64,000 bases of DNA from assembly GCA_016187925.1 (NCBI GenBank), contig JACPIS010000002.1:124001-188000 (forward strand). Reading direction: 5' to 3'. A program made the translations under genes and the position numbers. Numbering within the stretch: position 1 is the first letter of the stretch; each line of letters begins with the position of its first letter. The DNA comes from Opitutia bacterium (GTDB lineage Bacteria; Verrucomicrobiota; Verrucomicrobiia; Opitutales; Opitutaceae). Positions 1 through 64,000 of this stretch are shown one piece after another. The notes below the pieces were generated by a model, which ran no database searches, was not told where the DNA came from, and worked only from the letters and a program-made list of their open reading frames with translations.

Positions 1-65
1 TTCATGGATGCTGCCATAGCGAAGGAATCAGTGCCGGAAGGAGGAGGGAAAAGACTCGAGCGTGT

Positions 66-142
66 CATCCTGAGCGCAGCGAAGGATCCATTGCGCTGCG
101 CGCTGCCGGCTTGGGGCTGGATTCTTCGCTGCGCTCAGAATG
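66..142. repeat. REP-like inverted repeat downstream of ispD
   Basis: Two 24-bp arms, 66-89 and 119-142, are reverse complements with two mismatches; the core is CTGAGCGCAGCGAAGGAT and its complement. The 29-bp centre is unrelated. The element lies just past the 3' end of ispD and could act as a transcript-end hairpin. Elements of this look recur in many bacterial genomes, so it is probably one copy of a dispersed family. Confidence 0.7.
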
Positions 143-161
143 GCAGAATCGAGCGTCAGGT

Positions 162-836
162 TCATGCGCGGGAGAGGAGAAACTCAAGGTAAGGCAGGTC
201 GGCCGGCGTGGTGAGCTTCGGATTCGGGTGCGTGTTCTCGAGCAGCGCGACGGGGTGCTTGAGCAGTTCGACCGCCGCGGCGTCGTCGGTGAGGCGCTTC
301 TGGAGCTTGGCGGCCTTGGTGTAACCGCGGCAGATGAGCTCGCGGGCGAAGACCTGCGGCGTCTCCATCGCCCAGAGGTGGTCGCGGTCGAGCGTGCGCA
401 GGTTGCCCTCGCCGCGGTGGTCCTTGATGGTGTCGGTCACGCGGTGGGCGAGCACGACAGCGTCCTCGCGGCGCACGATCTTGTGCAACGCGACGAGCTG
501 CTCGGGCTGGATGAGCGGACGGGCGCAATCGTGGATGAAGACGTAGCGGACGTCGTCGGGCAGCTCGGCCAGCGCGGCGGTGACGGAGTCCTGGCGCTCG
601 GCGCCGCCGGGCACGAAGAGCGTGGGCGTGGGCGCGTAGGCGGAGAGTTCGACCATCTGGCGCTGGTCGCGGTAGGTGACGACGAAGAAGTCGGCGACGA
701 GGCTGCGGTAGAAGGCGCTCGCGGAGTAGGCGAAGACCGGCTTGCCGGCCAGCGGGGCGAGGATCTTGTCCTCGACGGCGCCGTCCATGCGGCGGCTACT
801 ACCGGCGGCGAGAAGAATGGCGGCGGTGCGGCTCAA
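162..836 (-). CDS. ispD: 2-C-methyl-D-erythritol 4-phosphate cytidylyltransferase (IspD)
   Basis: Third step of the non-mevalonate isoprenoid pathway: CTP plus MEP gives CDP-methylerythritol, in the cytosol. The 224-residue product opens with the nucleotidyltransferase signature AAILLAAGSSRRM, followed by a Lys-containing ED-K-ILAPLAGKPV stretch, and carries the internal FIHDCARP motif and DDAAAVE typical of IspD. Length is normal for the family. The start is TTG at 836, chosen because translation then begins directly at the conserved N-terminus; no Shine-Dalgarno sequence is visible. It lies 50 bp downstream of pyrF on the same strand. ispE, a later enzyme of the same pathway, sits just across the divergent promoter region. 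Confidence 0.92.
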   Translation of the reverse strand: MSRTAAILLAAGSSRRMDGAVEDKILAPLAGKPVFAYSASAFYRSLVADFFVVTYRDQRQMVELSAYAPTPTLFVPGGAERQDSVTAALAELPDDVRYVFIHDCARPLIQPEQLVALHKIVRREDAVVLAHRVTDTIKDHRGEGNLRTLDRDHLWAMETPQVFARELICRGYTKAAKLQKRLTDDAAAVELLKHPVALLENTHPNPKLTTPADLPYLEFLLSRA

Positions 837-843
837 GGGGTGG

Positions 844-871
844 TTGAGAGTTGAGGGTTGAGAGTCGAGAG
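844..871. repeat. Four-copy 7-bp tandem repeat
   Basis: Four heptamers in register: TTGAGAG, TTGAGGG, TTGAGAG, TCGAGAG. They fill most of the 50-bp gap between pyrF and ispD. One strand is purine-rich. A second heptamer array of different sequence occurs at 21983-22003. Confidence 0.75.
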
Positions 872-886
872 GCCGGGCAAGACCGC

Positions 887-1600
887 TCAGGTGCCGTTGA
901 GTTCGGCGAGGATGCCGCGGGCGGCGGCGGCGGGATCGGCGGCCTTGAGGATGGGGCGGCCGACGACGATGTAACTGGAGCCGGCGCGCGCCGCGTCGGC
1001 GGGAGTCATGACGCGTTTTTGGTCGTCGCCTCCGCCGACCTCGCTCGCCGGGCGGATGCCGGGCGTGACGAGCTGCATGTCGGCGGGAAGGTTTTTGCGG
1101 AGCAACGCGACCTCGAGCGGCGAGCAGACGAGCCCGCGCAGGCCGGAATCGGCGGCGAGCTTGCCCAGGCGGGCGACCTGTTGCTCGGGTGCGACGCCGA
1201 CGCCGATCTCGGCGAGGCCGGCGGCATCCATCGAGGTGAGGACGGTGACACCGAGCAGGAGGAGCTGGGGATTGGTTTTCTGCTGGGCGGCCACGGCGGC
1301 GCGCATCATCTCGCCACCGCCGGCGGTGTGCAGCGTCAGCATGCGGATGGGCAGAGGGCCGAGCGACTCGACGGCCTTGCCGACGGTGTTGGGGATGTCG
1401 TGCAGCTTCAGGTCGAGAAAGATGTCGAAGCCCATGCTGGCGACCTCGCGCACGTAGTTCGGGCCGTAGGCCGTGAACATCTGCAGGCCGATCTTCACCC
1501 AGCGGAGCTGGCCGCGCAACTGGCGGAGAATGGGCGCAGCTTCTTCGCGCGTGGGAACGTCGAGGGCCAGGATCAGATCGCAGGGCATGGGCTGGGGCAT
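887..1600 (-). CDS. pyrF: Orotidine 5'-phosphate decarboxylase (PyrF)
   Basis: Last step of de novo UMP synthesis (OMP to UMP plus CO2), cytosolic dimer. The 237-residue chain shows LILALDVPT near the start, the catalytic Asp-x-Lys-x-x-x-Asp in FLDLKLHDIPNTV (Lys about residue 65), and the phosphate-binding VTPGIRP and IVVGRPI motifs of the group I family. The ATG at 1600 is preferred. A GTG three bases upstream (1603) and an in-frame ATG at 1588 are alternatives. It starts at the edge of the CACTAAT repeat element and is divergent from ispE; ispD follows after 50 bp. Confidence 0.93.
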   Translation of the reverse strand: MPQPMPCDLILALDVPTREEAAPILRQLRGQLRWVKIGLQMFTAYGPNYVREVASMGFDIFLDLKLHDIPNTVGKAVESLGPLPIRMLTLHTAGGGEMMRAAVAAQQKTNPQLLLLGVTVLTSMDAAGLAEIGVGVAPEQQVARLGKLAADSGLRGLVCSPLEVALLRKNLPADMQLVTPGIRPASEVGGGDDQKRVMTPADAARAGSSYIVVGRPILKAADPAAAARGILAELNGT

Positions 1601-1690
1601 CACTAATGAACACTAATCGGCACTAATCAAAGAGAGAAATGCCGGGCGGGAATTTTCTAGGATTGAAGGGGATTAGTGTTCATTAGTGGG
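1601..1690. repeat. CACTAAT decamer array with inverted copy, in the pyrF/ispE divergent region
   Basis: Three direct 10-bp units (CACTAATGAA, CACTAATCGG, CACTAATCAA) occupy 1601-1630. The first 18 bp recur as a perfect reverse complement at 1671-1688. The element fills the intergenic region from which pyrF and ispE diverge. A second element with the same architecture lies between leuC and leuD (about 40326-40375). It could be a dispersed repeat or a protein-binding site; the sequence alone does not decide. Confidence 0.75.
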
Positions 1691-1699
1691 GGAAAGTTC

Positions 1700-2572
1700 A
1701 TGGGCGTCACGATTTTCAGTCCCGCCAAGATCAATCTTTACCTCGCCGTCACCGGCCGGCGGGCGGACGGTTTCCATGATCTCGTGTCCGTGGCGGCGCC
1801 GCTGGAGTTCGGCGACACGCTCGAAGCGGACGAGGCCGGGGAATTTTCCCTCGAGTGCGACGTGGCCGACGTGCCGGTGGACGGCTCGAACCTCATCCTG
1901 CAGGCCGCGGCGGCGTTCGCGGCGGCGACGGGCTGGAAGGGTGGGGCGCGTTTCAAGCTCACCAAACGCATCCCGCTGGGCGCGGGGCTCGGCGGCGGCA
2001 GCAGCAACGCCGTCGCCGCCCTGCGCGCGCTCAACCAGCTGGCGGGTGGCATCGCGACCGAGGCGCAGATCGCCGCGATGGCGGCGGAGCTCGGGTCCGA
2101 TTGCGCGCTGTTTTTGCGGAATGTGCCGGTCGTGATGCGCGGGCGCGGCGAACGGGTGGAGGCTTTGCCCGACGCGGCGACGCGCCGCCTGCGCGGACGA
2201 CGCGTGCTGTTGTTCAAGCCCAGTTTCGGCATCAGCACACCGTGGGCGTATGGACGCATGGCGGCGCGCGGCGCGGATTATCTGCCGGCGGCCGAGGCGG
2301 AGCGGCGGCTGGCGGCGTGGATCGGCTCGGACGCGGCGGTGGAAAATCTTTTGTTCAACAACATGGAGCCGGCAGCGTTCGAGAAATTCACTGCGCTGCC
2401 CGTGATGCTGGAGCGGTTGCGCCGCGAGTCCGGCCTCGTCGCGCGCATGAGCGGTAGCGGCAGCGCGTGTTTCGCGCTGCCCGGGGACGATGCGGCGCCG
2501 GCGCCGCTGGAGACGCGCATCCGCGAGGGCTGGGGCCCGGTGGCGTTCGTCCGGGTGACGCGCCTTGCCTAG
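1700..2572 (+). CDS. ispE: 4-diphosphocytidyl-2-C-methyl-D-erythritol kinase (IspE)
   Basis: ATP-dependent phosphorylation of CDP-methylerythritol, the step after IspD. This is a GHMP-kinase-fold protein of 290 residues, normal for the family. Visible signatures are SPAKINLYLAV at the N-terminus, the ATP-binding glycine loop PLGAGLGGGSSNA at about residues 96-108, and a C-terminal MSGSGSACFA loop. The ATG at 1700 is preceded by a GGGGGAAAG Shine-Dalgarno-like stretch. The gene is transcribed away from pyrF-ispD and is followed 56 bp later by ptsI. Confidence 0.94.
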   Translation: MGVTIFSPAKINLYLAVTGRRADGFHDLVSVAAPLEFGDTLEADEAGEFSLECDVADVPVDGSNLILQAAAAFAAATGWKGGARFKLTKRIPLGAGLGGGSSNAVAALRALNQLAGGIATEAQIAAMAAELGSDCALFLRNVPVVMRGRGERVEALPDAATRRLRGRRVLLFKPSFGISTPWAYGRMAARGADYLPAAEAERRLAAWIGSDAAVENLLFNNMEPAAFEKFTALPVMLERLRRESGLVARMSGSGSACFALPGDDAAPAPLETRIREGWGPVAFVRVTRLA

Positions 2573-2628
2573 ACTTCCGCATTGACCGCGTGCGGCGGCG
2601 GGTCGTTAATCCGCGGACCTTACGACCC

Positions 2629-4389
2629 ATGGACTCACGCGGCAAAACCGAGATCGTCGTCCAGGGCATAGCTGCATCCAAGGGGATCGCTTACGGGCAG
2701 GTGTTCCTCTATCTGCAGAGCGAGTTGGAGGTGCCGCGCTACACGGTCGACCCCGACAAGCGCATGGCGGAGATCGCGCGCTTCGAGCAGGCGCTCGTCA
2801 CCACCCGCCAGCAGATCGCGCAGGTACAGCAGCAGGTGAAGCGCAACCTCAGCGAGGAAGAGGCGCTGATCTTCGACGCGCACCAGATGGTGCTCGAGGA
2901 CCAGGCGCTCATCGGCGAAACTATCCGCGAGTTCGAGACCAGCGGGCTGAACATCGAGACGTGTTTCAACGCCGTCGCGACCCGCTACATCGAGGCCTTT
3001 GCCCAGATCGACGACGAGTATCTGCGCGAACGCGCGGCCGACATCAAGGACGTGACGCGCCGCGTGCTGCATGTGCTGCTCGGCCAGTCGGCGCAGAATC
3101 TCAGCGAACTGGTCGAGAAACGCATCATCATCGCCGTCGACGTCTCGCCCTCCGAGGCCGCCAGCATCGACCGCAGCGCGGCGCTCGGCATCGTCACCGA
3201 CGGCGGCAGCCGCACGAGCCACGCGGTGATCGTCGCCCGTTCGCTGAAGATTCCCGCCGTCGTCGGCGCGCGCGACCTGACCGCCAAGGTGCAGAACGGC
3301 GACTGGGTGGTGCTCGACGGCTACGAGGGCATCGTCATCGTCAACCCGACGCAGGCGACGCTCTTCCGCTACGGCAAGATCCAGGAGGAGAAAAAGACTT
3401 TCGAGAACCGCCTGCTCGCCGCCGTCGACCAGCCGGCCGAGACGCTCGACGGCGTGCGCGTGACGCTCCGCGCCAACATCGAGAAGACCGACGAGGTCGG
3501 TCTCGTGAAGCAGTACCGCGGCGAGGGCGTCGGCCTCTACCGCACGGAGTTCCTCTTCCTCAACTCGCACCGCGTGCCCGACGAGGAGAAGCAATACGAG
3601 GCCTACCGCACGATCGTCGAAGGCCTCGCGCCCGCGGCGGTGACCATCCGCACCCTCGACATCGGCGGCGACAAGCCGCTCCCCGGCGACCCGCACCTCA
3701 TCGGTCCGGAGGCGAATCCCTTCCTCGGTTTCCGCGCCATCCGCATGTGCCTGGAAAACCCCGAGCTGTTCAAGAACCAGCTCCGCGCCATCCTCCGCGC
3801 CAGTGCGCACGGCAAGGTGGAGCTGATGTATCCGATGATCAGCGGCGCCGAGGAACTGGAGCGCGCCAACGCCCTGCTCGACGAGGCCCGCGCCGAGCTG
3901 CGCACTCGCGGCCAGAAGTACGACGAGAAGATGCGCGTCGGCACGATGATCGAGATCCCCAGCGCGGCGCTTTCGGCCGATGTGCTGGCGGAGAAATGCG
4001 ATTTCTTCAGCCTCGGCACGAACGACCTCATCCAATATCTGCTCGCCATCGACCGCGGCAACAACCGCATCGCCCACCTCTACGACCCCACGCACCCCGC
4101 CGTGCTGCGCGTCATCAAGCAGGTGGTCGACGAGGCCAAGGCCAAGAAGATCAAGGTCAGCGTCTGCGGCGAGATGGCCGGCGACCCGATCTATGCGCCG
4201 CTCCTGCTCGGCCTCGGCATCGACGAGCTGAGCATGACGCCCCCGCTGCTGCCCGCGGTGAAGTTTCTCATCCGCAACACCAAATTCTCCGACGCGAAGA
4301 AACTCGCCGCCGAGGCGCTCAAGCAGACCGACCCGCGCAAGACCTACGCCCTCATCGAGGCCTTCTACAACGAGCGCGTGAAGGAGTGA
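2629..4389 (+). CDS. ptsI: Phosphoenolpyruvate-protein phosphotransferase, PTS enzyme I (PtsI)
   Basis: Transfers phosphate from PEP to HPr in the sugar phosphotransferase system; cytosolic. The 586-residue protein has the complete EI layout: N-terminal HPr-binding helices, the swivelling phosphohistidine domain with GGSRTSHAVIVAR (active His198), and the PEP-binding barrel with YRTEFLF (Arg305), FFSLGTNDLIQY and VSVCGEMAGDP (Cys513). All the key residues expected for an active enzyme are present. The ATG at 2629 puts the conserved VQGIAASKGIAYG segment near the N-terminus. No HPr (ptsH) or EII gene lies nearby, so the role (sugar uptake or regulation) cannot be told from context. Confidence 0.94.
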   Translation: MDSRGKTEIVVQGIAASKGIAYGQVFLYLQSELEVPRYTVDPDKRMAEIARFEQALVTTRQQIAQVQQQVKRNLSEEEALIFDAHQMVLEDQALIGETIREFETSGLNIETCFNAVATRYIEAFAQIDDEYLRERAADIKDVTRRVLHVLLGQSAQNLSELVEKRIIIAVDVSPSEAASIDRSAALGIVTDGGSRTSHAVIVARSLKIPAVVGARDLTAKVQNGDWVVLDGYEGIVIVNPTQATLFRYGKIQEEKKTFENRLLAAVDQPAETLDGVRVTLRANIEKTDEVGLVKQYRGEGVGLYRTEFLFLNSHRVPDEEKQYEAYRTIVEGLAPAAVTIRTLDIGGDKPLPGDPHLIGPEANPFLGFRAIRMCLENPELFKNQLRAILRASAHGKVELMYPMISGAEELERANALLDEARAELRTRGQKYDEKMRVGTMIEIPSAALSADVLAEKCDFFSLGTNDLIQYLLAIDRGNNRIAHLYDPTHPAVLRVIKQVVDEAKAKKIKVSVCGEMAGDPIYAPLLLGLGIDELSMTPPLLPAVKFLIRNTKFSDAKKLAAEALKQTDPRKTYALIEAFYNERVKE

Positions 4390-4454
4390 GCGCAGGCGGC
4401 GTTGACACGAAGGAGGATTGCCTGCCAATTTTCTGGCGCCGGGCCGCCTCCTTC

Positions 4455-4712
4455 ATGCCTACCACCGCTTCGTTTCGTGGTATCACGATCCGATTATACC
4501 CCGACGACCATCTGCCTCTGCACTTCCATGCCTTTTATGGCGACAGTGAGGCGATGATTGACATCAACGCCCTTACATCGATCGCCGGCGGCCTGCCACC
4601 CGCCCAATTGCGCGAAGTACTCGCGTGGGCCGGGCGGCATCAGGCCGATCTAGTGGATCGCTGGCAGCGTTGCCAAAACCATCAACCCGTGCCAAGAATT
4701 CCGCACCCATGA
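4455..4712 (+). CDS. DUF4160-family small protein
   Basis: An 85-residue protein beginning MPTTASFRGITIRLYPDDH and continuing LPLHFHAFYGDSEAMI. This matches the recalled DUF4160 pattern: short N-terminal strand, then a D-H-x-P-x-H-x-H motif. The function of the family is not established. It overlaps the next gene by 4 bp (ATGA), so the two are translationally coupled. DUF4160 and DUF2442 proteins are commonly neighbours and are suspected to form a toxin-antitoxin-like pair, which is an inference. An upstream extension in the same frame is possible, but this ATG gives the canonical N-terminus. Confidence 0.7.
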   Translation: MPTTASFRGITIRLYPDDHLPLHFHAFYGDSEAMIDINALTSIAGGLPPAQLREVLAWAGRHQADLVDRWQRCQNHQPVPRIPHP

Positions 4713-5056
4713 AATTCGCCCTCGCCAAGGTCGTTACTGTCAAAGCCCTGCCGAAACACCGGCTGGCTCTGGCTTTCTCCGATGGGATGGAGGGCGTCTA
4801 CGATTGCACGTCGCATTTGTGGGGCGAGATGTTTGAGCCGCTGAAAGATCAGAAATTTTTCGCCAAAGTCGCACTTGATCACGGCGCACCGACCTGGCCA
4901 AACGGCGCCGACCTCGACCCCGGCGTGCTTCGTGAAGCCATCGCAAATCAAACGCCGATCAAAGCCAAGCGGGCCGTCCTGAAAGCCCGGCTCAAGGGCA
5001 AGTTGCGGGTGGTGGCCGAGGAAGCTGCACCTTACCCCTCCCGGCCCCGCCGATAA
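4709..5056 (+). CDS. DUF2442-family protein, partner of DUF4160
   Basis: A 115-residue protein. Its first 80 residues fit DUF2442: strand-rich N-terminus, LALAFSDGMEGVYD, then an APTWPNGADLDPGVL motif near residues 69-83, which is the family hallmark. The C-terminal 30 residues are basic and low in complexity (KAKRAVLKARLKGK), longer than the usual domain, and could contact nucleic acid. Its start overlaps the DUF4160 stop. Biochemical function is unknown. Confidence 0.7.
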   Translation: MKFALAKVVTVKALPKHRLALAFSDGMEGVYDCTSHLWGEMFEPLKDQKFFAKVALDHGAPTWPNGADLDPGVLREAIANQTPIKAKRAVLKARLKGKLRVVAEEAAPYPSRPRR

Positions 5057-5066
5057 ATCGGCCCCG

Positions 5067-5126
5067 CTGCCCGACACCCGGGTTGTCTATTGCGGCGACA
5101 GTCTGGAGTAGTTGCGCAAGCTACGA
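5067..5126 (+). pseudogene. Possible 5' remnant of a DNA methyltransferase gene
   Basis: Frame 5067-5126 reads LPDTRVVYCGDSLE-stop-LRKL. This matches the N-terminal motif of adenine-specific (type III/beta-class) DNA methyltransferases (RVIYxGDNLExLxKL), with a TAG where Gln (CAG) would be expected. Downstream the match is lost and no DPPF/DPPY catalytic motif follows. It lies directly after the DUF4160/DUF2442 pair, in a 267-bp gene-free stretch before pfk. I read it as a decayed fragment; a chance match is possible because only about 17 codons are involved. Confidence 0.4.
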
Positions 5127-5323
5127 TCGACGACATCTTGAACGAGCAACTGGCGCGCAAGCTGGCTTGAGTCGGTTCTGTTTTGTGCCGGAGCGATTGT
5201 TGCCGGGGGATGCGCTGCGGTCGGAGCAAAACGGGCGATTTTCCCGGCATTGCTGACGGGGTGCGAACGTGGTAGCAGTCTGGTCCGTCGGGGAGGCATG
5301 AGCAGGAACGGAGAACCAGCACA

Positions 5324-6523
5324 ATGACTCATATCAAATCCAAGGGAACCATCGGCATTCTGACCGGCGGCGGCGACGTCCCGGGACTCAACCCGGCCAT
5401 CCGCGCCGTCACGATCCGGGCGTTGCGCGAGGGCTACAAGGTCATCGGCATCCGCAAGGGCTGGAACGGCCTGGTCGGCATGGTGCGTGACAAGGGCCAC
5501 GACAACAGCGAGCACTACTTCCACCTCACCGAGGAGATCGTCAACCGCGCCGGCCGCACCGGCGGCACGTTTTTGCACAGCTCGCGCACGCGGCCCAGCC
5601 ACGTGCCGAAGGGCAGCGTCCCTGAGCACCTGCGCAGCACCTTCAACGCCGACACCAACGATCTGACCCCCGAGGTGCTGAAGAACCTCGAGTGGCTCGG
5701 CATCGACCACATGATCCCCATCGGCGGCGACGACACGCTGAGCTACGGCGTGCACCTCTTCCAGAAGGGCATCAAGGTCATCGCGATTCCCAAGACGATG
5801 GACAACGACGTCCCGGGCACGGACTATTGCATCGGTTTCAGCACCTGCGTGTCACGCACGATCAGCCTGATCAACACGCTGCGCACGTCGGCCGGCTCGC
5901 ACGAGCGCTTCCTCGTGGTGGAGGTGTTCGGCCGCTACGCCGGGTTCACGGCCATGCTGCCCACGATGGCCGGCGCGGCCAACCGCTGCGTGATCCCCGA
6001 GTGGAAGTTCAACATCGACCGCCTGACCGAGCTGCTGGTCGCCGACCACCAGAAGAATCCCAGCAAGTACTCCATCGTGCTCGTGTCGGAGGGCGCCTCG
6101 TTCGAGGGCGAGGAGATGGTCTATGAGAGCGCGGAGAAGGACATGTTCGGCCACGCCAAGCTCGGCGGCATCGGCGACATGGTTTCGTCCCGGCTCAAGG
6201 ATCTGTCGCCGAAATACAATCGCGGCAAAAAGATCGACGTCATCAACCAGCGCCTCGGCTACCTCGTGCGCGGCGGCGATCCCGACGCCATCGACTCCGT
6301 GGTGCCGATGGCCTACGGCAACCTCGCGCTCGACCTGATCCTGCAGGGCATCCACGGCCGCTTGGTGGCGTTGAAAAACGGCCGCTACGACAACCTGCCC
6401 ATCGAGGTCGTGACCTCGACCAAGAAACTCGTGAACGTGAACCGGGACTACAACACCGACCGCCTGCGCCCGCAGTACCGCAGCTTCGAGATGCGCCCGC
6501 TGTTCATCATGACGAGCGAGTAA
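5324..6523 (+). CDS. 6-phosphofructokinase, probably pyrophosphate-dependent
   Basis: Phosphorylates fructose 6-phosphate in glycolysis. The 399-residue protein has the PFK fold: GILTGGGDVPGLNPAIRAV at the N-terminus, IGGDDTLSYG (residues 133-142), PKTMDNDVPGTD (156-167) and a VEVFGRYAGF substrate loop. ATP-dependent enzymes have Gly after the GGD (GGDG) and Gly before the T-x-D-N-D. Here these are Asp137 and Lys157, the combination associated with PPi-dependent, reversible PFKs. The start ATG is preceded by GGAGAA. The gene stands alone, 267 bp after the DUF2442 gene. Confidence 0.88.
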   Translation: MTHIKSKGTIGILTGGGDVPGLNPAIRAVTIRALREGYKVIGIRKGWNGLVGMVRDKGHDNSEHYFHLTEEIVNRAGRTGGTFLHSSRTRPSHVPKGSVPEHLRSTFNADTNDLTPEVLKNLEWLGIDHMIPIGGDDTLSYGVHLFQKGIKVIAIPKTMDNDVPGTDYCIGFSTCVSRTISLINTLRTSAGSHERFLVVEVFGRYAGFTAMLPTMAGAANRCVIPEWKFNIDRLTELLVADHQKNPSKYSIVLVSEGASFEGEEMVYESAEKDMFGHAKLGGIGDMVSSRLKDLSPKYNRGKKIDVINQRLGYLVRGGDPDAIDSVVPMAYGNLALDLILQGIHGRLVALKNGRYDNLPIEVVTSTKKLVNVNRDYNTDRLRPQYRSFEMRPLFIMTSE

Positions 6524-6815
6524 GCGCGGGCCAGTGGAGATCCGGGGCAGGGTGCGACCGTTGCGCCCGCCGAGATCGTGATGCCGACTTCACGGCGGGC
6601 CCAGCGGTCCCACCCTACCAGTGCGGACACGCTCGCGGCTGGGACCGCCACGCCACCGGAGAAGCGTGATTGGCGCGCTCTTTCCGGTGGATGGCCCGGC
6701 TCCCGCCGGGACACCAGCCGACCGCTTGGGGTACTGATGTGGGAGGGGCTTTATGCCCCGACAGTGGAGCGGCGGTGCAGGGAGTCGGGGCGTAAAGCCC
6801 CTCCCGCAACGGGGC
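6524..6815. other. Gene-free interval with mosaic repeats between pfk and the ArsR-methyltransferase gene
   Basis: No plausible gene is seen in this 292-bp convergent interval. It starts with a segment containing GCAGGGTGCGACCG, whose complement-like relative recurs near 12003-12018 (GCGGTCGCACCCTACC). It ends with the strong dyad at 6740-6807 listed separately. It probably serves as transcript-end and repeat-carrying DNA. Confidence 0.5.
6740..6807. repeat. Dyad built on GGGGCTTTATGCCCC
   Basis: Arms 6740-6762 (GGGAGGGGCTTTATGCCCCGAC) and 6784-6807 are near-perfect reverse complements around a 21-bp centre. A degenerate single arm (GGGCGTAAAGCCTGCTCCTCGC) occurs at about 24565-24589 upstream of purD, which suggests a dispersed REP-like family. 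Confidence 0.65.
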
Positions 6816-7754
6816 TCAACGCGCGGCCTTCAGGCCGGCGGCGAGCAGCGTCTCGAAGTGCGGCTCGTTCTCCTCGCGGGAGACGACCGAGACCTCGACC
6901 TTCTGGAAGCCGGATTTCTTGAGGAAGCCGTGGAGGGCGCTCTCCTTGAAGCCGAGCCAGATGTCGCCGTAGACCTCGTGCGCGCGCTCGAAGTTGTGCT
7001 CCTTGAGGTCGAGCACGAGCAGCTGGCCGCCGGGCTTGAGGATGCGGAACGCCTCGTCGACCGCGGCCTGCGGGTGGTTGGCGTGGTGCAGCGCCTGCGA
7101 GAGGATGGCGAGGTCGACGGACTTGTCGGGCAGCGGCACCCGCTCGATGTCGCCGAGCTTGTAGGCGAGGTTGGCGAGGTTGTTCTTCTTCGCGAGCTCG
7201 GTGCCGACCTCGACCATCTTGGGCGAGCTGTCGATGCACCACACGCGCTCGGCGCGGTGGGCGATGAGCTGCGAGATGAGGCCCTCGCCGGCGCCGAGGT
7301 CGGCGACGGTGATTGCCGGCACGAGCCGGAGCGCGAGATGGCCGATGGCTTCCCAGGTACGGCCGGGGCAGTAGCCCTTGCCGAGCCGGCCGGCGATGAG
7401 GTTGAAATACTGCTCGGAGACGCGCCGGCGCTTCTGGAGGATGCGGTCGAGGTTGTCGCGGTCCTCGGCGGACTCGGGCAATTCGGCCACGGAGTCGCAC
7501 GCGGCGCGGAGCAGCGCGAGCTGCTTGGGCTCGAGCGCGGCGTGCAGGGAGTAGAAGGCCTTTTTGCCCTCGCGGCGGTCGTGCACGAAGCCCGCCTGCC
7601 GCAGCAGCGCGAGCTGGGTGGAGATGCGCGACTGGCCCATGCCGAGGATCTCCTGCAGCTCGGCGACGGAGAGTTCCTCCTTGGAGAGGAGCGCGAGCAG
7701 GCGGAGCCGGGTGGAGTCGGAGAGAACCTTGAGGCTGTCCCAGGATGCGGCCAT
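6816..7754 (-). CDS. ArsR-type HTH fused to SAM-dependent methyltransferase
   Basis: 312 residues in two parts. Residues 1-85 form a winged helix of ArsR type (SDSTRLRLLALL; ELQEILGMGQSRISTQLALLRQAGFV; wing REGKKAFYSL). Residues 120-312 form a class I methyltransferase with ADLGAGEGLI (motif I), CIDSSPKMVE (motif II) and ILKPGGQLLVLDL. No metal-binding ELCVCDL motif is present, so it is unlikely to be a classical arsenic sensor. Proteins of this architecture are known in several phyla and often sit near methionine/SAM genes, but none is adjacent here; the target is unknown. The stop faces pfk, and lysE is 109 bp upstream on the same strand. Confidence 0.85.
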   Translation of the reverse strand: MAASWDSLKVLSDSTRLRLLALLSKEELSVAELQEILGMGQSRISTQLALLRQAGFVHDRREGKKAFYSLHAALEPKQLALLRAACDSVAELPESAEDRDNLDRILQKRRRVSEQYFNLIAGRLGKGYCPGRTWEAIGHLALRLVPAITVADLGAGEGLISQLIAHRAERVWCIDSSPKMVEVGTELAKKNNLANLAYKLGDIERVPLPDKSVDLAILSQALHHANHPQAAVDEAFRILKPGGQLLVLDLKEHNFERAHEVYGDIWLGFKESALHGFLKKSGFQKVEVSVVSREENEPHFETLLAAGLKAAR

Positions 7755-7863
7755 GGCGGGGAGGCTGGGGAGAACGTGTCCGGATTACAAGTGCCGCGCG
7801 AGACGGCATGGGGCGTTGAAGCGAAGTGGGTTCACGCGGCCACCAGTTTGCGACGCAGCGCAC

Positions 7864-8484
7864 TCATACGCCCATGAGCTTCGAGAGGAACAGGGACAAT
7901 TGCCACACGCCGAGTGCGACGATGCAGCCGCCGGCAACGATGTGCAGGATGCGCAGCGCGTCGGCGTGCAACCGGGCGAACAGCGCGCCGGCGCCGTAGC
8001 TCAGGGCCAGCCACCAGAGACCCGAGCCGGTGAACACGCCGGCGATCATCATGACCGCGGCCAGCGTGCTGTGCGCGGCGTGCAGGCCGAGGCCGGCGAA
8101 GATGGCGACGAAGGCGAGCAGGGTGACCGGATTCGCCAGCGTCAGGGCGAAGGTGGAAAGGAACGCCGCGGGCAGGCTGCGTTGGGGCGGGGCGTCGTCG
8201 CCGGCGCGCGGCGGCCGGGCGAGAGCGGTCTTGAGGCCGAGCGCGACGAGGAAGAGCCCGCCGCCGACCTGCAGCCAGCGTTCGATGCCCATGAGGAAGC
8301 CCGAGATGGCGGTGAGGCCGAGCGCGGCCATCGCGCCGTAGAGGGCGTCGGCCGTGGCGGCGCCGAGGCCGGAGACGAAGCCCGTCATCCGTCCGTAGAC
8401 GAGCGTGCGCCGCAGGCAGAGGAACCCGACCGGGCCGACGGGAACGGCGATGGCGAGACCGATGATCAGGCCTTGCAGGAACAT
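7864..8484 (-). CDS. LysE/RhtB-family amino-acid exporter
   Basis: 206-residue inner-membrane protein with about six hydrophobic segments. It starts GLIIGLAIAVPVGPVGFLC, the LysE-family N-terminal motif (PVGPVGxLCLRRTLxxG), and contains TFALTLANPVTLLAFVAIFAG, the NP-T motif in the middle. Such proteins export amino acids or derivatives; the substrate cannot be read from sequence. The ATG at 8484 is used. The gene begins about 40 bp after the greA terminator and precedes the ArsR-methyltransferase gene. Confidence 0.87.
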   Translation of the reverse strand: MFLQGLIIGLAIAVPVGPVGFLCLRRTLVYGRMTGFVSGLGAATADALYGAMAALGLTAISGFLMGIERWLQVGGGLFLVALGLKTALARPPRAGDDAPPQRSLPAAFLSTFALTLANPVTLLAFVAIFAGLGLHAAHSTLAAVMMIAGVFTGSGLWWLALSYGAGALFARLHADALRILHIVAGGCIVALGVWQLSLFLSKLMGV

Positions 8485-8526
8485 GGGGCGGAGTTCCGCG
8501 AGACTTCCGCCGAGCGCGGGGGATGA

Positions 8527-8557
8527 CAAATAAAAAGCCGCGCCTCGCGGCGCGGCT
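8527..8557 (-). terminator. Rho-independent terminator of the greA-fusion gene
   Basis: Read leftward, GCCGCGCC-GCGA-GGCGCGGC forms a perfect 8-bp stem with a 4-nt loop, followed by TTTTTATTTG. It lies 23 bp past the stop of the GreA gene. Confidence 0.88.
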
Positions 8558-8579
8558 GAATGGTTCACTGGGCAGCGGA

Positions 8580-10427
8580 TCAGTTCTTGCCGTCGACGTA
8601 CCGGCTGATGCCGGCGACCTGGTACTCGTGCTGCACGCCGCCGATCTTGAGCTTCACGTGCTCGCCGATCTTCTTGCCGAGGAGCGCCTGGCCGAGCGGG
8701 GTCTTGTAGGCGATGACGTGGTTGTCCGGGTCGGAGTCCCACGCGCCGAGCACGGTGTAGCGGACGGCCTTGCCGCTGGCGACCTCGCGGAGGTCGACGA
8801 CGGTGCCGACGGAAATCTGGTCGGTGGTGGCCTCGGTGAAGTCGGAGATGCGGGCCCGGGCGAGGTCGCGCTCGAGCTGCGCCTTCTGCGCCATGAGGAC
8901 GGACTGGTCCTGCTTGGCCATCTTGAACTCGGAGTTTTCCTTGAGATCGCCATGCTCGCGGGCGGTGGCGATGGCCTTGGAGTTGTCGGGGATGCGGCGG
9001 GAGACGATGTCCTCGTACTCGGTGCGCTTCTTCTCGTAGCTGGAGCGCGAGACGATCATCTGGTCGTCCTTCGACTCGGCCTCGCCGGAGACGAGGGACT
9101 GGAGCGAGGGGAAGAGCTTGATGAACCGGGCGAGCAGCGACTTCTTGGTCAGTTCCTCGAAGCCCTGGTTGAGCAGGAGCGTGTTGGCGAGGTCGCGGGC
9201 CGTCTCGGTGTCGGCGGTGGCGAGCAGGTCGGAGATGAGCTCGGCGTCGTCGCTCAGCGCCTCGGCGAGCGGGATGCGGCGGGTGCCGGCGGACTGGAGC
9301 GCCTCGTAGTCGATGGCGAAGAAGATGGCGCTGAGCAGGCGCGGCGTGATGAGATTCTGCAGCAGCTTGGCGAACTTTTTCGAGTGACGGTTCTTGATGA
9401 CCCAGAGGAGGACGGGCGCGCGGAGGTTCTGCTCGGTCTTCCAACGGACGAAGGTCGTGGCGAGCTCCTCGGACTGGCCGTGCTCGACGAGAAAGTTGAT
9501 GCACTCGGTGGTGAACTTGCCCTGCGAGGTCTTGAGGAGGGCGAACACGATCTCGCGCCACTCGAGCGGGTGCGTCTCCTTGACGAGGTCGAGGAAGCGC
9601 GACTGGAAGTGGACGGGGATCTTCTCGGCGATGGCGGTGAGGCCGCGGACTTCGCGGATGAGCTCGGACTGCGGCGGGTTGAGCGAGGCGGCGTGGCCGA
9701 GGATCTTGGCGAGCTCGTCGCGCACGAAAGCGCCGTAGAGGCGCTCGGCGGCGTCGAGCTGGTTGCTGTCGCGCACGGCCTCGGTCAGGCCGTCGAGGAC
9801 CTTGTGCAGGCCGGCCTTGGACTCTTCCTTGATGGCGGCGGCGAGGAGGTCCTCGGCGAGAGTGATGCGGCGGCGGGCGGAGCGGGTGGCGCCGAAGGCT
9901 TCGAGGATCTCGTCCTCGGCCGAGACGGGCTCGTCGCGCAGGACGTAGAGCTCGGTTTTCTTGGCGGGGACGCCGACGCGCGGGTCCTTGATGAGCTGCT
10001 TTTTGACGTTGGAGAACCAGCGCTTGAACTTCTCCTCGCCGATGACTTGGGCGAGCGTGCTCTCGAGCTCGATGGCGCTGGCGGCCTTGTTCGGATAGCC
10101 GTCGAGGGCCTCGACGACGAACTGCACGGGCTCGTCCTCGATGAGCTGCTTGATCTTGGCGGCCTCGGTCTCCTTGCGGACGAGGATGTGCTTGGCGGGG
10201 AGGACGTCCATCGAGCCCACGCAGAACGCGGGGTCCATGGCGTGGGCTTTCTTGCCCTTGAAATCGATGAGCAGCTTGTTGGCGGAGTCGTCATACTCCT
10301 TGATCTGGCCGAAACCCCAGCTGCGATGGACGACGTAGGCGCCGGCCTCCATGGCCTCCAGCTTGGTTTTAGACGCCTTGAGGGCGGGGTGTTTGGCAAG
10401 GATCGAGGAAATGGCTTCGGAATTCAT
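8580..10427 (-). CDS. greA: Large GreA/GreB-type transcript cleavage factor with long N-terminal extension
   Basis: 615 residues, about four times a normal GreA (~158). Residues ~460-615 are a full GreA: coiled-coil domain (YEKKRTEYEDIVSRRIP), the acidic tip HGDLKENSEF that activates RNA-polymerase cleavage (both acidic tip residues kept), and the FKBP-like C-domain (VDLREVASG ... TPLGQALLGKKIGEHV). The preceding ~450 residues are helical and repetitive; their start (GAYVVHRSWGFGQIKEYD) looks like a small beta domain. Chlamydial GreA is also greatly extended, so this may be a superphylum trait (recalled, not searched). ATG 10427 is chosen over an upstream in-frame start at 10469. Divergent from rsmB. 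Confidence 0.88.
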   Translation of the reverse strand: MNSEAISSILAKHPALKASKTKLEAMEAGAYVVHRSWGFGQIKEYDDSANKLLIDFKGKKAHAMDPAFCVGSMDVLPAKHILVRKETEAAKIKQLIEDEPVQFVVEALDGYPNKAASAIELESTLAQVIGEEKFKRWFSNVKKQLIKDPRVGVPAKKTELYVLRDEPVSAEDEILEAFGATRSARRRITLAEDLLAAAIKEESKAGLHKVLDGLTEAVRDSNQLDAAERLYGAFVRDELAKILGHAASLNPPQSELIREVRGLTAIAEKIPVHFQSRFLDLVKETHPLEWREIVFALLKTSQGKFTTECINFLVEHGQSEELATTFVRWKTEQNLRAPVLLWVIKNRHSKKFAKLLQNLITPRLLSAIFFAIDYEALQSAGTRRIPLAEALSDDAELISDLLATADTETARDLANTLLLNQGFEELTKKSLLARFIKLFPSLQSLVSGEAESKDDQMIVSRSSYEKKRTEYEDIVSRRIPDNSKAIATAREHGDLKENSEFKMAKQDQSVLMAQKAQLERDLARARISDFTEATTDQISVGTVVDLREVASGKAVRYTVLGAWDSDPDNHVIAYKTPLGQALLGKKIGEHVKLKIGGVQHEYQVAGISRYVDGKN

Positions 10428-10468
10428 GATTGCGTAGCGAGTCGGTGAACCGATGAGTAGAGGGGACA

Positions 10469-11770
10469 ATGAAGCGGGATGTCAAACCGGGTTTCCAAAA
10501 GCCCACAATTCGTGCCCTTAAACCGGCGGCCGACGGCTGGTCCACGGCCGTCGCCTTGGTCGAGCGCTGGCTCGCCCGAAAAGATCGCGTGGATACGATG
10601 CTGGAAGGACTTACGCCCGGTCTGCCCGCCCGGGAACGCGCCCGCGCCCAGCAGCTTTTCTACGGCGTGGTGCGTTGGGCGAGCCGCCTCGAATCCGCGC
10701 TCGCCGGACTCATGAGCCACGCACCGCGCACGAAGGTCCGCGCGATTCTTTTGGTCGCCGGTTTCGAGCTGTTGGAGGGCGGTCCGGACGCCGTTGCCAA
10801 GGTCGTCCACCATGCGGTCGAGAAGGCCAAGACCATCGCCAGCGCCAAGGAGGCCGGCCTGATCAACGCCGTCGCCCGCAAGCTGGCCGGCCGCCTGGCC
10901 GAGCCACCCCGGACGCTCGCCGACGAGTTTGCCCACCCCGACTGGCTGGTCGCGCGCTGGACGCAGCAATTCGGCGCCGATGCCACGCGCCAGCTGCTCG
11001 CGTGGAACCAGCAACCCGCGCCGGTCTACGCCCGCTGGCGCAAGACAGACGCGCCCGTGCCGGTGTTTCTGGCGCCGACGCAGTGGGCCGGTTTCTACGA
11101 AGTGAAGGCGGTACACTGGGACGAGGTCCGCCAGCTGGCCGGCGACGGCGCGCTCTATTTGCAGGATCCGTCCACGCGGCTCTGCCTCGAACTGCTCGCG
11201 CCCCGGCCGGGCGAAACGATTCTCGACGCCTGCGCCGCGCCGGGCGGCAAAAGCCTGTTCATCGCCGACCTCATGCAGTCGGGCCGCGTCATCGCGCTCG
11301 ACGAGGAGGGGCCGCGCCTCGAGCGCTTGCGGGAGAATCTCGCCCGCGCGCCGCGCACCGTCGAAGTGGCGCTGATGCCTGCCGACCTCGAGAAGGTCGG
11401 CACGCCGTTCTTCCGGGATTTCTCCCTGCCCGAGACCTACGACGCCGTCCTGCTCGACGCGCCGTGCTCGAACACCGGCGTCATGCGCCATCGCGTCGAC
11501 GTGAAGTGGCGGCTGCAGGAAGGTGATTTCGCGAAGCACGCCGTGCAGCAGCTGGCGTTGCTGCACGCTGCGGCGCGCCTGGTGCGGCCCGGCGGCCGGC
11601 TGGTTTACTCGACCTGTAGCATCGACACCGCGGAGAACGAGGCGGTCATCAAGACCTTCTTCGACAGCCGCGCGGGCGGACCGTTCAAGCTGGAGAAGAG
11701 CGTGCAGGCGTTCCCCTGGACCGCCGGCCACGACGGCGCGGGCGCGTTTCTGCTGCGGAAGAATGGTTGA
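10469..11770 (+). CDS. rsmB: 16S rRNA m5C967-type methyltransferase (RsmB/Sun family)
   Basis: 433 residues. The N-terminal ~140 residues are a NusB-like helical RNA-binding domain (RERARAQQLFYGVVRW ... AKEAGLINAVARKL). The C-terminal Rossmann methyltransferase carries DACAAPGGKSLFIA (SAM motif I), LDAPCSNTGVMR (Cys333) and VYSTCSIDTAENE (Cys383, the attacking nucleophile expected for m5C enzymes). Length and layout match RsmB. The ATG at 10469 follows an AGAGGGGA Shine-Dalgarno sequence. Divergent from the greA-fusion gene across 41 bp. Confidence 0.92.
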   Translation: MKRDVKPGFQKPTIRALKPAADGWSTAVALVERWLARKDRVDTMLEGLTPGLPARERARAQQLFYGVVRWASRLESALAGLMSHAPRTKVRAILLVAGFELLEGGPDAVAKVVHHAVEKAKTIASAKEAGLINAVARKLAGRLAEPPRTLADEFAHPDWLVARWTQQFGADATRQLLAWNQQPAPVYARWRKTDAPVPVFLAPTQWAGFYEVKAVHWDEVRQLAGDGALYLQDPSTRLCLELLAPRPGETILDACAAPGGKSLFIADLMQSGRVIALDEEGPRLERLRENLARAPRTVEVALMPADLEKVGTPFFRDFSLPETYDAVLLDAPCSNTGVMRHRVDVKWRLQEGDFAKHAVQQLALLHAAARLVRPGGRLVYSTCSIDTAENEAVIKTFFDSRAGGPFKLEKSVQAFPWTAGHDGAGAFLLRKNG

Positions 11771-12063
11771 AGAAGGGCGCCTGTCCCCCGACGGACTGCG
11801 GCCCGCGCGGACGCGAGCCCTCCACGACTGGCGGCGCTGCGCGCCGTCATACCAAACGCCCGTAGCAATTGGACTTTGGCGCGGCAGCGCCGGTAGGGAC
11901 GGATCGCAAAGGCTTACGCACTTCGCGCCGCCGGGCCGTCCGTTCTGCTGGGCCAACAGAATCCTTACGGCGCGCCCAGCGGCGACGAGTGCTTGAGCCT
12001 CGGCGGTCGCACCCTACCTTGTCGAACCTGGCCCGATAGTCTGTTTCCTACGGGTGATTGGTA
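11771..12063. other. Gene-free interval with fragments of dispersed repeats
   Basis: The 293 bp between convergent rsmB and the protease gene hold no plausible coding sequence. The GGTAGGGACGGATCG / GGGCCGTCCGTTC segments form a weak dyad. GCGGTCGCACCCTACC at 12003-12018 resembles the repeat segment seen after pfk. Nothing else is recognised. Confidence 0.5.
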
Positions 12064-13302
12064 TTACGGCACCAGTTCGAACACCGGGACTTCCAAGTCG
12101 GTTTCCTTCGGGCCGGCGAGGAAGGTGTAGGTGATCTTCGGCGCGGATTTCAGCAGCGCGGTGTAGCGGTCCGCGTCCCACTTCGTCACGGGCTCGCCGT
12201 TGATGCGGGTGCAGAGATCGCCGATCTGCACGGGCAGTTGCGCGGTGGGCGTGTCGGGCACGACATTGAGCACGCGCCAGTAGGCGGCGGAGCGGCCGAA
12301 CGACAGCCCGGTGCTGCGGCGGGGCGCCATCAGCACGTCCTCGTCGTCGGGCCGGGTGAACGTGACGAGGTTGCGGTGCTGGTCGAACGTCAGGGCGAAA
12401 TGCCGCAGCAGTTCGCCGCCGATGGAGGAGAGCTGGTCGGTGAGATCGGTGATGGGCTGGCGGATGGTGTGGGTGCCGAGGTAGACGTTGAGCGTGAGCC
12501 GGCCGACCATCTGCTGGCGGTCGCCGCCGAGCGAGGCGATGAGCGGGCCGGCGCGCGGGCCGTTGAGGAAGCGCGGGTGCAGGCCGGCGGGGTTGAGGCT
12601 GAGGCCGCCGTCGCTGCCGCTGTCGATGAGGACGAAGAACGACTCGTTGCCCATCTGGAGCGGGATGAGCGGCGTGCGCTGTTCGTTGCTGAAGGCCAGC
12701 GTGCTGGCGTGCGCGGATTGCCGGGGCACGGCGGGCGGCACGGCCGGGTAGGGCGCGATGACCAGCCGGGCGCCGAGATAGTCGAGCGTGAGCAGGGTGT
12801 CGCGAAAAACGGGGAAACCGACGACACCGTCGATCGGCAGGCCGAGATGGCCGGAGAGGTCGGTGAGATCGTAGACCAGCGCCGGCACGCGCTCGAACGC
12901 GGCGTCGCCGAGCACGAGGCGCTTCAGCGTTACGGCGGGCAGATCGGCGCCGCTGCCCTGCGCGCCGGTGACGCGGACGGTGCGCGCGGGCTTCTTTTCC
13001 TTCAGCTTGAGGGCGTTTGCCAGCTCGGTGGAGACCAGCGTGGCCGACGAACCAGTGTCGACGAGGAAGCGGTAGGTGCGGCCGTTGTCCTGCTTCGCCT
13101 CGATGAGGAAGAAATTCGACACGAGGCGCGCGGGCAGCAAAGCGGTCCGGGCCTGAACCGTGGTCCGCTCGGGCGCGCGGCTGATGCCGTTGCTGACGCA
13201 ACCGGTGGTGAGGAGCAGCGCAAGGAACGACGCCAGCAGCCCGAGTGCGCCGGGCACGCACCGGACGCGGGGTGAGCGCGGAGGCTGGACGGGGGAACTC
13301 AT
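12064..13302 (-). CDS. Lipoprotein aspartyl protease with two D-[TS]-G-S motifs and a C-terminal PDZ domain
   Basis: 412 residues. Signal peptide with lipobox LLTTGC (Cys35), so it is probably anchored in the envelope. Two retropepsin-like (Asp_protease_2 type) halves follow, with FLVDTGSSATLV (Asp82) and FVLIDSGSDGG (Asp227). Each half has its own downstream hydrophobic-G motif (GVVGFPVF; SIGGELLRHF). Residues ~325-412 look like a PDZ domain ending in the peptide-binding strand region. Two catalytic motifs in one chain suggest an intramolecular pepsin-like active site. The start overlaps the MFS stop by 4 bp (ATGA), so the two are coupled. Substrate unknown. Confidence 0.82.
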   Translation of the reverse strand: MSSPVQPPRSPRVRCVPGALGLLASFLALLLTTGCVSNGISRAPERTTVQARTALLPARLVSNFFLIEAKQDNGRTYRFLVDTGSSATLVSTELANALKLKEKKPARTVRVTGAQGSGADLPAVTLKRLVLGDAAFERVPALVYDLTDLSGHLGLPIDGVVGFPVFRDTLLTLDYLGARLVIAPYPAVPPAVPRQSAHASTLAFSNEQRTPLIPLQMGNESFFVLIDSGSDGGLSLNPAGLHPRFLNGPRAGPLIASLGGDRQQMVGRLTLNVYLGTHTIRQPITDLTDQLSSIGGELLRHFALTFDQHRNLVTFTRPDDEDVLMAPRRSTGLSFGRSAAYWRVLNVVPDTPTAQLPVQIGDLCTRINGEPVTKWDADRYTALLKSAPKITYTFLAGPKETDLEVPVFELVP

Positions 13303-14735
13303 CGGTGGGGCGGAGGCAGACCCAAACCGAGAAGCGCCGCGACCGCAAGGATGACGCTGGCGGTGGCGAAGGTGACCGTGCCGCCCGAGTTGAAGAACAG
13401 CAGGCCGGCGACGGCGGGGCTGAGCGCGCGGGCGAGGAAGCTGAGCGAGCGGTAGATGCCGATCACCTTGCCCTGCTCCTCGGGCTTGGCGTAGAGCGAG
13501 ATGAGCGCGGAGAGACTGATGTTGGCGAAGCCCGATCCGACCGCGTTGAGCGTCAGCGCCGCGTAGAGCAGCGGGGCCGAACGGAACACGCCCACGGCAA
13601 GACCGATGCCGGCGAAGCCGAGCGCGACGAGCGTCATGCCGCCGATCGCGGCGCGCCTTTCCCCGATGGCGTGGACGTAGCGGCGGGCGAGAAAGCCCTG
13701 CGTGAAGATGGAGACGAGGCCGAGGGTGATGAAAATCAGCGTGAGGTCGCGCGGCGTGTAGTGCAGGGCGTCGGCCGTGAAGAAACTGATGATCGACTCG
13801 AAGAAGCTGAAACCAAAGGTGAGGACGAAGCAGATGACATTCGAGCGGCGGATGCCGGGGTCGGGTTGCCGGAAGAGTGCGTGCAGCGGGTTGCGCTCGC
13901 GCACCGAGTGGACGGCGCCGCGCCGCCCGGGCGGCAGCGTCTCCTGGAAGCGCGCGGTGCTCCAGATCAGATTGATGAGGCAGAGGCCGAACGCGATGGC
14001 GGCCGGCACGCTGAACGGATGCACGCCCAGCGCGGCGAGGCCCGGCCAGCGGTCGAGCAGGTTGAGGTGCGCCGTGAGGCCGCCGATGACCGGCCCGGTG
14101 AGGAAACCGAGCCCAAAGGCGACGCCGACGATGCCCATGCCCTTGGCGCGGTTCTCGCGGGAGGTGACATCCGAGACAGCGGCGACCGCCACGGCGAGGT
14201 TGCCGCCCATGATGCCGCCGAGCAGCCGGCTGAGGAGGAAGAGGGTGAACGAGCCGCTGAAGAAGAACATCAGGTAGCTGAAGGCGTTGCCCGCGATGGT
14301 GAGCAGCAGCACCCTGCGGCGGCCGAGCCGGTCCGAATACGAGCCCCAGATCGGCGAGAACAGGAACTGCATCAGCGAGTAGAGGGAGCCCAGCGCGCCG
14401 GCGAAGAGCGCGCCGGTGGCGAGATCGGAGGCGTGCGCCGCGTGGGCGAGGCCCTGCAGGTGATTCACGAGCGAGCCGAAGAGGCCGCCCCGGCTCTCGT
14501 GCTTGACATAGTATTCGAGCAGCGCGGGGCCGAGCGGGAAGAAGATCGAGAACCCGATCAGGTCGATGTAGAGCGTCAGGAAAATGACGCCGAGCGACAA
14601 CGGCTTGGGAGCGGAGGAGGGGGAGGGCGCGGCGTTCAACGGGGACGAAAGCACGGACGATGAGGCAAAGACCCGCCCGCGCAAAGTCTGTTTCGCCCCC
14701 ACCGACTTGATTAAGCGGGTTCGCCCAGCCTGCAC
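13299..14735 (-). CDS. MFS transporter (TetA/multidrug-like)
   Basis: Major facilitator with about 12 hydrophobic segments; 478 residues from the GTG at 14735. The loop 2-3 signature GSYSDRLGRRRVLLL is the MFS GxxxDRxGRRxxL motif, and GFLTGPVIGGL in TM5 is the motif C of proton-coupled antiporters. The GTG at 14735 has AGGAC upstream. A second GTG at 14654 would give a more compact N-terminus before the first membrane helix (LGVIFLTLYIDLIGF). Substrate cannot be told. It is 25 bp downstream of the first hybrid kinase and coupled to the protease lipoprotein. Confidence 0.87.
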   Translation of the reverse strand: MQAGRTRLIKSVGAKQTLRGRVFASSSVLSSPLNAAPSPSSAPKPLSLGVIFLTLYIDLIGFSIFFPLGPALLEYYVKHESRGGLFGSLVNHLQGLAHAAHASDLATGALFAGALGSLYSLMQFLFSPIWGSYSDRLGRRRVLLLTIAGNAFSYLMFFFSGSFTLFLLSRLLGGIMGGNLAVAVAAVSDVTSRENRAKGMGIVGVAFGLGFLTGPVIGGLTAHLNLLDRWPGLAALGVHPFSVPAAIAFGLCLINLIWSTARFQETLPPGRRGAVHSVRERNPLHALFRQPDPGIRRSNVICFVLTFGFSFFESIISFFTADALHYTPRDLTLIFITLGLVSIFTQGFLARRYVHAIGERRAAIGGMTLVALGFAGIGLAVGVFRSAPLLYAALTLNAVGSGFANISLSALISLYAKPEEQGKVIGIYRSLSFLARALSPAVAGLLFFNSGGTVTFATASVILAVAALLGLGLPPPHR

Positions 14736-14760
14736 GCCGTCCTAATGGCGCGCGGCGCGT

Positions 14761-17700
14761 TCAGGGCAGATGCTCGCGCACGCGGGCGAGCAGCGTGTCG
14801 ATCTCGAACGGCTTGGGGAGGAAACCGGCGGCGCCGAGGCTCGAGCAGCGGCGCATCGTCTCGGTTTCACTGTAGCCGCTCATGACGACGACCTTTTGGC
14901 GGTGATTTAGCAAACGGAGCCGGCGGAGTGTTTCCTCGCCGCTCAGGCCGGGCATCGTCAGGTCGAGCAGGAGCAGGTCGATGGTGGCGGCATGCTGCCG
15001 GCACAACCTGAGCGCCTCATCGCCGTCGGCCGCCTCGAGCACTTTGGCGCCGTGGCGGGTGAGGACGGCGGAGGCCACCTGGCGGACGGTGCGCTCGTCG
15101 TCGACCAGCAGGATCGTGCCGCGCAGCGGCGCCGACGCCGGCGCCGCGGCAGGGGCCGCTGGCGGCGGTTCCGCGGCGGCGGACTTCGATGGGTGAGCAG
15201 GCAGGACCACGCGGAAGGCCGTGCCGGTGCCGGGCTGGGAATCGACGAAGAGGGCGCCGCGGTGGCTGCGGATGATGCCGAGCACGGCGGCGAGGCCGAG
15301 ACCGCGGCCGGAGAATTTGGTGGTGAAGAACGGCTCGAAGATGCGCGTCTGCGTCTCGGGCGTCATGCCGCTGCCGTTGTCGCTGATCTCGAGGGTCACG
15401 TAGCGTCCGGCGGGCAGCGGTGGCTTCTGCACCGCGCGCTTGAAGTGGTCCGCCGGCAGCTCGCCGACCTGCGTGGCGATCCGGATGCGGCCGTCCATGC
15501 GGCTGTCGATGGCGTCGACCGCGTTCAACACGAGATTCATGACGATCTGCCGGATCTGGGTGGCGTCGGCCAGCACGGGCGGCAGGCCCTCGGCGAGATC
15601 GAGCTGGAGGCGGGTGCCTTTGGGCACGGAGACCTGCAAAAGGGCGGCGGTGTCGTGGACGAGGGCGCCGAGATCGATCTCGGCGGTGACGAACTTGCCC
15701 TTGCCGGCATACGCGAGCATCTGCGTGCAAAGATCGGCGGCGCGGCGGGCGGCGTTCTCGATGTGCTGGAGTTGCTGCTCGGCGTCGTGGTCGGGGCCGA
15801 GCGCCTGCCGCAGGAGCGAGGCGTTGCCCAGCACGGCGGTGAGGAGGTTGTTGAAGTCGTGCGCGATGCCGCCGGCGAGCACGCCAAGGCTCTCCAGCTT
15901 GCGGGCCTCGAGCAACTGGCGCTCGATGGCGAGCTTCTCCTGCTCGGTGCGCTTGAGCGCCGTGACATCGATGGCGAGGCCCTCGAGGAAACGCAGCGTG
16001 CCGTCGGCGGCGTAAATGGGGCGGCCGCGCGCGAGGATCCAGCGCTCGGAGCCGTCGCGATGGAGGATGCGGTATTCGATTTCGAAGGCCTGGCGCTCCT
16101 GCAGGGCCTGCGCGAGCTGGGTGCGGATGCGCGGCCGGTCGGCGGCCACCGTCAGCTGGGCGATGTGCATCCTGCCGCTGACGAATTCCTCCGGGCTGTA
16201 GCCGGTCAGGGGCAGCATGCCGTCGCTGGCGAAATGGGCGGTGAGGAAATCGTCGGCGGCGCAGCGGAACGCCGCACCGGGCAGCTGGCTGACGAGGTTG
16301 GAGAGCTGGCGGCGGCTCTCCTGCAGGTCGGCCTCGGACTGTTTGCGGGCGGTGATGTCGGTGGCGATGCCGCAGAGCGCGTAGATGCGGCCGCCGGAGT
16401 CGCGGAGGGGAAATTTCTGGACGATGTAGACCACCGGGCCGTCCGGCGACAGGATGGTCTCCTCGAATTCCAGGGGTCGCCCCGCTTCGGTCGCCTGCCG
16501 GTCGTTGGCGCGGTAGCTTTCGGCGTGGACCGCTGGGAAAAGATCCTGGTCGGTGCGGCCGGATATTTCGGCGGCGGGGCGTCCGCAGAGCGCCTCGAAA
16601 GCGCGGTTGAAAAGCACATAGCGCCCGGCGGGGTCCTTGACGAAGATCATGCCGGGGCTGTGGTCGATGACGGCCTGCAGGCGCATCTCGCTTTCGCGCA
16701 GCTTCGACTCGACGGCCTGACGGTGACGGATGTCGTCCTCAAGCAGCTGTTGGGTATCGCGCAACTCCGCGGTGCGTTCCGTCACCTGTTGTTCGATCAC
16801 GGCGCGGCGGCGCACCCGGCCATAGACGTAGGCCCCGAAGCCGAACGAGGCGAGGAGGCCGAACAGCAGGATGTTCGTCGAGGCGAGGTTGCCGTGCTGC
16901 TGTTTGCTCAGCCAGTCCGGCGAAGGACGGAACAGCAGGCTCCACTGCCGGCCCCACATCGGAAAGGGAATCTCGACGGAGTGGGCGCCCCGGATATCGT
17001 GCTCCGCGGGTAGATTGCGGGTGACGGTGGGCTGATTGGCCGGCTGGTAGGCGACGGGCTCGCGCCGGTGGGTGGTGTCGAGGAACAGCAGGTCGACGTT
17101 GATGCTGCGGGCGTCGGGCCGTGGCGCATCGCCGAAGAAGTGGTCGAAACGGAACACCCCGACAATGTGCCCGCGGAACCGGGCCCCGCCGGTGCTGGGT
17201 TTGAGCTGGGCCGGATCGTAGACGGGAAAATAGACGATGAAGCCGAACACCTCGCCCGTGCGATTGAACAGGATGGTCCGGGGCGACATGAGGACCTGCC
17301 CGGACTCGCGGGCGGCGCGCACGATGCCGCCCACCTCGCCGGACAGCAGGTTGAAGCCGAACGCCGGCCGGTTCGCCTCAAAGGGTTCGGTGTAGAGCAC
17401 CGGCAGGTAGTCGGCGTGCACCGCGGCGCGGGGAAACTCGCGGGCCGGGAGCGCGCGGTCGCGGATGGCAAAATCGGGGAATCCCTCCGCCTGCACCGCC
17501 TGCTCGAAACCGGCGCGCTCGGCCTGCGCCACGAGCGGGACCCACTCGACGGCCTGCAAGGCCGGCCGGCCGGCGAGCAGGCGCTCCGTGGCGAGGTGGA
17601 ACTCCGCACGCGTCACCTCCCGGGACGACTCGAACAGCGAGCGCAGGCTGTCAAGCATCGTCTCGTATTGCGTGACGACGGAGCGGAGATTGGTGGCCCG

Positions 17701-17874
17701 GTTCTGCGCCTGCCGCACGATTTCCCCGCGCAAACCGGCCTCCTCATCCTGGGTGGCTCGCTGGTAGGCGGCGAGCGTGAGCATCGCGCACAACAGCCCC
17801 GCCAATACGCCGGAGACCCAGGCCAGGGAGAGGGAGTTGCGTCCGAGGGCGGGGTTGACGGCGGAGGACGACAC
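14761..17874 (-). CDS. Hybrid sensor histidine kinase: CHASE-PAS-PAS-HisKA-HATPase-REC
   Basis: 1037 residues. TM1 about 16-37, extracytoplasmic CHASE domain about 75-300, TM2 about 334-352, coiled linker, PAS domains near 395-510 and 525-640. The kinase core has GGIAHDFNN (His672), N-box NLVLNAVDA (Asn784), DNGSGM and GRGLGLA. A C-terminal receiver domain has ILLVDDE, phospho-acceptor LLLDLTMPG (Asp971) and Lys1021 in KPF. All catalytic residues are present. The receiver may act as sink or relay; no separate response regulator or HPt is nearby. It is downstream of a paralogue (17973-20672) whose kinase and receiver are almost identical. Ligand unknown. Confidence 0.92.
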   Translation of the reverse strand: MSSSAVNPALGRNSLSLAWVSGVLAGLLCAMLTLAAYQRATQDEEAGLRGEIVRQAQNRATNLRSVVTQYETMLDSLRSLFESSREVTRAEFHLATERLLAGRPALQAVEWVPLVAQAERAGFEQAVQAEGFPDFAIRDRALPAREFPRAAVHADYLPVLYTEPFEANRPAFGFNLLSGEVGGIVRAARESGQVLMSPRTILFNRTGEVFGFIVYFPVYDPAQLKPSTGGARFRGHIVGVFRFDHFFGDAPRPDARSINVDLLFLDTTHRREPVAYQPANQPTVTRNLPAEHDIRGAHSVEIPFPMWGRQWSLLFRPSPDWLSKQQHGNLASTNILLFGLLASFGFGAYVYGRVRRRAVIEQQVTERTAELRDTQQLLEDDIRHRQAVESKLRESEMRLQAVIDHSPGMIFVKDPAGRYVLFNRAFEALCGRPAAEISGRTDQDLFPAVHAESYRANDRQATEAGRPLEFEETILSPDGPVVYIVQKFPLRDSGGRIYALCGIATDITARKQSEADLQESRRQLSNLVSQLPGAAFRCAADDFLTAHFASDGMLPLTGYSPEEFVSGRMHIAQLTVAADRPRIRTQLAQALQERQAFEIEYRILHRDGSERWILARGRPIYAADGTLRFLEGLAIDVTALKRTEQEKLAIERQLLEARKLESLGVLAGGIAHDFNNLLTAVLGNASLLRQALGPDHDAEQQLQHIENAARRAADLCTQMLAYAGKGKFVTAEIDLGALVHDTAALLQVSVPKGTRLQLDLAEGLPPVLADATQIRQIVMNLVLNAVDAIDSRMDGRIRIATQVGELPADHFKRAVQKPPLPAGRYVTLEISDNGSGMTPETQTRIFEPFFTTKFSGRGLGLAAVLGIIRSHRGALFVDSQPGTGTAFRVVLPAHPSKSAAAEPPPAAPAAAPASAPLRGTILLVDDERTVRQVASAVLTRHGAKVLEAADGDEALRLCRQHAATIDLLLLDLTMPGLSGEETLRRLRLLNHRQKVVVMSGYSETETMRRCSSLGAAGFLPKPFEIDTLLARVREHLP

Positions 17875-17972
17875 GACGCGTTATCAGTTCGGGGGGGGCG
17901 CCGATCACTGTAGGGGAAAACCCCTCCTTGGCCAGCCGCGATGCGCGCGGCGCACAGATTTGCCTCGGAGCT

Positions 17973-20672
17973 TCAGGGCAGATGCTGGCGTACCCGGGCG
18001 AGCAGCGCGTCGATCTCGAACGGTTTGGCGAGGAAACCGGTGGCGCCGAGGCTGGAGCAGCGGCGCATCGTCTCGGTTTCGCTGTAGCCACTCATGACGA
18101 CGACTTTTTGGCGGTGATCCAGCAGACGGAGCCGGCGGAGCGTTTCCTCGCCGCTCAGGCCGGGCATCGTCAGGTCGAGCAGGATCAGGTCGATGGCGCC
18201 CGCGTGCTGCCGGCACTGGCTGAGGGCCTCGGCGCCGTCGGCGGCTTCAATCACTTTGGCGCCATGGCGGGTGAGGACGGCCGCGGCCACCTGGCGGACC
18301 GCCGGCTCGTCGTCGATGAGCAGTACCGTGCCTTGCAGCCGCCCCGGATCGTCCGCGTTTGCCGCTGGCGGGACGAGCGCGGGCGTGGCGCCGCCGCCGG
18401 CTTTGGCCTGGTGCACGGGCAGCACCACGCGGAACGTCGTGCCGGCGCCGGAACGCGAGTCGACGAAGAGGGCGCCGCGGTGGCCGCGGATGATGCCGAG
18501 CACGGCGGCGAGGCCGAGGCCGCGGCCGGAGAATTTGGTGGTGAAGAACGGCTCGAAGATGCGGGCCTGCGTCTCGGGCGTCATGCCGCTGCCGTTGTCG
18601 GCGATCTCGAGGATGACGTAAGGCCCGGCGGGCAGGGCGGGTTTCTGCACCGCGCCCTGGAAAAAGTTCGCGGACAGCTCGACGGCGCGGGTGGCGATCC
18701 GGATGCTCCCGTCCGGACGCCCGGCGACGGCGTCGACGGCGTTGAGGACGAGGTTCATCATGATCTGCCGGAGCTGGGTGGCGTCGGCCAGCACGGGCGG
18801 CAGATGCTCGGAGAGCTCGAGCTGGAGCCGGGTGTGCTTGGGGACGGAGACCTGCAGCAGGGCGGCGGTATCGCGGACGAGGGCGCTGGCGTCGATCTCG
18901 GTGGTGACGAAGCGGCCTTTGCCGGCGTAGGCGAGCATCTGCGTGCAAAGATCGGCGGCGCGGCGCGCGGCGTTCTCGATGGAGCGGACCTGCGGCTGCG
19001 CCGCGTGATCGGAGGCGAACATCCCGCGCAGCAGCGAGGCGTTGCCGAGCACGGCGGTGAGGATGTTGTTGAAATCGTGCGCGATGCCGCCGGCGAGGAC
19101 GCCGAGGCTTTCGAGTTTTTGCGTCTCGAGCAGCTGGCGTTCGAACTCGCGGTTGCGCTGTTCGGCCTCGTGGTAGGTGGTGGCGTCGACCATCAGGCCC
19201 TCGATGAAGGCGGGTGTGCCGTCCTCGCCGAGCACGGGGTGCCCGCGGTCCCAGATGTGGCGCAGCGTGCCGTCGGCATGGCGGATGCGGTACTCGACCT
19301 CGAACGGCTCCCGGCGCTCCAGCGCCTCGGCCAGGCGGCGGCGGCAATGGCCGAGGTCGTCGGGATGCATCAGGTCCGCCCACTGCCGGTCGGCGAAGAA
19401 TTCCGTGGCGCGGTAGCCCGTGAGTTTCAGGACGCCGTCGCTGATGAACACGGTGCGGAACGGCGGCGCGGCCTCGCTGCGGTAGGCCGCACCGGGCATG
19501 TCGGCGAGCAGGCTGGCGAGCTGGCGCCGGCTCTCGGCCAGCTCGGCGGTGCGCCAGGCGACCTGCTGCTCGATGCGCGCCGTGCGCGAGAGCAGACCGT
19601 GCGCGAAAAGGCCGGCGAGGGCGGTGAGGGCGAGCTCGCCCGCGAGGACGAGCCAGGGGACCGCGGTGTGCTGGCGTGCCAGCCAGGCGGTGTTGGGCGC
19701 GACGACGAGGCGCCAATCGCGGCCGCCGACATGGAACGTCTCCGCCACGAGCATCACGTCGGGCCGCGGGAAGGCGGGCGCCTCCAGCGCGGAGGCGGCG
19801 TTATCGCGGCTGCCGCTGTATGCGCGGCCGTCGATGCGGGCGTAGAGCAGGCGCAGATGGTCGAACTGCGCGCTGTCGTCGTAATAGGCCAGGTCGAGCG
19901 CTTCGTCGGGCTGCTCGGAGTGCACCTGTTCGAGGAGGCGGTCGACGGAGAAGATGGCCTGGATGTAGCCGGCAAAACCGTCCGGTTCGGTGCCGGATGC
20001 GCCGGGCCGGAAGACGGGCTCGATGAAGATGACGCCGGAACCGCGGTCGCCCTGGGTGGAGCGGATCAGGCGCACCTGCGGGCTGGCGCGCATTTCCCGC
20101 GTGCGGCGTGCGTCGTCGAGCATGGGCCGGGTGACGATGCTCTCGTGCAGGTCGAAGCCGAGCGAGGTTTCGTTGCCGGCGAGGGGCTCGACCCAGGTGA
20201 TCGGCCAGTATTCGTCGCGGGGGCGGGCGGCGATGGCAGCGGCGCCGATCTTGCCGGCGACGTCGCGCTCCCAGAGGCGGAAGCCGGGATGCAGCGCAGC
20301 CTGCGCGGCCTCGTATTGTCCCCGGTGCGCCGCCGGCACGCGCGCGGCCCACTGGAAGACGCGGGCGGCGGGGAGGCGGCCGAGCAGCGGACGCGTGTAG
20401 GCGGTGAACTCGGGGGCATCGACGTGCTGCGCGTTCTCGAGGTAGGCGCGCAGGTCGCGGACGATCTCGATGTGGAGCCGCAGGCGTTCGCGGGCGAGGC
20501 GCATCTGCACGGCCTGGCGGTGCTGGAACTCCGCATCGATGCGTCGCTCCTCCGAGCGCGTGACGAACGACCAGCCGCCCAGCGAAAGCAATGCGCCGAC
20601 GGCGACCACGGCCGCGACGATTGTCCGGCGGTGAAGCACGAAGGCCGACGTGGCGGCGGCCGGCTTGTTCAT
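17973..20672 (-). CDS. Hybrid sensor histidine kinase, tandem paralogue: CHASE-PAS-HisKA-HATPase-REC
   Basis: 899 residues. TM1 about 17-34, CHASE domain about 60-320, TM2 about 339-360, a single PAS domain near 380-500, then GGIAHDFNN (His532), N-box (NLVLNAVDA), DNGSGM, GRGLGLA, and a receiver with LLIDDE, Asp833 and Lys883. From His532 to the HATPase end it aligns with the downstream kinase with a constant offset of 140 residues, i.e. without gaps; the sensor half is clearly divergent. So one output module is driven by two different sensors. Its ATG overlaps the glyA stop codon, so the pair may be co-transcribed with glyA. Confidence 0.92.
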   Translation of the reverse strand: MNKPAAATSAFVLHRRTIVAAVVAVGALLSLGGWSFVTRSEERRIDAEFQHRQAVQMRLARERLRLHIEIVRDLRAYLENAQHVDAPEFTAYTRPLLGRLPAARVFQWAARVPAAHRGQYEAAQAALHPGFRLWERDVAGKIGAAAIAARPRDEYWPITWVEPLAGNETSLGFDLHESIVTRPMLDDARRTREMRASPQVRLIRSTQGDRGSGVIFIEPVFRPGASGTEPDGFAGYIQAIFSVDRLLEQVHSEQPDEALDLAYYDDSAQFDHLRLLYARIDGRAYSGSRDNAASALEAPAFPRPDVMLVAETFHVGGRDWRLVVAPNTAWLARQHTAVPWLVLAGELALTALAGLFAHGLLSRTARIEQQVAWRTAELAESRRQLASLLADMPGAAYRSEAAPPFRTVFISDGVLKLTGYRATEFFADRQWADLMHPDDLGHCRRRLAEALERREPFEVEYRIRHADGTLRHIWDRGHPVLGEDGTPAFIEGLMVDATTYHEAEQRNREFERQLLETQKLESLGVLAGGIAHDFNNILTAVLGNASLLRGMFASDHAAQPQVRSIENAARRAADLCTQMLAYAGKGRFVTTEIDASALVRDTAALLQVSVPKHTRLQLELSEHLPPVLADATQLRQIMMNLVLNAVDAVAGRPDGSIRIATRAVELSANFFQGAVQKPALPAGPYVILEIADNGSGMTPETQARIFEPFFTTKFSGRGLGLAAVLGIIRGHRGALFVDSRSGAGTTFRVVLPVHQAKAGGGATPALVPPAANADDPGRLQGTVLLIDDEPAVRQVAAAVLTRHGAKVIEAADGAEALSQCRQHAGAIDLILLDLTMPGLSGEETLRRLRLLDHRQKVVVMSGYSETETMRRCSSLGATGFLAKPFEIDALLARVRQHLP

Positions 20673-21940
20673 CAGGCGCGGTAGGGTAGCGGGAACTTCG
20701 AGGTCAGCGCGATGACGCGCGCCTTCGTGGTGGCGATGACATTGCCCTCCTCGGGCGTGCCGATGGCGGTGAGCACGCCGTCGATGAGCGCGGCGATTTC
20801 CTGCATCTCGGCCTCCTTCAGGCCGCGGGTCGTCATGGCGGGCGAGCCGAGGCGGATGCCGGAGGCCTGGAAGGGCGAGCGCGTCTCGAACGGCACGGTG
20901 TTCTTGTTGCAGGTGATGTTAGCCTTATCGAGCGTCTCCTGCGCGACCTTGCCGGTGAGGTTGGGGAGCTTGGCGCGGAGGTCGACGAGCATGAGGTGGT
21001 TCTCGGTGCCGTCGGAGACGAGCTTGTAGCCGCGCGCGACCATGGCGGTGGCGAGGGCCTGGGCGTTCTGCACGACCTGCGCGGAGTATTCCTTGAAGGA
21101 AGGCTTGAGGCACTCGCCGAAGCACACGGCCTTGGCGGCGATGACGTGCATGAGCGGGCCGCCCTGCGTGCCGGGGAACACGGCGGAGTCGATCGCCTTC
21201 GCGTGCGCCGCCTTGCAGAGGATGAGGCCGCCGCGCGGACCGCGCAGGGTCTTGTGCGTCGTGGTGGTGACGAAGTCGGCGTGCGGCACCGGCGAGGGAT
21301 GGTGGCCGGAGGCGACGAGGCCGGCGATGTGCGCGATGTCGGCGAAGAGATACGCGCCGACGCTGCGGGCGATCTCGCCCATGCGGGCGAAGTCGATGAT
21401 GCGGGCGTAGGCGGAGGCGCCGACGGTAATCATCTTGGGCTTCTCGCGCTGGGCGACGGCGGCGAGCTCGTCGTAGTCGATGCGGCCGGTGTCCTCGCGC
21501 ACGCCGTATTGGCAGAAGTTATAGAGCTTGCCGGAAAAGTTGGCGGGGTTGCCGTGCGTGAGGTGGCCGCCGTGGCTGAGGTTCATGCCGAGGACCTTGT
21601 CGCCGGGTTGGAGCACGGCGGCGTAGACGGCGGTGTTGGCCTGCGCGCCGGAGTGCGGCTGGACGTTGGCATGCTCGGCGCCGAAGAGCTGCTTGGCGCG
21701 CTCGATGGCGAGCGTCTCGACCTGGTCGACGTACTCGCAGCCGCCGTACCAGCGCTTGGCCGGGTAGCCTTCGGCGTACTTGTTGGTCAGCACGCTGCCC
21801 TGCGCCTCGAGGACGGCGGGGTAGGTGAAGTTTTCGGAGGCGATCAGCTCGATGTGGTGTTGCTGGCGGGCGAGCTCGCCGGCGATGGCGGCGTGCACGG
21901 CGGGATCGAGCTGGGCGAGGGGGGCGGCGTTGAGGGACAT
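20672..21940 (-). CDS. glyA: Serine hydroxymethyltransferase (GlyA)
   Basis: PLP enzyme converting serine plus THF to glycine plus methylene-THF; cytosolic. The 422-residue protein has [49 protein letters not shown], and the PLP-lysine segment [15 protein letters not shown]. Full length. The ATG at 21940 gives the standard N-terminus; an in-frame extension to 21991 is less likely. It lies 73 bp downstream of the phosphatase gene, and its stop overlaps the start of the hybrid kinase by one base. Confidence 0.95.
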
Positions 21941-21982
21941 GAGGAGGGAGAAATTCCCCCACAGGCCAGCCTTCGGCGCGGC

Positions 21983-22003
21983 AATCCGCAATCCGAAATC
22001 CGC
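21983..22003. repeat. Three-copy 7-bp tandem repeat
   Basis: AATCCGC, AATCCGA, AATCCGC in register, in the short gap between the phosphatase gene and glyA. Same unit length as the array at 844-871 but a different sequence. Confidence 0.65.
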
Positions 22004-22013
22004 ACCGAGCGTG

Positions 22014-22499
22014 TCACGCCCCGAGGGGAAGCGTGCGCAGGTAGTCGAGCAGGCTGGGGATGGCCTCGACCATCTCGTCGCGGCTCTGCTCGTAGAGCTT
22101 GAGCGGTCCGCCGAAGGGGTCGCCGATTTCCTTGAGTGCGGCCGGGGGCATGAATTCGCGGAAAAGGTGCAGTTGCTTCGGCACGGGCTCGGCCTGCAGC
22201 TCGATCATCGCCCGGTGGCCCTGGGTCATCACCAGCACGGCCACGGCTTGGTCGAGCATCTCCTGCGTGAGCGGCCGGGCGCGGTGGCGGGAGATGTCGA
22301 TGCCGACCTTTTTCAGCGCGACGACGGAGTTCTCGGAAACCGCTTCGCCCGGACGGGCCGCCACGCCGGCGGAGATCACCTTCAGGTTTTTCAACAGGTC
22401 GGCTTGGCCGGAAAGCGCGTGGGCCAGCAGGCCTTCCGCCATGGGGCTGCGGCAGATGTTGGCCGTGCAGACGACGACGATGGGGCCGGGCGAGGGCAT
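22014..22499 (-). CDS. Low-molecular-weight protein-tyrosine/arginine phosphatase
   Basis: 161 residues with the P-loop CTANICRS (C11-x5-R17-S18) at the N-terminus and the general-acid segment DPFGG near residue 127, both hallmarks of the LMW-PTP family. Members act on phosphotyrosine (Wzb/Etp type) or phosphoarginine (YwlE type). The neighbouring glyA recalls the Bacillus ywlE-ywlF-ywlG-glyA order, which weakly favours the YwlE type. No tyrosine kinase gene is seen next to it. Start ATG at 22499. Confidence 0.88.
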
Positions 22500-22550
22500 G
22501 CCGTGAGCGGAAAGCAGTAAGCGGTAGGCTGCAAGCCAAACGGCGCCGGC

Positions 22551-23219
22551 TCAGCCGCGGGGCCTGAGCGCGAGCAAGGCGCGGTGCAGATGCACGGCGC
22601 GCTGCAACACGCGGTCGATGAGCACGGGCGCCTTCTCGGCCTTCTCCGCGCCCTTCGGCTTGGTGGCGGGCGCGGTGGCCGTGGGGTCGGCGGGCGCCGG
22701 TGGCTCGGCCTCGGTGTTGCCGTTGCGAAAATCGTTCATGAGCGCGGCCTCGTCGTAGCGCTCCTTCTCGATCTTGCCCGAGATGAGATCGGCCAGCGGC
22801 AGGCCCGACTCGAGCGCTTCGAAGGCGCGCAGGTCCGTCTCCGGCGCCTGTTGCACGACGACCTGCGGGGCGGGCACGGCCGCGCGCACCCCGAGCGTGA
22901 CGGGTTTGCCCGGAGCCGTGGCCAGCGTTTCCGTCAGGTCCGGCGGGGTCAGCGGGCCGACCAGCACGAACAACGGCTCCTTGCCGCCGCGCAGCGCGAG
23001 CGTGTCCCGGAGTTCCTTGGCGTTGAGCTTGTCGGCGATGGCGCCGCGCAGGTCGAGCACGAGCGCCTGCCCCGAGCCCAAGGCCTCGGTGACGGCCTGC
23101 TCGTCGGCGTTCAGCGAATGCACGCGCAGGTAGCCGAGGCCCTGTCCGAGGTCGATCGTTGTCGCGCGGAGCAGCGACAGGAACCCGAGGGCGAGGAAGA
23201 GAATAACGGGGCGTTTCAT
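22551..23219 (-). CDS. Exported protein of unknown function
   Basis: 222 residues. Signal peptide MKRPVILFLALGFLSLLRA, then LDLRGA and an alternating strand/helix region (FVLVGPLTPPDL) resembling a small Rossmann-like or C-terminal-protease-related fold, though I recognise no catalytic residues. Residues ~165-195 are Pro/Ala/Lys-rich linker, and the tail is basic and helical. The ATG overlaps the purD stop by 4 bp (ATGA), indicating co-translation. Not assigned to a family. Confidence 0.75.
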   Translation of the reverse strand: MKRPVILFLALGFLSLLRATTIDLGQGLGYLRVHSLNADEQAVTEALGSGQALVLDLRGAIADKLNAKELRDTLALRGGKEPLFVLVGPLTPPDLTETLATAPGKPVTLGVRAAVPAPQVVVQQAPETDLRAFEALESGLPLADLISGKIEKERYDEAALMNDFRNGNTEAEPPAPADPTATAPATKPKGAEKAEKAPVLIDRVLQRAVHLHRALLALRPRG

Positions 23220-24535
23220 GGGCGGTTGAGCTGCCGCGCACCGATGTCGCGGCGATAATACTTGGATGCGCACTCGATCTGTTCGCAAGCCGCATAGGCG
23301 CGCGCGGCGGCCTCGCGCAACGTCGGCGCGAGCGCGGTCACGCCGAGCACGCGCCCGCCGTTGGTCACGATCTGCCCGGCGGGATTCCTCGCCGTGCCGG
23401 CGTGCAACACGGTCGTTTGTGGCGGCAGCTGCGCGGGAAAAGTGATGACGTCGCCTTTCGGGAATTTGTCCGGATAACCCCGCGCGGCGAGGACGACGCA
23501 GAGGGCGGCGTCGGGTCGCACGTCGAGCGACATGCCGCGCAACTCGCCGCGTGCCGCGGCCCAGAGCAGCGCAAGCACGTCGGTCTTGAGTCGCGGCAGC
23601 ACGACCTGGGTCTCGGGGTCGCCGAAGCGCGTGTTGTATTCCAGCACGCTCGGGCCGGACGCCGTGAGCATGATGCCGATGAAGAGCGTGCCGCGAAACT
23701 CGATGCCCTCGGCGGCGATGGCGTCGACGGACGGGCGGACGATCTCGCGGTCGATGCGCGCGAGCAGCTCGGGCGTGACGACCTCGGCAGGCGAGTAGGT
23801 GCCCATGCCGCCGGTGTTCGGGCCGGTGTCGCCGTCGCCGATGCGCTTGTGATCCTGAGAGACAGGCAGGATCACATAGTCGCGGCCGGACACGACGACG
23901 AGGATCGAGGTCTCGTCGCCGAACATGCAGTCCTCGATGAGAATCTGGCTGCCGGCCGAGCCGAATTTGTTTCCGGCCAGCATGTCGCGCACCGCCACCT
24001 CCGCCTCGCCGAGCGTCTGGGCCACGACCACGCCTTTGCCCGCGGCGAGTCCGTCGGCCTTGATGACGATGGGCGCGCCGCGCTGCTTCAGATAATCGAG
24101 CGCCGGCTGCACTTCGGTGAAGATGCCCGCGGGCGCCGTCGGGATGCCGTGCTTGAGCAGGATCTGTTTCGTGAAAACCTTGGAGGCTTCGAGCCGCGCG
24201 CCATCGGCCTTCGGGCCGTAGGCGGGAATGCCGGCCTTCGTCAGCGCATCGACCAAGCCGAGTGACAGCGGCACCTCGGGGCCGACGACGACGAACTCCG
24301 CCTTCTCGCGCTGCGCGAGCGCGACGAGCCCGGCGATGTCGTCGGCCGCGACCGGGAAGCACGTGGCGTCCTGCGCGATGCCGGCGTTGCCCGGCGCGCA
24401 GAGCACGCGCGGCTTCGCCGGTGAAGCGAGCAGCGCGCGGACGAGCGCGTGTTCGCGCCCGCCGGCGCCAACGACGAGGACAGAGGAGGGAAGTTGCTTA
24501 GCCACGGGGGACACAGATAGATCAGCCTTCGCCAA
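23216..24535 (-). CDS. purD: Phosphoribosylamine-glycine ligase (PurD)
   Basis: Second step of purine synthesis (PRA + glycine + ATP to GAR); cytosolic ATP-grasp enzyme. Visible: VLVVGAGGREHAL, APGNAGIAQ, VVVGPEVPLSLGLVDAL, IKADGLAAGKGVVVA (ATP-binding), DHKRIGDGDTGPNTGGMG and EYNTRFGDPETQVVLPRL. Full length at 439 residues from TTG 24535; an in-frame GTG at 24505 would remove ten residues and leave all motifs. It overlaps the exported protein gene downstream and is divergent from the sigma factor gene across about 110 bp. Confidence 0.94.
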   Translation of the reverse strand: MAKADLSVSPVAKQLPSSVLVVGAGGREHALVRALLASPAKPRVLCAPGNAGIAQDATCFPVAADDIAGLVALAQREKAEFVVVGPEVPLSLGLVDALTKAGIPAYGPKADGARLEASKVFTKQILLKHGIPTAPAGIFTEVQPALDYLKQRGAPIVIKADGLAAGKGVVVAQTLGEAEVAVRDMLAGNKFGSAGSQILIEDCMFGDETSILVVVSGRDYVILPVSQDHKRIGDGDTGPNTGGMGTYSPAEVVTPELLARIDREIVRPSVDAIAAEGIEFRGTLFIGIMLTASGPSVLEYNTRFGDPETQVVLPRLKTDVLALLWAAARGELRGMSLDVRPDAALCVVLAARGYPDKFPKGDVITFPAQLPPQTTVLHAGTARNPAGQIVTNGGRVLGVTALAPTLREAAARAYAACEQIECASKYYRRDIGARQLNRP

Positions 24536-24646
24536 GGCCGTGGACTGACAAGCACGGATACGGCCGGGCGTAAAGCCTGCTCCTCGCGCATGACAGGCGA
24601 AATTTTGTGCGGTTTTGCGACGGCAAGCGGTTAGACAGTAAAGCCC

Positions 24647-26035
24647 ATGCCGACCGATGCCGAATTGTTGTCACGTTATACCCGCTTGCGCGACCAGCAC
24701 GCGTTTGCCGAACTGGTGGAGCGGCACCTGTCGCTTGTCTATGGCGCGGCCCTGCGGCGCATGAGTGGACGACCAGATTTGGCGGAGGAAATCGCTCAGA
24801 GGGTGTTCGCCGATCTCGCGCGAAAGACCGGTGAACTCGCCCGGCATCCCACCCTGGCCGGGTGGCTGCATCAAGCAACGCGCTACGCCGCGATTGATGC
24901 GCTGCGTGACGAGGCACGGCGTGCGAAACTGGCCCGGCAATTTGCCGCGGAAACGGAGGCGGAAGTATCGCCGGACTGGGAGCGACTGCGGCCCGTGCTC
25001 GACGAGGCGATGGATCGGCTGGCGCCGCGCGATCGCGATCTGGTGCTGCTGCGGTTTTTCGAGGGATTGACGCACACCGAGGTCGGAGCGCGCCTCGGCT
25101 TGAACGAAAACGCCGCCCGGATGCGCGCCGAGCGGGCGTTGGAAAAGCTTCGCGGGCATCGCGGTCGGCGCGGCGTGACCTCGACTTCGGCCGCACTCGG
25201 ACTGGTTTTGACAAATCAACCCGCGGTAGCAGTGCCGGTTGGATTGGCGGGGACAATAGCGCAGGCGATGGCGGCGATCGTGCCGCTCGCGAGTGCGGTG
25301 CCGTCGGTGTTAGTGGGCAAACTCGCGTACTTCGTGCTCGGTGCCGCCATGACCGGAGGCGCCGCACTATGGATGTGGCCGGAGTTGGGCGGGCGGTTTC
25401 GTCAACGAATGACCGCGGAGGCAGTGGGTGGTGCCAAGCAACCGGTGGCTGTCGGTGAGAAGCGTCCGTCGAATCAGGCCGAGGAGCCGCGCGAGGCCGC
25501 AGCGCGCGCGGAGAAACTCGCCCAGAAGCTCGAGCAGCACCGGGCCGGACGGGCAGCGTCGACTGAGGCGGAGATCGGGATCCCGTCCACGCATCGGCGC
25601 GATCATGGGCAAGACACGCCGCGCGATGCCATCCTGAGTCTGGCGTGGGCGCAGGGTGAAGGGGAGATGGACGCGCTTGCCCGGCTGATTTGCTTTGAAG
25701 ACGATGACGAGAAATTTGCTCGGGAGCTTTGGCGAGGCATGCCGGACGATTTCCGGGAGCAGTTCGACACGACGGAGAAACTCTATGCGTTGCTGCTCGC
25801 CGCCGATGCACTGACAGCGCCTCCGCCTCCTGAAACGGTTTTCGCGCGGTTTACGCAGCTCTCGCGCGGTGACAACGAAGTCGAGTTGGTGCCGCCGGGG
25901 TTTCAGGCGCAGGGCATGTTCCGATTCCGGCGGACGGAGCAGGGTTGGAAATGGATTCTGCCCAAGCCCGCGGTGCATGACCTGCCGAGGCAGATCATGC
26001 GCGATGCGTTGGCCGCAAAACCGGCCGGCGGTTGA
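24647..26035 (+). CDS. ECF-type sigma factor with C-terminal membrane segment and extension
   Basis: 462 residues; a normal ECF sigma is about 180. Region 2 spans about 20-95 (DLAEEIAQRVFADLARK, then WLHQATRYAAIDALR) and region 4 about 115-172 (LAPRDRDLVLLRFFEGLTHTEVGARLGL). The tail has hydrophobic patches, a predicted membrane helix at about 226-246 (LAYFVLGAAMTGGAALWMW), an Ala/Glu/Lys-rich linker, and a ~130-residue globular domain ending KWILPKP. No anti-sigma gene is adjacent, so the tail may serve as built-in membrane tether and control. Such tailed sigmas are known in Verrucomicrobiota and Planctomycetota. Confidence 0.88.
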   Translation: MPTDAELLSRYTRLRDQHAFAELVERHLSLVYGAALRRMSGRPDLAEEIAQRVFADLARKTGELARHPTLAGWLHQATRYAAIDALRDEARRAKLARQFAAETEAEVSPDWERLRPVLDEAMDRLAPRDRDLVLLRFFEGLTHTEVGARLGLNENAARMRAERALEKLRGHRGRRGVTSTSAALGLVLTNQPAVAVPVGLAGTIAQAMAAIVPLASAVPSVLVGKLAYFVLGAAMTGGAALWMWPELGGRFRQRMTAEAVGGAKQPVAVGEKRPSNQAEEPREAAARAEKLAQKLEQHRAGRAASTEAEIGIPSTHRRDHGQDTPRDAILSLAWAQGEGEMDALARLICFEDDDEKFARELWRGMPDDFREQFDTTEKLYALLLAADALTAPPPPETVFARFTQLSRGDNEVELVPPGFQAQGMFRFRRTEQGWKWILPKPAVHDLPRQIMRDALAAKPAGG

Positions 26036-26036
26036 C

Positions 26037-27950
26037 TCACAGCACCTGCAGGGTCTTGCGGTAGAACTTCACGACCTCCTCGGGGTCGTCGGTGAAGAGC
26101 ACGTAGTCCTTCATCCAGGCGGGGGCGCGTTTCTCGGCGATCATGATTTCGAACTGCTGCTTGAGGTCCTGCCAGAAGCCGGCGCCGTAGAAGATGTAGG
26201 GGGTGCGCGGGCGGATGCCGAGCTTGAGGTTGCACATCTCGATGCCGATTTCCTCGAGCGTGCCGACGCCGCCGACGTTGAAGATGCAAAAATCGGCGAC
26301 CTCGAACCATTTTTGGCGGAAGTGCCGAGAGGTTTCCTGGAAGGTGTTGAAAAAGTCGACGCCGAGCTCGGGCGGCTGGGCCTCGAGCTCGAGGAAGCAC
26401 GCGCCGGTGAGCGCACCCTTGGAGCGGGCGGTCTCGGTGGCGAGGCGCATGACGCCGCCGCCGCCGCCGGTGAGCATGCCGATGTTGGGCCCGATGAAGG
26501 TGGCGAGCTTGTCGACAAGGCTGGCGATGCGCGTGGTGTCGCCGGCCTCGAGGTTCACGGCGGAGCCGTAGAAGGCGAGGATGGGGCTCTCCTGGAACTT
26601 GCGGGCCATCTCCTCGCGCACGAAGAAGCCGTGGCCTTTCTTGTAGGTGTGGAGGTAGAGGTCCTTCGTCATCTCGTCGTGCCAGTAGACGGGGATGCCG
26701 AGCGAGTTGAAGGTGTCGAGCCGGGCGTGGGCGTTGCTGGAGAGGAAATAGCCGTGTGTGCGCGAGGCGTGGCGGAAGATGATGCGGCGGATCTTCACGT
26801 CGCCGAGGCGGGTGACGAGCTCCATGTGCTCGAGCAGGTCCGGGAAGAAATTGACGATGAGGGTGTCGGCGTCGGCCGGGGCGTCGTCGAGCGCCTGGAT
26901 CATGGTGTGGCTGCCGAGGGGGCAGGCGTCACCCTCGAGGAGTTTCTTGAGCTCCTCGTCGTTGGCGCGGACGACGACGGAGCGGTTCTCCATCGTGGCG
27001 CTCTGGCCGCGGACGGTGATCTTGGTCTTGGGGCGGGCCTCGCCGGTCTCGCGCGCGGGATGCTCGTCGAGGCACTTGTAGAGGCCGCTGACGGTGCCGA
27101 GCAGGCGCTGGCGTTTCTTGATGAGGCCCTTGAACTCGGGATCCTCGGGCGGCGGGGCGCGGAAAACCTCGACGGAGACCATCGGGTTCACCACGGGCTG
27201 GTCGCCCTTGTTGTAGATCTCGAGCATGACGTTCGTGCCGAAAGTCTTGATCGGATCGAGGAGGACGGCGCTGGTGTGGAGGCCGAAGTTGCCCTCGCCG
27301 GGATTGAGGACGACGAAGTGCTCCTTCAGGTACATGGAGCAGCTGGTGAGAATGCCGGAGCGCGGCGGGATGGCGAGCGTCGTGGCGTCGTGGCGGATCT
27401 GGACCTTGTCGATGAAGCTGCGGCCGGCGTAACCGCTGACGATGTGCTCGAAGTTGAGGCGCGAGAGGCGGGGGTTGAGCGTGTAGCTGACCGGATGTGG
27501 TGTGAAGAAGACGTGGCCCGAGCTGTCGATCGAGATCGTGTGGGGGAGCTTCACGCGGTTGTCCTTCACCGCCTCCCAGATTTCGGCGGAGGAGAGCCGC
27601 GCGGAGACGGGCGCGTGGAAGAGCCGGCCGACCGGCACGCCGGGACGCAGGAGTTTTTTCCAGTACGAGGCGTTCGGGAAACTCGGGTCGTAGAGCGAGG
27701 AGTCGACCTCGACGAGCAGGCGGTTGCCCTCGACCGTGGCGGGGCCGCGCATGAGCATCTCGATGCCGATGCGGGCGAGCGAACTGCGCTCGGTGAAATG
27801 CAGGTCGGCGAGGCGGGACTTGAGAAACTCCATCTCGGCCGGGTGACGGGGCCAGAAAGCGAGGGTGAGGGCCACGGTCTCGCCGCCCTTGGCGGGCTTG
27901 ACCGTCAGAATCTGGCCGTCGGTGCTGTGCCAGAATTGGTTTTCGTTCAT
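26037..27950 (-). CDS. LOG-family nucleotide-binding domain fused to a large unassigned N-terminal region
   Basis: 637 residues. Residues ~455-637 form a LOG/lysine-decarboxylase-like Rossmann domain: LAFYGSA, GMLTGGGGGVMRLA (495-501 Gly run) and NVGGVGTLEEI (559-568, equivalent to the PGGxGTxxE motif with Val in place of Pro). LOG enzymes cleave nucleoside 5'-monophosphates. The first ~265 residues are strand-rich and end LDPIKTFGTNVMLEIYNKG, which faintly resembles dCTP deaminase/dUTPase beta domains; residues ~320-450 are a second alpha/beta part. ATG 27950 is chosen over an upstream in-frame start. Function unknown; nucleotide clean-up is one guess. Confidence 0.75.
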   Translation of the reverse strand: MNENQFWHSTDGQILTVKPAKGGETVALTLAFWPRHPAEMEFLKSRLADLHFTERSSLARIGIEMLMRGPATVEGNRLLVEVDSSLYDPSFPNASYWKKLLRPGVPVGRLFHAPVSARLSSAEIWEAVKDNRVKLPHTISIDSSGHVFFTPHPVSYTLNPRLSRLNFEHIVSGYAGRSFIDKVQIRHDATTLAIPPRSGILTSCSMYLKEHFVVLNPGEGNFGLHTSAVLLDPIKTFGTNVMLEIYNKGDQPVVNPMVSVEVFRAPPPEDPEFKGLIKKRQRLLGTVSGLYKCLDEHPARETGEARPKTKITVRGQSATMENRSVVVRANDEELKKLLEGDACPLGSHTMIQALDDAPADADTLIVNFFPDLLEHMELVTRLGDVKIRRIIFRHASRTHGYFLSSNAHARLDTFNSLGIPVYWHDEMTKDLYLHTYKKGHGFFVREEMARKFQESPILAFYGSAVNLEAGDTTRIASLVDKLATFIGPNIGMLTGGGGGVMRLATETARSKGALTGACFLELEAQPPELGVDFFNTFQETSRHFRQKWFEVADFCIFNVGGVGTLEEIGIEMCNLKLGIRPRTPYIFYGAGFWQDLKQQFEIMIAEKRAPAWMKDYVLFTDDPEEVVKFYRKTLQVL

Positions 27951-28134
27951 GGGATTGGGGAGGGTGGGGCAGCGGCGGAACGCTGACAAGCCCAGGGTTC
28001 GGCTGTTCCGGCGGGGCCGAGGGTGAGCGATTGCGCTCTAAGGGATTGATTTTTGCGGGCCGGATCAGCAATTTCGCCCGCTTTAACGGCACAAATCCGC
28101 CCGGGCCGTTTCTCAACCGGGCTTCCTTCCTCAA

Positions 28135-29004
28135 ATGAAATTCATCACCAAAGTCAGTGCAGGCCTCGCCAGTCTCGGCCTGCTGGTCGCCGCTTCCGCG
28201 CAGAACAACGCGCAGCCCGCGCAGGCGCAGAATCCGGTCAAATTCGAACTCCCGCAGGTCGGCGCCACCGCCACTCCGCCCGCCGCCGCCCCCGCGACGA
28301 CACCGGCGCCCGCGGTCGCCGCGCCGGCCAAGAAATTCACCGAGGCCGAGATCATGGAGACGTACGGCTGGGTGATGGCGGCCCGCATGGGCCTCGCCGA
28401 GCTCGAGTTCTCGCCCGCCCAGATCGAGGCGATGGCCCGCGGCATGTCGCTCGCCGCCGCCGGCAAGGCCCCGCCCTACGACGCCCAGCAGATCGGGCCG
28501 CAGCTCGAGGAACTCCTCGCCAAGAAGAACCAGAATTTCATGGCCAAGCTCCGCACCCAGAACCTCGCGGACGCCGCCAAGTTCTTCACCGGCCTGAAGG
28601 ACAAGAAGGAAATCCAGGAGCTGCCCAGCGGTCTCCGCATCGAGACCTTGAAGGCCGGCAACGGCGCCACGCCCAAGCCCGGCCAGGTCGCCAAGATCCA
28701 CTACACCGGCGCGTTCATCAACGGCCAGGTGTTCGACAGCTCCGTCCAGCGCGGCGAGCCGATCGAGCTCCTCGTGCAGACTCCCTCCAAGGAGGATCCG
28801 CGCGGCGCCATCCCCGGCATGGTCGAAGGCCTCCAGAAGCTGGCCGTCGGCGGCAAGGCCCGGCTCTACATCCCCCCGCACCTCGCCTACGGCGACGACG
28901 GCGCGCAGGGCATTCCCCCGGCCGCGACCCTCATCTTCGAGGTCGAGCTGCTCGAGGTGAAGGACGCCCCGAAGGAAGCCGCCCCGGCTCCCGCCGCCAA
29001 GTAA
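28135..29004 (+). CDS. Exported FKBP-type peptidyl-prolyl isomerase
   Basis: 289 residues: signal peptide (about 1-22, cleavage near ASAQ), a Pro/Ala-rich linker to residue ~65, an FkpA/Mip-like N-terminal dimerisation helix region (KKFTEAEIMETYGWVMA), and a C-terminal FKBP domain with VAKIHYTGAFINGQVFDSS, IPGMVEGLQKLAVGGKARLYIPPHLAYG and PPAATLIFEVELL. The residues of the isomerase pocket (Tyr, Phe-Asp, Ile, Tyr) are in place. Likely a periplasmic folding catalyst. A strong terminator follows. Confidence 0.92.
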   Translation: MKFITKVSAGLASLGLLVAASAQNNAQPAQAQNPVKFELPQVGATATPPAAAPATTPAPAVAAPAKKFTEAEIMETYGWVMAARMGLAELEFSPAQIEAMARGMSLAAAGKAPPYDAQQIGPQLEELLAKKNQNFMAKLRTQNLADAAKFFTGLKDKKEIQELPSGLRIETLKAGNGATPKPGQVAKIHYTGAFINGQVFDSSVQRGEPIELLVQTPSKEDPRGAIPGMVEGLQKLAVGGKARLYIPPHLAYGDDGAQGIPPAATLIFEVELLEVKDAPKEAAPAPAAK

Positions 29005-29031
29005 GCGCGCGAAAACTTTCGCCAAAAAAAC

Positions 29032-29066
29032 AACGCCCTCCCGCGAACGGGAGGGCGTTTTGTTTT
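29032..29066 (+). terminator. Rho-independent terminator after the FKBP gene
   Basis: CGCCCTCCCG-CGAA-CGGGAGGGCG is a perfect 10-bp stem with a 4-nt loop, followed by TTTTGTTTT. It lies about 28 bp past the stop codon. Confidence 0.92.
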
Positions 29067-29096
29067 GGAAAATCCGCGGGGCGGAAGGACGGAAAC

Positions 29097-29432
29097 TCAG
29101 CGCATCATCGGCAGCGCCTTGCGGAGCGCCGAGGCGACATTGGTCTCGCCGGTCGCCTCGAGATCCGCGCGGCTCAGCACCGTCACCGGATGCATGCCGT
29201 CGGTGATGCGGCCGACCCGCGTGACCGTCTGCGGAAGATAGGAGCCGGTGAGCATGACCTTCTTCTCCTTGTCGCCGCACTGGCACTTGCCGGTCTCGCA
29301 CTTGCAGCCGTTCTTGCAGTCGGTGCATTTGGCGTCGTCCTTCTTGTCGGCGGGCGGAGCATCCGCTGCGTAGATCGCCGGACCAATCGCCAAGGCGAGG
29401 GTCGCGGCCAGCAAATTCAGTTTGGTTCTCAT
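29097..29432 (-). CDS. Small exported Cys-rich protein with TonB-plug-like C-terminus
   Basis: 111 residues. Signal peptide about 1-22 (cleavage near YAA). A Lys/Asp-rich segment holds six cysteines (36, 39, 43, 45, 50, 52) in a C-x2-C-x3-C-x-C-x4-C-x-C pattern, like a metallothionein or metal-binding peptide. Residues 60-111 (TGSYLPQTVTRVGRITDG, PVTVLSRADLEATG, NVASALRKALP) read like the start of a TonB-dependent-receptor plug domain, but there is no barrel. It is 56 bp downstream of the threonine aldolase gene. No family is known to me; it may be a stand-alone plug-like sensor or a truncated receptor with an acquired Cys motif. Confidence 0.72.
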   Translation of the reverse strand: MRTKLNLLAATLALAIGPAIYAADAPPADKKDDAKCTDCKNGCKCETGKCQCGDKEKKVMLTGSYLPQTVTRVGRITDGMHPVTVLSRADLEATGETNVASALRKALPMMR

Positions 29433-29488
29433 GGCACCACGGAACGTAACCCGCCGGCGCCGTTTCGCAAGATCGGCGCGACGAAGCG

Positions 29489-30556
29489 TCACCCGGCGCG
29501 GAGTGTCGCCTGCAAGTCCGCGACGAAACGCTCGACGTCCGCCGGCTGCGTGGCCCACGAGCACATCAGCCGGTAGCCGTCGTCACCGATGAAGCGGTAG
29601 AAATGCCACCCGCGCGCCCACATCGCCTCGGCGGTGGCGCGCGGCAGCTCCACGAACACGCCGCTGGCCTCGGGCTCGGCGATGAATTTCACCTGCGGCA
29701 GCCCGCGCAGCATGTCGGCCAGCTTGCGCGCCAGGGTGTTGGCGTGGGTGGCGTGCTTCAGCCACGCACCGCCTTCGAGCATGCCTACCCACTGCGCCGT
29801 GGCGAAGCGCTGTTTCGAGGCGAGTTGCGCGGCCTGCTTCACGCGGAAATCGAAATCGCGGGCGAGTGCGCGATTGAAGAACACCACCGCCTCGGTCGTG
29901 TTCATGCCGTTCTTGGTGCCGCCGAAGCTCAACACATCGACACCCGCGCGCCACGTGCCGTCGGCCGGACTCTGTCCGCGGGCCGCGAGCGCCGCGGCGG
30001 CGTTGGCGAAGCGGGCGCCGTCCATGTGCAGGACGAGGCCGTGCGCCCGGGCGACGGCGCTCAGCGCACGCACCTCGTCGGGCGTGTAGATCGTGCCCCA
30101 CTCGGTGATCTGCGTGAGGGTGAGGGCGCCGGCCTTCGAGTAATGCATGTTGGCGCGCCGGGCAATGGTGCGCTCGATGTCGGCGGGGAGCAGTTTGCCC
30201 AGCGGGCCGGCGACGGTGATGACCTTGCTGCCGCCGCTGAAGAACTCCGGTGCGCCGCACTCGTCGGTGTCGGCGTGGGCGTAGTCGTGGCAGAGGATCG
30301 CCTGGTAGCTCGGGCAGACGTGTGCGAGGGCGAGGGCGTTGGCCGCCGTGCCGTTGAAGACGAAGAACACCTCGCAGTCGGTCGCGAAGACGTCGCGGAT
30401 GAGCTGCTTCGCGCGCGCGGTCCATTCGTCGGCGCCGTAGGAAGGGGCGCGGCCGGGGTTGGCGGCGGTGAGCGCGGCGAGGGCCTCGGGCGCGAGGCCG
30501 GCGGTGTTGTCGCTGGCGAAACTGTAGTCGTGCGGGATGTCGGGACGCGCGGACAT
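29489..30556 (-). CDS. ltaE: Low-specificity threonine aldolase (beta-eliminating lyase family)
   Basis: PLP enzyme splitting threonine/allo-threonine to glycine and acetaldehyde; cytosolic. The 355-residue fold-type I protein has SFASDNTAGLAPEAL, YGADEWTARA, FVFNGTAANALAL, GLVLHMDGARFANA (PLP-binding Asp179) and SFGGTKNGM with the Schiff-base Lys215. Length fits the family. Divergent from aroK across 92 bp. The related glyA is 8 kb away. Confidence 0.88.
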   Translation of the reverse strand: MSARPDIPHDYSFASDNTAGLAPEALAALTAANPGRAPSYGADEWTARAKQLIRDVFATDCEVFFVFNGTAANALALAHVCPSYQAILCHDYAHADTDECGAPEFFSGGSKVITVAGPLGKLLPADIERTIARRANMHYSKAGALTLTQITEWGTIYTPDEVRALSAVARAHGLVLHMDGARFANAAAALAARGQSPADGTWRAGVDVLSFGGTKNGMNTTEAVVFFNRALARDFDFRVKQAAQLASKQRFATAQWVGMLEGGAWLKHATHANTLARKLADMLRGLPQVKFIAEPEASGVFVELPRATAEAMWARGWHFYRFIGDDGYRLMCSWATQPADVERFVADLQATLRAG

Positions 30557-30648
30557 GGCGGGGCAGCGTGCCGGTTTTGCCCCGGATTGAACAGAGCGAA
30601 GTGCGCTTGCGCCCGCGGCGGCGGCGGTGTGTCGTTGGGGCCGACAAC

Positions 30649-31194
30649 ATGGACGCCACCGGCCTCAACCTCTACCTCGTCGGCTTCACCGGCACGGGCA
30701 AAAGCACCGTGGGCCGGCAGGCGGCGCGGGCGCTGGGCTACCAGTTGTTCGACAGCGACCACGCGATCGAGCACACGAGCGGCCGGACGGTGGCGCAGAT
30801 TTTCGCCGAGGGCGGCGAAGAAGTCTTCCGCGCGCTGGAGCGGAAATTCATCGAGGAGGGGCACCCGGCGCGCGGCGTCGTCGTGGCGTGCGGCGGCGGG
30901 CTCATCGTGCCGGAGGGCATGCTCGACCTGCTCAAGGCGCGCGGGGTCGTCATCTGCCTGCACGCCTCGCTGGAGACGGTGGTGCAGCGCACGACCCGCA
31001 CGGCGCACCGGCCGTTGCTGCAGGGCGAAGATCGCGACAAGAAAGTGCGCGAGCTCTACGCCAAGCGCGAAGAAATCTACAAGCGCACCGGCACGATGAT
31101 ACTCACCGACGGCCGACCACTGCGGGAGATCGTCTCACACGTCCTGCGGGTCTACGAGCGCGAGGCCCGCGAGTGGACGCGCAGGCACGCATGA
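30649..31194 (+). CDS. aroK: Shikimate kinase (AroK)
   Basis: ATP-dependent phosphorylation of shikimate in chorismate synthesis. The 181-residue P-loop protein has Walker A GFTGTGKST (residues 12-20), the shikimate-binding FDSDHAIE and VFRALERKFI segments, and ACGGGLIVPE (Walker B-like GGG). The lid HRPLL follows near residue 122. The ATG at 30649 is used because it starts right before the P-loop. Its stop overlaps the queG start (ATGA). Confidence 0.93.
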   Translation: MDATGLNLYLVGFTGTGKSTVGRQAARALGYQLFDSDHAIEHTSGRTVAQIFAEGGEEVFRALERKFIEEGHPARGVVVACGGGLIVPEGMLDLLKARGVVICLHASLETVVQRTTRTAHRPLLQGEDRDKKVRELYAKREEIYKRTGTMILTDGRPLREIVSHVLRVYEREAREWTRRHA

Positions 31195-32369
31195 ACCCCA
31201 CCGGCGAGGTGCGGGCGGGCGAGCGGCGCGAGGAGTTGCGGCGCCGGCTGCTCGCCATTGGTTTCGATGAAGTGCGCTTCGCCGCGGCCGCCGACCCGGG
31301 CGGCGGCGGATTGCACGACTGGCTCGCCGCCGGGATGCACGCCGACATGGCGTGGATGGAGCGCACCGCGGCAAAGCGGGCGGACGCGGACCTCGTCCTG
31401 CCGGGTGCGCGCAGCGTCATCGTGCTGGGAGTGAATTACTGGCCGGGGGCGACGGCGGACGCGAAGCGGAGCACGGCAAACCAACCGCGCTGGGCGCGCT
31501 ACGTGTTGCACGACGATTACCACGACACGATCAAGGCCGGACTCGTGGCGGCTGGGAAAGTGCTGGAGTCTCTTTGCGGCGCGGCTGCGGCCGACTATCG
31601 CTACTACGTGGACACGGGTCCGGTGCTGGAACGCGGCTGGGCGGCGCGGGCGGGGATCGGCTTTCTGGGCAAGAACGGCATGCTGATCTCGCGGCAGCAC
31701 GGCAACTGGCTGTTCCTCGCCGCGATTCTCACCCGGCTCGACATCGCGCCCGACGCGCCGCTGCGCAAAAAACCATTGCCGGACGGCGGACGCGAGCCGG
31801 CGGGATTGCTCTGCGGCAAATGCGCGCGTTGCGCCGAGGCGTGTCCGACGCAGGCCATCACGGCGCCGGGCGTGGTCGATGCGCGGCGCTGCATTTCTTA
31901 CCAGACGATCGAGAACAAGGGCGCCATCCCCCGTGAGCTGCGCGCCGGCATCGGCCATGGGATCTACGGGTGCGATGTGTGCCTCGAGGTATGTCCGTGG
32001 AACCGGTTTGCGCGCGAAGGCCGCCGGCTGCTGCTGGCCACGCGCTACGAACTCGCCGAACTGAGTTTGCGCGAAGTACTGGCGCTGACGCCGGCGCGCT
32101 TCGCGGAGGTTTTCCGCCGCACGGCGGTGAAACGTCTCAAGCTGACCGGCCTGCTGCGCAACGCGTGCGTCGTGGCCGGCAACTCCGGCGATGAGGCGCT
32201 CCTGCCGGCGCTGGTGAAGCTCGCGGCACACGAATCGCCGCTGGTGCGCGCCCACGCCGTGTGGGCGGTGCGGAAAATTTCGCCGCCGAAAGCCGATGAG
32301 CTGTTGCGCGAGACGCGGGCGCGCGAGATGGACGCGAGCGTACTGGCCGAATACGCGGCGACGGTGTAG
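31191..32369 (+). CDS. queG: Epoxyqueuosine reductase (QueG)
   Basis: Last step of queuosine tRNA modification: cobalamin-dependent reduction of epoxyqueuosine; cytosolic. The 392-residue protein has the N-terminal cobalamin domain with VLGVNYWPG and YYVDTGPVLERGWA (catalytic Asp141), GFLGKNGMLIS, and two [4Fe-4S] motifs (CGKCARCAEACP at 208-219 and CDVCLEVCPWN near 268). The C-terminal ~90 residues are HEAT-like helices. Translationally coupled to aroK. Confidence 0.93.
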   Translation: MNPTGEVRAGERREELRRRLLAIGFDEVRFAAAADPGGGGLHDWLAAGMHADMAWMERTAAKRADADLVLPGARSVIVLGVNYWPGATADAKRSTANQPRWARYVLHDDYHDTIKAGLVAAGKVLESLCGAAAADYRYYVDTGPVLERGWAARAGIGFLGKNGMLISRQHGNWLFLAAILTRLDIAPDAPLRKKPLPDGGREPAGLLCGKCARCAEACPTQAITAPGVVDARRCISYQTIENKGAIPRELRAGIGHGIYGCDVCLEVCPWNRFAREGRRLLLATRYELAELSLREVLALTPARFAEVFRRTAVKRLKLTGLLRNACVVAGNSGDEALLPALVKLAAHESPLVRAHAVWAVRKISPPKADELLRETRAREMDASVLAEYAATV

Positions 32370-32370
32370 C

Positions 32371-32387
32371 CGCGGTCTGTGACCGCC
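32371..32387. terminator. Weak hairpin between convergent queG and thioesterase genes
   Basis: GCGGTC-TGT-GACCGC forms a perfect 6-bp stem 2 bp after the queG stop. No T-tract follows in either direction, so termination here is only a possibility. Confidence 0.3.
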
Positions 32388-32402
32388 AGTCGAATCCCCG
32401 AC

Positions 32403-32810
32403 TTATTTGGCCGCGAAGAGTTCGCGCATCCGCTCCGTGAAAATAGCGGGTGGCCGGACGGGCTCGCCGGACTTGTTGATGAAGCCGTGGGTGGTGAAGC
32501 CCGTCACGAGCTTCTCCTCGCCGCGGAGCACCTCGTAATCGAGCCGGATGCGCAGCAGCGGTTTTTCCTTCAGCGTGGTGACGATGGTGATCGTGTCGTC
32601 GTAGCGCGCGGGTCGGAGATATTTGCAGCCGACCTCGAGCACGGGCAGGTAATAGCCCTGCTTTTCGAGGTCGGTGTAGGGCAGGCCGCACTCCTTGAGC
32701 AGGGTGGTGCGGCCGACCTCGAACCACGGCAGGTAGTTGCCGTGATAGACGACGCCCATCATGTCGGTCTCGGCGTAGCGGACGGTGATTTGCGTGCGGG
32801 AAACGAGCAT
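32403..32810 (-). CDS. YbgC-type hot-dog acyl-CoA thioesterase
   Basis: 135 residues. The N-terminus VRYAETDMMGVVYHGNYLPWFEVGR is the 4-hydroxybenzoyl-CoA thioesterase signature (Tyr-x-[ED]-T-D-x-x-G-hydrophobic-[VA]-Y-H-x-N-Y). The rest is a single hot-dog domain. Substrate is probably a short or medium acyl thioester, unresolved. No Tol-Pal genes are adjacent. ATG 32810 is chosen; the ATG at 32849 would run into the upstream glycosyltransferase. Seven bp separate it from that gene, so they form an operon. Confidence 0.87.
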   Translation of the reverse strand: MLVSRTQITVRYAETDMMGVVYHGNYLPWFEVGRTTLLKECGLPYTDLEKQGYYLPVLEVGCKYLRPARYDDTITIVTTLKEKPLLRIRLDYEVLRGEEKLVTGFTTHGFINKSGEPVRPPAIFTERMRELFAAK

Positions 32811-32817
32811 GCGGTGG

Positions 32818-33972
32818 TCAGGTTGAGGCGGCGGCGGGCGGTTGTCCAAACAAGGTCAGCGCGTTGTCCTGCCAGGTGTGCGCGAGTGCGCGCTGGCGGC
32901 CGGCGGAGCCGAAACGCCGACGCAGTTCCGGATCGGCGATGAGGCGGGCGAAGGCGGCCGTGAGCGCCGCGGGATCGTCGGGCGAGACGAGCAGGCCGGT
33001 CTCGCCTTGGGTCACGGCCTCCGCCACGCCACCGATGTCGTGGGCGACAACCGGCAGGCCGTGGGCACCGGCTTCGAGATAGACGAGGCCGAAGCCTTCG
33101 ACGCTCAGCTTGTGCGGCATGCTCGTCATCGCGAAGATGTCGGCCTGCGCGTAGAATTGCCCCAGTTGCTCGTCCGGCACGTCGCCGAGAAATTTGATGG
33201 GGAAGCCGGCGTTATTCGCCGCGGCCCGCAACGCCGGTTCATAGCGCTCCTTGCCGTGGCCGCCGACGAGCCAGTATTCGATTTGGGCGCGTTGCTCCGG
33301 CGGGAGGGCGCGCAATGCTTCAATGACACACAGCTGGCCCTTGCGAGGGTGGATGCGTGCCACGGTCAGGATGATGATGCGGCCGCCGGGCGGTTTGGCC
33401 GCGGGCGATGGGACGAACGTGAAACCCGTGCGCAAGGCGCCGGGCGTCAGCACAACCTTGTCGGCTGTGCGGGGAAAATATTGGAGCAGCAGTTCCTGGG
33501 CGTGCCGGCTGACCACGCTGATGCGGTTGGCGCGGGCGAAAAGCCGCCGGGCGCTCCAACGGGTGAGGGGACGCATCGCCAGCCGAAGGATTTCCGAGCC
33601 ATGCAAGGTCAGCACCAGGCGGCCGGGCGGCAAAGTGTCGAAAAATTGCAACAGCAGCATGGACAGCAAGGGGCCGGGCTCCGGAACGTAGAGCGTGCCA
33701 TCCTGCCAGGCGTCCCGTTGGGTCAGGATTTGCCGGGCCATCCGCCATTGATTGCGCCAACTATGGCTGCCGGTGATTGGCAGCCTGCGAACCGCGAACG
33801 GCCAGGCGGGTTCGACCACGGAGTCCGGGAGGGCGGGGGCCCAGACCTCGACGTCGTAGCCCAGCCGGGTCGCCGCGGCGGCCATTTCCGCCGTATAGAC
33901 CGCGATGCCGCCCCGGTGCGGATGAAATTCATGGGTCGCGATGATCAGTCGGTTGGTGGCGGGTCGCGGCAT
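32818..33972 (-). CDS. GT4-family glycosyltransferase
   Basis: 384 residues, GT-B fold. The N-terminal acceptor half starts LIIATHEFHPHRGGIAVYTAEMA. The C-terminal donor half has ILTVARIHPRKGQLCVIEAL, WLVGGHGKERY and EGFGLVYLEAGAHGLPVVAHDIGGVAEAV, the E-x7-E motif of retaining GT4 enzymes. Donor and acceptor unknown. Divergent from the ACP-dehydratase cassette across 182 bp of comparatively AT-rich DNA, which makes a link to that lipid cassette possible. Confidence 0.88.
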   Translation of the reverse strand: MPRPATNRLIIATHEFHPHRGGIAVYTAEMAAAATRLGYDVEVWAPALPDSVVEPAWPFAVRRLPITGSHSWRNQWRMARQILTQRDAWQDGTLYVPEPGPLLSMLLLQFFDTLPPGRLVLTLHGSEILRLAMRPLTRWSARRLFARANRISVVSRHAQELLLQYFPRTADKVVLTPGALRTGFTFVPSPAAKPPGGRIIILTVARIHPRKGQLCVIEALRALPPEQRAQIEYWLVGGHGKERYEPALRAAANNAGFPIKFLGDVPDEQLGQFYAQADIFAMTSMPHKLSVEGFGLVYLEAGAHGLPVVAHDIGGVAEAVTQGETGLLVSPDDPAALTAAFARLIADPELRRRFGSAGRQRALAHTWQDNALTLFGQPPAAAST

Positions 33973-34154
33973 GGATGGAATATGTTAAGGACAGATAAAT
34001 CCCGCGCGGCGACCACAGAATTGTCTACATCCAGGATTGACCTAAGTGGTGAAGCTGACGACGTTTCCCGCTGGAAATTCCAATATACATCGGAGGGCCA
34101 CCGAGGGAATTTTGGGGTTTACAGCTACAAACGACTCACCTTACTTCTTCCCAA

Positions 34155-35108
34155 ATGGCACAGGCAGCTAACAATCCTTCGGGATTCCCCCTCAAACCGT
34201 TTACGCCCGAAGACGATGCAAATTTGCGCGAAGCTTTGAAGCGTTGCTCGGCAGCGACTTACGAGGCGGCGGCGCAATTTCGCAAAACGGGTAACACGGA
34301 GCATTTGCCAGCCATCGTGCTGGGCATCATCGAGCGCTATGTGGAGCCGGATCTGCGGGCCAAATTGAAGGATGCCGACGACGACCTGCGCATTATCGAG
34401 GATCTGGGCATCGATTCCCTGACGATGATGGAGATCGTCATCCTCGTTGAGGACGTGCTCCAAATGTCGATCAACAACGACGAACTCCGTCACTTGCGGA
34501 CCGTCGGCGACGTGAAGACTTTCATCGAGTGCAAGGTTCGTGGCATGCCACTGCCCCGTCCGACCAAATTCCTGCCGATCGAGCACATCGCCTCGGTCAT
34601 GCCGATCCAGCCGCCGTTCCTGTTTCTGAGCGAGGCCTCGGTGAACGCCCACGGTGCCAACGCCAAGTACAAGATCAGCGGCCAGGAATTCTTCCTGCAG
34701 GGCCATTTCAAGGACAACCCGGTGCTGCCGGCGTCGATCATGCTTGAGGCGCTCGGCCAGCTCGGCGTGTTGTTCCTCCTCGAGGGCCAGGTTGGCGAGG
34801 CCGGCAAGACCGTCGATCCGAAGATGATTTTCTTCACCTCGTGCGAAGGCGTTCGATGCCACCGCGTGTGCCGCCCCGGCGACGTGCTGACTCTCTCGAT
34901 CAAGCCGAAACGCCTGAAGCTCCCGCTCGCCACCTTCGAGGGCCAGATTCGCGTCGGCCAGGAAAAGGCGGCGATCGCCGAGGAAATCACCCTGACGTTT
35001 GCCTTCGCCGAGGAGATCGCCCAACCGGCCGCTCAGGCGGCTCCGGTTTCCGCCGTCGCGCCCAAGCTTGAGGCGGACAGCGAACAGGCGACGGCCGTCA
35101 ACGCCTGA
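34155..35108 (+). CDS. Acyl-carrier-protein domain fused to FabZ/FabA-like hot-dog dehydratase
   Basis: 317 residues. Residues ~45-130 are an ACP with LRIIEDLGIDSLTMMEIVILVE; Ser88 is the phosphopantetheine site. Residues ~138-290 are a hot-dog dehydratase with GQEFFLQGHFKDNPVLPASIMLEALGQ: His184 and Glu198 match the FabZ catalytic pair, though PG of the usual GHFPG is KD. The tail is Ala/Pro-rich. It would carry the growing chain and dehydrate 3-hydroxyacyl groups in the same polypeptide. It is the first gene of a rightward cassette with a ketosynthase, an SDR and a glycosyltransferase. Pathway product unknown. Confidence 0.85.
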   Translation: MAQAANNPSGFPLKPFTPEDDANLREALKRCSAATYEAAAQFRKTGNTEHLPAIVLGIIERYVEPDLRAKLKDADDDLRIIEDLGIDSLTMMEIVILVEDVLQMSINNDELRHLRTVGDVKTFIECKVRGMPLPRPTKFLPIEHIASVMPIQPPFLFLSEASVNAHGANAKYKISGQEFFLQGHFKDNPVLPASIMLEALGQLGVLFLLEGQVGEAGKTVDPKMIFFTSCEGVRCHRVCRPGDVLTLSIKPKRLKLPLATFEGQIRVGQEKAAIAEEITLTFAFAEEIAQPAAQAAPVSAVAPKLEADSEQATAVNA

Positions 35109-35215
35109 CACCGCTCCGGGCGGGCGTGGTGATTGACCGGGTGGTTAAAACCGCTTTGATTCGCCGCATGTCGCCGGCGGGCAGTTGTCCGTCGTGCGAC
35201 TCCTGACCATACATC

Positions 35216-36481
35216 ATGCGCAAAGTCTATATTACGGGCGTCGGCTTCATCACCAGTATCGGCAACGATGCTGTCACGGTTTCGGAAAGCCTGCGCGAAT
35301 TGCGCCACGGCATGGTGCAGTATCCGCCTTTTCAGAAACCGGACGTGCCGGTGAAGGTGGCGGCGCCCATCCGCGATTTCTCCACCGATTCCACGGATGC
35401 GGAGGACTGGGTCATTCCCGCGCGCTATACGGTGAAACGCGAAATTCTCCGCGGCATGGCGCCGCACGGTCTCTATGCCTACTGTGCGATCCAACAGGCC
35501 GTGGAAGATGCGAAGCTGACCGAGGCCGACTATTCGAATCCCCACACCGGACTCTATGCCGCGTCGGGCGGCTCGCCTTTTCTGCTCGGCTACTACCTCG
35601 AGCGCATGCGCAAGCACGGCGTCATGCGCTGCCAGCCGCTCGGCATTGTGGCTTCGATTTCCGGGACGGTGAACTTCAATCTCGTCTCGCACTACAAGAT
35701 CAAGGGGGCGTCCACGGGTTTCTCCTCGGCGTGTGCCTCGTCCGCGCATGCCCTCGGTTTCGCCTACGATGAGATCGCGCTCGGTCGGCAGAAACGCATG
35801 TTCGTGGTGGGTGCGGAGGACGGCAACGTCGAGAGCATCCTGCCCTTCGCCGGCATGCGCGCCCTGTCCTTGCAAACCGATCCATCCGTGGCTTCCCGGC
35901 CGTTCGATGTGGCGCGGGATGGTTTTGTCGGCACGGGCGGCGCCACAGTGGTCGTGTTGGAAAGCGAAGAAGAGGTCGAACGCCGCGCGGCCAAGGTCTA
36001 TTGCGAGGTCGCCGGCTGGGGGCAGGCCTCCGACGGTCACAACGTCGCCATCTCGCATCCCGAGGGCACCGGCCTGCGCACGGCGATCGACAACGCGCTG
36101 CGCTCCGTCGACATCTCGCCGGATGCCGTCGACTATGTGAACGCCCACGCGACCTCCACGCCGATCGGCGATCTTTCCGAGATCAAGGCCCTGAAGACGG
36201 TCTTCGGTTCGGCGGCGACGACGCGGCCCGCGATCAGCAGCACCAAGGCCTTGACCGGCCACGGCCTCTCGCTGGCGGGGGCGATGGAGGCAGGGTTCTG
36301 CGCCCTGGCCATCCGCGAGGGCTTTATGCCCGGCTCGGCGCACATCACCAATCTCGATCCAGCCTGTGAAGGCCTGAACATCATCCGCGCCACGCTCCCC
36401 AATCGTCCGAACGTCGTGCTGAGCAACAGCAGCGGCTTCGGCGGTGCGAACGTCGCCCTCGTTTTCCGCAGCGTCGGCTGA
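35216..36481 (+). CDS. Beta-ketoacyl-ACP synthase (FabF/KAS II-like)
   Basis: 421-residue thiolase-fold condensing enzyme. All three catalytic residues are visible: Cys173 in GFSSACASSAHAL, His311 in VNAHATSTPIGDL, and His349 in STKALTGHGLSLAG (Lys344). C-terminal NSSGFGGANVALVF closes the fold. It diverges from a typical housekeeping FabF (for example in the region after residue 40) and sits in a cassette, so a dedicated lipid product is likelier than bulk fatty-acid synthesis. It lies 107 bp after the ACP-dehydratase gene and 16 bp before the SDR gene. Confidence 0.88.
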   Translation: MRKVYITGVGFITSIGNDAVTVSESLRELRHGMVQYPPFQKPDVPVKVAAPIRDFSTDSTDAEDWVIPARYTVKREILRGMAPHGLYAYCAIQQAVEDAKLTEADYSNPHTGLYAASGGSPFLLGYYLERMRKHGVMRCQPLGIVASISGTVNFNLVSHYKIKGASTGFSSACASSAHALGFAYDEIALGRQKRMFVVGAEDGNVESILPFAGMRALSLQTDPSVASRPFDVARDGFVGTGGATVVVLESEEEVERRAAKVYCEVAGWGQASDGHNVAISHPEGTGLRTAIDNALRSVDISPDAVDYVNAHATSTPIGDLSEIKALKTVFGSAATTRPAISSTKALTGHGLSLAGAMEAGFCALAIREGFMPGSAHITNLDPACEGLNIIRATLPNRPNVVLSNSSGFGGANVALVFRSVG

Positions 36482-36497
36482 CCGGCCGGATCCGCGC

Positions 36498-37328
36498 ATG
36501 AGCCACTCCCTTGCCGCCCGTTATCGCACCGCCTTTGTTACGGGCGCGAGCACGGGTCTCGGGCTGGCGTTCGCCGAGATGCTGCTCGCCGAGGGCGTCG
36601 AGGTATGGGGCACAACGCGCGATCCCAAACGCCTGCCTGCGCGCGCACGCTTTCATGCTGTCGCGCTCGAGCTGGGTGATGGCGCCGCGGCGGAGGAGAT
36701 TTTTCTCGAAGCCGAGCACGCCGCCGGGAGCTTCGATCTGGTCGTCAACAACGCCGGATTCGGTGCCTTCGGGGCGTTTGCCCACACCGAGTTCGCCGTC
36801 TGGGAGGAGCAGTTGCGGGTGATGCTCGTGAACACCGCGCGGCTCAGCCACGCCGCTCTGCGCGGAATGTTGGCACGAAACCGCGGCGCGCTGGTCAACG
36901 TCTCGTCCATTGCCGGCGAGTTCGCCATGCCCTACCAAGCCATCTACAACACCACCAAGGCCGGTCTCTCGGCGCTCAACGAAAGCCTGATGTACGAGGT
37001 CAAGGGTACGGGCGTCATCGTCATCGACCTGCGTCCCGGCGATTACCGCACTGACTTCGAGGGCTCCGTGCGCTATCCGGCGCAGACCGGCGCGCCCGCT
37101 GCCACCGCTTCGCGCATGGCGCGCGCGCGCGCGGTGTTCGAAGGCATGATGCGTTCCGGTCCCGCGCCGGCGCATGCCGCCGCGACGCTCCGCCGCGCCC
37201 TGCAGCGCGGTCGCAGTGGCACGGTCCGCACGGGACGGTTTTTCCAAGCCGTGCTGGCCCCTTTCCTCGCGCGCTTTGGCCCGCTGAAACTGAAGCGGAC
37301 GATTCAGGAAAAATATTTCGGTCTCTGA
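36498..37328 (+). CDS. Short-chain dehydrogenase/reductase of the lipid cassette
   Basis: 276 residues, classical SDR: FVTGASTGLGLAFAE (NAD(P)-binding TGxxxGxG), LVVNNAGFGAFG, VNVSSIAGEF with catalytic Ser, and YNTTKAG carrying the Tyr-x3-Lys pair. Residues ~210-276 form a basic C-terminal extension. By position it is the likely 3-ketoacyl reductase of the pathway. A sterol- or glycolipid-type reductase cannot be excluded. Four bp separate it from the next gene. Confidence 0.85.
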   Translation: MSHSLAARYRTAFVTGASTGLGLAFAEMLLAEGVEVWGTTRDPKRLPARARFHAVALELGDGAAAEEIFLEAEHAAGSFDLVVNNAGFGAFGAFAHTEFAVWEEQLRVMLVNTARLSHAALRGMLARNRGALVNVSSIAGEFAMPYQAIYNTTKAGLSALNESLMYEVKGTGVIVIDLRPGDYRTDFEGSVRYPAQTGAPAATASRMARARAVFEGMMRSGPAPAHAAATLRRALQRGRSGTVRTGRFFQAVLAPFLARFGPLKLKRTIQEKYFGL

Positions 37329-37331
37329 TCC

Positions 37332-38543
37332 ATGGCGCGCGTCCGCATCCTCGTCCTCACTTCCAGCACCGGCGCCGGGCACGACGCCCGGGCCCAAGCC
37401 TTCGCCGAATGGTGCTTCGAGCTCTACCGGCACGATGTCGATGTGCGCATCGAGCAGATGCTCGAGAAATCCTCCCGCATGTTCGGTTGGGGCGTGAGTT
37501 TCTACAATTGGATCCAGAAGAAGTCGCCGTGGATGCACAAGGCCTTCTTCCTCTTCGTCGAGCTGCTCAGCCTGCTCAACCGCCGCTCGGTCGCCTGGGG
37601 CCGGCGCTACTACGAGGCGGTGCTGCGCGAATACCGCCCGCACCTCGTTTTCAGCGTCCACGACTGTCTTAATCGCGGCTATTTCCAGCTCGCGCGCAAG
37701 ATCCTCGGGGCGGAGCACGTTCGCTGCGCCACCTACTGCGGCGAGTTTTCCGGCGGCTTCGGCTACAGCATCAACTGGGTCGAGCCTACCGCCGATCTCT
37801 ACATCTCCCGCACACCCACGGCGCGCGACTACGCCGTGAAGCTCGGCATGCCGCGCGAGCGCACGCGCGTGCGCGGCCACCTGATGCAGCCGCGCGCGAG
37901 TATCGAGGTGCTGTCCAACAGCTCCCGGCGCGCCTTCCGGGAGCAGGACCTCGAGCTGAAGCCCGATCTCTTCACGGTCTTCCTCGCTACCGGCGGCAAT
38001 GGCGCCAACAACCACCTCGAACTTCTGCCGCGTCTGCTCCCGCACGCCGGCCAGCTTCAGGTCATCGTCATCTGCGGCAAGAACCGCGAGGCCTACAATC
38101 AGGTCGTGCACTGGCGCGCCGAGCATCCGGAGCTGGAGTGCTACGTCGACGGCTTCTCCGAGGAGGTGCACCTGCTCCTGCAGGCCAGCGACTGCGTCGT
38201 CACGCGCGGCGGCACCACCACCTGCGCCAAGGCGCTGCATTTCCACTGCCCGGTCATCTTCAACGCCATCGGCGGCATCATGCCGCAGGAAGAGCTGACG
38301 GTTAAGTTTTTCCGGAACGGTCGCGGTGCCGAGCTCATCGAGAACGCCGCCGATTTTGACGCCCTCATCAATCGCTGGATGAACAGCCGCCGCGACTACG
38401 AGGCGCTGCGGGAGCGTTTTCTCGACCTCCGCTACGAAGAAGATCCGACGGTCGTCATCGAGGAAATCGTCGATCTGGCGCAGGAAGCCGCGGGCACCGG
38501 GCTCAAGGCCCGGCAGTTTCCGCCCCGGCCGCAAAAGCGCTGA
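37332..38543 (+). CDS. MurG/MGDG-synthase-like glycosyltransferase (GT28-type)
   Basis: 403 residues, GT-B fold. N-terminus ILVLTSSTGAGHDARAQAFAEW is the glycolipid-synthase glycine loop (GxGH). The middle has FSVHDCLNRGY and the C-terminal half FLATGGNGANNH, VICGKNREAYNQ and DCVVTRGGTTTCAKALHFHCPVIF, the nucleotide-sugar-binding region of MGDG synthase/MurG relatives. Such enzymes add a sugar to diacylglycerol or a polyprenyl/lipid acceptor at the inner face of the membrane. Last gene of the cassette and a natural candidate to glycosylate its lipid product. The homologous group is known; the acceptor is inferred. Confidence 0.86.
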   Translation: MARVRILVLTSSTGAGHDARAQAFAEWCFELYRHDVDVRIEQMLEKSSRMFGWGVSFYNWIQKKSPWMHKAFFLFVELLSLLNRRSVAWGRRYYEAVLREYRPHLVFSVHDCLNRGYFQLARKILGAEHVRCATYCGEFSGGFGYSINWVEPTADLYISRTPTARDYAVKLGMPRERTRVRGHLMQPRASIEVLSNSSRRAFREQDLELKPDLFTVFLATGGNGANNHLELLPRLLPHAGQLQVIVICGKNREAYNQVVHWRAEHPELECYVDGFSEEVHLLLQASDCVVTRGGTTTCAKALHFHCPVIFNAIGGIMPQEELTVKFFRNGRGAELIENAADFDALINRWMNSRRDYEALRERFLDLRYEEDPTVVIEEIVDLAQEAAGTGLKARQFPPRPQKR

Positions 38544-38544
38544 C

Positions 38545-38716
38545 ACCGGGCCGTGCGTGTCGGGGAAGGGCCGCTTGATCGGTGGCATTTTCACGCGACG
38601 ACAGAGGTCAGGCAGCTTGGCGGCGGTGAAGTTCGGCCGGTCGGACACGAAAGCCTCGTTGGAGAGGATGCTCGCGTCGAACAGCTGCGGGTTCCACAGC
38701 CAGCCTGCGGCGTCCC
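38545..38716 (-). pseudogene. Possible gene fragment (unassigned)
   Basis: Read leftward, this stretch encodes a protein-like sequence (AAGWLWNPQLFDASILSN, then EAFVSDRPNFTAAKLPDLC, then MPPIKRPFPDTHG). It shows the high third-position GC of the real genes and has no obvious start. It then runs antisense into the glycosyltransferase gene. Immediately upstream is a repeat palindrome. I do not recognise the family; it may be a remnant or a chance open frame. Confidence 0.3.
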
Positions 38717-38772
38717 TCGCGGCGAGGTCCGGAGTGCAGGCGCCCTTTGTCCGCCTCGCCGCAGAAAGGGCG

Positions 38773-38799
38773 GCAGCGCAGGCGGGTCGCCTGCGCTCC
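38773..38799. repeat. Palindromic GCAGGCGGGTCGCCTGC element
   Basis: AGCGCAGG (38775-38782) and CCTGCGCT (38790-38797) are perfect 8-bp reverse complements with a 7-bp centre. It lies in the 278-bp gene-free interval between two genes of opposite direction and looks like a dispersed short repeat. Confidence 0.55.
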
Positions 38800-38821
38800 A
38801 TCGCGACCACGGCTGCGACCG

Positions 38822-39559
38822 CTAGGCTTTGGAGCAGACGGCGGCCATGCTCCGGGACAGGGAGGGATGCAGGCGGTCGGCGAGCGCGCTGTAGAAACGG
38901 TCCTTCGTTCCGCTGAAACGATAGAGTCCCAGCCGGTCAAACTTGCGCGTGATGAGTCCGGCTGCGGCGATGGCGGCTTCCAGCTCCGCCTTGGTGTATT
39001 CGCGGATATGTCCCATATCCTTGGGGTTCGGCCGCAGGGGCTCGAAGGGATTCCGGCCGCAGAGCAGCTTGAGCCGGTTCTTGAGCCAGGCGGCGTTCGG
39101 CGTGGTCACGATCATGACACCGGCGGTTGAAAGCCGCCCGCCCAGGTCGCGCAACACTAGGTCGGGCGGCGTGTAAAGATGCTCCAGTACCTCCATGAAC
39201 AGGATGAGATCGTAGTCGCCGGCGTCGGCCGGGGCGGCGTGCGGATGCAGCATCCGGGAAACCCCGTTCAGGTCCAGCTCATGGAACCGGAATTCTCTCT
39301 CGGGGCGGAACCGCGCTTCTTCGCCGATGCCGGCGCCTTCGATCGTCGCCTCCGGGAGCAACCGGCGCAGCAGGAGCGTCTGGAAGCCAATGCCGATGTC
39401 GAGGACGCGCCGGAGAGGACGCTCGCGTTGCAGCTGTTCGATCTCGCGTGCGATGTAAACGAGACGTGGCAGATGGCATTTCCAGTAATGGACGGTCGCG
39501 CCGCCCAGCTTCGTGGCGTAGGCGGAAAGCTCGTCCAAGATGGCAGGGAGTTGGTCCAT
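38822..39559 (-). CDS. SAM-dependent methyltransferase (Methyltransf_23-like)
   Basis: 245 residues. Motif I VLDIGIGFQTLLLRRLLP (atypical G-I-G), then DYDLILFMEVLEHLYTPP (the FxxVLEHL post-motif of lipid/sugar methyltransferases) and GVMIVTTPNAAW. C-terminus has MGHIREYTKAELEAAI, typical of the glycan-region family. Substrate unknown. ATG 39559 is used; an in-frame start at 39619 is possible. It is isolated from leuD by a terminator. Confidence 0.8.
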   Translation of the reverse strand: MDQLPAILDELSAYATKLGGATVHYWKCHLPRLVYIAREIEQLQRERPLRRVLDIGIGFQTLLLRRLLPEATIEGAGIGEEARFRPEREFRFHELDLNGVSRMLHPHAAPADAGDYDLILFMEVLEHLYTPPDLVLRDLGGRLSTAGVMIVTTPNAAWLKNRLKLLCGRNPFEPLRPNPKDMGHIREYTKAELEAAIAAAGLITRKFDRLGLYRFSGTKDRFYSALADRLHPSLSRSMAAVCSKA

Positions 39560-39633
39560 GGGTCGGAACAACTGATAGCGGCAAAGAAGGTCCGGCGGCA
39601 AGGAACCCTTTGTGCGCACCGGCCATGCTCACG

Positions 39634-39660
39634 AAAAAGGCGCGGCTGGCGGCCGCACCT
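39634..39660 (-). terminator. Terminator after leuD (first of two hairpins)
   Basis: Read leftward, GGTGCGGC-CGCCA-GCCGCGCC forms an 8-bp stem with one G-U pair, followed by TTTTT. A second hairpin without a T-run (GGCGGGAT-CACCAA-ATCCCGCC, 39673-39694) lies closer to the leuD stop. Confidence 0.8.
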
Positions 39661-39700
39661 TGGGGGAAACGAGGCGGGATTTGGTGATCCCGCCCTGCGG

Positions 39701-40306
39701 TCAGGCGGCGAGGTAGGGCAGCTTGGCGGCGGTGGCCTTGACGGCGGGGATGCCGTCGAGCAGCTCGCCGATGGCGTCCCAACGACCGTTCACCAGTGCA
39801 TCGCGGGCGGACTCGCGCTGGGTGATCTTTACGCTCTGGCCGGCGAAGCGGACCTCCCGCTGCACGAGGTCGATGACAACTTCCGTCTGGGGATTTTTCT
39901 CCACGGCGGCGGTGATCTTGGCGATGTCTTCACGGCTGGCGCTGACGCAGGGGATGCCGAGCGTCGTGCTGTTGCCGAAGAAGATCTCGGCGTAGCTCTC
40001 GGCGATGATCGCCTTGAAACCGTATTTCTGGATGGCCTGCGGGGCGTGCTCACGGGAGGAGCCGCAGCCGAAGTTGGCGCCGGAGAGCAGGATCGTGGCA
40101 GCCTTGAAGCGCGGGTCGTTCAACGGGTGATGGGTCGTCTCTCCGGTCTTGGGGTCCTGGCGGACGTCGTTGAAGAGAAATTCGCCGAGGCCGTCGAACG
40201 TCACGCACTTCATGAAGCGCGCGGGGATGATGCGGTCGGTGTCGATGTCGTTGCCCGCGACGGGCACGGCGCGGCCGGTGACGGAGGTGATTTTAGCGAG
40301 GGCCAT
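39701..40306 (-). CDS. leuD: 3-isopropylmalate dehydratase small subunit (LeuD)
   Basis: Partner of LeuC in leucine synthesis: isomerises 2- to 3-isopropylmalate. The 201-residue protein has GNDIDTDRIIPARFMK, GANFGCGSSREHAP and IAESYAEIFFGNSTTLGIP, the substrate-recognition features of the aconitase swivel subunit. Length is normal. It lies 103 bp downstream of leuC, across a CACTAAT-type repeat element. Confidence 0.94.
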   Translation of the reverse strand: MALAKITSVTGRAVPVAGNDIDTDRIIPARFMKCVTFDGLGEFLFNDVRQDPKTGETTHHPLNDPRFKAATILLSGANFGCGSSREHAPQAIQKYGFKAIIAESYAEIFFGNSTTLGIPCVSASREDIAKITAAVEKNPQTEVVIDLVQREVRFAGQSVKITQRESARDALVNGRWDAIGELLDGIPAVKATAAKLPYLAA

Positions 40307-40325
40307 GGAAGGGGATTTTTTGAAC

Positions 40326-40376
40326 CACTAACGCACACTACTGAGACACTAATGTTTGGGTGGTTCGGATTAGTGG
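40326..40376. repeat. Second CACTAAT-type decamer element, between leuC and leuD
   Basis: Units CACTAAC, CACTACT and CACTAAT begin at 40326, 40336 and 40347, i.e. at about 10-bp spacing, and an inverted ATTAGTG follows at 40369-40375. This is the same plan as the element at 1601-1690, with more substitutions. Confidence 0.6.
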
Positions 40377-40409
40377 GAGATGAGTGGAGATGAGTGGTTA
40401 ACGGATTTG

Positions 40410-41822
40410 TCAGTTCACCGCGAAGACCTCGCGGGCGTCGGCGACGGTGCCGGTGACGGCGGCGGCGGCGACCATGAGCGGGCTCATGAGCAGCGTGCGG
40501 CCGGTGGGCGAGCCTTGGCGCCCCTTGAAGTTGCGGTTCGAGGAGCTGGCGCAGAGCTGGTCGCCCACGAGCTTGTCGGGGTTCATCGCGAGACACATCG
40601 AGCAGCCGGCGGCGCGCCACTCGAAGCCGGCCTCGACGAGGATCCGGTCGATACCCCGCTTCTCGCACTGGAGCGCGACGATCTGCGAGCCGGGGACGGC
40701 GATGGCCTTCACGCCGGGCGCGACCTTTTTGCCCTTCACGTATTTGGCGACCTCCTGGAAGTCCGAGAGGCGGCCGTTGGTGCAGGAGCCGAGGAAGGCG
40801 ACGTCGATCTTCGTGCCCTTGAGCGGCGCGCCGGCGGGCAGCTTCATGTAGGCGAGCGCTTCGATGATGCCGGCCTTGTCGTCGGCGGAGGTGGCCGTCT
40901 CCGGGCTCGGGATGTTCTCGACGATGGAGATGCCCTGGCCGGGGTTGATGCCCCAGGTGACGGTCGGCGCGATGCTGGCCGCATCGATCTTCACGACATC
41001 GTCGTAATGGCAGCCCGGATCGCTGGCGAAGCTCTGCCAGTTCGCCACGGCGGCGTCCCACGCGGTGCCGGTGGGCGAGTAGGGGCGGCCCTTGAGGTAG
41101 GCGAAGGTCGTCTCGTCGGGATTGACGTAGCCGACGCGCGCGCCGCCCTCGATGGACATGTTGCACACGGTCATGCGCTCCTCCATCGAGAAACCGTCGA
41201 ACGTGCTGCCGGCGTACTCGTAGGCGTAGCCGGTGCCGCCGTTGACGCCGAGCCGGCGGATGATGTGGAGTATGACGTCCTTCGCGTAAACGCCGGGGCG
41301 GAGCCGGCCGTTGACCTCGATGCGGCGGACCTTGAGCGGCCCGAGCGCCATGGTCTGCGTGGCGAGCACGTCGCGCACCTGGCTGGTGCCGATGCCGAAC
41401 GCGATGGCGCCGAACGCGCCGTGCGTGGAGGTGTGCGAGTCGCCGCAGGCGATGGTCGTGCCCGGCTGCGTGATGCCCTGCTCGGGCCCGACGATGTGCA
41501 CGATGCCCTGCTTGCCCGTGGCGCGGTCGAAGAACGTGATGCCGAACTCGCGGCAGTTCTTGCGCAGCTCGTCCATCATGGCCTGCGCGAGCGGATCCTG
41601 GTAAGGTTCGACCAGCTCGTTGGTCGGCACGATGTGGTCGACCGTCGCGAACGTGCGGTGCGGCATCAGGACCTTGAGGCCGAGGTCGCGCAACATGCCG
41701 AAGGCCTGCGGCGAGGTGACCTCGTGGATGAGGTGCGTGCCGATGAGCAGCTGCGTCTGGCCGTTGGCCAGTTTTTTGACCGCATGGGCGGCCCAGACTT
41801 TTTCGAAGAGGGATTTGGGCAT
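40410..41822 (-). CDS. leuC: 3-isopropylmalate dehydratase large subunit (LeuC)
   Basis: [4Fe-4S] aconitase-family subunit of 470 residues. Visible: [53 protein letters not shown] (first cluster Cys) and [12 protein letters not shown] (the other two Cys). Full length. First gene of leuCD and divergent from a LysR-type regulator, which suggests regulation by that protein. Confidence 0.95.
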
Positions 41823-41917
41823 GGAAGGGAGCGGATGAAAGCGGGGAGGGAAGGGTGACGGGCGGCCAGATTACCAAAAAGTTGCCATAACCGGAAATAC
41901 TTGTTTCGTGCTCTGTG
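41823..41917. promoter_or_regulatory. Divergent control region between leuC and a LysR regulator
   Basis: 95 bp shared by leuC (leftward) and the LysR gene (rightward). It contains a comparatively AT-rich core (ATTACCAAAAAGTTGCCATAA). LysR proteins usually bind T-N11-A sites in such gaps; I cannot place a specific site with confidence. Confidence 0.5.
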
Positions 41918-42829
41918 ATGCCTCGTGAGTATCAATACCCGTTCGAGCTCCGGCACCTCGTCTACTTCCGCGAGGTGGCGCGGCAGCTGCATTACCGCAA
42001 GGCGGCCGAGGTGCTCGCCGTGGCGCAGCCGGCGCTCTCGCGCAGCGTCACGCAGCTGGAGACGGCGCTGGGCGTCGATCTGCTCAACCGCACGCGCCGG
42101 CGCGTCGAGCTCACGGCGGCCGGCCGGGCGTTTCTCGAGCGCATCGAACCGTTGCTGCGCGCACTCGCGGCGGTGCCGGGCGACATCCAGGCGCTGGCGG
42201 GCGGCCAGACCGGGCATGTGCGCGTGGCGTTCACGGGTTTGGCGATGGCGACGGTGCTGCCGGGCATCCTGCGCGAGTTCAACCGCCGCTATCCCGGCAT
42301 CCGCGTCGAGCTGAACGAGTCGCCGACCGCGGCGCAGCTCGAGGCGCTGAAGACGGGCGAGATTTCCTGCGGCTTTTTCCATCCGGATGCCACACCGGCG
42401 CCGGGCCTTTCGACCAAGCTGCTGCTGCAGGAAAAAAACGGCGTGTTGCTGCCGGCCGACCATCCGGTGGCCCGGGCGAAGAAACTCCGGCTGCGCGACC
42501 TGGCGGACATCCCGTTCGTGATGTTTCCGCGCACGCACAACCCGGGCTTCTACGACCGCGTGCTCGTGGCGTTCCAGCAGGCCGGCATCACGCCGCGTAT
42601 CGCCGACGAGGTCTGGCCGCGCGCCAACGCCATCGGCCTCGTCCGCGCCGGGCTGGGCGCGACGTTCATGTGCCCGTCCGAGGCGAAGCAGCTGCCGGAC
42701 GAGGTGGCCTTCCGCCGGCTCGACGGCCCGGCGCCCGAGAGCCGGCTCGTGCTCGGCTGGCGCAAGGACGTGGCGCCCGACGCCGCGCTCGGCGCCTTCC
42801 TCGTCGTCGCCGGCGCGGCCACCGCGTGA
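41918..42829 (+). CDS. LysR-family transcriptional regulator
   Basis: 303 residues. N-terminal winged HTH: ELRHLVYFREVARQLHYRKAAEVLAVAQPALSRSVTQLETALGVDLLNRTRR, followed by a substrate-binding domain. By divergence it probably controls leuCD; its co-inducer is unknown. The ATG at 41918 follows a GTG at 41915 in the same frame. It ends 8 bp before the start of a glycosyltransferase. Confidence 0.9.
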   Translation: MPREYQYPFELRHLVYFREVARQLHYRKAAEVLAVAQPALSRSVTQLETALGVDLLNRTRRRVELTAAGRAFLERIEPLLRALAAVPGDIQALAGGQTGHVRVAFTGLAMATVLPGILREFNRRYPGIRVELNESPTAAQLEALKTGEISCGFFHPDATPAPGLSTKLLLQEKNGVLLPADHPVARAKKLRLRDLADIPFVMFPRTHNPGFYDRVLVAFQQAGITPRIADEVWPRANAIGLVRAGLGATFMCPSEAKQLPDEVAFRRLDGPAPESRLVLGWRKDVAPDAALGAFLVVAGAATA

Positions 42830-42837
42830 GTTTTTTT

Positions 42838-44091
42838 GTGTCATCCCGTGCGCCCTTTCCTCTAGTTTTCCCGGCCTTGGCCTCCTCCCCGCCCACCATC
42901 GCGCTGCTCTTCACGACGTTCCCGAAAACCTCGGAGACGTTCCTGCAGCGCGACGTGGCGGCGTTGCAGGCGCAAGGGCTGAACCTCCGGCTCTACTCGC
43001 TGTGGGGCGGGGGCGGGGAGTTCCGCGGCCTGCCGGTGCGCCGCTTCAATCTCTGGAGGCTCGTGCCGCTGCTCCTCTTCATCATCCCGTGGAACTGCCT
43101 CCGCCGTCCGCGCATCGTGCGCGACCTGTTCGAGGGCGTGCTCATGCGGCCGCCGCCGTCGTGGCTGAATTTCTGGGAGAACATGCTCGGGGCGGGCTTC
43201 GCCGGCTGCTTCTACGCCGAGTTTCGCAAAGACCCGCCGGCGCTCGTGCACGGCGCGTGGGCCGGAGCGCCCGCTACTGCGGGCTGGCTGCTCTGGCGCA
43301 TCCTCGGCATCCCTTACAGCACCGGGGCGCACGCCTACGATCTCTACGAGCACGGTGGCGACTGGTGGCTGCTGGAAAAACTCCGGCTGGCGCGCTTCAT
43401 CCACACGTCGACCGAGATGGGCCGGCAGCTGCTCATCGAGCGCGGCATCGCCGCGGCGAAGATCCACACCATCCGCCGCGGCCTGGAAAGCTTCCCCGAG
43501 CTGAAGTCGCTCCGGCCCGACCGCCGCCCGCTGCGGCTCGTCTGCGTCGCACGGCTCGTGCCGAAGAAGGGCTTCGATCATCAGCTGCGCATCTACGCGG
43601 CGCTCAAGCACGCGGGTGTGCCCTTCGAGGCGCGCATCCTCGGCGACGGTCCGCTGCACGAACGGCTCGAAGGCACGGTGGTCAGCATGGGCCTGGCGGA
43701 TCAGGTGGCTTTTCTCGGCCATGTGCCGCATCCCGACGTCTGGAAGCATCTCGCGTGGGCCGATGTTCTGTTGCACACCGGCATCATCGCGCCGAGCGGC
43801 GACCGTGACGGCCTGCCCAACGTCATCCCCGAGGCGATGGCGGCGGGCGTGCTCGTGGTGACCTCGCCCGTCTCGGCCACGACCGAGGCAATCACGCAGG
43901 AGCGCACCGGCCTCGTGGCCGACGTCGATTTGCCGCAGGCGTGGGTGGCGGAACTCAAGCGCCTGGCGAGCGACGATGCGCTGGCCGAGCGCCTGCGCGT
44001 GGCGGCGCGCCACTGGGTCGAGGAGAATTACGATGCCCGCAAGAACACGGCCGAACTCATCGAGTGCTTCCGGGGAGCGATGCAGCCATGA
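42838..44091 (+). CDS. GT4-family glycosyltransferase (colanic-acid-like)
   Basis: 417 residues from GTG 42838; a TTG at 42877 would place the start just before IALLFTTFPKTSETFLQRDVAAL, the conserved N-terminus. GT-B donor domain: LVCVARLVPKKGFDHQL, ARILGDGPLHERLE, GDRDGLPNVIPEAMAAGVLVVTSPVS. The N-terminal motif FPxxSETF is typical of exopolysaccharide GT4 enzymes such as WcaL. Its stop overlaps the ATG of the next glycosyltransferase, so the two are coupled. Confidence 0.86.
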   Translation: MSSRAPFPLVFPALASSPPTIALLFTTFPKTSETFLQRDVAALQAQGLNLRLYSLWGGGGEFRGLPVRRFNLWRLVPLLLFIIPWNCLRRPRIVRDLFEGVLMRPPPSWLNFWENMLGAGFAGCFYAEFRKDPPALVHGAWAGAPATAGWLLWRILGIPYSTGAHAYDLYEHGGDWWLLEKLRLARFIHTSTEMGRQLLIERGIAAAKIHTIRRGLESFPELKSLRPDRRPLRLVCVARLVPKKGFDHQLRIYAALKHAGVPFEARILGDGPLHERLEGTVVSMGLADQVAFLGHVPHPDVWKHLAWADVLLHTGIIAPSGDRDGLPNVIPEAMAAGVLVVTSPVSATTEAITQERTGLVADVDLPQAWVAELKRLASDDALAERLRVAARHWVEENYDARKNTAELIECFRGAMQP

Positions 44092-45134
44092 TCTACTACG
44101 ATGTCACCAAGATGTCCGGCGCCCGGCAGAAGTCCGGGCTGACGCGCGTCAGCACACGCCTGCTGGATGAACTGGGCGACGCCGTGACGCCGGTCGTCTG
44201 GGACGGTCGCAAGCACGCGTGGATGGATGCCGCCAGCCGCAAAGCCGTGGCGCTGCAGGCGACCGACTGGCTGCTGACGGTGGAATTATTCAGCGGAGCG
44301 GAGCGGCCGGGCTTGCGGGAATTTATCGCTGCGCCGCCCTGCCGGCTGGCAGCGATGTTTCACGACGCGATCCCGCTGCGCTGGCCGCACATCACCTGGC
44401 CGCAGAGCGTGCAGCGGCATCCCGACTACATGAAGCTGCTCGCGGGCTTCGACCGGGTGTTCGCCGTCTCCGAGGCGAGCCGGCGCGACTTGATGGAGTT
44501 CTGGCGCTGGCAGGGCGTAGCGGTGAAAGCGCAGGTGCAGACGGTCGAACTCGGGGCGGATTTCGACGGTTCGCCGCGCGTGGTCGCGTCGCCGGTGCCG
44601 GCGCGCGCATCGTTGCTCTGCGTCGGCATCATCGAGCCGCGGAAGAACCAGGCTTTTCTGTTGGAGGTCTGCGCGGCGCTTTGGCGCGAGGGACTGGACT
44701 TCGACCTGCATGTCGTCGGCCGCGTGAATCCGCACTTCGGTGCGCCGATCGAGCGCCAGCTCAAGCAGGCGCAGAAGCGCGAGCAGCGCTTGCGCTACCA
44801 TGCGCAAGCGAGCGATGCGGTGCTGGCCAAGCTCTATGCCGAAGCGTCGGCGGTGGTGTTCCCGACCATTGCGGAAGGCTGCGGTCTGCCGTTGCTGGAA
44901 TCGCTCTGGCGCGGCGTGCCGTGCGTGGGCAGCGATCTGCCCGTGCTGCGGGAGAATGCCGACGCCGGAGGTTGTCTCATGGTGGAGGTCAACGATGCGG
45001 ACGGCTGGCGACGTCAGTTGCGCGCGGTGCTGACCGAAGCGGCGCTTCAACAGCGGTTGAGCGCGGAGGCGGCGAAGCGTGGTTTGCCGCGTTGGGCAGA
45101 TACGGCGAAAACCCTGCGGGCGGCGCTCGGTTGA
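44088..45134 (+). CDS. GT4-family glycosyltransferase
   Basis: 348 residues. The N-terminus carries SGLTRVSTRLLDEL, a variant of the T-G-I-Q-R-V motif in some mannosyl- and rhamnosyltransferases. Then MFHDAIPLRWP (equivalent to the FHD/YD in that group) and donor half LLCVGIIEPRKNQAFLLEV and TIAEGCGLPLLESLWRGVPCVGSDLPV. Shares its plan with the enzyme at 46407-47585. Coupled by a 4-bp overlap to the upstream gene; convergent with the aminotransferase gene. Confidence 0.87.
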   Translation: MIYYDVTKMSGARQKSGLTRVSTRLLDELGDAVTPVVWDGRKHAWMDAASRKAVALQATDWLLTVELFSGAERPGLREFIAAPPCRLAAMFHDAIPLRWPHITWPQSVQRHPDYMKLLAGFDRVFAVSEASRRDLMEFWRWQGVAVKAQVQTVELGADFDGSPRVVASPVPARASLLCVGIIEPRKNQAFLLEVCAALWREGLDFDLHVVGRVNPHFGAPIERQLKQAQKREQRLRYHAQASDAVLAKLYAEASAVVFPTIAEGCGLPLLESLWRGVPCVGSDLPVLRENADAGGCLMVEVNDADGWRRQLRAVLTEAALQQRLSAEAAKRGLPRWADTAKTLRAALG

Positions 45135-45144
45135 GCGCGGCGGC

Positions 45145-46341
45145 TCAGAGCCGTTTGACGGCGTAAGCCATCGCGGCGCCGATCTTCTCGAGGTCCTCGT
45201 CGCTGTGCAGCGCCGAGACGGCGGTGCGGATGAGGTCCTTGCCCGGAGGCACGGCGGGTGCGATCGACATGACGGTGAAGACGCCCTTCTCGAGCAGCGC
45301 CTGCCAGAAGCGGTAGACGAGTTCCTTCGAGCCAAGCACGATCGGCACGGCGGGCGTCTCGCTCTCCCAGGTGTCGAGGCCGAGGCCCTTGAGCATCTCG
45401 CGGTAGCGCTTGGTGTTTTTCCAGAGGCGCTCGAGGTGCTGCGGCTCGCTCTGCATGAGGTCGAGCGAGGTGGAGGCGGTGGCGACCTGGCTCGGGCTGA
45501 GCGCGGCGCTGAAGATGGTCTGCTTGGAATTGGTGCGCAGATACTCGATGAGGTCGCGCGAGCCGGCGACGAAGCCGCCGGTGCTGGCGAGCGACTTCGA
45601 CATCGAGCCGCAGAGGATGTCGACCTTGTCGTTCATCTTAAAATGGTCGACGGTGCCGCGGCCCTGGTGGCCGAGCACGCCGAAGCCATGGGCGTCATCG
45701 AGCACGGTGAAGCAGCCGTTCTCCTCGCCCAGTTGCGCGAGCTCGGGCAGGCGGCAGATGTGGCCCTCCATCGAATAGACGCCCTCGAGCACGAGCAGCT
45801 TGGGGATGTTGTGCGGGGTGCCCTTGAGCACCTGGCGCAGATCCTCGGGGTTGTTGTGGCTGAAGCGCTCGACGGCGGCCATCGACAGGCGGATGCCGTC
45901 CCACAGGCAGGAATGGATGTTCTTGTCGGCGACGATGAGGTCGCCCTTCTGCGCGAAGGTCGCGACCGATGAGCAGCACGAAATGTAGCCGGCGACACTG
46001 ATGTGGCAGGCCTCGCGGCCGAGAAAAGCGGCGAGCTTTTCCTCGAGCTCGATGTGATAGGCGCGCGAGCCGTTGGAGATGCGAGCGCCGGTCGAGCTGG
46101 TGCCCCAGGCCTTGGCGGCGTTGCCGCAGGCCTCGATGACCTTGGGATGGAAGGACAGACCGAGGTAATCGTTGCTTGAAAGCATGATCATATCGCGCCC
46201 CTGCAACCGGATGTGCGTGCCCTTCTGCGCCTCCATGGCGTGGTAGTAGGGCTTGTATTTGAGGCGGACTTTCGTGGCGTAGTCGTCCTGGGCGCGCTCG
46301 ATGATCGGCTTCTTGGTCTTGGTAAAAAGGGACAGGGACAT
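45145..46341 (-). CDS. Alpha-oxoamine synthase, serine-palmitoyltransferase-like
   Basis: PLP enzyme condensing an amino acid with an acyl thioester. 398 residues, fold-type I: SSNDYLGLSFHPKV, NGSRAYHIELEEKLAAFLG, VLDDAHGFGVLG, and the lysine loop GSMSKSLASTGGFVAG (Schiff-base Lys249). This loop (SKSLASTGGF) resembles bacterial serine palmitoyltransferases (SKSxAxxGGF) more than BioF or Kbl, so a sphinganine-type long-chain base or related lipid is the favoured product. A BioF-type role cannot be excluded. It sits among glycosyltransferases, with no obvious biotin genes nearby. Confidence 0.8.
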   Translation of the reverse strand: MSLSLFTKTKKPIIERAQDDYATKVRLKYKPYYHAMEAQKGTHIRLQGRDMIMLSSNDYLGLSFHPKVIEACGNAAKAWGTSSTGARISNGSRAYHIELEEKLAAFLGREACHISVAGYISCCSSVATFAQKGDLIVADKNIHSCLWDGIRLSMAAVERFSHNNPEDLRQVLKGTPHNIPKLLVLEGVYSMEGHICRLPELAQLGEENGCFTVLDDAHGFGVLGHQGRGTVDHFKMNDKVDILCGSMSKSLASTGGFVAGSRDLIEYLRTNSKQTIFSAALSPSQVATASTSLDLMQSEPQHLERLWKNTKRYREMLKGLGLDTWESETPAVPIVLGSKELVYRFWQALLEKGVFTVMSIAPAVPPGKDLIRTAVSALHSDEDLEKIGAAMAYAVKRL

Positions 46342-46406
46342 GGAAATTTCGGAGCCCGACTAGAGGGCAGAACGGAAGCCTTAGCAACCGCAAAGGCCCG
46401 GCGGCC

Positions 46407-47585
46407 TTAGTCGCGCCGCTTCAGGGTTTTCATCCACGATCCGAGATCGTCGGCATAGCCGCTCCATGTCCGGAAAGTCCGCCCGCGAGCCGCGGCCGCC
46501 AGGGCGTCGCGCTCCTGCGCGCTCCCCAGCAATCGCCGCAGCGCTGCGGCCAGGCTGGCGGAGTCAACAGGGTGCAAGACAACGCAACCGCCGCCGCGGG
46601 CCGATTCTCCGAGCGCGCCGCGCGCCGCGCAGATGCACGGCTTGCCGTGCTGCAAACTCTCCAGCACCGGCAGGCCGAAGCCCTCGACGAGCGACGGATA
46701 AACCGTGAACGCGCACCGTTGATATGCGGCCTGCAATTCCGCGTCGGACACGCTGCCGTGAAAAACCAGGGCACGGCCGGCGGCCTGCAGTGCGCGAATC
46801 CGGTTCAGGGCGGCCGCCGCGGTGTCGGCCCGCGCCAGCCCGATCAGCTCCAGCTCGAAGACAACGCCTTCGCGCCAGAGCGTCTCGGCAGCGTCGAGCA
46901 GCGCGAGATGGTTCTTCCGCCCCTCGACGGTGCTGACGCACAGCACGCGCCGCTTCGGGTCGGTGGCGGATGTGGAGGCGCTCGCGGCGGCGGGCACGGG
47001 ATCGATCCCGAGCGGAATCACCTGCACGGGTGGCGCGTGGGTGACGCCCAGCCACGACCAGAAATCGCGCAGACTCGCCGCGGAATCCTCGGAGACGGCG
47101 GCGATGCCGTCGAATTGGAGCAACTCGCGCAAGTAGCCGGGCAGGCGCGCGACGGTGCCGGGCGGTGTGAGCTCGGGGAATTTCAGGCCGATGGCATCGT
47201 GAAACAGCGCCACGCGCGGGCCGCGAGTATGGGCGAACAAGGCGGGCAGTTGCGCGGCGACTTTGGGCGAAAAAAGTTCAGGGCAGACGAGGCCGGTGGC
47301 GGCGGGCAGGGTCGGGCGGCGGCCGGTGAGCCGGCGCGCGTGGCCGGAAATTTTTTGCGCGAGACTCCACCTGGCGCCGCGCGATTGACCGGCGCGGGCA
47401 GAGCGGTCGCTCAGCGCGGCCAGTTCCCCGGCATCGAGCGGACGCCAGGCGCCGAGATGCGGGTCGAAGCAGATTCCGCGCGCGGCCTCGCGCGCCGGCA
47501 ACTCGGCGAACAGCGAGCGGCACACGCGTTGGATGCCCGTGCGCGCGCGGGTGTGGCTGGTGTGGGTGAGATCGAGCAGCAGCAT
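46407..47585 (-). CDS. GT4-family glycosyltransferase
   Basis: 392 residues. N-terminus LLLDLTHTSHTRARTGIQRVCRSLFAEL carries the T-G-I-Q-R-V motif; later ALFHDAIGLKFPEL, VLCVSTVEGRKNHLALLDA and LVEGFGLPVLESLQHGKPCICA, the donor-binding motifs of GT4. It is of the same subtype as the enzyme at 44088-45134. Three bp separate it from the upstream GT39-like gene, so they are one operon. Donor and acceptor unknown. Confidence 0.87.
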   Translation of the reverse strand: MLLLDLTHTSHTRARTGIQRVCRSLFAELPAREAARGICFDPHLGAWRPLDAGELAALSDRSARAGQSRGARWSLAQKISGHARRLTGRRPTLPAATGLVCPELFSPKVAAQLPALFAHTRGPRVALFHDAIGLKFPELTPPGTVARLPGYLRELLQFDGIAAVSEDSAASLRDFWSWLGVTHAPPVQVIPLGIDPVPAAASASTSATDPKRRVLCVSTVEGRKNHLALLDAAETLWREGVVFELELIGLARADTAAAALNRIRALQAAGRALVFHGSVSDAELQAAYQRCAFTVYPSLVEGFGLPVLESLQHGKPCICAARGALGESARGGGCVVLHPVDSASLAAALRRLLGSAQERDALAAAARGRTFRTWSGYADDLGSWMKTLKRRD

Positions 47586-47588
47586 CGC

Positions 47589-49082
47589 TCAAGGGGACGT
47601 AGCCTCGAGGTCGAGCCGCCAGATGCCGACCTGCTGGATCTGGGTGACCTTCACCCAGCGGCCGGGTGTTTGCTGCTCAATCGCCCGTTTCTCCTCGAAG
47701 TCGAAGAACACGCCATAGACCGGGAATTTGCGGTCGCGCAACGTGTCGTGAATCTGGGACCACCGGTCTTCGAGCATATCCCAGCGCAGGAGGCGAAAGT
47801 CGGTATAGTAGAAGAAACTCCCGGATGTCTGCATGGTGAGCACCACGGCTTCGGGTGGCACATGCGCCTGCATCCAGCGCATCGTCTTCGGATAGGTGTT
47901 TTCCCAAGCCCCGCCCGAGACGACATCCCACTTGCGGTCCCAATACCGGTTGCCCGTCCAGGCCAGCAGAAAGAGCGTGACCCATGCGGCGTGGCGCCGG
48001 CGCGGCGCAGCCCAGCTGGAGAGCAGGCGCTCGGCGACGAGAACGGCCGCGATGATGAGCGGAGGCAGGGCGGGCATGACGAAACGCAGCGCCCACCAAT
48101 ATTCATGCGTGTGAAAGTAGAAGGCGTAGAAGCCTAGGTAAGTGGTGAGCCAGACACCGAGCACGAGTGCGGCGCGCCGTGCCGGCCGGGCCAGCCAAGG
48201 CAGGCCGAGAGCCAGGACGGCAACCGGGGTGGCCACCACCGGCAGCCACTTCGCGTAATGGAGGAGGGTGCCCTGAACCCATCGCAGGCTGAACAAGGTG
48301 GAGACATCGCCGTAGCCACTCGTCAGCGCGGAGCCGTAGGCGGCGCGATTGAACCACGCGAGCAGCACGGCACAGGGCAGGCCACCGAGAGCGAGCCACA
48401 GCCAGCGGCGTCCAGGCCGGCCGAGCGCGAGCAGGACGGGGAGGATCCCCAGGAGATTGGTCGGGCGCACGAGCACCGCCACGCCGACGGCAAAGCCGGC
48501 CCCGAGGACGGACCAATGCGCTGCCGGGTTGCGCCACGCCAGCCAGACGGCGGCCAGCACCCACACGGTGGCTGGCAGATCGCTCATGGCCTGGACCGCG
48601 AACTGCAAATAGAGCGGGCTCAGCGCCAGCATGATGGTGCCGAGCAGGGCGGCCCACCCGCTGCCCCCCATGCTCCGGGTCAGCGCATAGAGCAGCGCCA
48701 CGCCTGCCAGCGTGTGCATTATCAGGACAAGGTTTGGCCCGAGCCCGGCACCGAACAGCTTCGCGAAGGCGAAAAAGAACAGCGACAAGCCGATGGGATA
48801 GCTTGGTGTCAGGCGGGCTTGAGCGAGGTCGGGCTGGAAGCCAAGCGGGGCGTACGCGTACTTCGGGAGTTCGGCGGGGGGCAGGCCGTCCACGGGCCGC
48901 ATGGGAGCGGAGAGCTTGCCCTGCGCGAAGAGCCTGGCCGTGTTGAAATAGCCGGAGGTGTCGGATCCACCCGGTTGCACCAACGTGTGCCGCCACAGCA
49001 ACACGCTATAAGCAGCGAGCCCGATCAGCAGCAGCCAGAGCGGCCAGTCGGGACGGCGGGAAATAGGGGCGGCTTGGTCCAT
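47589..49082 (-). CDS. GT39/PMT-like integral-membrane glycosyltransferase
   Basis: 497 residues with about ten membrane helices. N-terminus WPLWLLLIGLAAYSVLLW is TM1. An extracytoplasmic loop follows carrying SDTSGYFNTARLFAQG, the acidic motif position of GT-C enzymes (GT39/ArnT/PMT), then YPIGLSLFFFAFAKLFG. The C-terminal ~110 residues are soluble. Such enzymes transfer sugar from a polyprenyl-phosphate carrier on the outer face of the membrane. The substrate is unknown. It starts 112 bp from a divergent membrane protein of similar type. Confidence 0.8.
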   Translation of the reverse strand: MDQAAPISRRPDWPLWLLLIGLAAYSVLLWRHTLVQPGGSDTSGYFNTARLFAQGKLSAPMRPVDGLPPAELPKYAYAPLGFQPDLAQARLTPSYPIGLSLFFFAFAKLFGAGLGPNLVLIMHTLAGVALLYALTRSMGGSGWAALLGTIMLALSPLYLQFAVQAMSDLPATVWVLAAVWLAWRNPAAHWSVLGAGFAVGVAVLVRPTNLLGILPVLLALGRPGRRWLWLALGGLPCAVLLAWFNRAAYGSALTSGYGDVSTLFSLRWVQGTLLHYAKWLPVVATPVAVLALGLPWLARPARRAALVLGVWLTTYLGFYAFYFHTHEYWWALRFVMPALPPLIIAAVLVAERLLSSWAAPRRRHAAWVTLFLLAWTGNRYWDRKWDVVSGGAWENTYPKTMRWMQAHVPPEAVVLTMQTSGSFFYYTDFRLLRWDMLEDRWSQIHDTLRDRKFPVYGVFFDFEEKRAIEQQTPGRWVKVTQIQQVGIWRLDLEATSP

Positions 49083-49194
49083 TCTTTAGCGTTGTCGAGC
49101 GGGCGAGCGTGGCATTGCTTGCAGGAATGGCACAAACCAAAAACCCCGGCAGCTTCCACGCAGCGTGCGCCGGCCGGGACTTGCGCCGCCGGTG

Positions 49195-50835
49195 ATGCGC
49201 GCGCTCCTCGGTCAGATCGCAGAGTGGTTCCGCCGGCGCGGGCTCGCACCCGCCGTCACGCTGGCCTACGTCGCGCTGGTCGGCGTGTTCTTTTGGACGC
49301 TCGCGCAATTCTATCTGCCAGGGAAGGGCTTCAGCTATCTCATCGCCTTCGGTGCCATGAAGGAGGACATCCGCATCAGCAAGGTGCGGCGGCTCGACCG
49401 TCATGTGCAGCGCGCCTCCGCCGGCTATGACGCGCAATTCTATGTCCAGATCGCCATGGATCCCTCGTTGCGCAATCGCGAGCTGCAGCACGCCATGGAC
49501 AGCCTGCCGTATCGCGGACGGCGCATCCTCTTTGCGACGACGGCTTATGCCTTCGGGCTCGGGCAGCCCGCGTGGATTCTGCAGTCCTTCGCCCTGCAGA
49601 ACGCCCTGAGCTGGACGCTGCTCGCCCTGCTGTTGCTGCATTGGTTTCCGCCGCGGGACTGGGATAATTTTCTGCGCTGGGCCGGAGTGTTGCTCTCCTT
49701 TGGCGTGTGCGTGAGCCTGCGCAACGCGCTCTTCGATGGCCCGAGTCTGCTGCTCGTGGCGTTCGGGGTGTTTCTGCACGAGAAGGGCCGGCCGTGGCTC
49801 TCGACCGCCGTGTTCGCGCTCGGTGGGCTCGGCAAGGAAACCAACCTGCTTGCGACGGCCGCGCTTGCGCCCCGCCGGGGCGAGGGCTGGCGGGCGTGGG
49901 GCCGCGCCGTACTCCGCGCCGGCTTGGTCGCGCTGCCTCTGGCGCTCTGGCTCGTTTATATCGCCGTGAACGTCGGTCCGGCGGCTGATGTCGGGGCGCG
50001 TAATTTCGCCCCGCCTTTTGCCGCCTATGTGCGGAAGTGGCAGGACGTACTCGGCGGTTTGCCCGAGATGAACTGGCCGGATGTCGGGGCGCTGTGGAGC
50101 CTGCTGGTGCTGGTCGCGTTGACGGTGCAGTTTCTGTTCCTTGCGCTGCGCCCGCGCTGGGATCAGGCGTGGTGGCGCGTCGGCGCCAGCTTTGCCGTGT
50201 TGATGATCGTGCTCGGCGACGCCGTGTGGGAGGGGTACCCGGGGGCGGCCTCGCGTGTGCTGCTGCCGATGCAACTTGCGTTCAACATTCTGGTGCCGGC
50301 CGGTCGTGGCTGGCGCGTGGTGTTGCTGCTGGGCAATCTCACCTTGCTGACCGCCCCGGTGGCCTTGGCACCGCCCGCCGGCGAGGGCTACCAGCTCAAG
50401 GGGGACAGTTCCCTCTTGTTCGGCGCAGGGGGGCGGAACGTCGTCGTGACGTTTGATCAGGGCTGGTATTCGCCCGAGAGCAGAAGAGGCAATACCTGGA
50501 TGTGGTCCTCGGGGTCGGCCGTGGTCGAGGTGACGAATCCGCACCAATCCGTCTTGGAGTTTCGCCTGCGTTTCACGCTTGTCTCGACGGGCACGCGCAC
50601 GGTGCGAGTGCTGCTGAACGGAGCCGAGGTCTGGCGTACGGCAATCTCCGGGCACGATGTGCTTTCCGGCTCCTTCGCTACATTGCGTTTGGCTCCCGGG
50701 ACGAACCGGCTGGAGTTTGTCACCGACGAACCCTCCATGCAGGTGGGCTCCGATCCGCGCCCGCTCGCGTTCAGCGTGCAAAACCTGCGCATCGACCTGA
50801 AACGCAAGCTGCCGCCGGGCACACCGGCCCCGTGA
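49195..50835 (+). CDS. Multi-pass membrane protein with C-terminal beta-sandwich
   Basis: 546 residues. About eight to ten hydrophobic segments cover residues ~20-400 (for example LAYVALVGVFFWTLAQFY near the start and VGASFAVLMIVLGDAVW). The loop after TM1 has SAGYDAQFYVQIAMDP, a D-x-Q-F-Y/Y-D-A pattern resembling some GT-C enzymes, so it is probably a GT-C-type glycosyltransferase, although not a recognised family. Residues ~440-530 are soluble and strand-rich (VVEVTNPHQSVLEFRLRFT, TVRVLLNGAEVW). Start ATG 49195 (GTG 49192 possible). Confidence 0.72.
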   Translation: MRALLGQIAEWFRRRGLAPAVTLAYVALVGVFFWTLAQFYLPGKGFSYLIAFGAMKEDIRISKVRRLDRHVQRASAGYDAQFYVQIAMDPSLRNRELQHAMDSLPYRGRRILFATTAYAFGLGQPAWILQSFALQNALSWTLLALLLLHWFPPRDWDNFLRWAGVLLSFGVCVSLRNALFDGPSLLLVAFGVFLHEKGRPWLSTAVFALGGLGKETNLLATAALAPRRGEGWRAWGRAVLRAGLVALPLALWLVYIAVNVGPAADVGARNFAPPFAAYVRKWQDVLGGLPEMNWPDVGALWSLLVLVALTVQFLFLALRPRWDQAWWRVGASFAVLMIVLGDAVWEGYPGAASRVLLPMQLAFNILVPAGRGWRVVLLLGNLTLLTAPVALAPPAGEGYQLKGDSSLLFGAGGRNVVVTFDQGWYSPESRRGNTWMWSSGSAVVEVTNPHQSVLEFRLRFTLVSTGTRTVRVLLNGAEVWRTAISGHDVLSGSFATLRLAPGTNRLEFVTDEPSMQVGSDPRPLAFSVQNLRIDLKRKLPPGTPAP

Positions 50836-50842
50836 CCGGTGT

Positions 50843-51580
50843 TCAGGGTTTGCGGGCGAGATATCCCCAGCTCTCGATTTCCGAGCCGGCCGCGTCGTAA
50901 CGATAGGCGTGGAGGATTTCCGCTCCGGCGGCATGCAGGGTGGCCTCGACTTCCGCGCGCGGAATGCAGTGCATTTCCATCACCGGTTCGATCGCGAGCT
51001 TGCGCTTGGTCCAGCGCCACAGGCGCCAGGCGAGCGTGTCGGGCCAGAGCGTGAACGAGCGGCGGCGGGGCGTGACCGTGGCCGGCAGCTGGAAAAAGAT
51101 GGCGCCGCCCGGCGCGGCCACGCGCACGAATTCCTCAATGTAGCGGAGCGCGTAGGCCGGCTCCATGTGCTGGAGCGTGAGGAGGCTGTAAACGAAATCG
51201 AACGTATCGTCGGGCAGCAGGCGCAGGTCCGGGTGCGGGTTGTGCAGGTAGCGCACCCGCGCGCCGTGCTGGTTGTAGCGGTGGGCGTGAGCGAGCATGT
51301 TCTCAGAGAGGTCGATTCCTGCAACCGACTGAAAGTGCCCCGCAAGGGCCTGGCTCAGGCGGCCGACGCCACAGCCGAAGTCGAGGGCGGAGTTGGTACG
51401 CAATTCGGGATAGCCGGCACGCACGCGGGTGAGTTCGGCGGCAACGATCCGACGACCGTCGGCAAAGAATTCGTCAACCTGCCAGCGATTACCCTTCTTA
51501 TCCGGGTCGGTCAAAATGGCCCAAAGCGGGTCGGTCTGCGCGAAGCGATTCCAGTGGCGACGGGTGGAGGAGAGTCTCAT
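50843..51580 (-). CDS. SAM-dependent methyltransferase
   Basis: 245 residues. Motif I ALDFGCGVGRLSQALAGHF, motif II AGIDLSENMLAHAH, then DTFDFVYSLLTLQHMEP and VAAPGGAIFFQLPAT. N-terminus has HWNRFAQTDPLWAILTDPDKKG, a conserved opening of methyltransferases in glycan clusters. Substrate unknown. It lies 9 bp downstream of the glycosyltransferase at 51590-53287. Confidence 0.85.
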   Translation of the reverse strand: MRLSSTRRHWNRFAQTDPLWAILTDPDKKGNRWQVDEFFADGRRIVAAELTRVRAGYPELRTNSALDFGCGVGRLSQALAGHFQSVAGIDLSENMLAHAHRYNQHGARVRYLHNPHPDLRLLPDDTFDFVYSLLTLQHMEPAYALRYIEEFVRVAAPGGAIFFQLPATVTPRRRSFTLWPDTLAWRLWRWTKRKLAIEPVMEMHCIPRAEVEATLHAAGAEILHAYRYDAAGSEIESWGYLARKP

Positions 51581-51589
51581 GGCGAGGGG

Positions 51590-53287
51590 CTACCAGCCTG
51601 CGATGGCTTCCAACCGGCGCCGATAGCGCGCGCCGATGGCGGCGGGTGAAAAACGTTCCTCGATGGTCGCGCGGGCGGCGTCGCCCAGCCGTGCGGCCAG
51701 CGCATGGTCGCCGTGCATTTTCCGCATCCACTCCGCCGCGTGATCGACGTCGGCTTCGGCCCAGGTCTGCCCCTTGGCGTAGGGTCCGTGGTTGCGGTCG
51801 AGTGTGACGAGTCGGCAGCGCACCGGGCAACCGTTGGCAAAGTCGACAAATTCGGCCGTGCCTGACCAGTCGGTGGAGATGACCGGCTTGCCGAGATACA
51901 TGCTCTCCGCCACGGCGAAGCCGAAACCCTCCGAGCGATGCAGCGACACGAAGCAGTCGCACGCTGACTCGAGTTCGTAGATTTCGCGGCGGGAAAGCGT
52001 CTGCGGGATGAGCACGGTGCCCGGCAGGGTGGCCACGGCGGCGCGCAACCGCTCGAAGTCGGCCTGGTTGCTCGCGACGTTATGGACCTTGATGACGAGC
52101 GCGGCGCCCGTGCCGGCCAGGCCGGAGCGCCGGAAGGCCTCGAGCGCGGCGGTGGGGTTCTTGCGCTCGGAGTAGGAATTCAGGTCGTAGAGAAAAAGAA
52201 ACAGGAACTTGCCGCGGGGCAGGCCGAATTTATCCCGGAAATCGCCCTGCGGGCGATCGAAGGCGATTGCGTGCGGCATCACCAGCACCGGCACCGGCAC
52301 TTTCTCGGCGATGGCGTCGGCGGCGAAGTGCGAAGGAGCCCACACTTCCTGGCAATGGTCGGCGTATTCCACCCAGGCATCCGGAAATTCCGGCAGCTCC
52401 CACGCCCAGTAGCCGATGGTGTATTTGCCGCGGAAAAACGCCGCGCCGTGATGATGCTCGAGGTCGCGCATACCGGGCGCGTCGACGTGGACGACGTTCA
52501 CCGGGTGCGGGTTGTCGGTCTGCAACCGGGCGGCGAACGAGTTGTCCGTCATCGGATTCTTGCAAGGCAGGCGGAGGTCGACGAGCGCGGTCGGCAACCC
52601 GGCGGCGGCGGCGGCCCGCGCGGCGCAGCGCACCGACTCACCGATACCGAGATCGGCGCGGAAGTAGCCTGCGAGGTTGAGTCCGACGTTGAGATAACGG
52701 CGGGCGAAGTTGCGGTTCCACGGTGCCGTGCGGTTGGAGAAGTCGAACAGCGTCTCACCGTCGGCGGCAATGCGGCAGATCCTCAGGCGGCGGTTGCGCG
52801 TCTGGCGGCGCCAGTTTTGCAGCGGACCGAGTCCGCTGATCCGGCCCAGCCACGCGAGGAGGTTGCTCGCCGTCACTCCGCGCAACGTGAGTTCAAGGCG
52901 ATGTCCGTCGACCGGAGCCTTCGTTGCCAGTGGGGTGTGCAGGCAGAACGGTCCGATGGGCAGCGTCAGCGCTTCCGCGGCCGGTTGGCCGTCGAGTCGC
53001 ACGGCGAGGCCGAGTTCGCCGGCCGCCGTGGCATCGCCCGCGGGCGGTGGCAGTACTTCGCCCTCGATGGTCAGCTCCTTGGCATCCTGCAACGTCGGCA
53101 GGGCAAGCACTCCGGTCTCGCGGATCCAGAATGAATCCGTGGCAGTCTCGTCGTGAAACAGGTCTTGGAAACGGACCCGCGAACGCGGAGTCGGTCGGTG
53201 AGTGGCGGAACTGGGCAAAGGAGGAGGCAAGGTGAAGCAGGCGACAAGCGCAGCACGTTTAGGGAACAGACACGGCCGGATTTTCAA
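51590..53287 (-). CDS. GT4-family glycosyltransferase with N-terminal beta-rich domain
   Basis: 565 residues from TTG 53287, a start that overlaps the upstream gene by 29 bp and is uncertain; I saw no better ATG/GTG inside the first 40 codons. Residues ~35-165 are a strand-rich module with LTIEGEVLPPPAG and a VTASNLLAWLGRISGLGPLQNW close. Residues ~190-560 are the GT: LNLAGYFRADLGIGESVR, DAPGMRDLEHHH, GYWAWELPEFPD, LFLYDLNSYSERKNP and HRSEGFGFAVAESMYLGKPVISTDWSG. The GYFRAxLGIGE motif is characteristic of one GT4 subgroup. Donor and acceptor unknown. Confidence 0.83.
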   Translation of the reverse strand: MKIRPCLFPKRAALVACFTLPPPLPSSATHRPTPRSRVRFQDLFHDETATDSFWIRETGVLALPTLQDAKELTIEGEVLPPPAGDATAAGELGLAVRLDGQPAAEALTLPIGPFCLHTPLATKAPVDGHRLELTLRGVTASNLLAWLGRISGLGPLQNWRRQTRNRRLRICRIAADGETLFDFSNRTAPWNRNFARRYLNVGLNLAGYFRADLGIGESVRCAARAAAAAGLPTALVDLRLPCKNPMTDNSFAARLQTDNPHPVNVVHVDAPGMRDLEHHHGAAFFRGKYTIGYWAWELPEFPDAWVEYADHCQEVWAPSHFAADAIAEKVPVPVLVMPHAIAFDRPQGDFRDKFGLPRGKFLFLFLYDLNSYSERKNPTAALEAFRRSGLAGTGAALVIKVHNVASNQADFERLRAAVATLPGTVLIPQTLSRREIYELESACDCFVSLHRSEGFGFAVAESMYLGKPVISTDWSGTAEFVDFANGCPVRCRLVTLDRNHGPYAKGQTWAEADVDHAAEWMRKMHGDHALAARLGDAARATIEERFSPAAIGARYRRRLEAIAGW

Positions 53288-55418
53288 TCATGAATCCTAA
53301 TTCACGCCGGTCGCCGCCGCCGGGGCGGAAGGTTTTGCCTTCCAGCGTCCATTCCAGCGTCGTCAGCCCCGGACGCAGATCGAGGTCGAGCTGGTGCGCG
53401 GTCGCGGCGCCTTCGCTGAGCGGGACGGACCATATCTCGACGCCGTTGACGCGGAGATGAAGCCGCGTGCGGGAGCGACCGGCGACCGCGAAGTTAAAAC
53501 GCAGGCGGGTTGACGGGCCGTCCCACCAGAGGCCGAGGGAGGCTTGCGGTCCAGCCCAGCGCCAGCGCCGCGCACCGTCGCGTTCGGGTCCGTACCAGCC
53601 GCGCAGCGCGAAGACCTGCGGTTGCCCGGGCGTGGCTGGGCGATCATCCCAAGCGTCCTGCAGGCGTGGATCGGTGAGGTCGGGATGTACGGGAGAGATT
53701 GCGGCGTGCAGGCGAAAAACCGAAATCGGCAGAAGGGTCGGCACCGGTATTTCAGTCAGGCCAAGCGTCCGCAGCCCGGCGACGAGCCGCGCGGCTTCGT
53801 CGGCGTAGCCGCGGCGGTCGATCCACAGGGCGGAAACCCCTGTCCGCTCCAGAGCCGCCACGAGCTCGGCGGCGGGCAACGCCGCGATGTGACGCGACCA
53901 ACGTTGGGCCGGAGCGGTGCTGAGATGGCCGTAGGAAAAGCGCAGCGTCGACGACGTGAGGAAGGGGAGAAAGTGCTCGTAGTCGGGCATCGCGACAGTT
54001 CGGCCTGCTTCGGGGAAAGGCGTGACTGGCAGTTGGAACACCGCAGCGGCGGGCGGCAGAGCGCGCTCGAGCTCGGCAGCCAGCTGACGATGGGCGGACC
54101 AGCGGGCGAAATTATTCTCACGTGGCGCGCGCCGGGCGAGGGGAGGAGTCTGTTCCCAGCAGGTAAACGCGGCGCAACCTAACGCGAGCGCCACGGAGAC
54201 AACGCGCGGCAGACGGCGGGTTGCCCGCGCGAGCCGACCGCAAAGAAAAAAGCCGGCCCACACGGACGCGAAAACACCGATGCGTGTGCTCGCGCGGAAC
54301 ATGTCCACTCCCGCGGCTCCGAGCCACGAGTTCACGCCGCCGGCGACGCCGAAGACGATGAGCCACGCGAGACCCAATCCCGCATCGAACCCCGCGCCAC
54401 GTCCGCGGGGCAGGCGCCGCAAGGCGGTGACGGCGAGCCAGACGAATCCCGTCACCCCGAGCAGACCGAGATAATCGTAGAAAAATTCGCCGCCGCCTGC
54501 CCGCGCACCCTGATAGGCGCGGCCGAGTTGCGCCAGCGGCGCGAGGCGATGATCGGCCGGTGGCACAATCCAATCAAGCGGTCGCAAGGCATAGCGCGTG
54601 AAGTCGCTGAGGTCGCGCGTCAGCGCGGTGGCGTCGGGGCCGTGCCAGTGTTGCCAGGCATAGGTGGCGTTGCTGGCGACGAAAGTCAGTGTGAGTACGC
54701 CGAGGAAAAGCAGCTGCGGCGCCAGTCGGGAACGCGGCGCGCGCCGCTGCAACGCCAGTACCAACGCACCACCGCCGACCACACAGGCAAAATAGGCAAG
54801 GTAGGGATTGCCCATGCCCAGCCAGAGCCCCAGCGCGCCGCCGAGCCCCAGCCAGCGCCCGCGGCGGATTGGCGCAGCGTGGCGCGCGGCGTGAGCGCAG
54901 AGCAACACGAGCGGCGGCAGCGTGAAGGTCTGGTTGAGACTGAGCGTGATGCCCCAGCGGAGGTTGTAGTTGCAGAAAGCAAACCCGAGGGCGAACGCCG
55001 CCGCCCATTCCCAGCGACGGCCCAGCCAGCGCGCGCAGAGAAAAAAAGAGACGGCGTTCAGCATGAAGAACCCGGCGCCGACCAGCTGCACCGCGGCCAC
55101 GAGTCCGGTCAACCGGGCGAGCGCGCCTGTGAGCGTGAACACGAGTCTGTCCGGCACGGGGTAGCCGGCCCAATCGGCGCCGAACGGCGCACCCAGCCGT
55201 GCCGGGGCCGCGAAGCTCGTGAGGGCGTGCCTCGGTTGCTCGGCGGCGATCTGCACGCGCGCATAAACCTCGAGCGGGTCGCCTTCGAGCCAGTGCGGCA
55301 GAGTCCAGTCGTGCCAGCCGGTGCGTCCGAACACGAGCGCGACTGCGAGCCCGGCCGCCAACGCGACGGCCACGGCTTGGAGCCAAACCGGGAACTGGCG
55401 GGCGACGGGGGCGGGCAT
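53259..55418 (-). CDS. Large multi-pass membrane protein, GT-C-like, with C-terminal beta-sandwich
   Basis: 719 residues. About ten membrane helices over ~15-425, starting QAVAVALAAGLAVALVFG. The first long loop has LEGDPLEVYARVQIAA and LGAPFGADWAGYPVPD, an acidic pattern seen in GT-C enzymes. Soluble residues ~430-620, then a strand-rich C-terminal module (LHLRVNGVEIWSVPL; LDLDLRPGLTTLEWTLEG) related in style to the tail of the membrane protein at 49195. The ATG at 55418 gives the first TM near the N-terminus. Function not established. Confidence 0.7.
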   Translation of the reverse strand: MPAPVARQFPVWLQAVAVALAAGLAVALVFGRTGWHDWTLPHWLEGDPLEVYARVQIAAEQPRHALTSFAAPARLGAPFGADWAGYPVPDRLVFTLTGALARLTGLVAAVQLVGAGFFMLNAVSFFLCARWLGRRWEWAAAFALGFAFCNYNLRWGITLSLNQTFTLPPLVLLCAHAARHAAPIRRGRWLGLGGALGLWLGMGNPYLAYFACVVGGGALVLALQRRAPRSRLAPQLLFLGVLTLTFVASNATYAWQHWHGPDATALTRDLSDFTRYALRPLDWIVPPADHRLAPLAQLGRAYQGARAGGGEFFYDYLGLLGVTGFVWLAVTALRRLPRGRGAGFDAGLGLAWLIVFGVAGGVNSWLGAAGVDMFRASTRIGVFASVWAGFFLCGRLARATRRLPRVVSVALALGCAAFTCWEQTPPLARRAPRENNFARWSAHRQLAAELERALPPAAAVFQLPVTPFPEAGRTVAMPDYEHFLPFLTSSTLRFSYGHLSTAPAQRWSRHIAALPAAELVAALERTGVSALWIDRRGYADEAARLVAGLRTLGLTEIPVPTLLPISVFRLHAAISPVHPDLTDPRLQDAWDDRPATPGQPQVFALRGWYGPERDGARRWRWAGPQASLGLWWDGPSTRLRFNFAVAGRSRTRLHLRVNGVEIWSVPLSEGAATAHQLDLDLRPGLTTLEWTLEGKTFRPGGGDRRELGFMIENPAVSVP

Positions 55419-55515
55419 GGCGTAGGGTGTCTTGATGCGGGATTTTGGGTCGCGCGCCAATCCCGAATCCTCGGCTTGCCATGCCGCGGTGATTGCCGCT
55501 GAACAGTCGGACCGC

Positions 55516-56253
55516 ATGCAAGCCGAGGAATACCGCAAGATGGCCGACGTCGAGGACGTCATGTGGTACTACCGCGCGTTGCACCGGCATGTGGGCCGGG
55601 CGCTGCGCCACCACCTGCCGTCGGCGGCGGAGATCCTCGATGCGGGCTGCGGCACGGGCGGGCTGTTGCGTCGGCTCAAGCACGCCGAGCCGGCGTGGCG
55701 GTTGACCGGATTGGATCTTTCCCCGCAGGCCGCCGAGTTCGCGCGGCAACGCGCCGGGGTGGAGGTCGCCGAGGGCTCGGTGCTGCAACTGCCGTTTGCC
55801 GACGGGCGGTTCGATGCGATCGTTTCGTGCGATGTGCTCTGCCAGGTCGACGATCCGGTTGCCGCCCTGCGGGAGTTTGCCCGATGCCTGAAACCGGGCG
55901 GCGTGGTCGTGCTCACCATGCCGGCCTACCAGTGGATGTTTTCCTATCACGACCGGCAGGTGAGCAACCTGCGGCGCTACACACGCGGCGAGACGCTCGC
56001 GCTGCTGCGGGCGGCCGGCCTGGCGCCGCGGGAGAGCACGTATTGGAACATGCTGACGCTTCCGCTGGCGGTGCTGCGACGGAAAGTCTTTCCGCCCCGC
56101 GTGCCGGCGAGCGATGTGCTCTTGTATCCGGCTCCGGTGGAGGCCATCTTCAACGCGATGATGCTTCTGGAACATGGGTGGTTGGGCGCGGGGCTGGGCC
56201 TGCCGTGCGGCAGCTCGCTCGTGGCCGTGGGACGGAAATCGGAGCCCGCATGA
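55516..56253 (+). CDS. SAM-dependent methyltransferase (first of two paralogues)
   Basis: 245 residues. N-terminal segment QAEEYRKMADVEDVMWYYRALHRHV, motif I ILDAGCGTGGLLRRL, DAIVSCDVLCQVDDP, LKPGGVVVLTMPAYQWMFSYHD, and a C-terminal tail with KVFPPRVPASDVLLYPAPVE. The paralogue at 60363-61115 shares the EEYRKxAxxEDxMWYxRxLH opening. Members of this kind often modify a lipid or sugar. The next gene's ATG overlaps its stop, so translation is coupled to the epimerase. Confidence 0.85.
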   Translation: MQAEEYRKMADVEDVMWYYRALHRHVGRALRHHLPSAAEILDAGCGTGGLLRRLKHAEPAWRLTGLDLSPQAAEFARQRAGVEVAEGSVLQLPFADGRFDAIVSCDVLCQVDDPVAALREFARCLKPGGVVVLTMPAYQWMFSYHDRQVSNLRRYTRGETLALLRAAGLAPRESTYWNMLTLPLAVLRRKVFPPRVPASDVLLYPAPVEAIFNAMMLLEHGWLGAGLGLPCGSSLVAVGRKSEPA

Positions 56254-57251
56254 GCAACCAGCGGCTGTTCCGCCAGAAATTCACCGGACGCAGGGTGCTG
56301 ATCACCGGCGGGCTGGGCTTCATCGGCTCCAATCTCGCGCGGGAACTCGTGCGGCTCGGCGCGCGGGTGACGATCGTGGATTGCCTGGCGCCGGCTTACG
56401 GCGGCAACCGGCGCAATCTGGCGGGCCTGTCGCGCCGCGTGCGCGTGCACATCGCCGACGTGCGCGACCGGAAGAAGCTGCCGGGTTTCGTGCGCGGACA
56501 GGATTATCTTTTCAATCTCGCCGGGCAGACGAGCCACATGGATTCCATGAGCGATCCGGACACGGATCTGGAGATCAACTGCCGCGCCCAGCTCTCCATC
56601 CTCGAGGCGTGCCGCCATCACAATCCCGGCATCCGCGTCGTCTTCGCGAGCACGCGGCAGATTTACGGCCGGCCCGAATACCTGCCGGTCGACGAGCGCC
56701 ATCCGTTGCGTCCCGTCGACGTGAACGGCATCAACAAGCTCGCGGGCGAGGAATATCACCTGCTCTACAGCGACGTTTACGGCATCCGCAGCTCCGTGCT
56801 GCGCCTGACCAACACCATCGGGCCGCGGATGCGCGTGAAGGATGCGCGCCAGACCTTCGTCGGCGTCTGGATCAAGCAGGCGCTCAGCGGTCAGCCGTTC
56901 GAGGTCTGGGGCGGCGCGCAGCGGCGCGATTTCACTTTCGTCGACGACGCCGTGGAGGCGTTGCTGCTGGCGGCGACGCGGCGCGAAGCCGTGGGACGGG
57001 TGTTCAATCTCGGCGGTTGCGGGCGGGTGAGCCTCCGCCAGCTGGCGGACATGGTGATCGCCGCAGCCGGCGGCGGCCGTTACACCGTCCGGAAATTTCC
57101 GGCCGACCGGAAGAAGATCGACATCGGCGACTACTACGCGGATGACGGGCTCATCCGGCGTGAACTCGGCTGGCGGCCCCGCACCGACATCCGGACGGCG
57201 GTCGGGCGCACGGTGGTGTTTTTCCGGGCGGAGTTGCCGCATTATCTCTGA
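56250..57251 (+). CDS. NAD-dependent sugar-nucleotide epimerase/dehydratase with Asn in place of the catalytic Tyr
   Basis: 333 residues, extended SDR. NAD-binding VLITGGLGFIGSNLAREL; the substrate side has FASTRQIYGRPEYLPVDE and DFTFVDDAVEALLLAA. In the Y-x3-K site the sequence is VNGINKLAGEEYH, so Asn159 stands where Tyr is expected while Lys163 is kept. Catalysis is therefore altered or uses another residue. Overlaps the methyltransferase gene; the DegT aminotransferase follows 8 bp later. It probably supplies the keto-sugar for that enzyme. Confidence 0.82.
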   Translation: MSNQRLFRQKFTGRRVLITGGLGFIGSNLARELVRLGARVTIVDCLAPAYGGNRRNLAGLSRRVRVHIADVRDRKKLPGFVRGQDYLFNLAGQTSHMDSMSDPDTDLEINCRAQLSILEACRHHNPGIRVVFASTRQIYGRPEYLPVDERHPLRPVDVNGINKLAGEEYHLLYSDVYGIRSSVLRLTNTIGPRMRVKDARQTFVGVWIKQALSGQPFEVWGGAQRRDFTFVDDAVEALLLAATRREAVGRVFNLGGCGRVSLRQLADMVIAAAGGGRYTVRKFPADRKKIDIGDYYADDGLIRRELGWRPRTDIRTAVGRTVVFFRAELPHYL

Positions 57252-57259
57252 GGCCGCGC

Positions 57260-58369
57260 ATGAAATCAAAAATACTCCCCGCGGATCCCAAGGCCGGCTA
57301 TCTCGCGGCCGAAGCGGAGATCGACGCGGCCATCAAACGGGTGATGCACAGCGGGCACTACATCCTCGGCGCGGAGAACGAGGCTTTCGAAAAGGAGTTC
57401 GCGAGCTACCTGGGCGTGGCCGAGGTCGCGGCCGCCGCCAACGGCACCGATGCACTCGAGCTGGCGCTGCGCGCCGCCGGGATCGGGGCGGGCGACAAGG
57501 TCATCACGGTGGCCAACACCGTCACCGCGACAGCGGCGGCGATCGTGGCGGTCGGGGCCAAACCCGTGTTCGTGGAGATCGAGCCGGAGACGATGCTGCT
57601 CGATTTGGGCGCGACCGAGCAGTTGCTGACCACCGTGCGCGACCCGCGCATCAAGGCGGTTGTCCCGGTGCATCTCTACGGCCAGCCCGTCGACCTGCCA
57701 CGGCTGATGGAAATCGCGCGGACGCACAACCTCGCGGTGATCGAGGATTGCGCGCAGGCGCACGGCGCCGCCGTGGGCGGACGCAAGGCCGGGGCGTGGG
57801 GCCAGTTGGCCGCCTTCAGTTTTTATCCGACGAAAAATCTCGGTGCGTTCGGCGACGGCGGCGCGGTGGCGGGCAGCGATCCGGTGCTGCTGGAGAAGGT
57901 GCGCTTGCTGCGCCAGTACGGCTGGCGCAAGCGCTACGTCAGCGAACTGCATGGGCGCAACAGCCGGCTGGACGAATTGCAGGCGGCCATCCTGCGCGTA
58001 CGCCTGGGCCGGTTGGAAACGGAGAATGCCCACCGCGCCGCGCTGGCCGCGCGCTACACCGAAAGACTGCGGGACGGACCGGTCCGCCTGCCAGCGACAG
58101 CGCCAGGCCGCGTGCATGTCTGGCACCAGTATGTCGTGCGCACGCCGCAGCGCGACACCCTGCGGGCGCACTTGGAGCAGCAGGGCATCCTCTGTGGTGT
58201 TCTCTATCCCGTGCCGGTGCACCGGCAGCCCGCATACCACCGGGTGGAGCTGACCCTGCCGGAAACCGAGCGGGCGTGCGCGGAGGTGCTTTCGCTCCCG
58301 CTGCACGGCGGATTGCAGACCGGAGACATTGACAGGGTTTGCGACGCTGTGCTTGCTTGGCGGCCCTGA
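57260..58369 (+). CDS. DegT/DnrJ/EryC1-family sugar aminotransferase
   Basis: PLP enzyme aminating a keto-sugar nucleotide. 369 residues with SGHYILGAENEAFEKEFASYLG, ANGTDALELALRA, VIEDCAQAHGA and SFYPTKNLGAFGDGGA (Schiff-base Lys192). Typical length. Its position directly after an epimerase suggests the two make an amino sugar for glycan decoration. The specific sugar cannot be told. Confidence 0.9.
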   Translation: MKSKILPADPKAGYLAAEAEIDAAIKRVMHSGHYILGAENEAFEKEFASYLGVAEVAAAANGTDALELALRAAGIGAGDKVITVANTVTATAAAIVAVGAKPVFVEIEPETMLLDLGATEQLLTTVRDPRIKAVVPVHLYGQPVDLPRLMEIARTHNLAVIEDCAQAHGAAVGGRKAGAWGQLAAFSFYPTKNLGAFGDGGAVAGSDPVLLEKVRLLRQYGWRKRYVSELHGRNSRLDELQAAILRVRLGRLETENAHRAALAARYTERLRDGPVRLPATAPGRVHVWHQYVVRTPQRDTLRAHLEQQGILCGVLYPVPVHRQPAYHRVELTLPETERACAEVLSLPLHGGLQTGDIDRVCDAVLAWRP

Positions 58370-58385
58370 ACCCCGGTCACCCGCC

Positions 58386-59318
58386 ATGTCAGCGCAACCC
58401 GCGCTTAGTTTCATCATCCCTCTTTATTACAGCGCCGAGACGATCCGGCCGCTGGTCAAGGAGATCGAAGCCCTCACCGTCGAGGGTGGTCACGAACTCG
58501 TGCTGGTGAACGACGGCAGCCGCGACACCACCGTGGCGGTCTGCCGTGAGTTGGTGAAGGAGGCGCGGATTCCGATCACACTGATCAACCACGCCCGCAA
58601 CTTCGGCGAACACAACGCGGTGCTCACCGGTTACCGGCACGCGCGCGGCGCCTACCTCGTGAATCTCGACGACGACGGCCAGAATCCGCCCGCGGAGGCG
58701 ATCCGGTTGTGGCAGCACGCGCGCGAGCAGGGGCTGGATGCGGTTTACGGGCACTACGCGGTGAAGGAGCATTCGGCCTTCCGCAATTTTGGCAGCTGGC
58801 TGACGAACCGCGTGACCGACTGTGTCCTCGACAAGCCCCGCGGGTTCTACCTCTCGAGTTTCCGTTGCGTGAGTGCGTTCGTGGCGGGGGAGGTGGCGGA
58901 GCATCAGGGACCCTACCCCTACATCGACGGGTTGATCCTGCAGGTGACGCAGAACATCGGCTCGCTCGAGGTGAACCACAAAGAACGCCTGGCGGGCGAG
59001 AGCGGCTACAACCTGCGGCGGCTGCTGCGCCTGTGGATCAGCACTTTCGTGAATTTTTCCGTCATGCCGCTGCGGATGGCGACGCTGCTGGGCCTGATGA
59101 TGGCCGCGGCGGGATTGGCCGGTCTAGGGTTTGTTTTCTATCTGAGAATCACGAATCGCGGTCCCTCGTTCGGCTGGGGATCGCTGATGGGTGCGCTGCT
59201 GGTTTTCTCCGGCACACAACTCGTGATGCTGGGACTGATCGGCGAGTATGTCGGCCGGATGTTTCTCACCGTCAACCGCCGCCCGCAGTCCGTGGTGCGG
59301 GACGTCTGGCGGAGCTGA
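58386..59318 (+). CDS. GT2-family glycosyltransferase, polyprenyl-phosphate-sugar type
   Basis: 310 residues. Opens LSFIIPLYYSAETIRPLV, ELVLVNDGSRDTTVAV and NLDDDGQNPP (DxD-type metal site), followed by two C-terminal membrane helices (about 230-250 and 265-290). This is the DPMS/ArnC-type plan: it charges a polyprenyl phosphate with a sugar at the inner face. Donors for the GT39/GT-C proteins nearby would come from such an enzyme. ATG 58386, 16 bp after the aminotransferase. Confidence 0.88.
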   Translation: MSAQPALSFIIPLYYSAETIRPLVKEIEALTVEGGHELVLVNDGSRDTTVAVCRELVKEARIPITLINHARNFGEHNAVLTGYRHARGAYLVNLDDDGQNPPAEAIRLWQHAREQGLDAVYGHYAVKEHSAFRNFGSWLTNRVTDCVLDKPRGFYLSSFRCVSAFVAGEVAEHQGPYPYIDGLILQVTQNIGSLEVNHKERLAGESGYNLRRLLRLWISTFVNFSVMPLRMATLLGLMMAAAGLAGLGFVFYLRITNRGPSFGWGSLMGALLVFSGTQLVMLGLIGEYVGRMFLTVNRRPQSVVRDVWRS

Positions 59319-59319
59319 A

Positions 59320-60240
59320 TCAGCGCAACATCTCGCGCCAGCGCTCCATTTCGGTCTCGATGGCCATATTCATCCCGAGCAGGATGGCCATGGTCGGGCG
59401 GGGCAGAAAGTGCCAGCGGTAGAGAAAGCAGTCGCGGGCCAGAACCTGATCCGCGAAATCCCGGGGCTCCTCCCATTCGAGCGACAGGTGATACCGGCAC
59501 CAGGCGCGCGCGGCGAGCCGGGCAATGGCATGACGCCAGCGCAACATGAGCCGGTAGGAATTGTGCTCGTCGCGCAATTTGCGGCCGTGCGATTGGCTGA
59601 TGTGATGGCGGACGACGCTGCGCAGGGAGACATAGTTGCGCCGACCGGCCGCGCGCGCGCGCAAGCACAGGTCGATGTCCTCGCCGCCGTTGATGAAGCC
59701 CTCGTCAAACGCGCCCAATTCGTGCCAAACCGCGCGCCGGATCGCGAAACAGGCGCCGGTGATGGCCGGAACCTCGCGGCGGCCGAGCAATCGCGAAAGC
59801 CAGGAGCGGGAGGCGTCGTGCTGCGGCTTGCCCTTGTGGTCGAAGAAAATCCCGGTGTGGTCGATGACGCCGGTGGCAGCGCTCACTTGGACGTTGCCGA
59901 CCAGAGCGGCCTTGCGGTCACGCGTCGCGATCCGGCGCATGGGTTCATACCAGCCGGGCAACAGGATCAGATCGTTGTTGAGGAAGAACAACAGTTCGCC
60001 CGAGGCCGCCGCCGCGCCGCGGTTGCACGTGCCGGCGAAGCCGAGGTTGCGCTCGTTCAGGATCGCGCGGCAGGGAGCGGACAGGGTGGCGAGCCACTCG
60101 CGCGTGCCGTCGGTGGAACCGTCGTCGACGAAGATGATTTCGTGCGCGAGTCCGGCCGGCAGGGTGGCCTGCAGCGTGCGCAGGCATTCCTGCGTCAGCG
60201 CAAGGCAGTTGTAGAGCGGAATGATGAACGAGGCCTGCAT
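59320..60240 (-). CDS. GT2-family glycosyltransferase
   Basis: 306 residues. ASFIIPLYNCLALTQECLRTL, EIIFVDDGSTDGTREWLA, FLNNDLILLPGWYEPM (DxD equivalent), GGEDIDLCLRARAAG (ED catalytic pair), and a basic C-terminal extension without a clear membrane segment. Family as in rhamnosyl/galactosyl GT2 enzymes. Convergent with the gene at 58386 and divergent from the methyltransferase at 60363. Confidence 0.88.
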   Translation of the reverse strand: MQASFIIPLYNCLALTQECLRTLQATLPAGLAHEIIFVDDGSTDGTREWLATLSAPCRAILNERNLGFAGTCNRGAAAASGELLFFLNNDLILLPGWYEPMRRIATRDRKAALVGNVQVSAATGVIDHTGIFFDHKGKPQHDASRSWLSRLLGRREVPAITGACFAIRRAVWHELGAFDEGFINGGEDIDLCLRARAAGRRNYVSLRSVVRHHISQSHGRKLRDEHNSYRLMLRWRHAIARLAARAWCRYHLSLEWEEPRDFADQVLARDCFLYRWHFLPRPTMAILLGMNMAIETEMERWREMLR

Positions 60241-60362
60241 CCGGGCCGGAGTATGGGGTTGGACAGTGTGCTGACAAGCGGTGGCTGCGGCCGGGTTGGG
60301 GGAATTATTCCCGGAAGAAATTCCGTCCGGTGGATTTTCCCGCGGAATAAGCCGCCCGGGGA

Positions 60363-61115
60363 ATGATTCGCATCCGCGTGCAACCTGAAGAATATCGCAA
60401 GCTCGCCGCCATGGAGGATAGCATGTGGTACTTCCGCGGGCTGCACCAAAGGTTCGCCGATTTCCTCAGTCTAGGGCTTCCGCCGGGTCGCGCGCGGGTG
60501 CTGGATGCCGGCTGCGGCGCCGGGGGATTTATCCGGCGGACGCAGCCGATGCGGCCGGAGTGGGAGTTCACAGGGATCGACATCATGCCCCAGGCCTGCG
60601 TGCTGGCGCGCCAGCGTACGGCGGCGCGGATCGTCGAAGGCTCGATCACTTCGCTTCCGTTTGCCGCCGGGGAGTTCGATGCCGTGGTTTCCGGTGATGT
60701 CGTCTGCCAGGTGGGAGACGATGCTGCCGCGCTGCGCGAGCTGGCGCGCTGTGTGCGGCCGGGGGGCGTCGTGGCGGTGAACGTGCCCGCCTTCCGGTGG
60801 CTCTGGTCCTACCACGATCAGGCGTGCGAAACGCTGCGCCGCTACACCCAGAGAGAGGTGGCCGCCCTGTTTATGCAGGCGGGGTTGGCCGTGCGGCTTG
60901 CGAGTTACGCGAACGCCGTGCCGTTCCTGTTCATCGTGCTCCGCAGAAAAATCCTCCGACGGCAAGACCGGGCGAGCGATCTTCACCTGTACCCGCGGCC
61001 TGTGGAGGATGCTTTCACCCGCGTGGCCTCGGTGGAGAATGCCTGGTTGAGACAGGGGAGATCACTGCCGGTGGGCAGCTCGGTGTTTGTCGTGGGACAA
61101 AAGTCCGCGTACTAG
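60363..61115 (+). CDS. SAM-dependent methyltransferase (second paralogue)
   Basis: 250 residues. EEYRKLAAMEDSMWYFRGLHQRFA opening, motif I VLDAGCGAGGFIRRTQ, FDAVVSGDVVCQVGDD and VRPGGVVAVNVPAFRWLWSYHDQA. It corresponds position by position to the protein at 55516-56253, so they are paralogues within 5 kb. Stands alone; convergent with rfbA. Confidence 0.85.
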   Translation: MIRIRVQPEEYRKLAAMEDSMWYFRGLHQRFADFLSLGLPPGRARVLDAGCGAGGFIRRTQPMRPEWEFTGIDIMPQACVLARQRTAARIVEGSITSLPFAAGEFDAVVSGDVVCQVGDDAAALRELARCVRPGGVVAVNVPAFRWLWSYHDQACETLRRYTQREVAALFMQAGLAVRLASYANAVPFLFIVLRRKILRRQDRASDLHLYPRPVEDAFTRVASVENAWLRQGRSLPVGSSVFVVGQKSAY

Positions 61116-61130
61116 GGCGAGGCTGCAAGC

Positions 61131-62006
61131 TCAGGCGAGCAGGCGCTTCAGGTAGTCGCCGTAAGAGGACTTGCCGAGCTTCTTGATGTTGGCCTCGAGG
61201 CCGGCGCGGTCGATCCAGCCGTGCTTGAAGGCGATTTCCTCGAGACAGGCGATCTTCAGTCCGGTGCGATTTTCCAGCACCTCGACGAACTGCGCGGCCT
61301 GCATAAGCGAATCGTGCGTGCCGGTGTCGAGCCAGGCCGTGCCGCGACCGAAGAGCTCGACATGCAGCCGGCCGTGCTCGAGGTAAAGCCGGTTGAGGTC
61401 GGTGATTTCGAGTTCACCGCGCTTGGACGGCTGGAGGCTGCGGGCGAGGGCGACGACCTCGGAGTCGTAGAAATACAGGCCGGGGACGGCGTAGTTGGAC
61501 TTCGGGTGCGCCGGCTTTTCCTCGAGGGACAGCACGCGGCCGTCCGGCGCGAACTCGACGACGCCGTAGGCGGTCGGGTTGGCCACGTGGTAGCCGAAGA
61601 TGGTGGCGCCGTCGTGGCGGGCGCTGGCGTCGGCGAGGGACTTGATGAAGTCGGCGCCGTAGAAAAGATTGTCGCCCAGCACAAGGGCGGAGGGTTCGCC
61701 CTTGAGGAAGCCGACATCGTCGGCGATGTGGAAGGCTTGGGCGAGTCCCTCGGGCTTGGCCTGGGCGGCGTAGGAAAGCTTGAGCCCGAACTGCGCGCCG
61801 TCCTCGAGCAGCCGCTGGAAGAGCGGCAGATCCTGCGGCGTCGAGATGATGAGCACCTCGCGGATGCCGGCGAGCATCAGCACCGACAACGGATAGTAGA
61901 TCATCGGCTTGTCGTAGACGGGCATGAGCTGCTTGCTCACCGCGATGGTCAGGGGGTAGAGCCGGGTGCCGGAGCCGCCGGCGAGGATGATGCCTTTGCG
62001 ATTCAT
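61131..62006 (-). CDS. rfbA: Glucose-1-phosphate thymidylyltransferase (RfbA/RmlA)
   Basis: Makes dTDP-glucose from glucose 1-phosphate and dTTP. 291 residues: [74 protein letters not shown] and [13 protein letters not shown]. Full-length and canonical. ATG 62006 is used. It lies 4 bp after rfbB in the same operon. Confidence 0.95.
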
Positions 62007-62010
62007 GGGG

Positions 62011-63078
62011 TCAGACTTTGGTGCCGAGTCGTTCGCGGGAATACTTCTTGGTCGTGATGTCAGCAGCCCAGGCACGATGGGTCAAATACCAGTCGACGGT
62101 CTTTTCGATGCCGGTGGCGAAGGTCTCTTGCGGCTGCCAGCCGAGCTCGCGGTGGATCTTGGCGGCGTCGATGGCGTAGCGGCGGTCATGGCCCGGGCGG
62201 TCCTGCACGTAGGTGATCTGTTTCGTGTAGCTCTGGCCGTCGGCGCGCGGGGACTTTTGGTCGAGCAGGGCGCAGATAGTCTGGACGATTTCGATGTTCG
62301 GTTTTTCGTTCAGGCCGCCGATGTTGTAGGTCTCGCCGGTGCGGCCGCGCTGGAGCACGCGCCAGATGGCGGCGGCGTGGTCGCCGACGTAGAGCCAGTC
62401 GCGGATCTGCATGCCGTCGCCGTAGACCGGGAGAGGTTTGCCCTCGAGGGCGTTGAGAATCATCAGCGGAATCAGCTTCTCGGGGAAATGATACGGACCG
62501 TAGTTGTTCGAGCAGTTGGTCGTGAGCGTGGGCAGGCCGTAGGTGTGCTGGTAGGCGCGGACGAGATGGTCGCTGGCAGCCTTGGAGGCGGCGTAGGGGG
62601 AATTGGGTTCGAAGTTGTGCTCCTCGGTGAAGGCCGGGGCGCCGGGCGCCAGCGAGCCGTAGACCTCGTCGGTCGAGACGTGAAGAAACCGGAACGCGGT
62701 CTTTTTCGGCTCGGGGAGCTTGGTCCAATATTGCTTGGCGCAGTTGAGGAGGCGGAGCGTGCCGACGACGTTGGTCTGGACGAACGGTTCGGGCGAATCG
62801 ATGGAGCGGTCGACGTGCGACTCAGCGGCGAAGTTCACCACCGCGTCGATCTGATGCTCGGCCAGCAGGCGCGCGACGAGCGCGGTGTCGCCGATATCAC
62901 CGTGCGCAAAAACGTAGCGTGGGTCACCGGCGAGATCGGCGAGATTGGCCGGGTTGCCCGCGTAGGTGAGCGCGTCGAGGTTGACGAGCTTCGCGAGCGG
63001 GGAGCCTTTTTCGAGCAGGCGCTGGCGAATGAAATTGGAGCCGATGAAACCGCAGCCGCCGGTAACGAGAAGGTTCAT
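62011..63078 (-). CDS. rfbB: dTDP-glucose 4,6-dehydratase (RfbB/RmlB)
   Basis: Converts dTDP-glucose to dTDP-4-keto-6-deoxyglucose. 355 residues, extended [68 protein letters not shown] (Tyr-x3-Lys) and [15 protein letters not shown]. Full-length and canonical. It lies 7 bp after the reductase gene upstream and 4 bp before rfbA, in one operon. Confidence 0.95.
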
Positions 63079-63085
63079 GGGAAAA

Positions 63086-63961
63086 TCAGGCGGTGGCTTT
63101 GATCCAGCGGCGGAGATCGCGCTCGACGGCCTCATGCACCTCGATGAGATGGATGCCGACGGAGGCGAGCTTGGTGGAATCCATCACGCAGTTGGAGCGC
63201 GGGGTCTTGGCGGCCTTCTGCATGAAGTCGGTCTCGCTCTTGAAGAACACGAAGTTCTTGTCGGACACGCCGGTTTTCTTGATGAGCTCGACGACCTCGT
63301 GCGTGGTCACCTGGCCGGGATTGGTGACGTTGTAGGTGCCGAAGGGCACGCGCTTCTCCCAACAGGCGAATGTGCCGGCGACGAACTCCTCGAGCTGCGA
63401 GATGGAGTTGGTGGCTTCGAGGAGGGTGTTATAGCGCAGAAGCTTCGTCAGGTAATTGCGCGGATTGTCGACGTTGTTGAACGGAATGCGCAGGCGCCAG
63501 ATGTAGACGTCGGGCTTGCCGGCGAGCACTTCCTCGCCGAGAGCCTTCGTGCCGGAATAAAAACTGCAGGGCGGCGAGCGGAAGGTGAAGTTGGGGGTGT
63601 CGTCTTCCTTGAAGCCCGAGCCGTCGGGCCGGGCGCCACTGTAGATGCAGCCGGAGGAGACGTGGCCCCACGGCACGCCGGCGGCGGTGCAGGCGTTGGC
63701 GATGATGCCCGGGAGGACGGCGTTGCCCATCAGGCACTCGGCCTTGTGCAGTTCACAGGCGTCGACGTTGGGCTTGCCGGTGTAGCCCGCGGCGTTGATG
63801 AGGAACTCGGGTTTCTCGCGCCGGAGCAGTTCGGTCAGCGCGGCCTGATTCGTGTAATCAAACTCGGCCCGGCGCAGATTGCGGAACGGGATGCCCTTGC
63901 GCTGCAGCAAGGCCTGATAAGCCGAGCCGACGTAACCGGAACCTCCAAGCAGGTAAATCAT
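63086..63961 (-). CDS. dTDP-4-keto-6-deoxyglucose reductase resembling eukaryotic bifunctional epimerase/reductase (NRS/ER)
   Basis: 291 residues, RmlD-superfamily SDR. Glycine loop [14 protein letters not shown], then [25 protein letters not shown] (Cys105), [23 protein letters not shown] (Tyr135-x3-Lys139), [22 protein letters not shown] (Lys173) and [16 protein letters not shown]. Several of these blocks match the plant nucleotide-rhamnose synthase epimerase/reductase from memory (NAAGVTGRPNVDWCE, GFKEEDTPNFT, SNPRNFITKISRYN, NFTNPGVVSHNEI) better than they match bacterial RmlD. First gene of the operon with rfbB and rfbA; it likely yields dTDP-L-rhamnose. Confidence 0.85.
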
Positions 63962-64000
63962 GGGTCGCGCTATTGGAAGGAGTCTGCCGCCAAGCGCAAG

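Follow-up and report, generated by a model that had tools for sequence, protein, structure and literature searches.

An acyl-carrier and glycosyltransferase gene cassette associated with a serine palmitoyltransferase-like gene in Opitutaceae

Four adjacent genes on the forward strand of an Opitutia bacterium genome (positions 34155–38543 of a 64,000-nucleotide stretch of contig JACPIS010000002.1, assembly GCA_016187925.1, hereafter the window) form a real cassette that is conserved among close relatives in the Opitutaceae. They encode an acyl carrier protein–dehydratase fusion (ACP-DH), a ketosynthase (KS), a short-chain dehydrogenase/reductase (SDR) and a GT28 glycosyltransferase; the open reading frames were confirmed, and the catalytic residues named in a preliminary description are intact. 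The cassette belongs to a larger set, as in many relatives the operon runs on into GT4 glycosyltransferases and then a serine palmitoyltransferase (SPT)-like alpha-oxoamine synthase. This membership points to a product of the sphingolipid type rather than the glycerolipid type, and the cluster may help to build a sugar-bearing sphingolipid-like membrane lipid. With roughly even confidence, we assign the cassette to a glycosphingolipid-type pathway, in which it would provide the acyl carrier and the first glycosylation. The preliminary description had seen a dedicated lipid or glycolipid cassette, which agrees with the order kept among close named loci, but the four genes are only part of the larger set.

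Proteins encoded by the cassette and its neighbors

The first gene (34155–35108, forward strand) was assigned as an N-terminal ACP fused to a FabZ-type dehydratase from its reading frame, Pfam matches, alignment and an AlphaFold model. Both domains scored above the curated Pfam cut-offs (PP-binding, 26.4 bits; FabA, 60.3 bits). The phosphopantetheine site Ser88 and the dehydratase residues His184 and Glu198 are invariant in 22 of 22 aligned rows, which, like the 18 rows aligned for the KS, are a chosen spread of the loci. The AlphaFold model (mean pLDDT 81.4, pTM 0.60) divides into a helical portion and a mixed one, and the best PDB matches listed for the latter are FabZ. The dehydratase domain has the hot-dog fold with a His/Glu dyad; FabZ carries Glu at this position and FabA carries Asp. 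Similarity does not place the ACP domain nearer to AcpR than to the housekeeping ACP. The second gene (35216–36481, forward strand) encodes a FabB/FabF-like beta-ketoacyl-ACP synthase that matches the N- and C-terminal ketoacyl-synt Pfam models above their curated cut-offs, and its Cys173/His311/His349 active site and Lys344 are invariant in 18/18 rows. In fold and catalytic residues the dehydratase and KS resemble FabZ and FabF of type II fatty acid synthase, but both fall below the NCBIfam equivalog cut-offs (65.6 of 113 and 59.2 of 155.2 bits for the FabZ models; 332.4 of 630 bits for FabB, the top NCBIfam match of the KS, and 318.2 of 493.8 bits for FabF).

The third gene (36498–37328, forward strand) encodes a 276-residue SDR and predicted ketone reductase (Pfam adh_short, 117.2 bits). 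Its start is most likely the ATG at 36498, because the alternative GTG at 36444 falls inside the KS gene, whose stop lies at 36481. The protein carries GASTGLG at residue 16 and Tyr150-x3-Lys154, a cofactor motif and catalytic pair that are common to SDRs and so are not specific for 3-ketosphinganine reductase. In NCBIfam it scores best against unnamed oxidoreductase subfamilies (130.3 bits); KdsR came fifth, at 111.3 of 400 bits, and the FabG models also remained below their cut-offs (best 99.6 of 222 bits; TIGR01830, 84.4 of 297.8 bits). The 40 PDB matches listed for the SDR comprise FabG and other dehydrogenases but do not include a 3-ketosphinganine reductase. The gene is cleanly absent from 16 of 68 loci that hold both KS and GT28. 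That the cassette holds nearly a full elongation cycle, as first described, is therefore doubtful for the four genes as a unit, given the absence of the SDR from those loci, its scores against KdsR and FabG, and a FabF-ACP-FabG set on another contig (C41) of the same genome. With this set on C41, a reading of the cassette as the housekeeping fatty acid synthase was set aside. Nor does the missing enoyl reductase imply a chain left unsaturated at C2–C3, since the genome encodes a FabI-like protein at another site (174 of 370 bits); a non-systematic look at the neighbors scanned revealed no enoyl reductase that consistently accompanies the cassette.

The fourth gene (37332–38543, forward strand) encodes a GT28 glycosyltransferase of the MGDG/diglucosyl-diacylglycerol synthase type, with a Glyco_tran_28_C match above the curated cut-off (31.2 bits) and the motif STGAGH at residue 12. 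The initial label 'MGDG/MurG-like' holds better on its first half: residues 5–379 align with MGDG synthase 4wyi (E 1.6e-10) and the diglucosyl-diacylglycerol synthase model gives 69.8 of 500 bits, below the equivalog cut-off, while a MurG identity was rejected on its weak match (27.4 of 250 bits). The protein thus shares its C-terminal domain and full-length similarity with MGDG and processive diacylglycerol glucosyltransferases, but differs from them in being linked to the SPT-like gene in many relatives.

In the window, a leuDC-lysR interruption separates the cassette from the GT4 and alpha-oxoamine synthase part. Two GT4 genes follow on the forward strand, the first (42826–44091, start approximate) directly following GT28 in many relatives and the second (44088–45134) overlapping it by ATGA. 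The SPT-like gene (45145–46341, reverse strand) is convergent with the cassette, and a further GT4 gene upstream of it (46407–47585, reverse strand) is its neighbor in many relatives, its membership being uncertain. Membership is also uncertain for two reverse-strand genes on the other side, assigned respectively by Pfam and neighborhood and by TIGR00051 (79 of 68.7 bits): a divergent GT4 gene (32818–33972), found upstream of ACP-DH in all 75 named loci with at least 1.8 kb of upstream sequence, and a conserved YbgC/FadM-family thioesterase gene (32403–32849). Among 20 window proteins scanned with Pfam there was no acyl-ACP synthetase or AMP-binding family. An aryl-polyene or other pigment cluster was rejected, as the same 20 proteins (the neighborhood from 32403 onward) included no ligase or exporter family.

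The product of 45145–46341 was identified from profiles, a PDB search and a tree. In a 17-row tree that included three SPT references and three others, two of these others being on long branches, it falls on the serine palmitoyltransferase side and separates from BioF and Kbl (support 98/98). The closest PDB chain is SPT 8guh, which we take to be the enzyme of S. multivorum (305.6 bits, 138 of 357 residues identical; best BioF/Kbl, 244.8 bits). Residues His138, Asp210, His213 and Lys244 of 8guh, whose numbering agrees with that in the available part of PMC10196870, align with His143, Asp215, His218 and Lys249. These columns are invariant in 13/13 rows, the genome's own Kbl included, and hence mark the alpha-oxoamine synthase family, not SPT specifically. 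Because the NCBIfam SPT equivalog cut-offs were not reached (362.4 of 640, 330.2 of 500 and 266 of 670 bits), the product is named SPT-like only. A BioF identity was rejected, as bioB was not found in the genome (best 25.6 of 225 bits) and the tree is against it.

Gene order and co-occurrence among relatives

The preliminary description had staked its reading on a gene order conserved in relatives. This order is kept among close loci and erodes in more distant ones. ACP-DH, KS and GT28 occur in that order in 60 of 60 of the closest named loci with enough downstream sequence (drawn from 80 loci, the best 80 of 312 relatives found, which lean to close kin); 46 of the 60 also have the SDR, and 14 do not. 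Among 40 stretches spread over the family, order and class, at least five of which were taken around a GT28 paralogue, all four genes stand in order in 14, and three more (L066, L071 and L091) lack the SDR only; in the remainder, two or more parts are missing or apart.

The SPT-like gene lies within reach in 28 of 50 named loci with at least 9.5 kb of downstream sequence. A search of 70 stretches found ACP and the SPT-like gene together in 19, ACP without SPT in 31 and SPT without ACP in 13. Those 19 stretches contain GT4 in every case, the dehydratase in 18, KS in 17, GT28 in 15 and the SDR in 13. Two loci (L068 and L074) hold ACP-DH, GT4 and SPT side by side with KS missing, and another (L260) has an ACP without the dehydratase alongside KS, SDR, GT4, GT28 and SPT, layouts that mark ACP and GT4 as the common partners of SPT. 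One genome (G267; L266 and L267) keeps SDR-GT28-GT4-GT4-SPT together, apart from ACP-DH and KS.

Across 288 genomes of the phylum, 29 have both ACP-DH and an SPT-like gene, four ACP-DH only, three SPT only (among them G204, which has the ACP-only variant of L260) and 252 neither. In 57 relatives the corresponding numbers are 42, four, one and ten, and one genome of the same genus (G004, 98% complete) lacks both genes. Phylogeny-aware pairs point the same way as this co-occurrence, but with only 4 or 5 pairs the test is underpowered (median p 0.125), and several of the genomes lacking both genes are small or incomplete. The underlying rpoB tree comprised 45 of 49 rows, as G049, G052, G026 and G036 were dropped as too short, and eight of the 57 genomes fall outside it because no rpoB match reached the threshold. 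GT28-type genes (E ≤ 1e-60) were found in 31 of the 288 genomes, 30 of which also have an SPT-like gene, although in at least five of them (G186, G099, G177, G254 and G063) the GT28 match is a gene of 32–37% identity that is not located near ACP-DH. Six genomes (G022, G051, G055, G056, G209 and G272) contain ACP-DH, or its two domains as separate ACP and dehydratase, but no SPT-like match. Three of these, from one family (G055, G209 and G272), have ACP, dehydratase and KS but neither SPT nor GT28; in them the module must serve its own function, and another acyl role for it is possible.

Proposed pathway and alternative readings

We infer the steps of the proposed pathway, including the substrates, the hand-over from ACP to the SPT-like enzyme, the SDR substrate and the product, from gene family, neighborhood and co-occurrence. 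The ACP domain of the fusion would be a dedicated carrier, on which the KS and the fused FabZ-type dehydratase would extend or adjust the chain, with genes outside the cassette providing a FabG and a FabI-like reductase. From an amino acid, most likely serine, and an acyl thioester, preferably acyl-ACP, the SPT-like enzyme would form, by condensation, a 3-keto long-chain base, whose 3-keto group the SDR, where present, would reduce. A putative N-acyltransferase would complete the ceramide; in a search run without a positive control, the E. coli YghO query for a cerS homologue (YghO/CC_1154) matched in 0 of 23 genomes. Glycosylation would then start with a sugar from GT28 and be extended by the GT4 enzymes. 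Tentatively, ACP-DH and KS may constitute a dissociated type II-like acyl module dedicated to sphingolipid synthesis, its ACP handing the chain directly to the SPT-like enzyme. If so, the Opitutaceae glycosphingolipid would be built from a private fatty-acid line and not from acyl-CoA or salvaged free fatty acid.

The alternative that survives best, although we regard it as unlikely, is unusual fatty-acid synthesis, with ACP-DH and KS serving bulk membrane lipids as a module for chain-specific elongation or for making unsaturated fatty acids anaerobically, and linked to GT28 and SPT by neighborhood only. The persistence of ACP, dehydratase and KS in the three genomes without SPT and GT28 fits this reading, as does the FabB model being the top match of the KS, with FabF close behind. 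A Lacunisphaera species of the Opitutaceae contains 8.4% C16:1 w5c, according to the accessible part of PMC5303756. Against it stand the Glu of the dehydratase, as in FabZ, the two loci that hold ACP-DH, GT4 and SPT without KS, and the strong co-occurrence of ACP-DH with the SPT-like gene. Less probable still is a diacylglycerol glycolipid pathway, in which GT28 would glycosylate diacylglycerol and ACP-DH and KS would supply a special acyl chain. GT28 is indeed closest to diglucosyl-diacylglycerol and MGDG synthases, and one genome (G056) combines ACP-DH, KS, GT28 and GT4 in the absence of an SPT-like match; the GT28 score lies far below the curated cut-off, however, and nearly all genomes with a GT28-type gene also have an SPT-like gene, at least five of them counted through the gene of 32–37% identity. 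Quite improbably, the same cassette might lead to a sulfonolipid or 1-deoxysphingolipid-type product through an alpha-oxoamine synthase that takes cysteate, alanine or glycine in place of serine, as the PLP motif is GSMSKS (GTLGKA in the genome's own Kbl) instead of the GTFSKS of SPT (PMC10196870, in part) and Ala replaces Ser81 of the solved SPT in an alignment read by eye, but the solved cysteate-C-fatty acyltransferase scored 202.5 bits against 305.6 for SPT.

Relation to known systems

In the literature examined, the portion of PMC11334938 that reports SPT-like genes in 22 Black Sea metagenome-assembled genomes is the only record of sphingolipid synthesis in Verrucomicrobiota, and the cluster provides a concrete gene set and a family in which to look for these lipids. 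The text covered of two Opitutia taxonomy papers makes no mention of 'polar lipid' or 'glycolipid', and among the open-access papers surveyed no title or abstract opening described such a cluster, subscription papers falling mostly outside this scope.

Rhodobacterial SPT uses a dedicated AcpR, and the operon aasR-cerR-acpR-spt, with cerS apart (Caulobacter; E. coli BL21), likewise combines SPT, a dedicated ACP and a reductase, according to part of PMC9386255 and the BL21 annotation. Here, in contrast, an ACP-DH fusion takes the place of the small dedicated ACP of acpR-aasR-spt and is accompanied by KS and glycosyltransferases, and a classical SDR stands where that operon has the epimerase-type CerR. 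The cluster would represent a third, testable means of supplying SPT, beside acyl-CoA and the AcpR/AasR route. The closest solved SPT, 8guh, ranks with the Bacteroidetes sphingolipid genes. Bacteroidetes SPT uses acyl-CoA (PMC11324152, in part), and their 3-ketosphinganine reductase BT_0972 (PMC9278070, in part) is an SDR, as in the cassette; in the parts of the papers covered, no ACP-DH/KS cassette is described among the Bacteroidetes sphingolipid genes. A Pseudomonas locus encodes the polyketide synthase SgaA, the SPT SgaB and the SDR SgaC, and its sphinganine is polyketide-derived, as set out in the available portion of PMC12134224. Both loci thus unite chain-building ketosynthase chemistry, an SPT-like alpha-oxoamine synthase and an SDR, but SgaA is a single iterative type I synthase, whereas the Opitutaceae cluster has separate type II-like proteins, glycosyltransferases and family-wide conservation.

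The cassette and its conservation

The genome carrying the window (G000; 3,995,137 bases in 48 contigs, the window being G000:C6:124001-188000) has Opitutaceae MAGs as its nearest named relatives. Four rightward genes (34155–38543) encode an acyl carrier protein fused to a FabZ-type dehydratase (ACP-DH, 34155–35108), a ketosynthase (KS, 35216–36481), an SDR (36498–37328, with 36498 the best-placed start), and a GT28 glycosyltransferase (37332–38543). The KS starts 107 bases after ACP-DH, and the SDR ends 3 bases before GT28. The catalytic residues named in the preliminary description are all present and are invariant in the aligned rows (18 for KS and 22 for ACP-DH). In a structure model, the fusion is predicted to comprise one helical part and another whose best listed PDB matches are FabZ.

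A scan of named genomes for ACP-DH identified 312 relatives, and the best 80 of these, by title MAGs of Opitutaceae genera, Opitutia/Opitutae, or unplaced Verrucomicrobia, were used as loci. The gene order that had been proposed is borne out in all 60 of these best 80 with at least 4.2 kb downstream, ACP-DH, KS, SDR, and GT28 being found in 46 and the same order without the SDR in 14. Where both KS and GT28 were found (68 loci), the SDR lies between them in 52 loci and is cleanly missing from 16, with KS–GT28 gaps of 44 to 178 bases. An opposite-strand GT4 gene was found upstream of ACP-DH in 75 of the 75 loci among the best 80 with at least 1.8 kb there. In a wider sample of 40 stretches around ACP-DH or GT28 matches, spread over the family, order, and class, all four genes occur in order in 14, and the SDR is the sole absentee in three (L066, L071, and L091); in the remaining stretches more parts are missing or the parts lie apart. 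Some members of the family are reduced to ACP-DH and KS (L072, L073, and L075) or to ACP-DH alone (L082). Because the order is firm in close kin and erodes farther out, the cassette is a family-level feature with losses. In L072, L073, L075, and L266, ACP-DH and KS without SDR or GT28 are followed by conserved frames of 728–734 and 220–232 amino acids.

The SDR scored best against unnamed oxidoreductase subfamilies (130.3 bits, none over the cut-off) and was also under the cut-off for KdsR (111.3 bits) and the best FabG model (99.6 bits); its listed solved-structure matches are FabG and other dehydrogenases. Elsewhere in the genome, contig C41 encodes a FabG over its cut-off (321.2 vs 297.8 bits) beside FabF and ACP, and contig C44 encodes a FabI-like reductase. 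Since the SDR is optional and FabG stands with FabF and ACP on C41, the evidence speaks against the SDR serving as reductase in an elongation cycle of the cassette's own. The FabI-like reductase belongs to a second acyl cluster on C44 (L344, 7806–15823), where a KS in a 761-residue frame and a FabZ-like gene stand with a FAD protein of the amine-oxidase family and a KAS III-type protein that scores 434.7 bits on NF006720 against a cut-off of 285.

Extension to GT4 genes and an SPT-like gene

In close relatives (L084, L085, and others; many of the best 80 of 312 loci), GT28 is followed by one or two GT4 genes, and this operon converges on an opposite-strand alpha-oxoamine synthase gene. The counterparts in the window are two GT4 genes (42826–44091 and 44088–45134, forward strand) and an oxoamine synthase gene (45145–46341, reverse strand), with a methyltransferase gene, leuD, leuC, and a lysR-type gene (38822–42829) interrupting the cluster between GT28 and GT4. 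The leuD/leuC pair was found at the equivalent place in four of the 80 named loci (L163, L164, L166, and L168), many of the 80 being short. ACP and oxoamine synthase occur together in 19 of 70 stretches searched, accompanied by GT4 in 19, DH in 18, KS in 17, GT28 in 15, and SDR in 13; ACP occurs without the synthase in 31 and the synthase without ACP in 13. KS is absent from L068 and L074, which keep ACP-DH, GT4, and the synthase, L260 has an ACP lacking DH with the synthase, and one genome divides the set between ACP-DH/KS (L266) and SDR-GT28-GT4-GT4-SPT (L267). The common core is the carrier, GT4, and oxoamine synthase. The cluster itself is real: close relatives conserve it, and it is extended here to the synthase gene.

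The highest solved-structure score of the synthase is to SPT 8guh (305.6 bits; 138 of 357 aligned residues identical), compared with 244.8 bits for the best BioF/Kbl and 202.5 bits for cysteate acyltransferase. The SPT catalytic positions are kept, yet these are common to the whole family. In a tree of 17 sequences, with few references and two long non-SPT branches, all 11 rows from the order or class of the window join three SPTs against BioF/Kbl (98/98). The only other family match in the genome is Kbl (629.9 bits, cut-off 460), and bioB was not found there (best 25.6 bits, cut-off 225). Because its scores fall below the NCBIfam SPT cut-offs, we call the enzyme, on sequence grounds, SPT-like. 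SPT-like proteins are on record in 22 Black Sea Verrucomicrobiota MAGs (PMC11334938). Beside this gene, among GT4 and methyltransferase genes, are large frames without Pfam matches (47589–50934 and 53259–55562), and the frame at 47589–49082 recurs in some relatives at 35–42% identity.

Co-occurrence of ACP-DH and the SPT-like gene

Both genes were found in 29 and neither in 252 of 288 genomes of the phylum (E ≤ 1e-25 for ACP-DH and ≤ 1e-90 for SPT-like), and both in 42 and neither in 10 of 57 relatives (1e-25 and 1e-70), several of the genomes lacking both being small or incomplete. ACP-DH occurs alone in four phylum genomes (G055, G056, G209, and G272) and four relatives (G022, G051, G055, and G056), and the SPT-like gene alone in three phylum genomes (G204, which carries an ACP-only variant, G172, and G106) and one relative, a 50%-complete genome. 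The association in the phylum set has a Fisher p of 3.5e-32 with relatedness ignored. An rpoB tree built from 45 genomes contains four well-supported independent pairs that differ in ACP-DH, among which SPT changes likewise in 3.7 on average and oppositely in 0.0; across five pairs differing in SPT, ACP-DH changes likewise in 3.6 and is unchanged in 1.4 (median p 0.125, the pairs being too few for significance).

At E ≤ 1e-60, 31 of the 288 genomes carry a GT28-type gene, and 30 of these also have SPT; in G186, G099, G177, G254, and G063 the match is a 32–37% identical gene away from ACP-DH. Stretches with GT28 paralogues of 32–37% identity (L097, L099, L100, L102, L103, and L260) have a class III aminotransferase nearby, as assigned by clustering with Pfam checked in L099 alone, and a protein of 327–339 amino acids (membrane-embedded as judged by eye) or of 249–269 amino acids, neither of which matched Pfam in the stretches scanned.

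Proposed pathway and alternatives

We favor, at roughly an even chance, the reading that the cluster encodes a pathway of glycosphingolipid type served by its own dedicated carrier. A dedicated ACP is described as feeding SPT in rhodobacteria (PMC9386255), a polyketide synthase, SPT, and SDR share the Pseudomonas SgaABC locus (PMC12134224), and the Bacteroides 3-ketosphinganine reductase is reported to be an SDR (PMC9278070). By analogy, the SPT-like enzyme would probably receive its acyl chain from the ACP domain of the fusion, KS and DH would make or adjust the chain on that ACP, the SDR would reduce the ketone, and GT28 and GT4 would add sugars. A search of 23 genomes with E. coli YghO, run without a positive control, found no N-acylation enzyme. 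None of the open-access matches listed describes the cluster, judged by title or the start of the abstract. Verrucomicrobia have been proposed to act in glycosphingolipid metabolism via sulfatases, sialidases, and galactosidases (PMC5673642), but that proposal concerns breakdown, a matter apart from this cluster.

In the main alternative, the ACP/DH/KS module might serve another, perhaps older, acyl function: G055, G209, and G272, all of one family, have ACP, DH, and KS without SPT or GT28, and an SPT-like match is also absent from G022, G051, and G056. A Lacunisphaera species is reported to contain 8.4% C16:1 w5c (PMC5303756), which would fit a role in unusual unsaturated fatty acids, but nothing ties this fatty acid to the cassette genes. 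A glycerolipid product would fit G056, which has ACP-DH, KS, GT28, and GT4 and lacks the SPT-like match. Stand-alone paralogues 53–58% identical to the ACP of the cassette (L243–L247) occur in five genomes that also have ACP-DH, where they lie near a frame of approximately 1110–1150 amino acids and a cluster with one FecR-family member.
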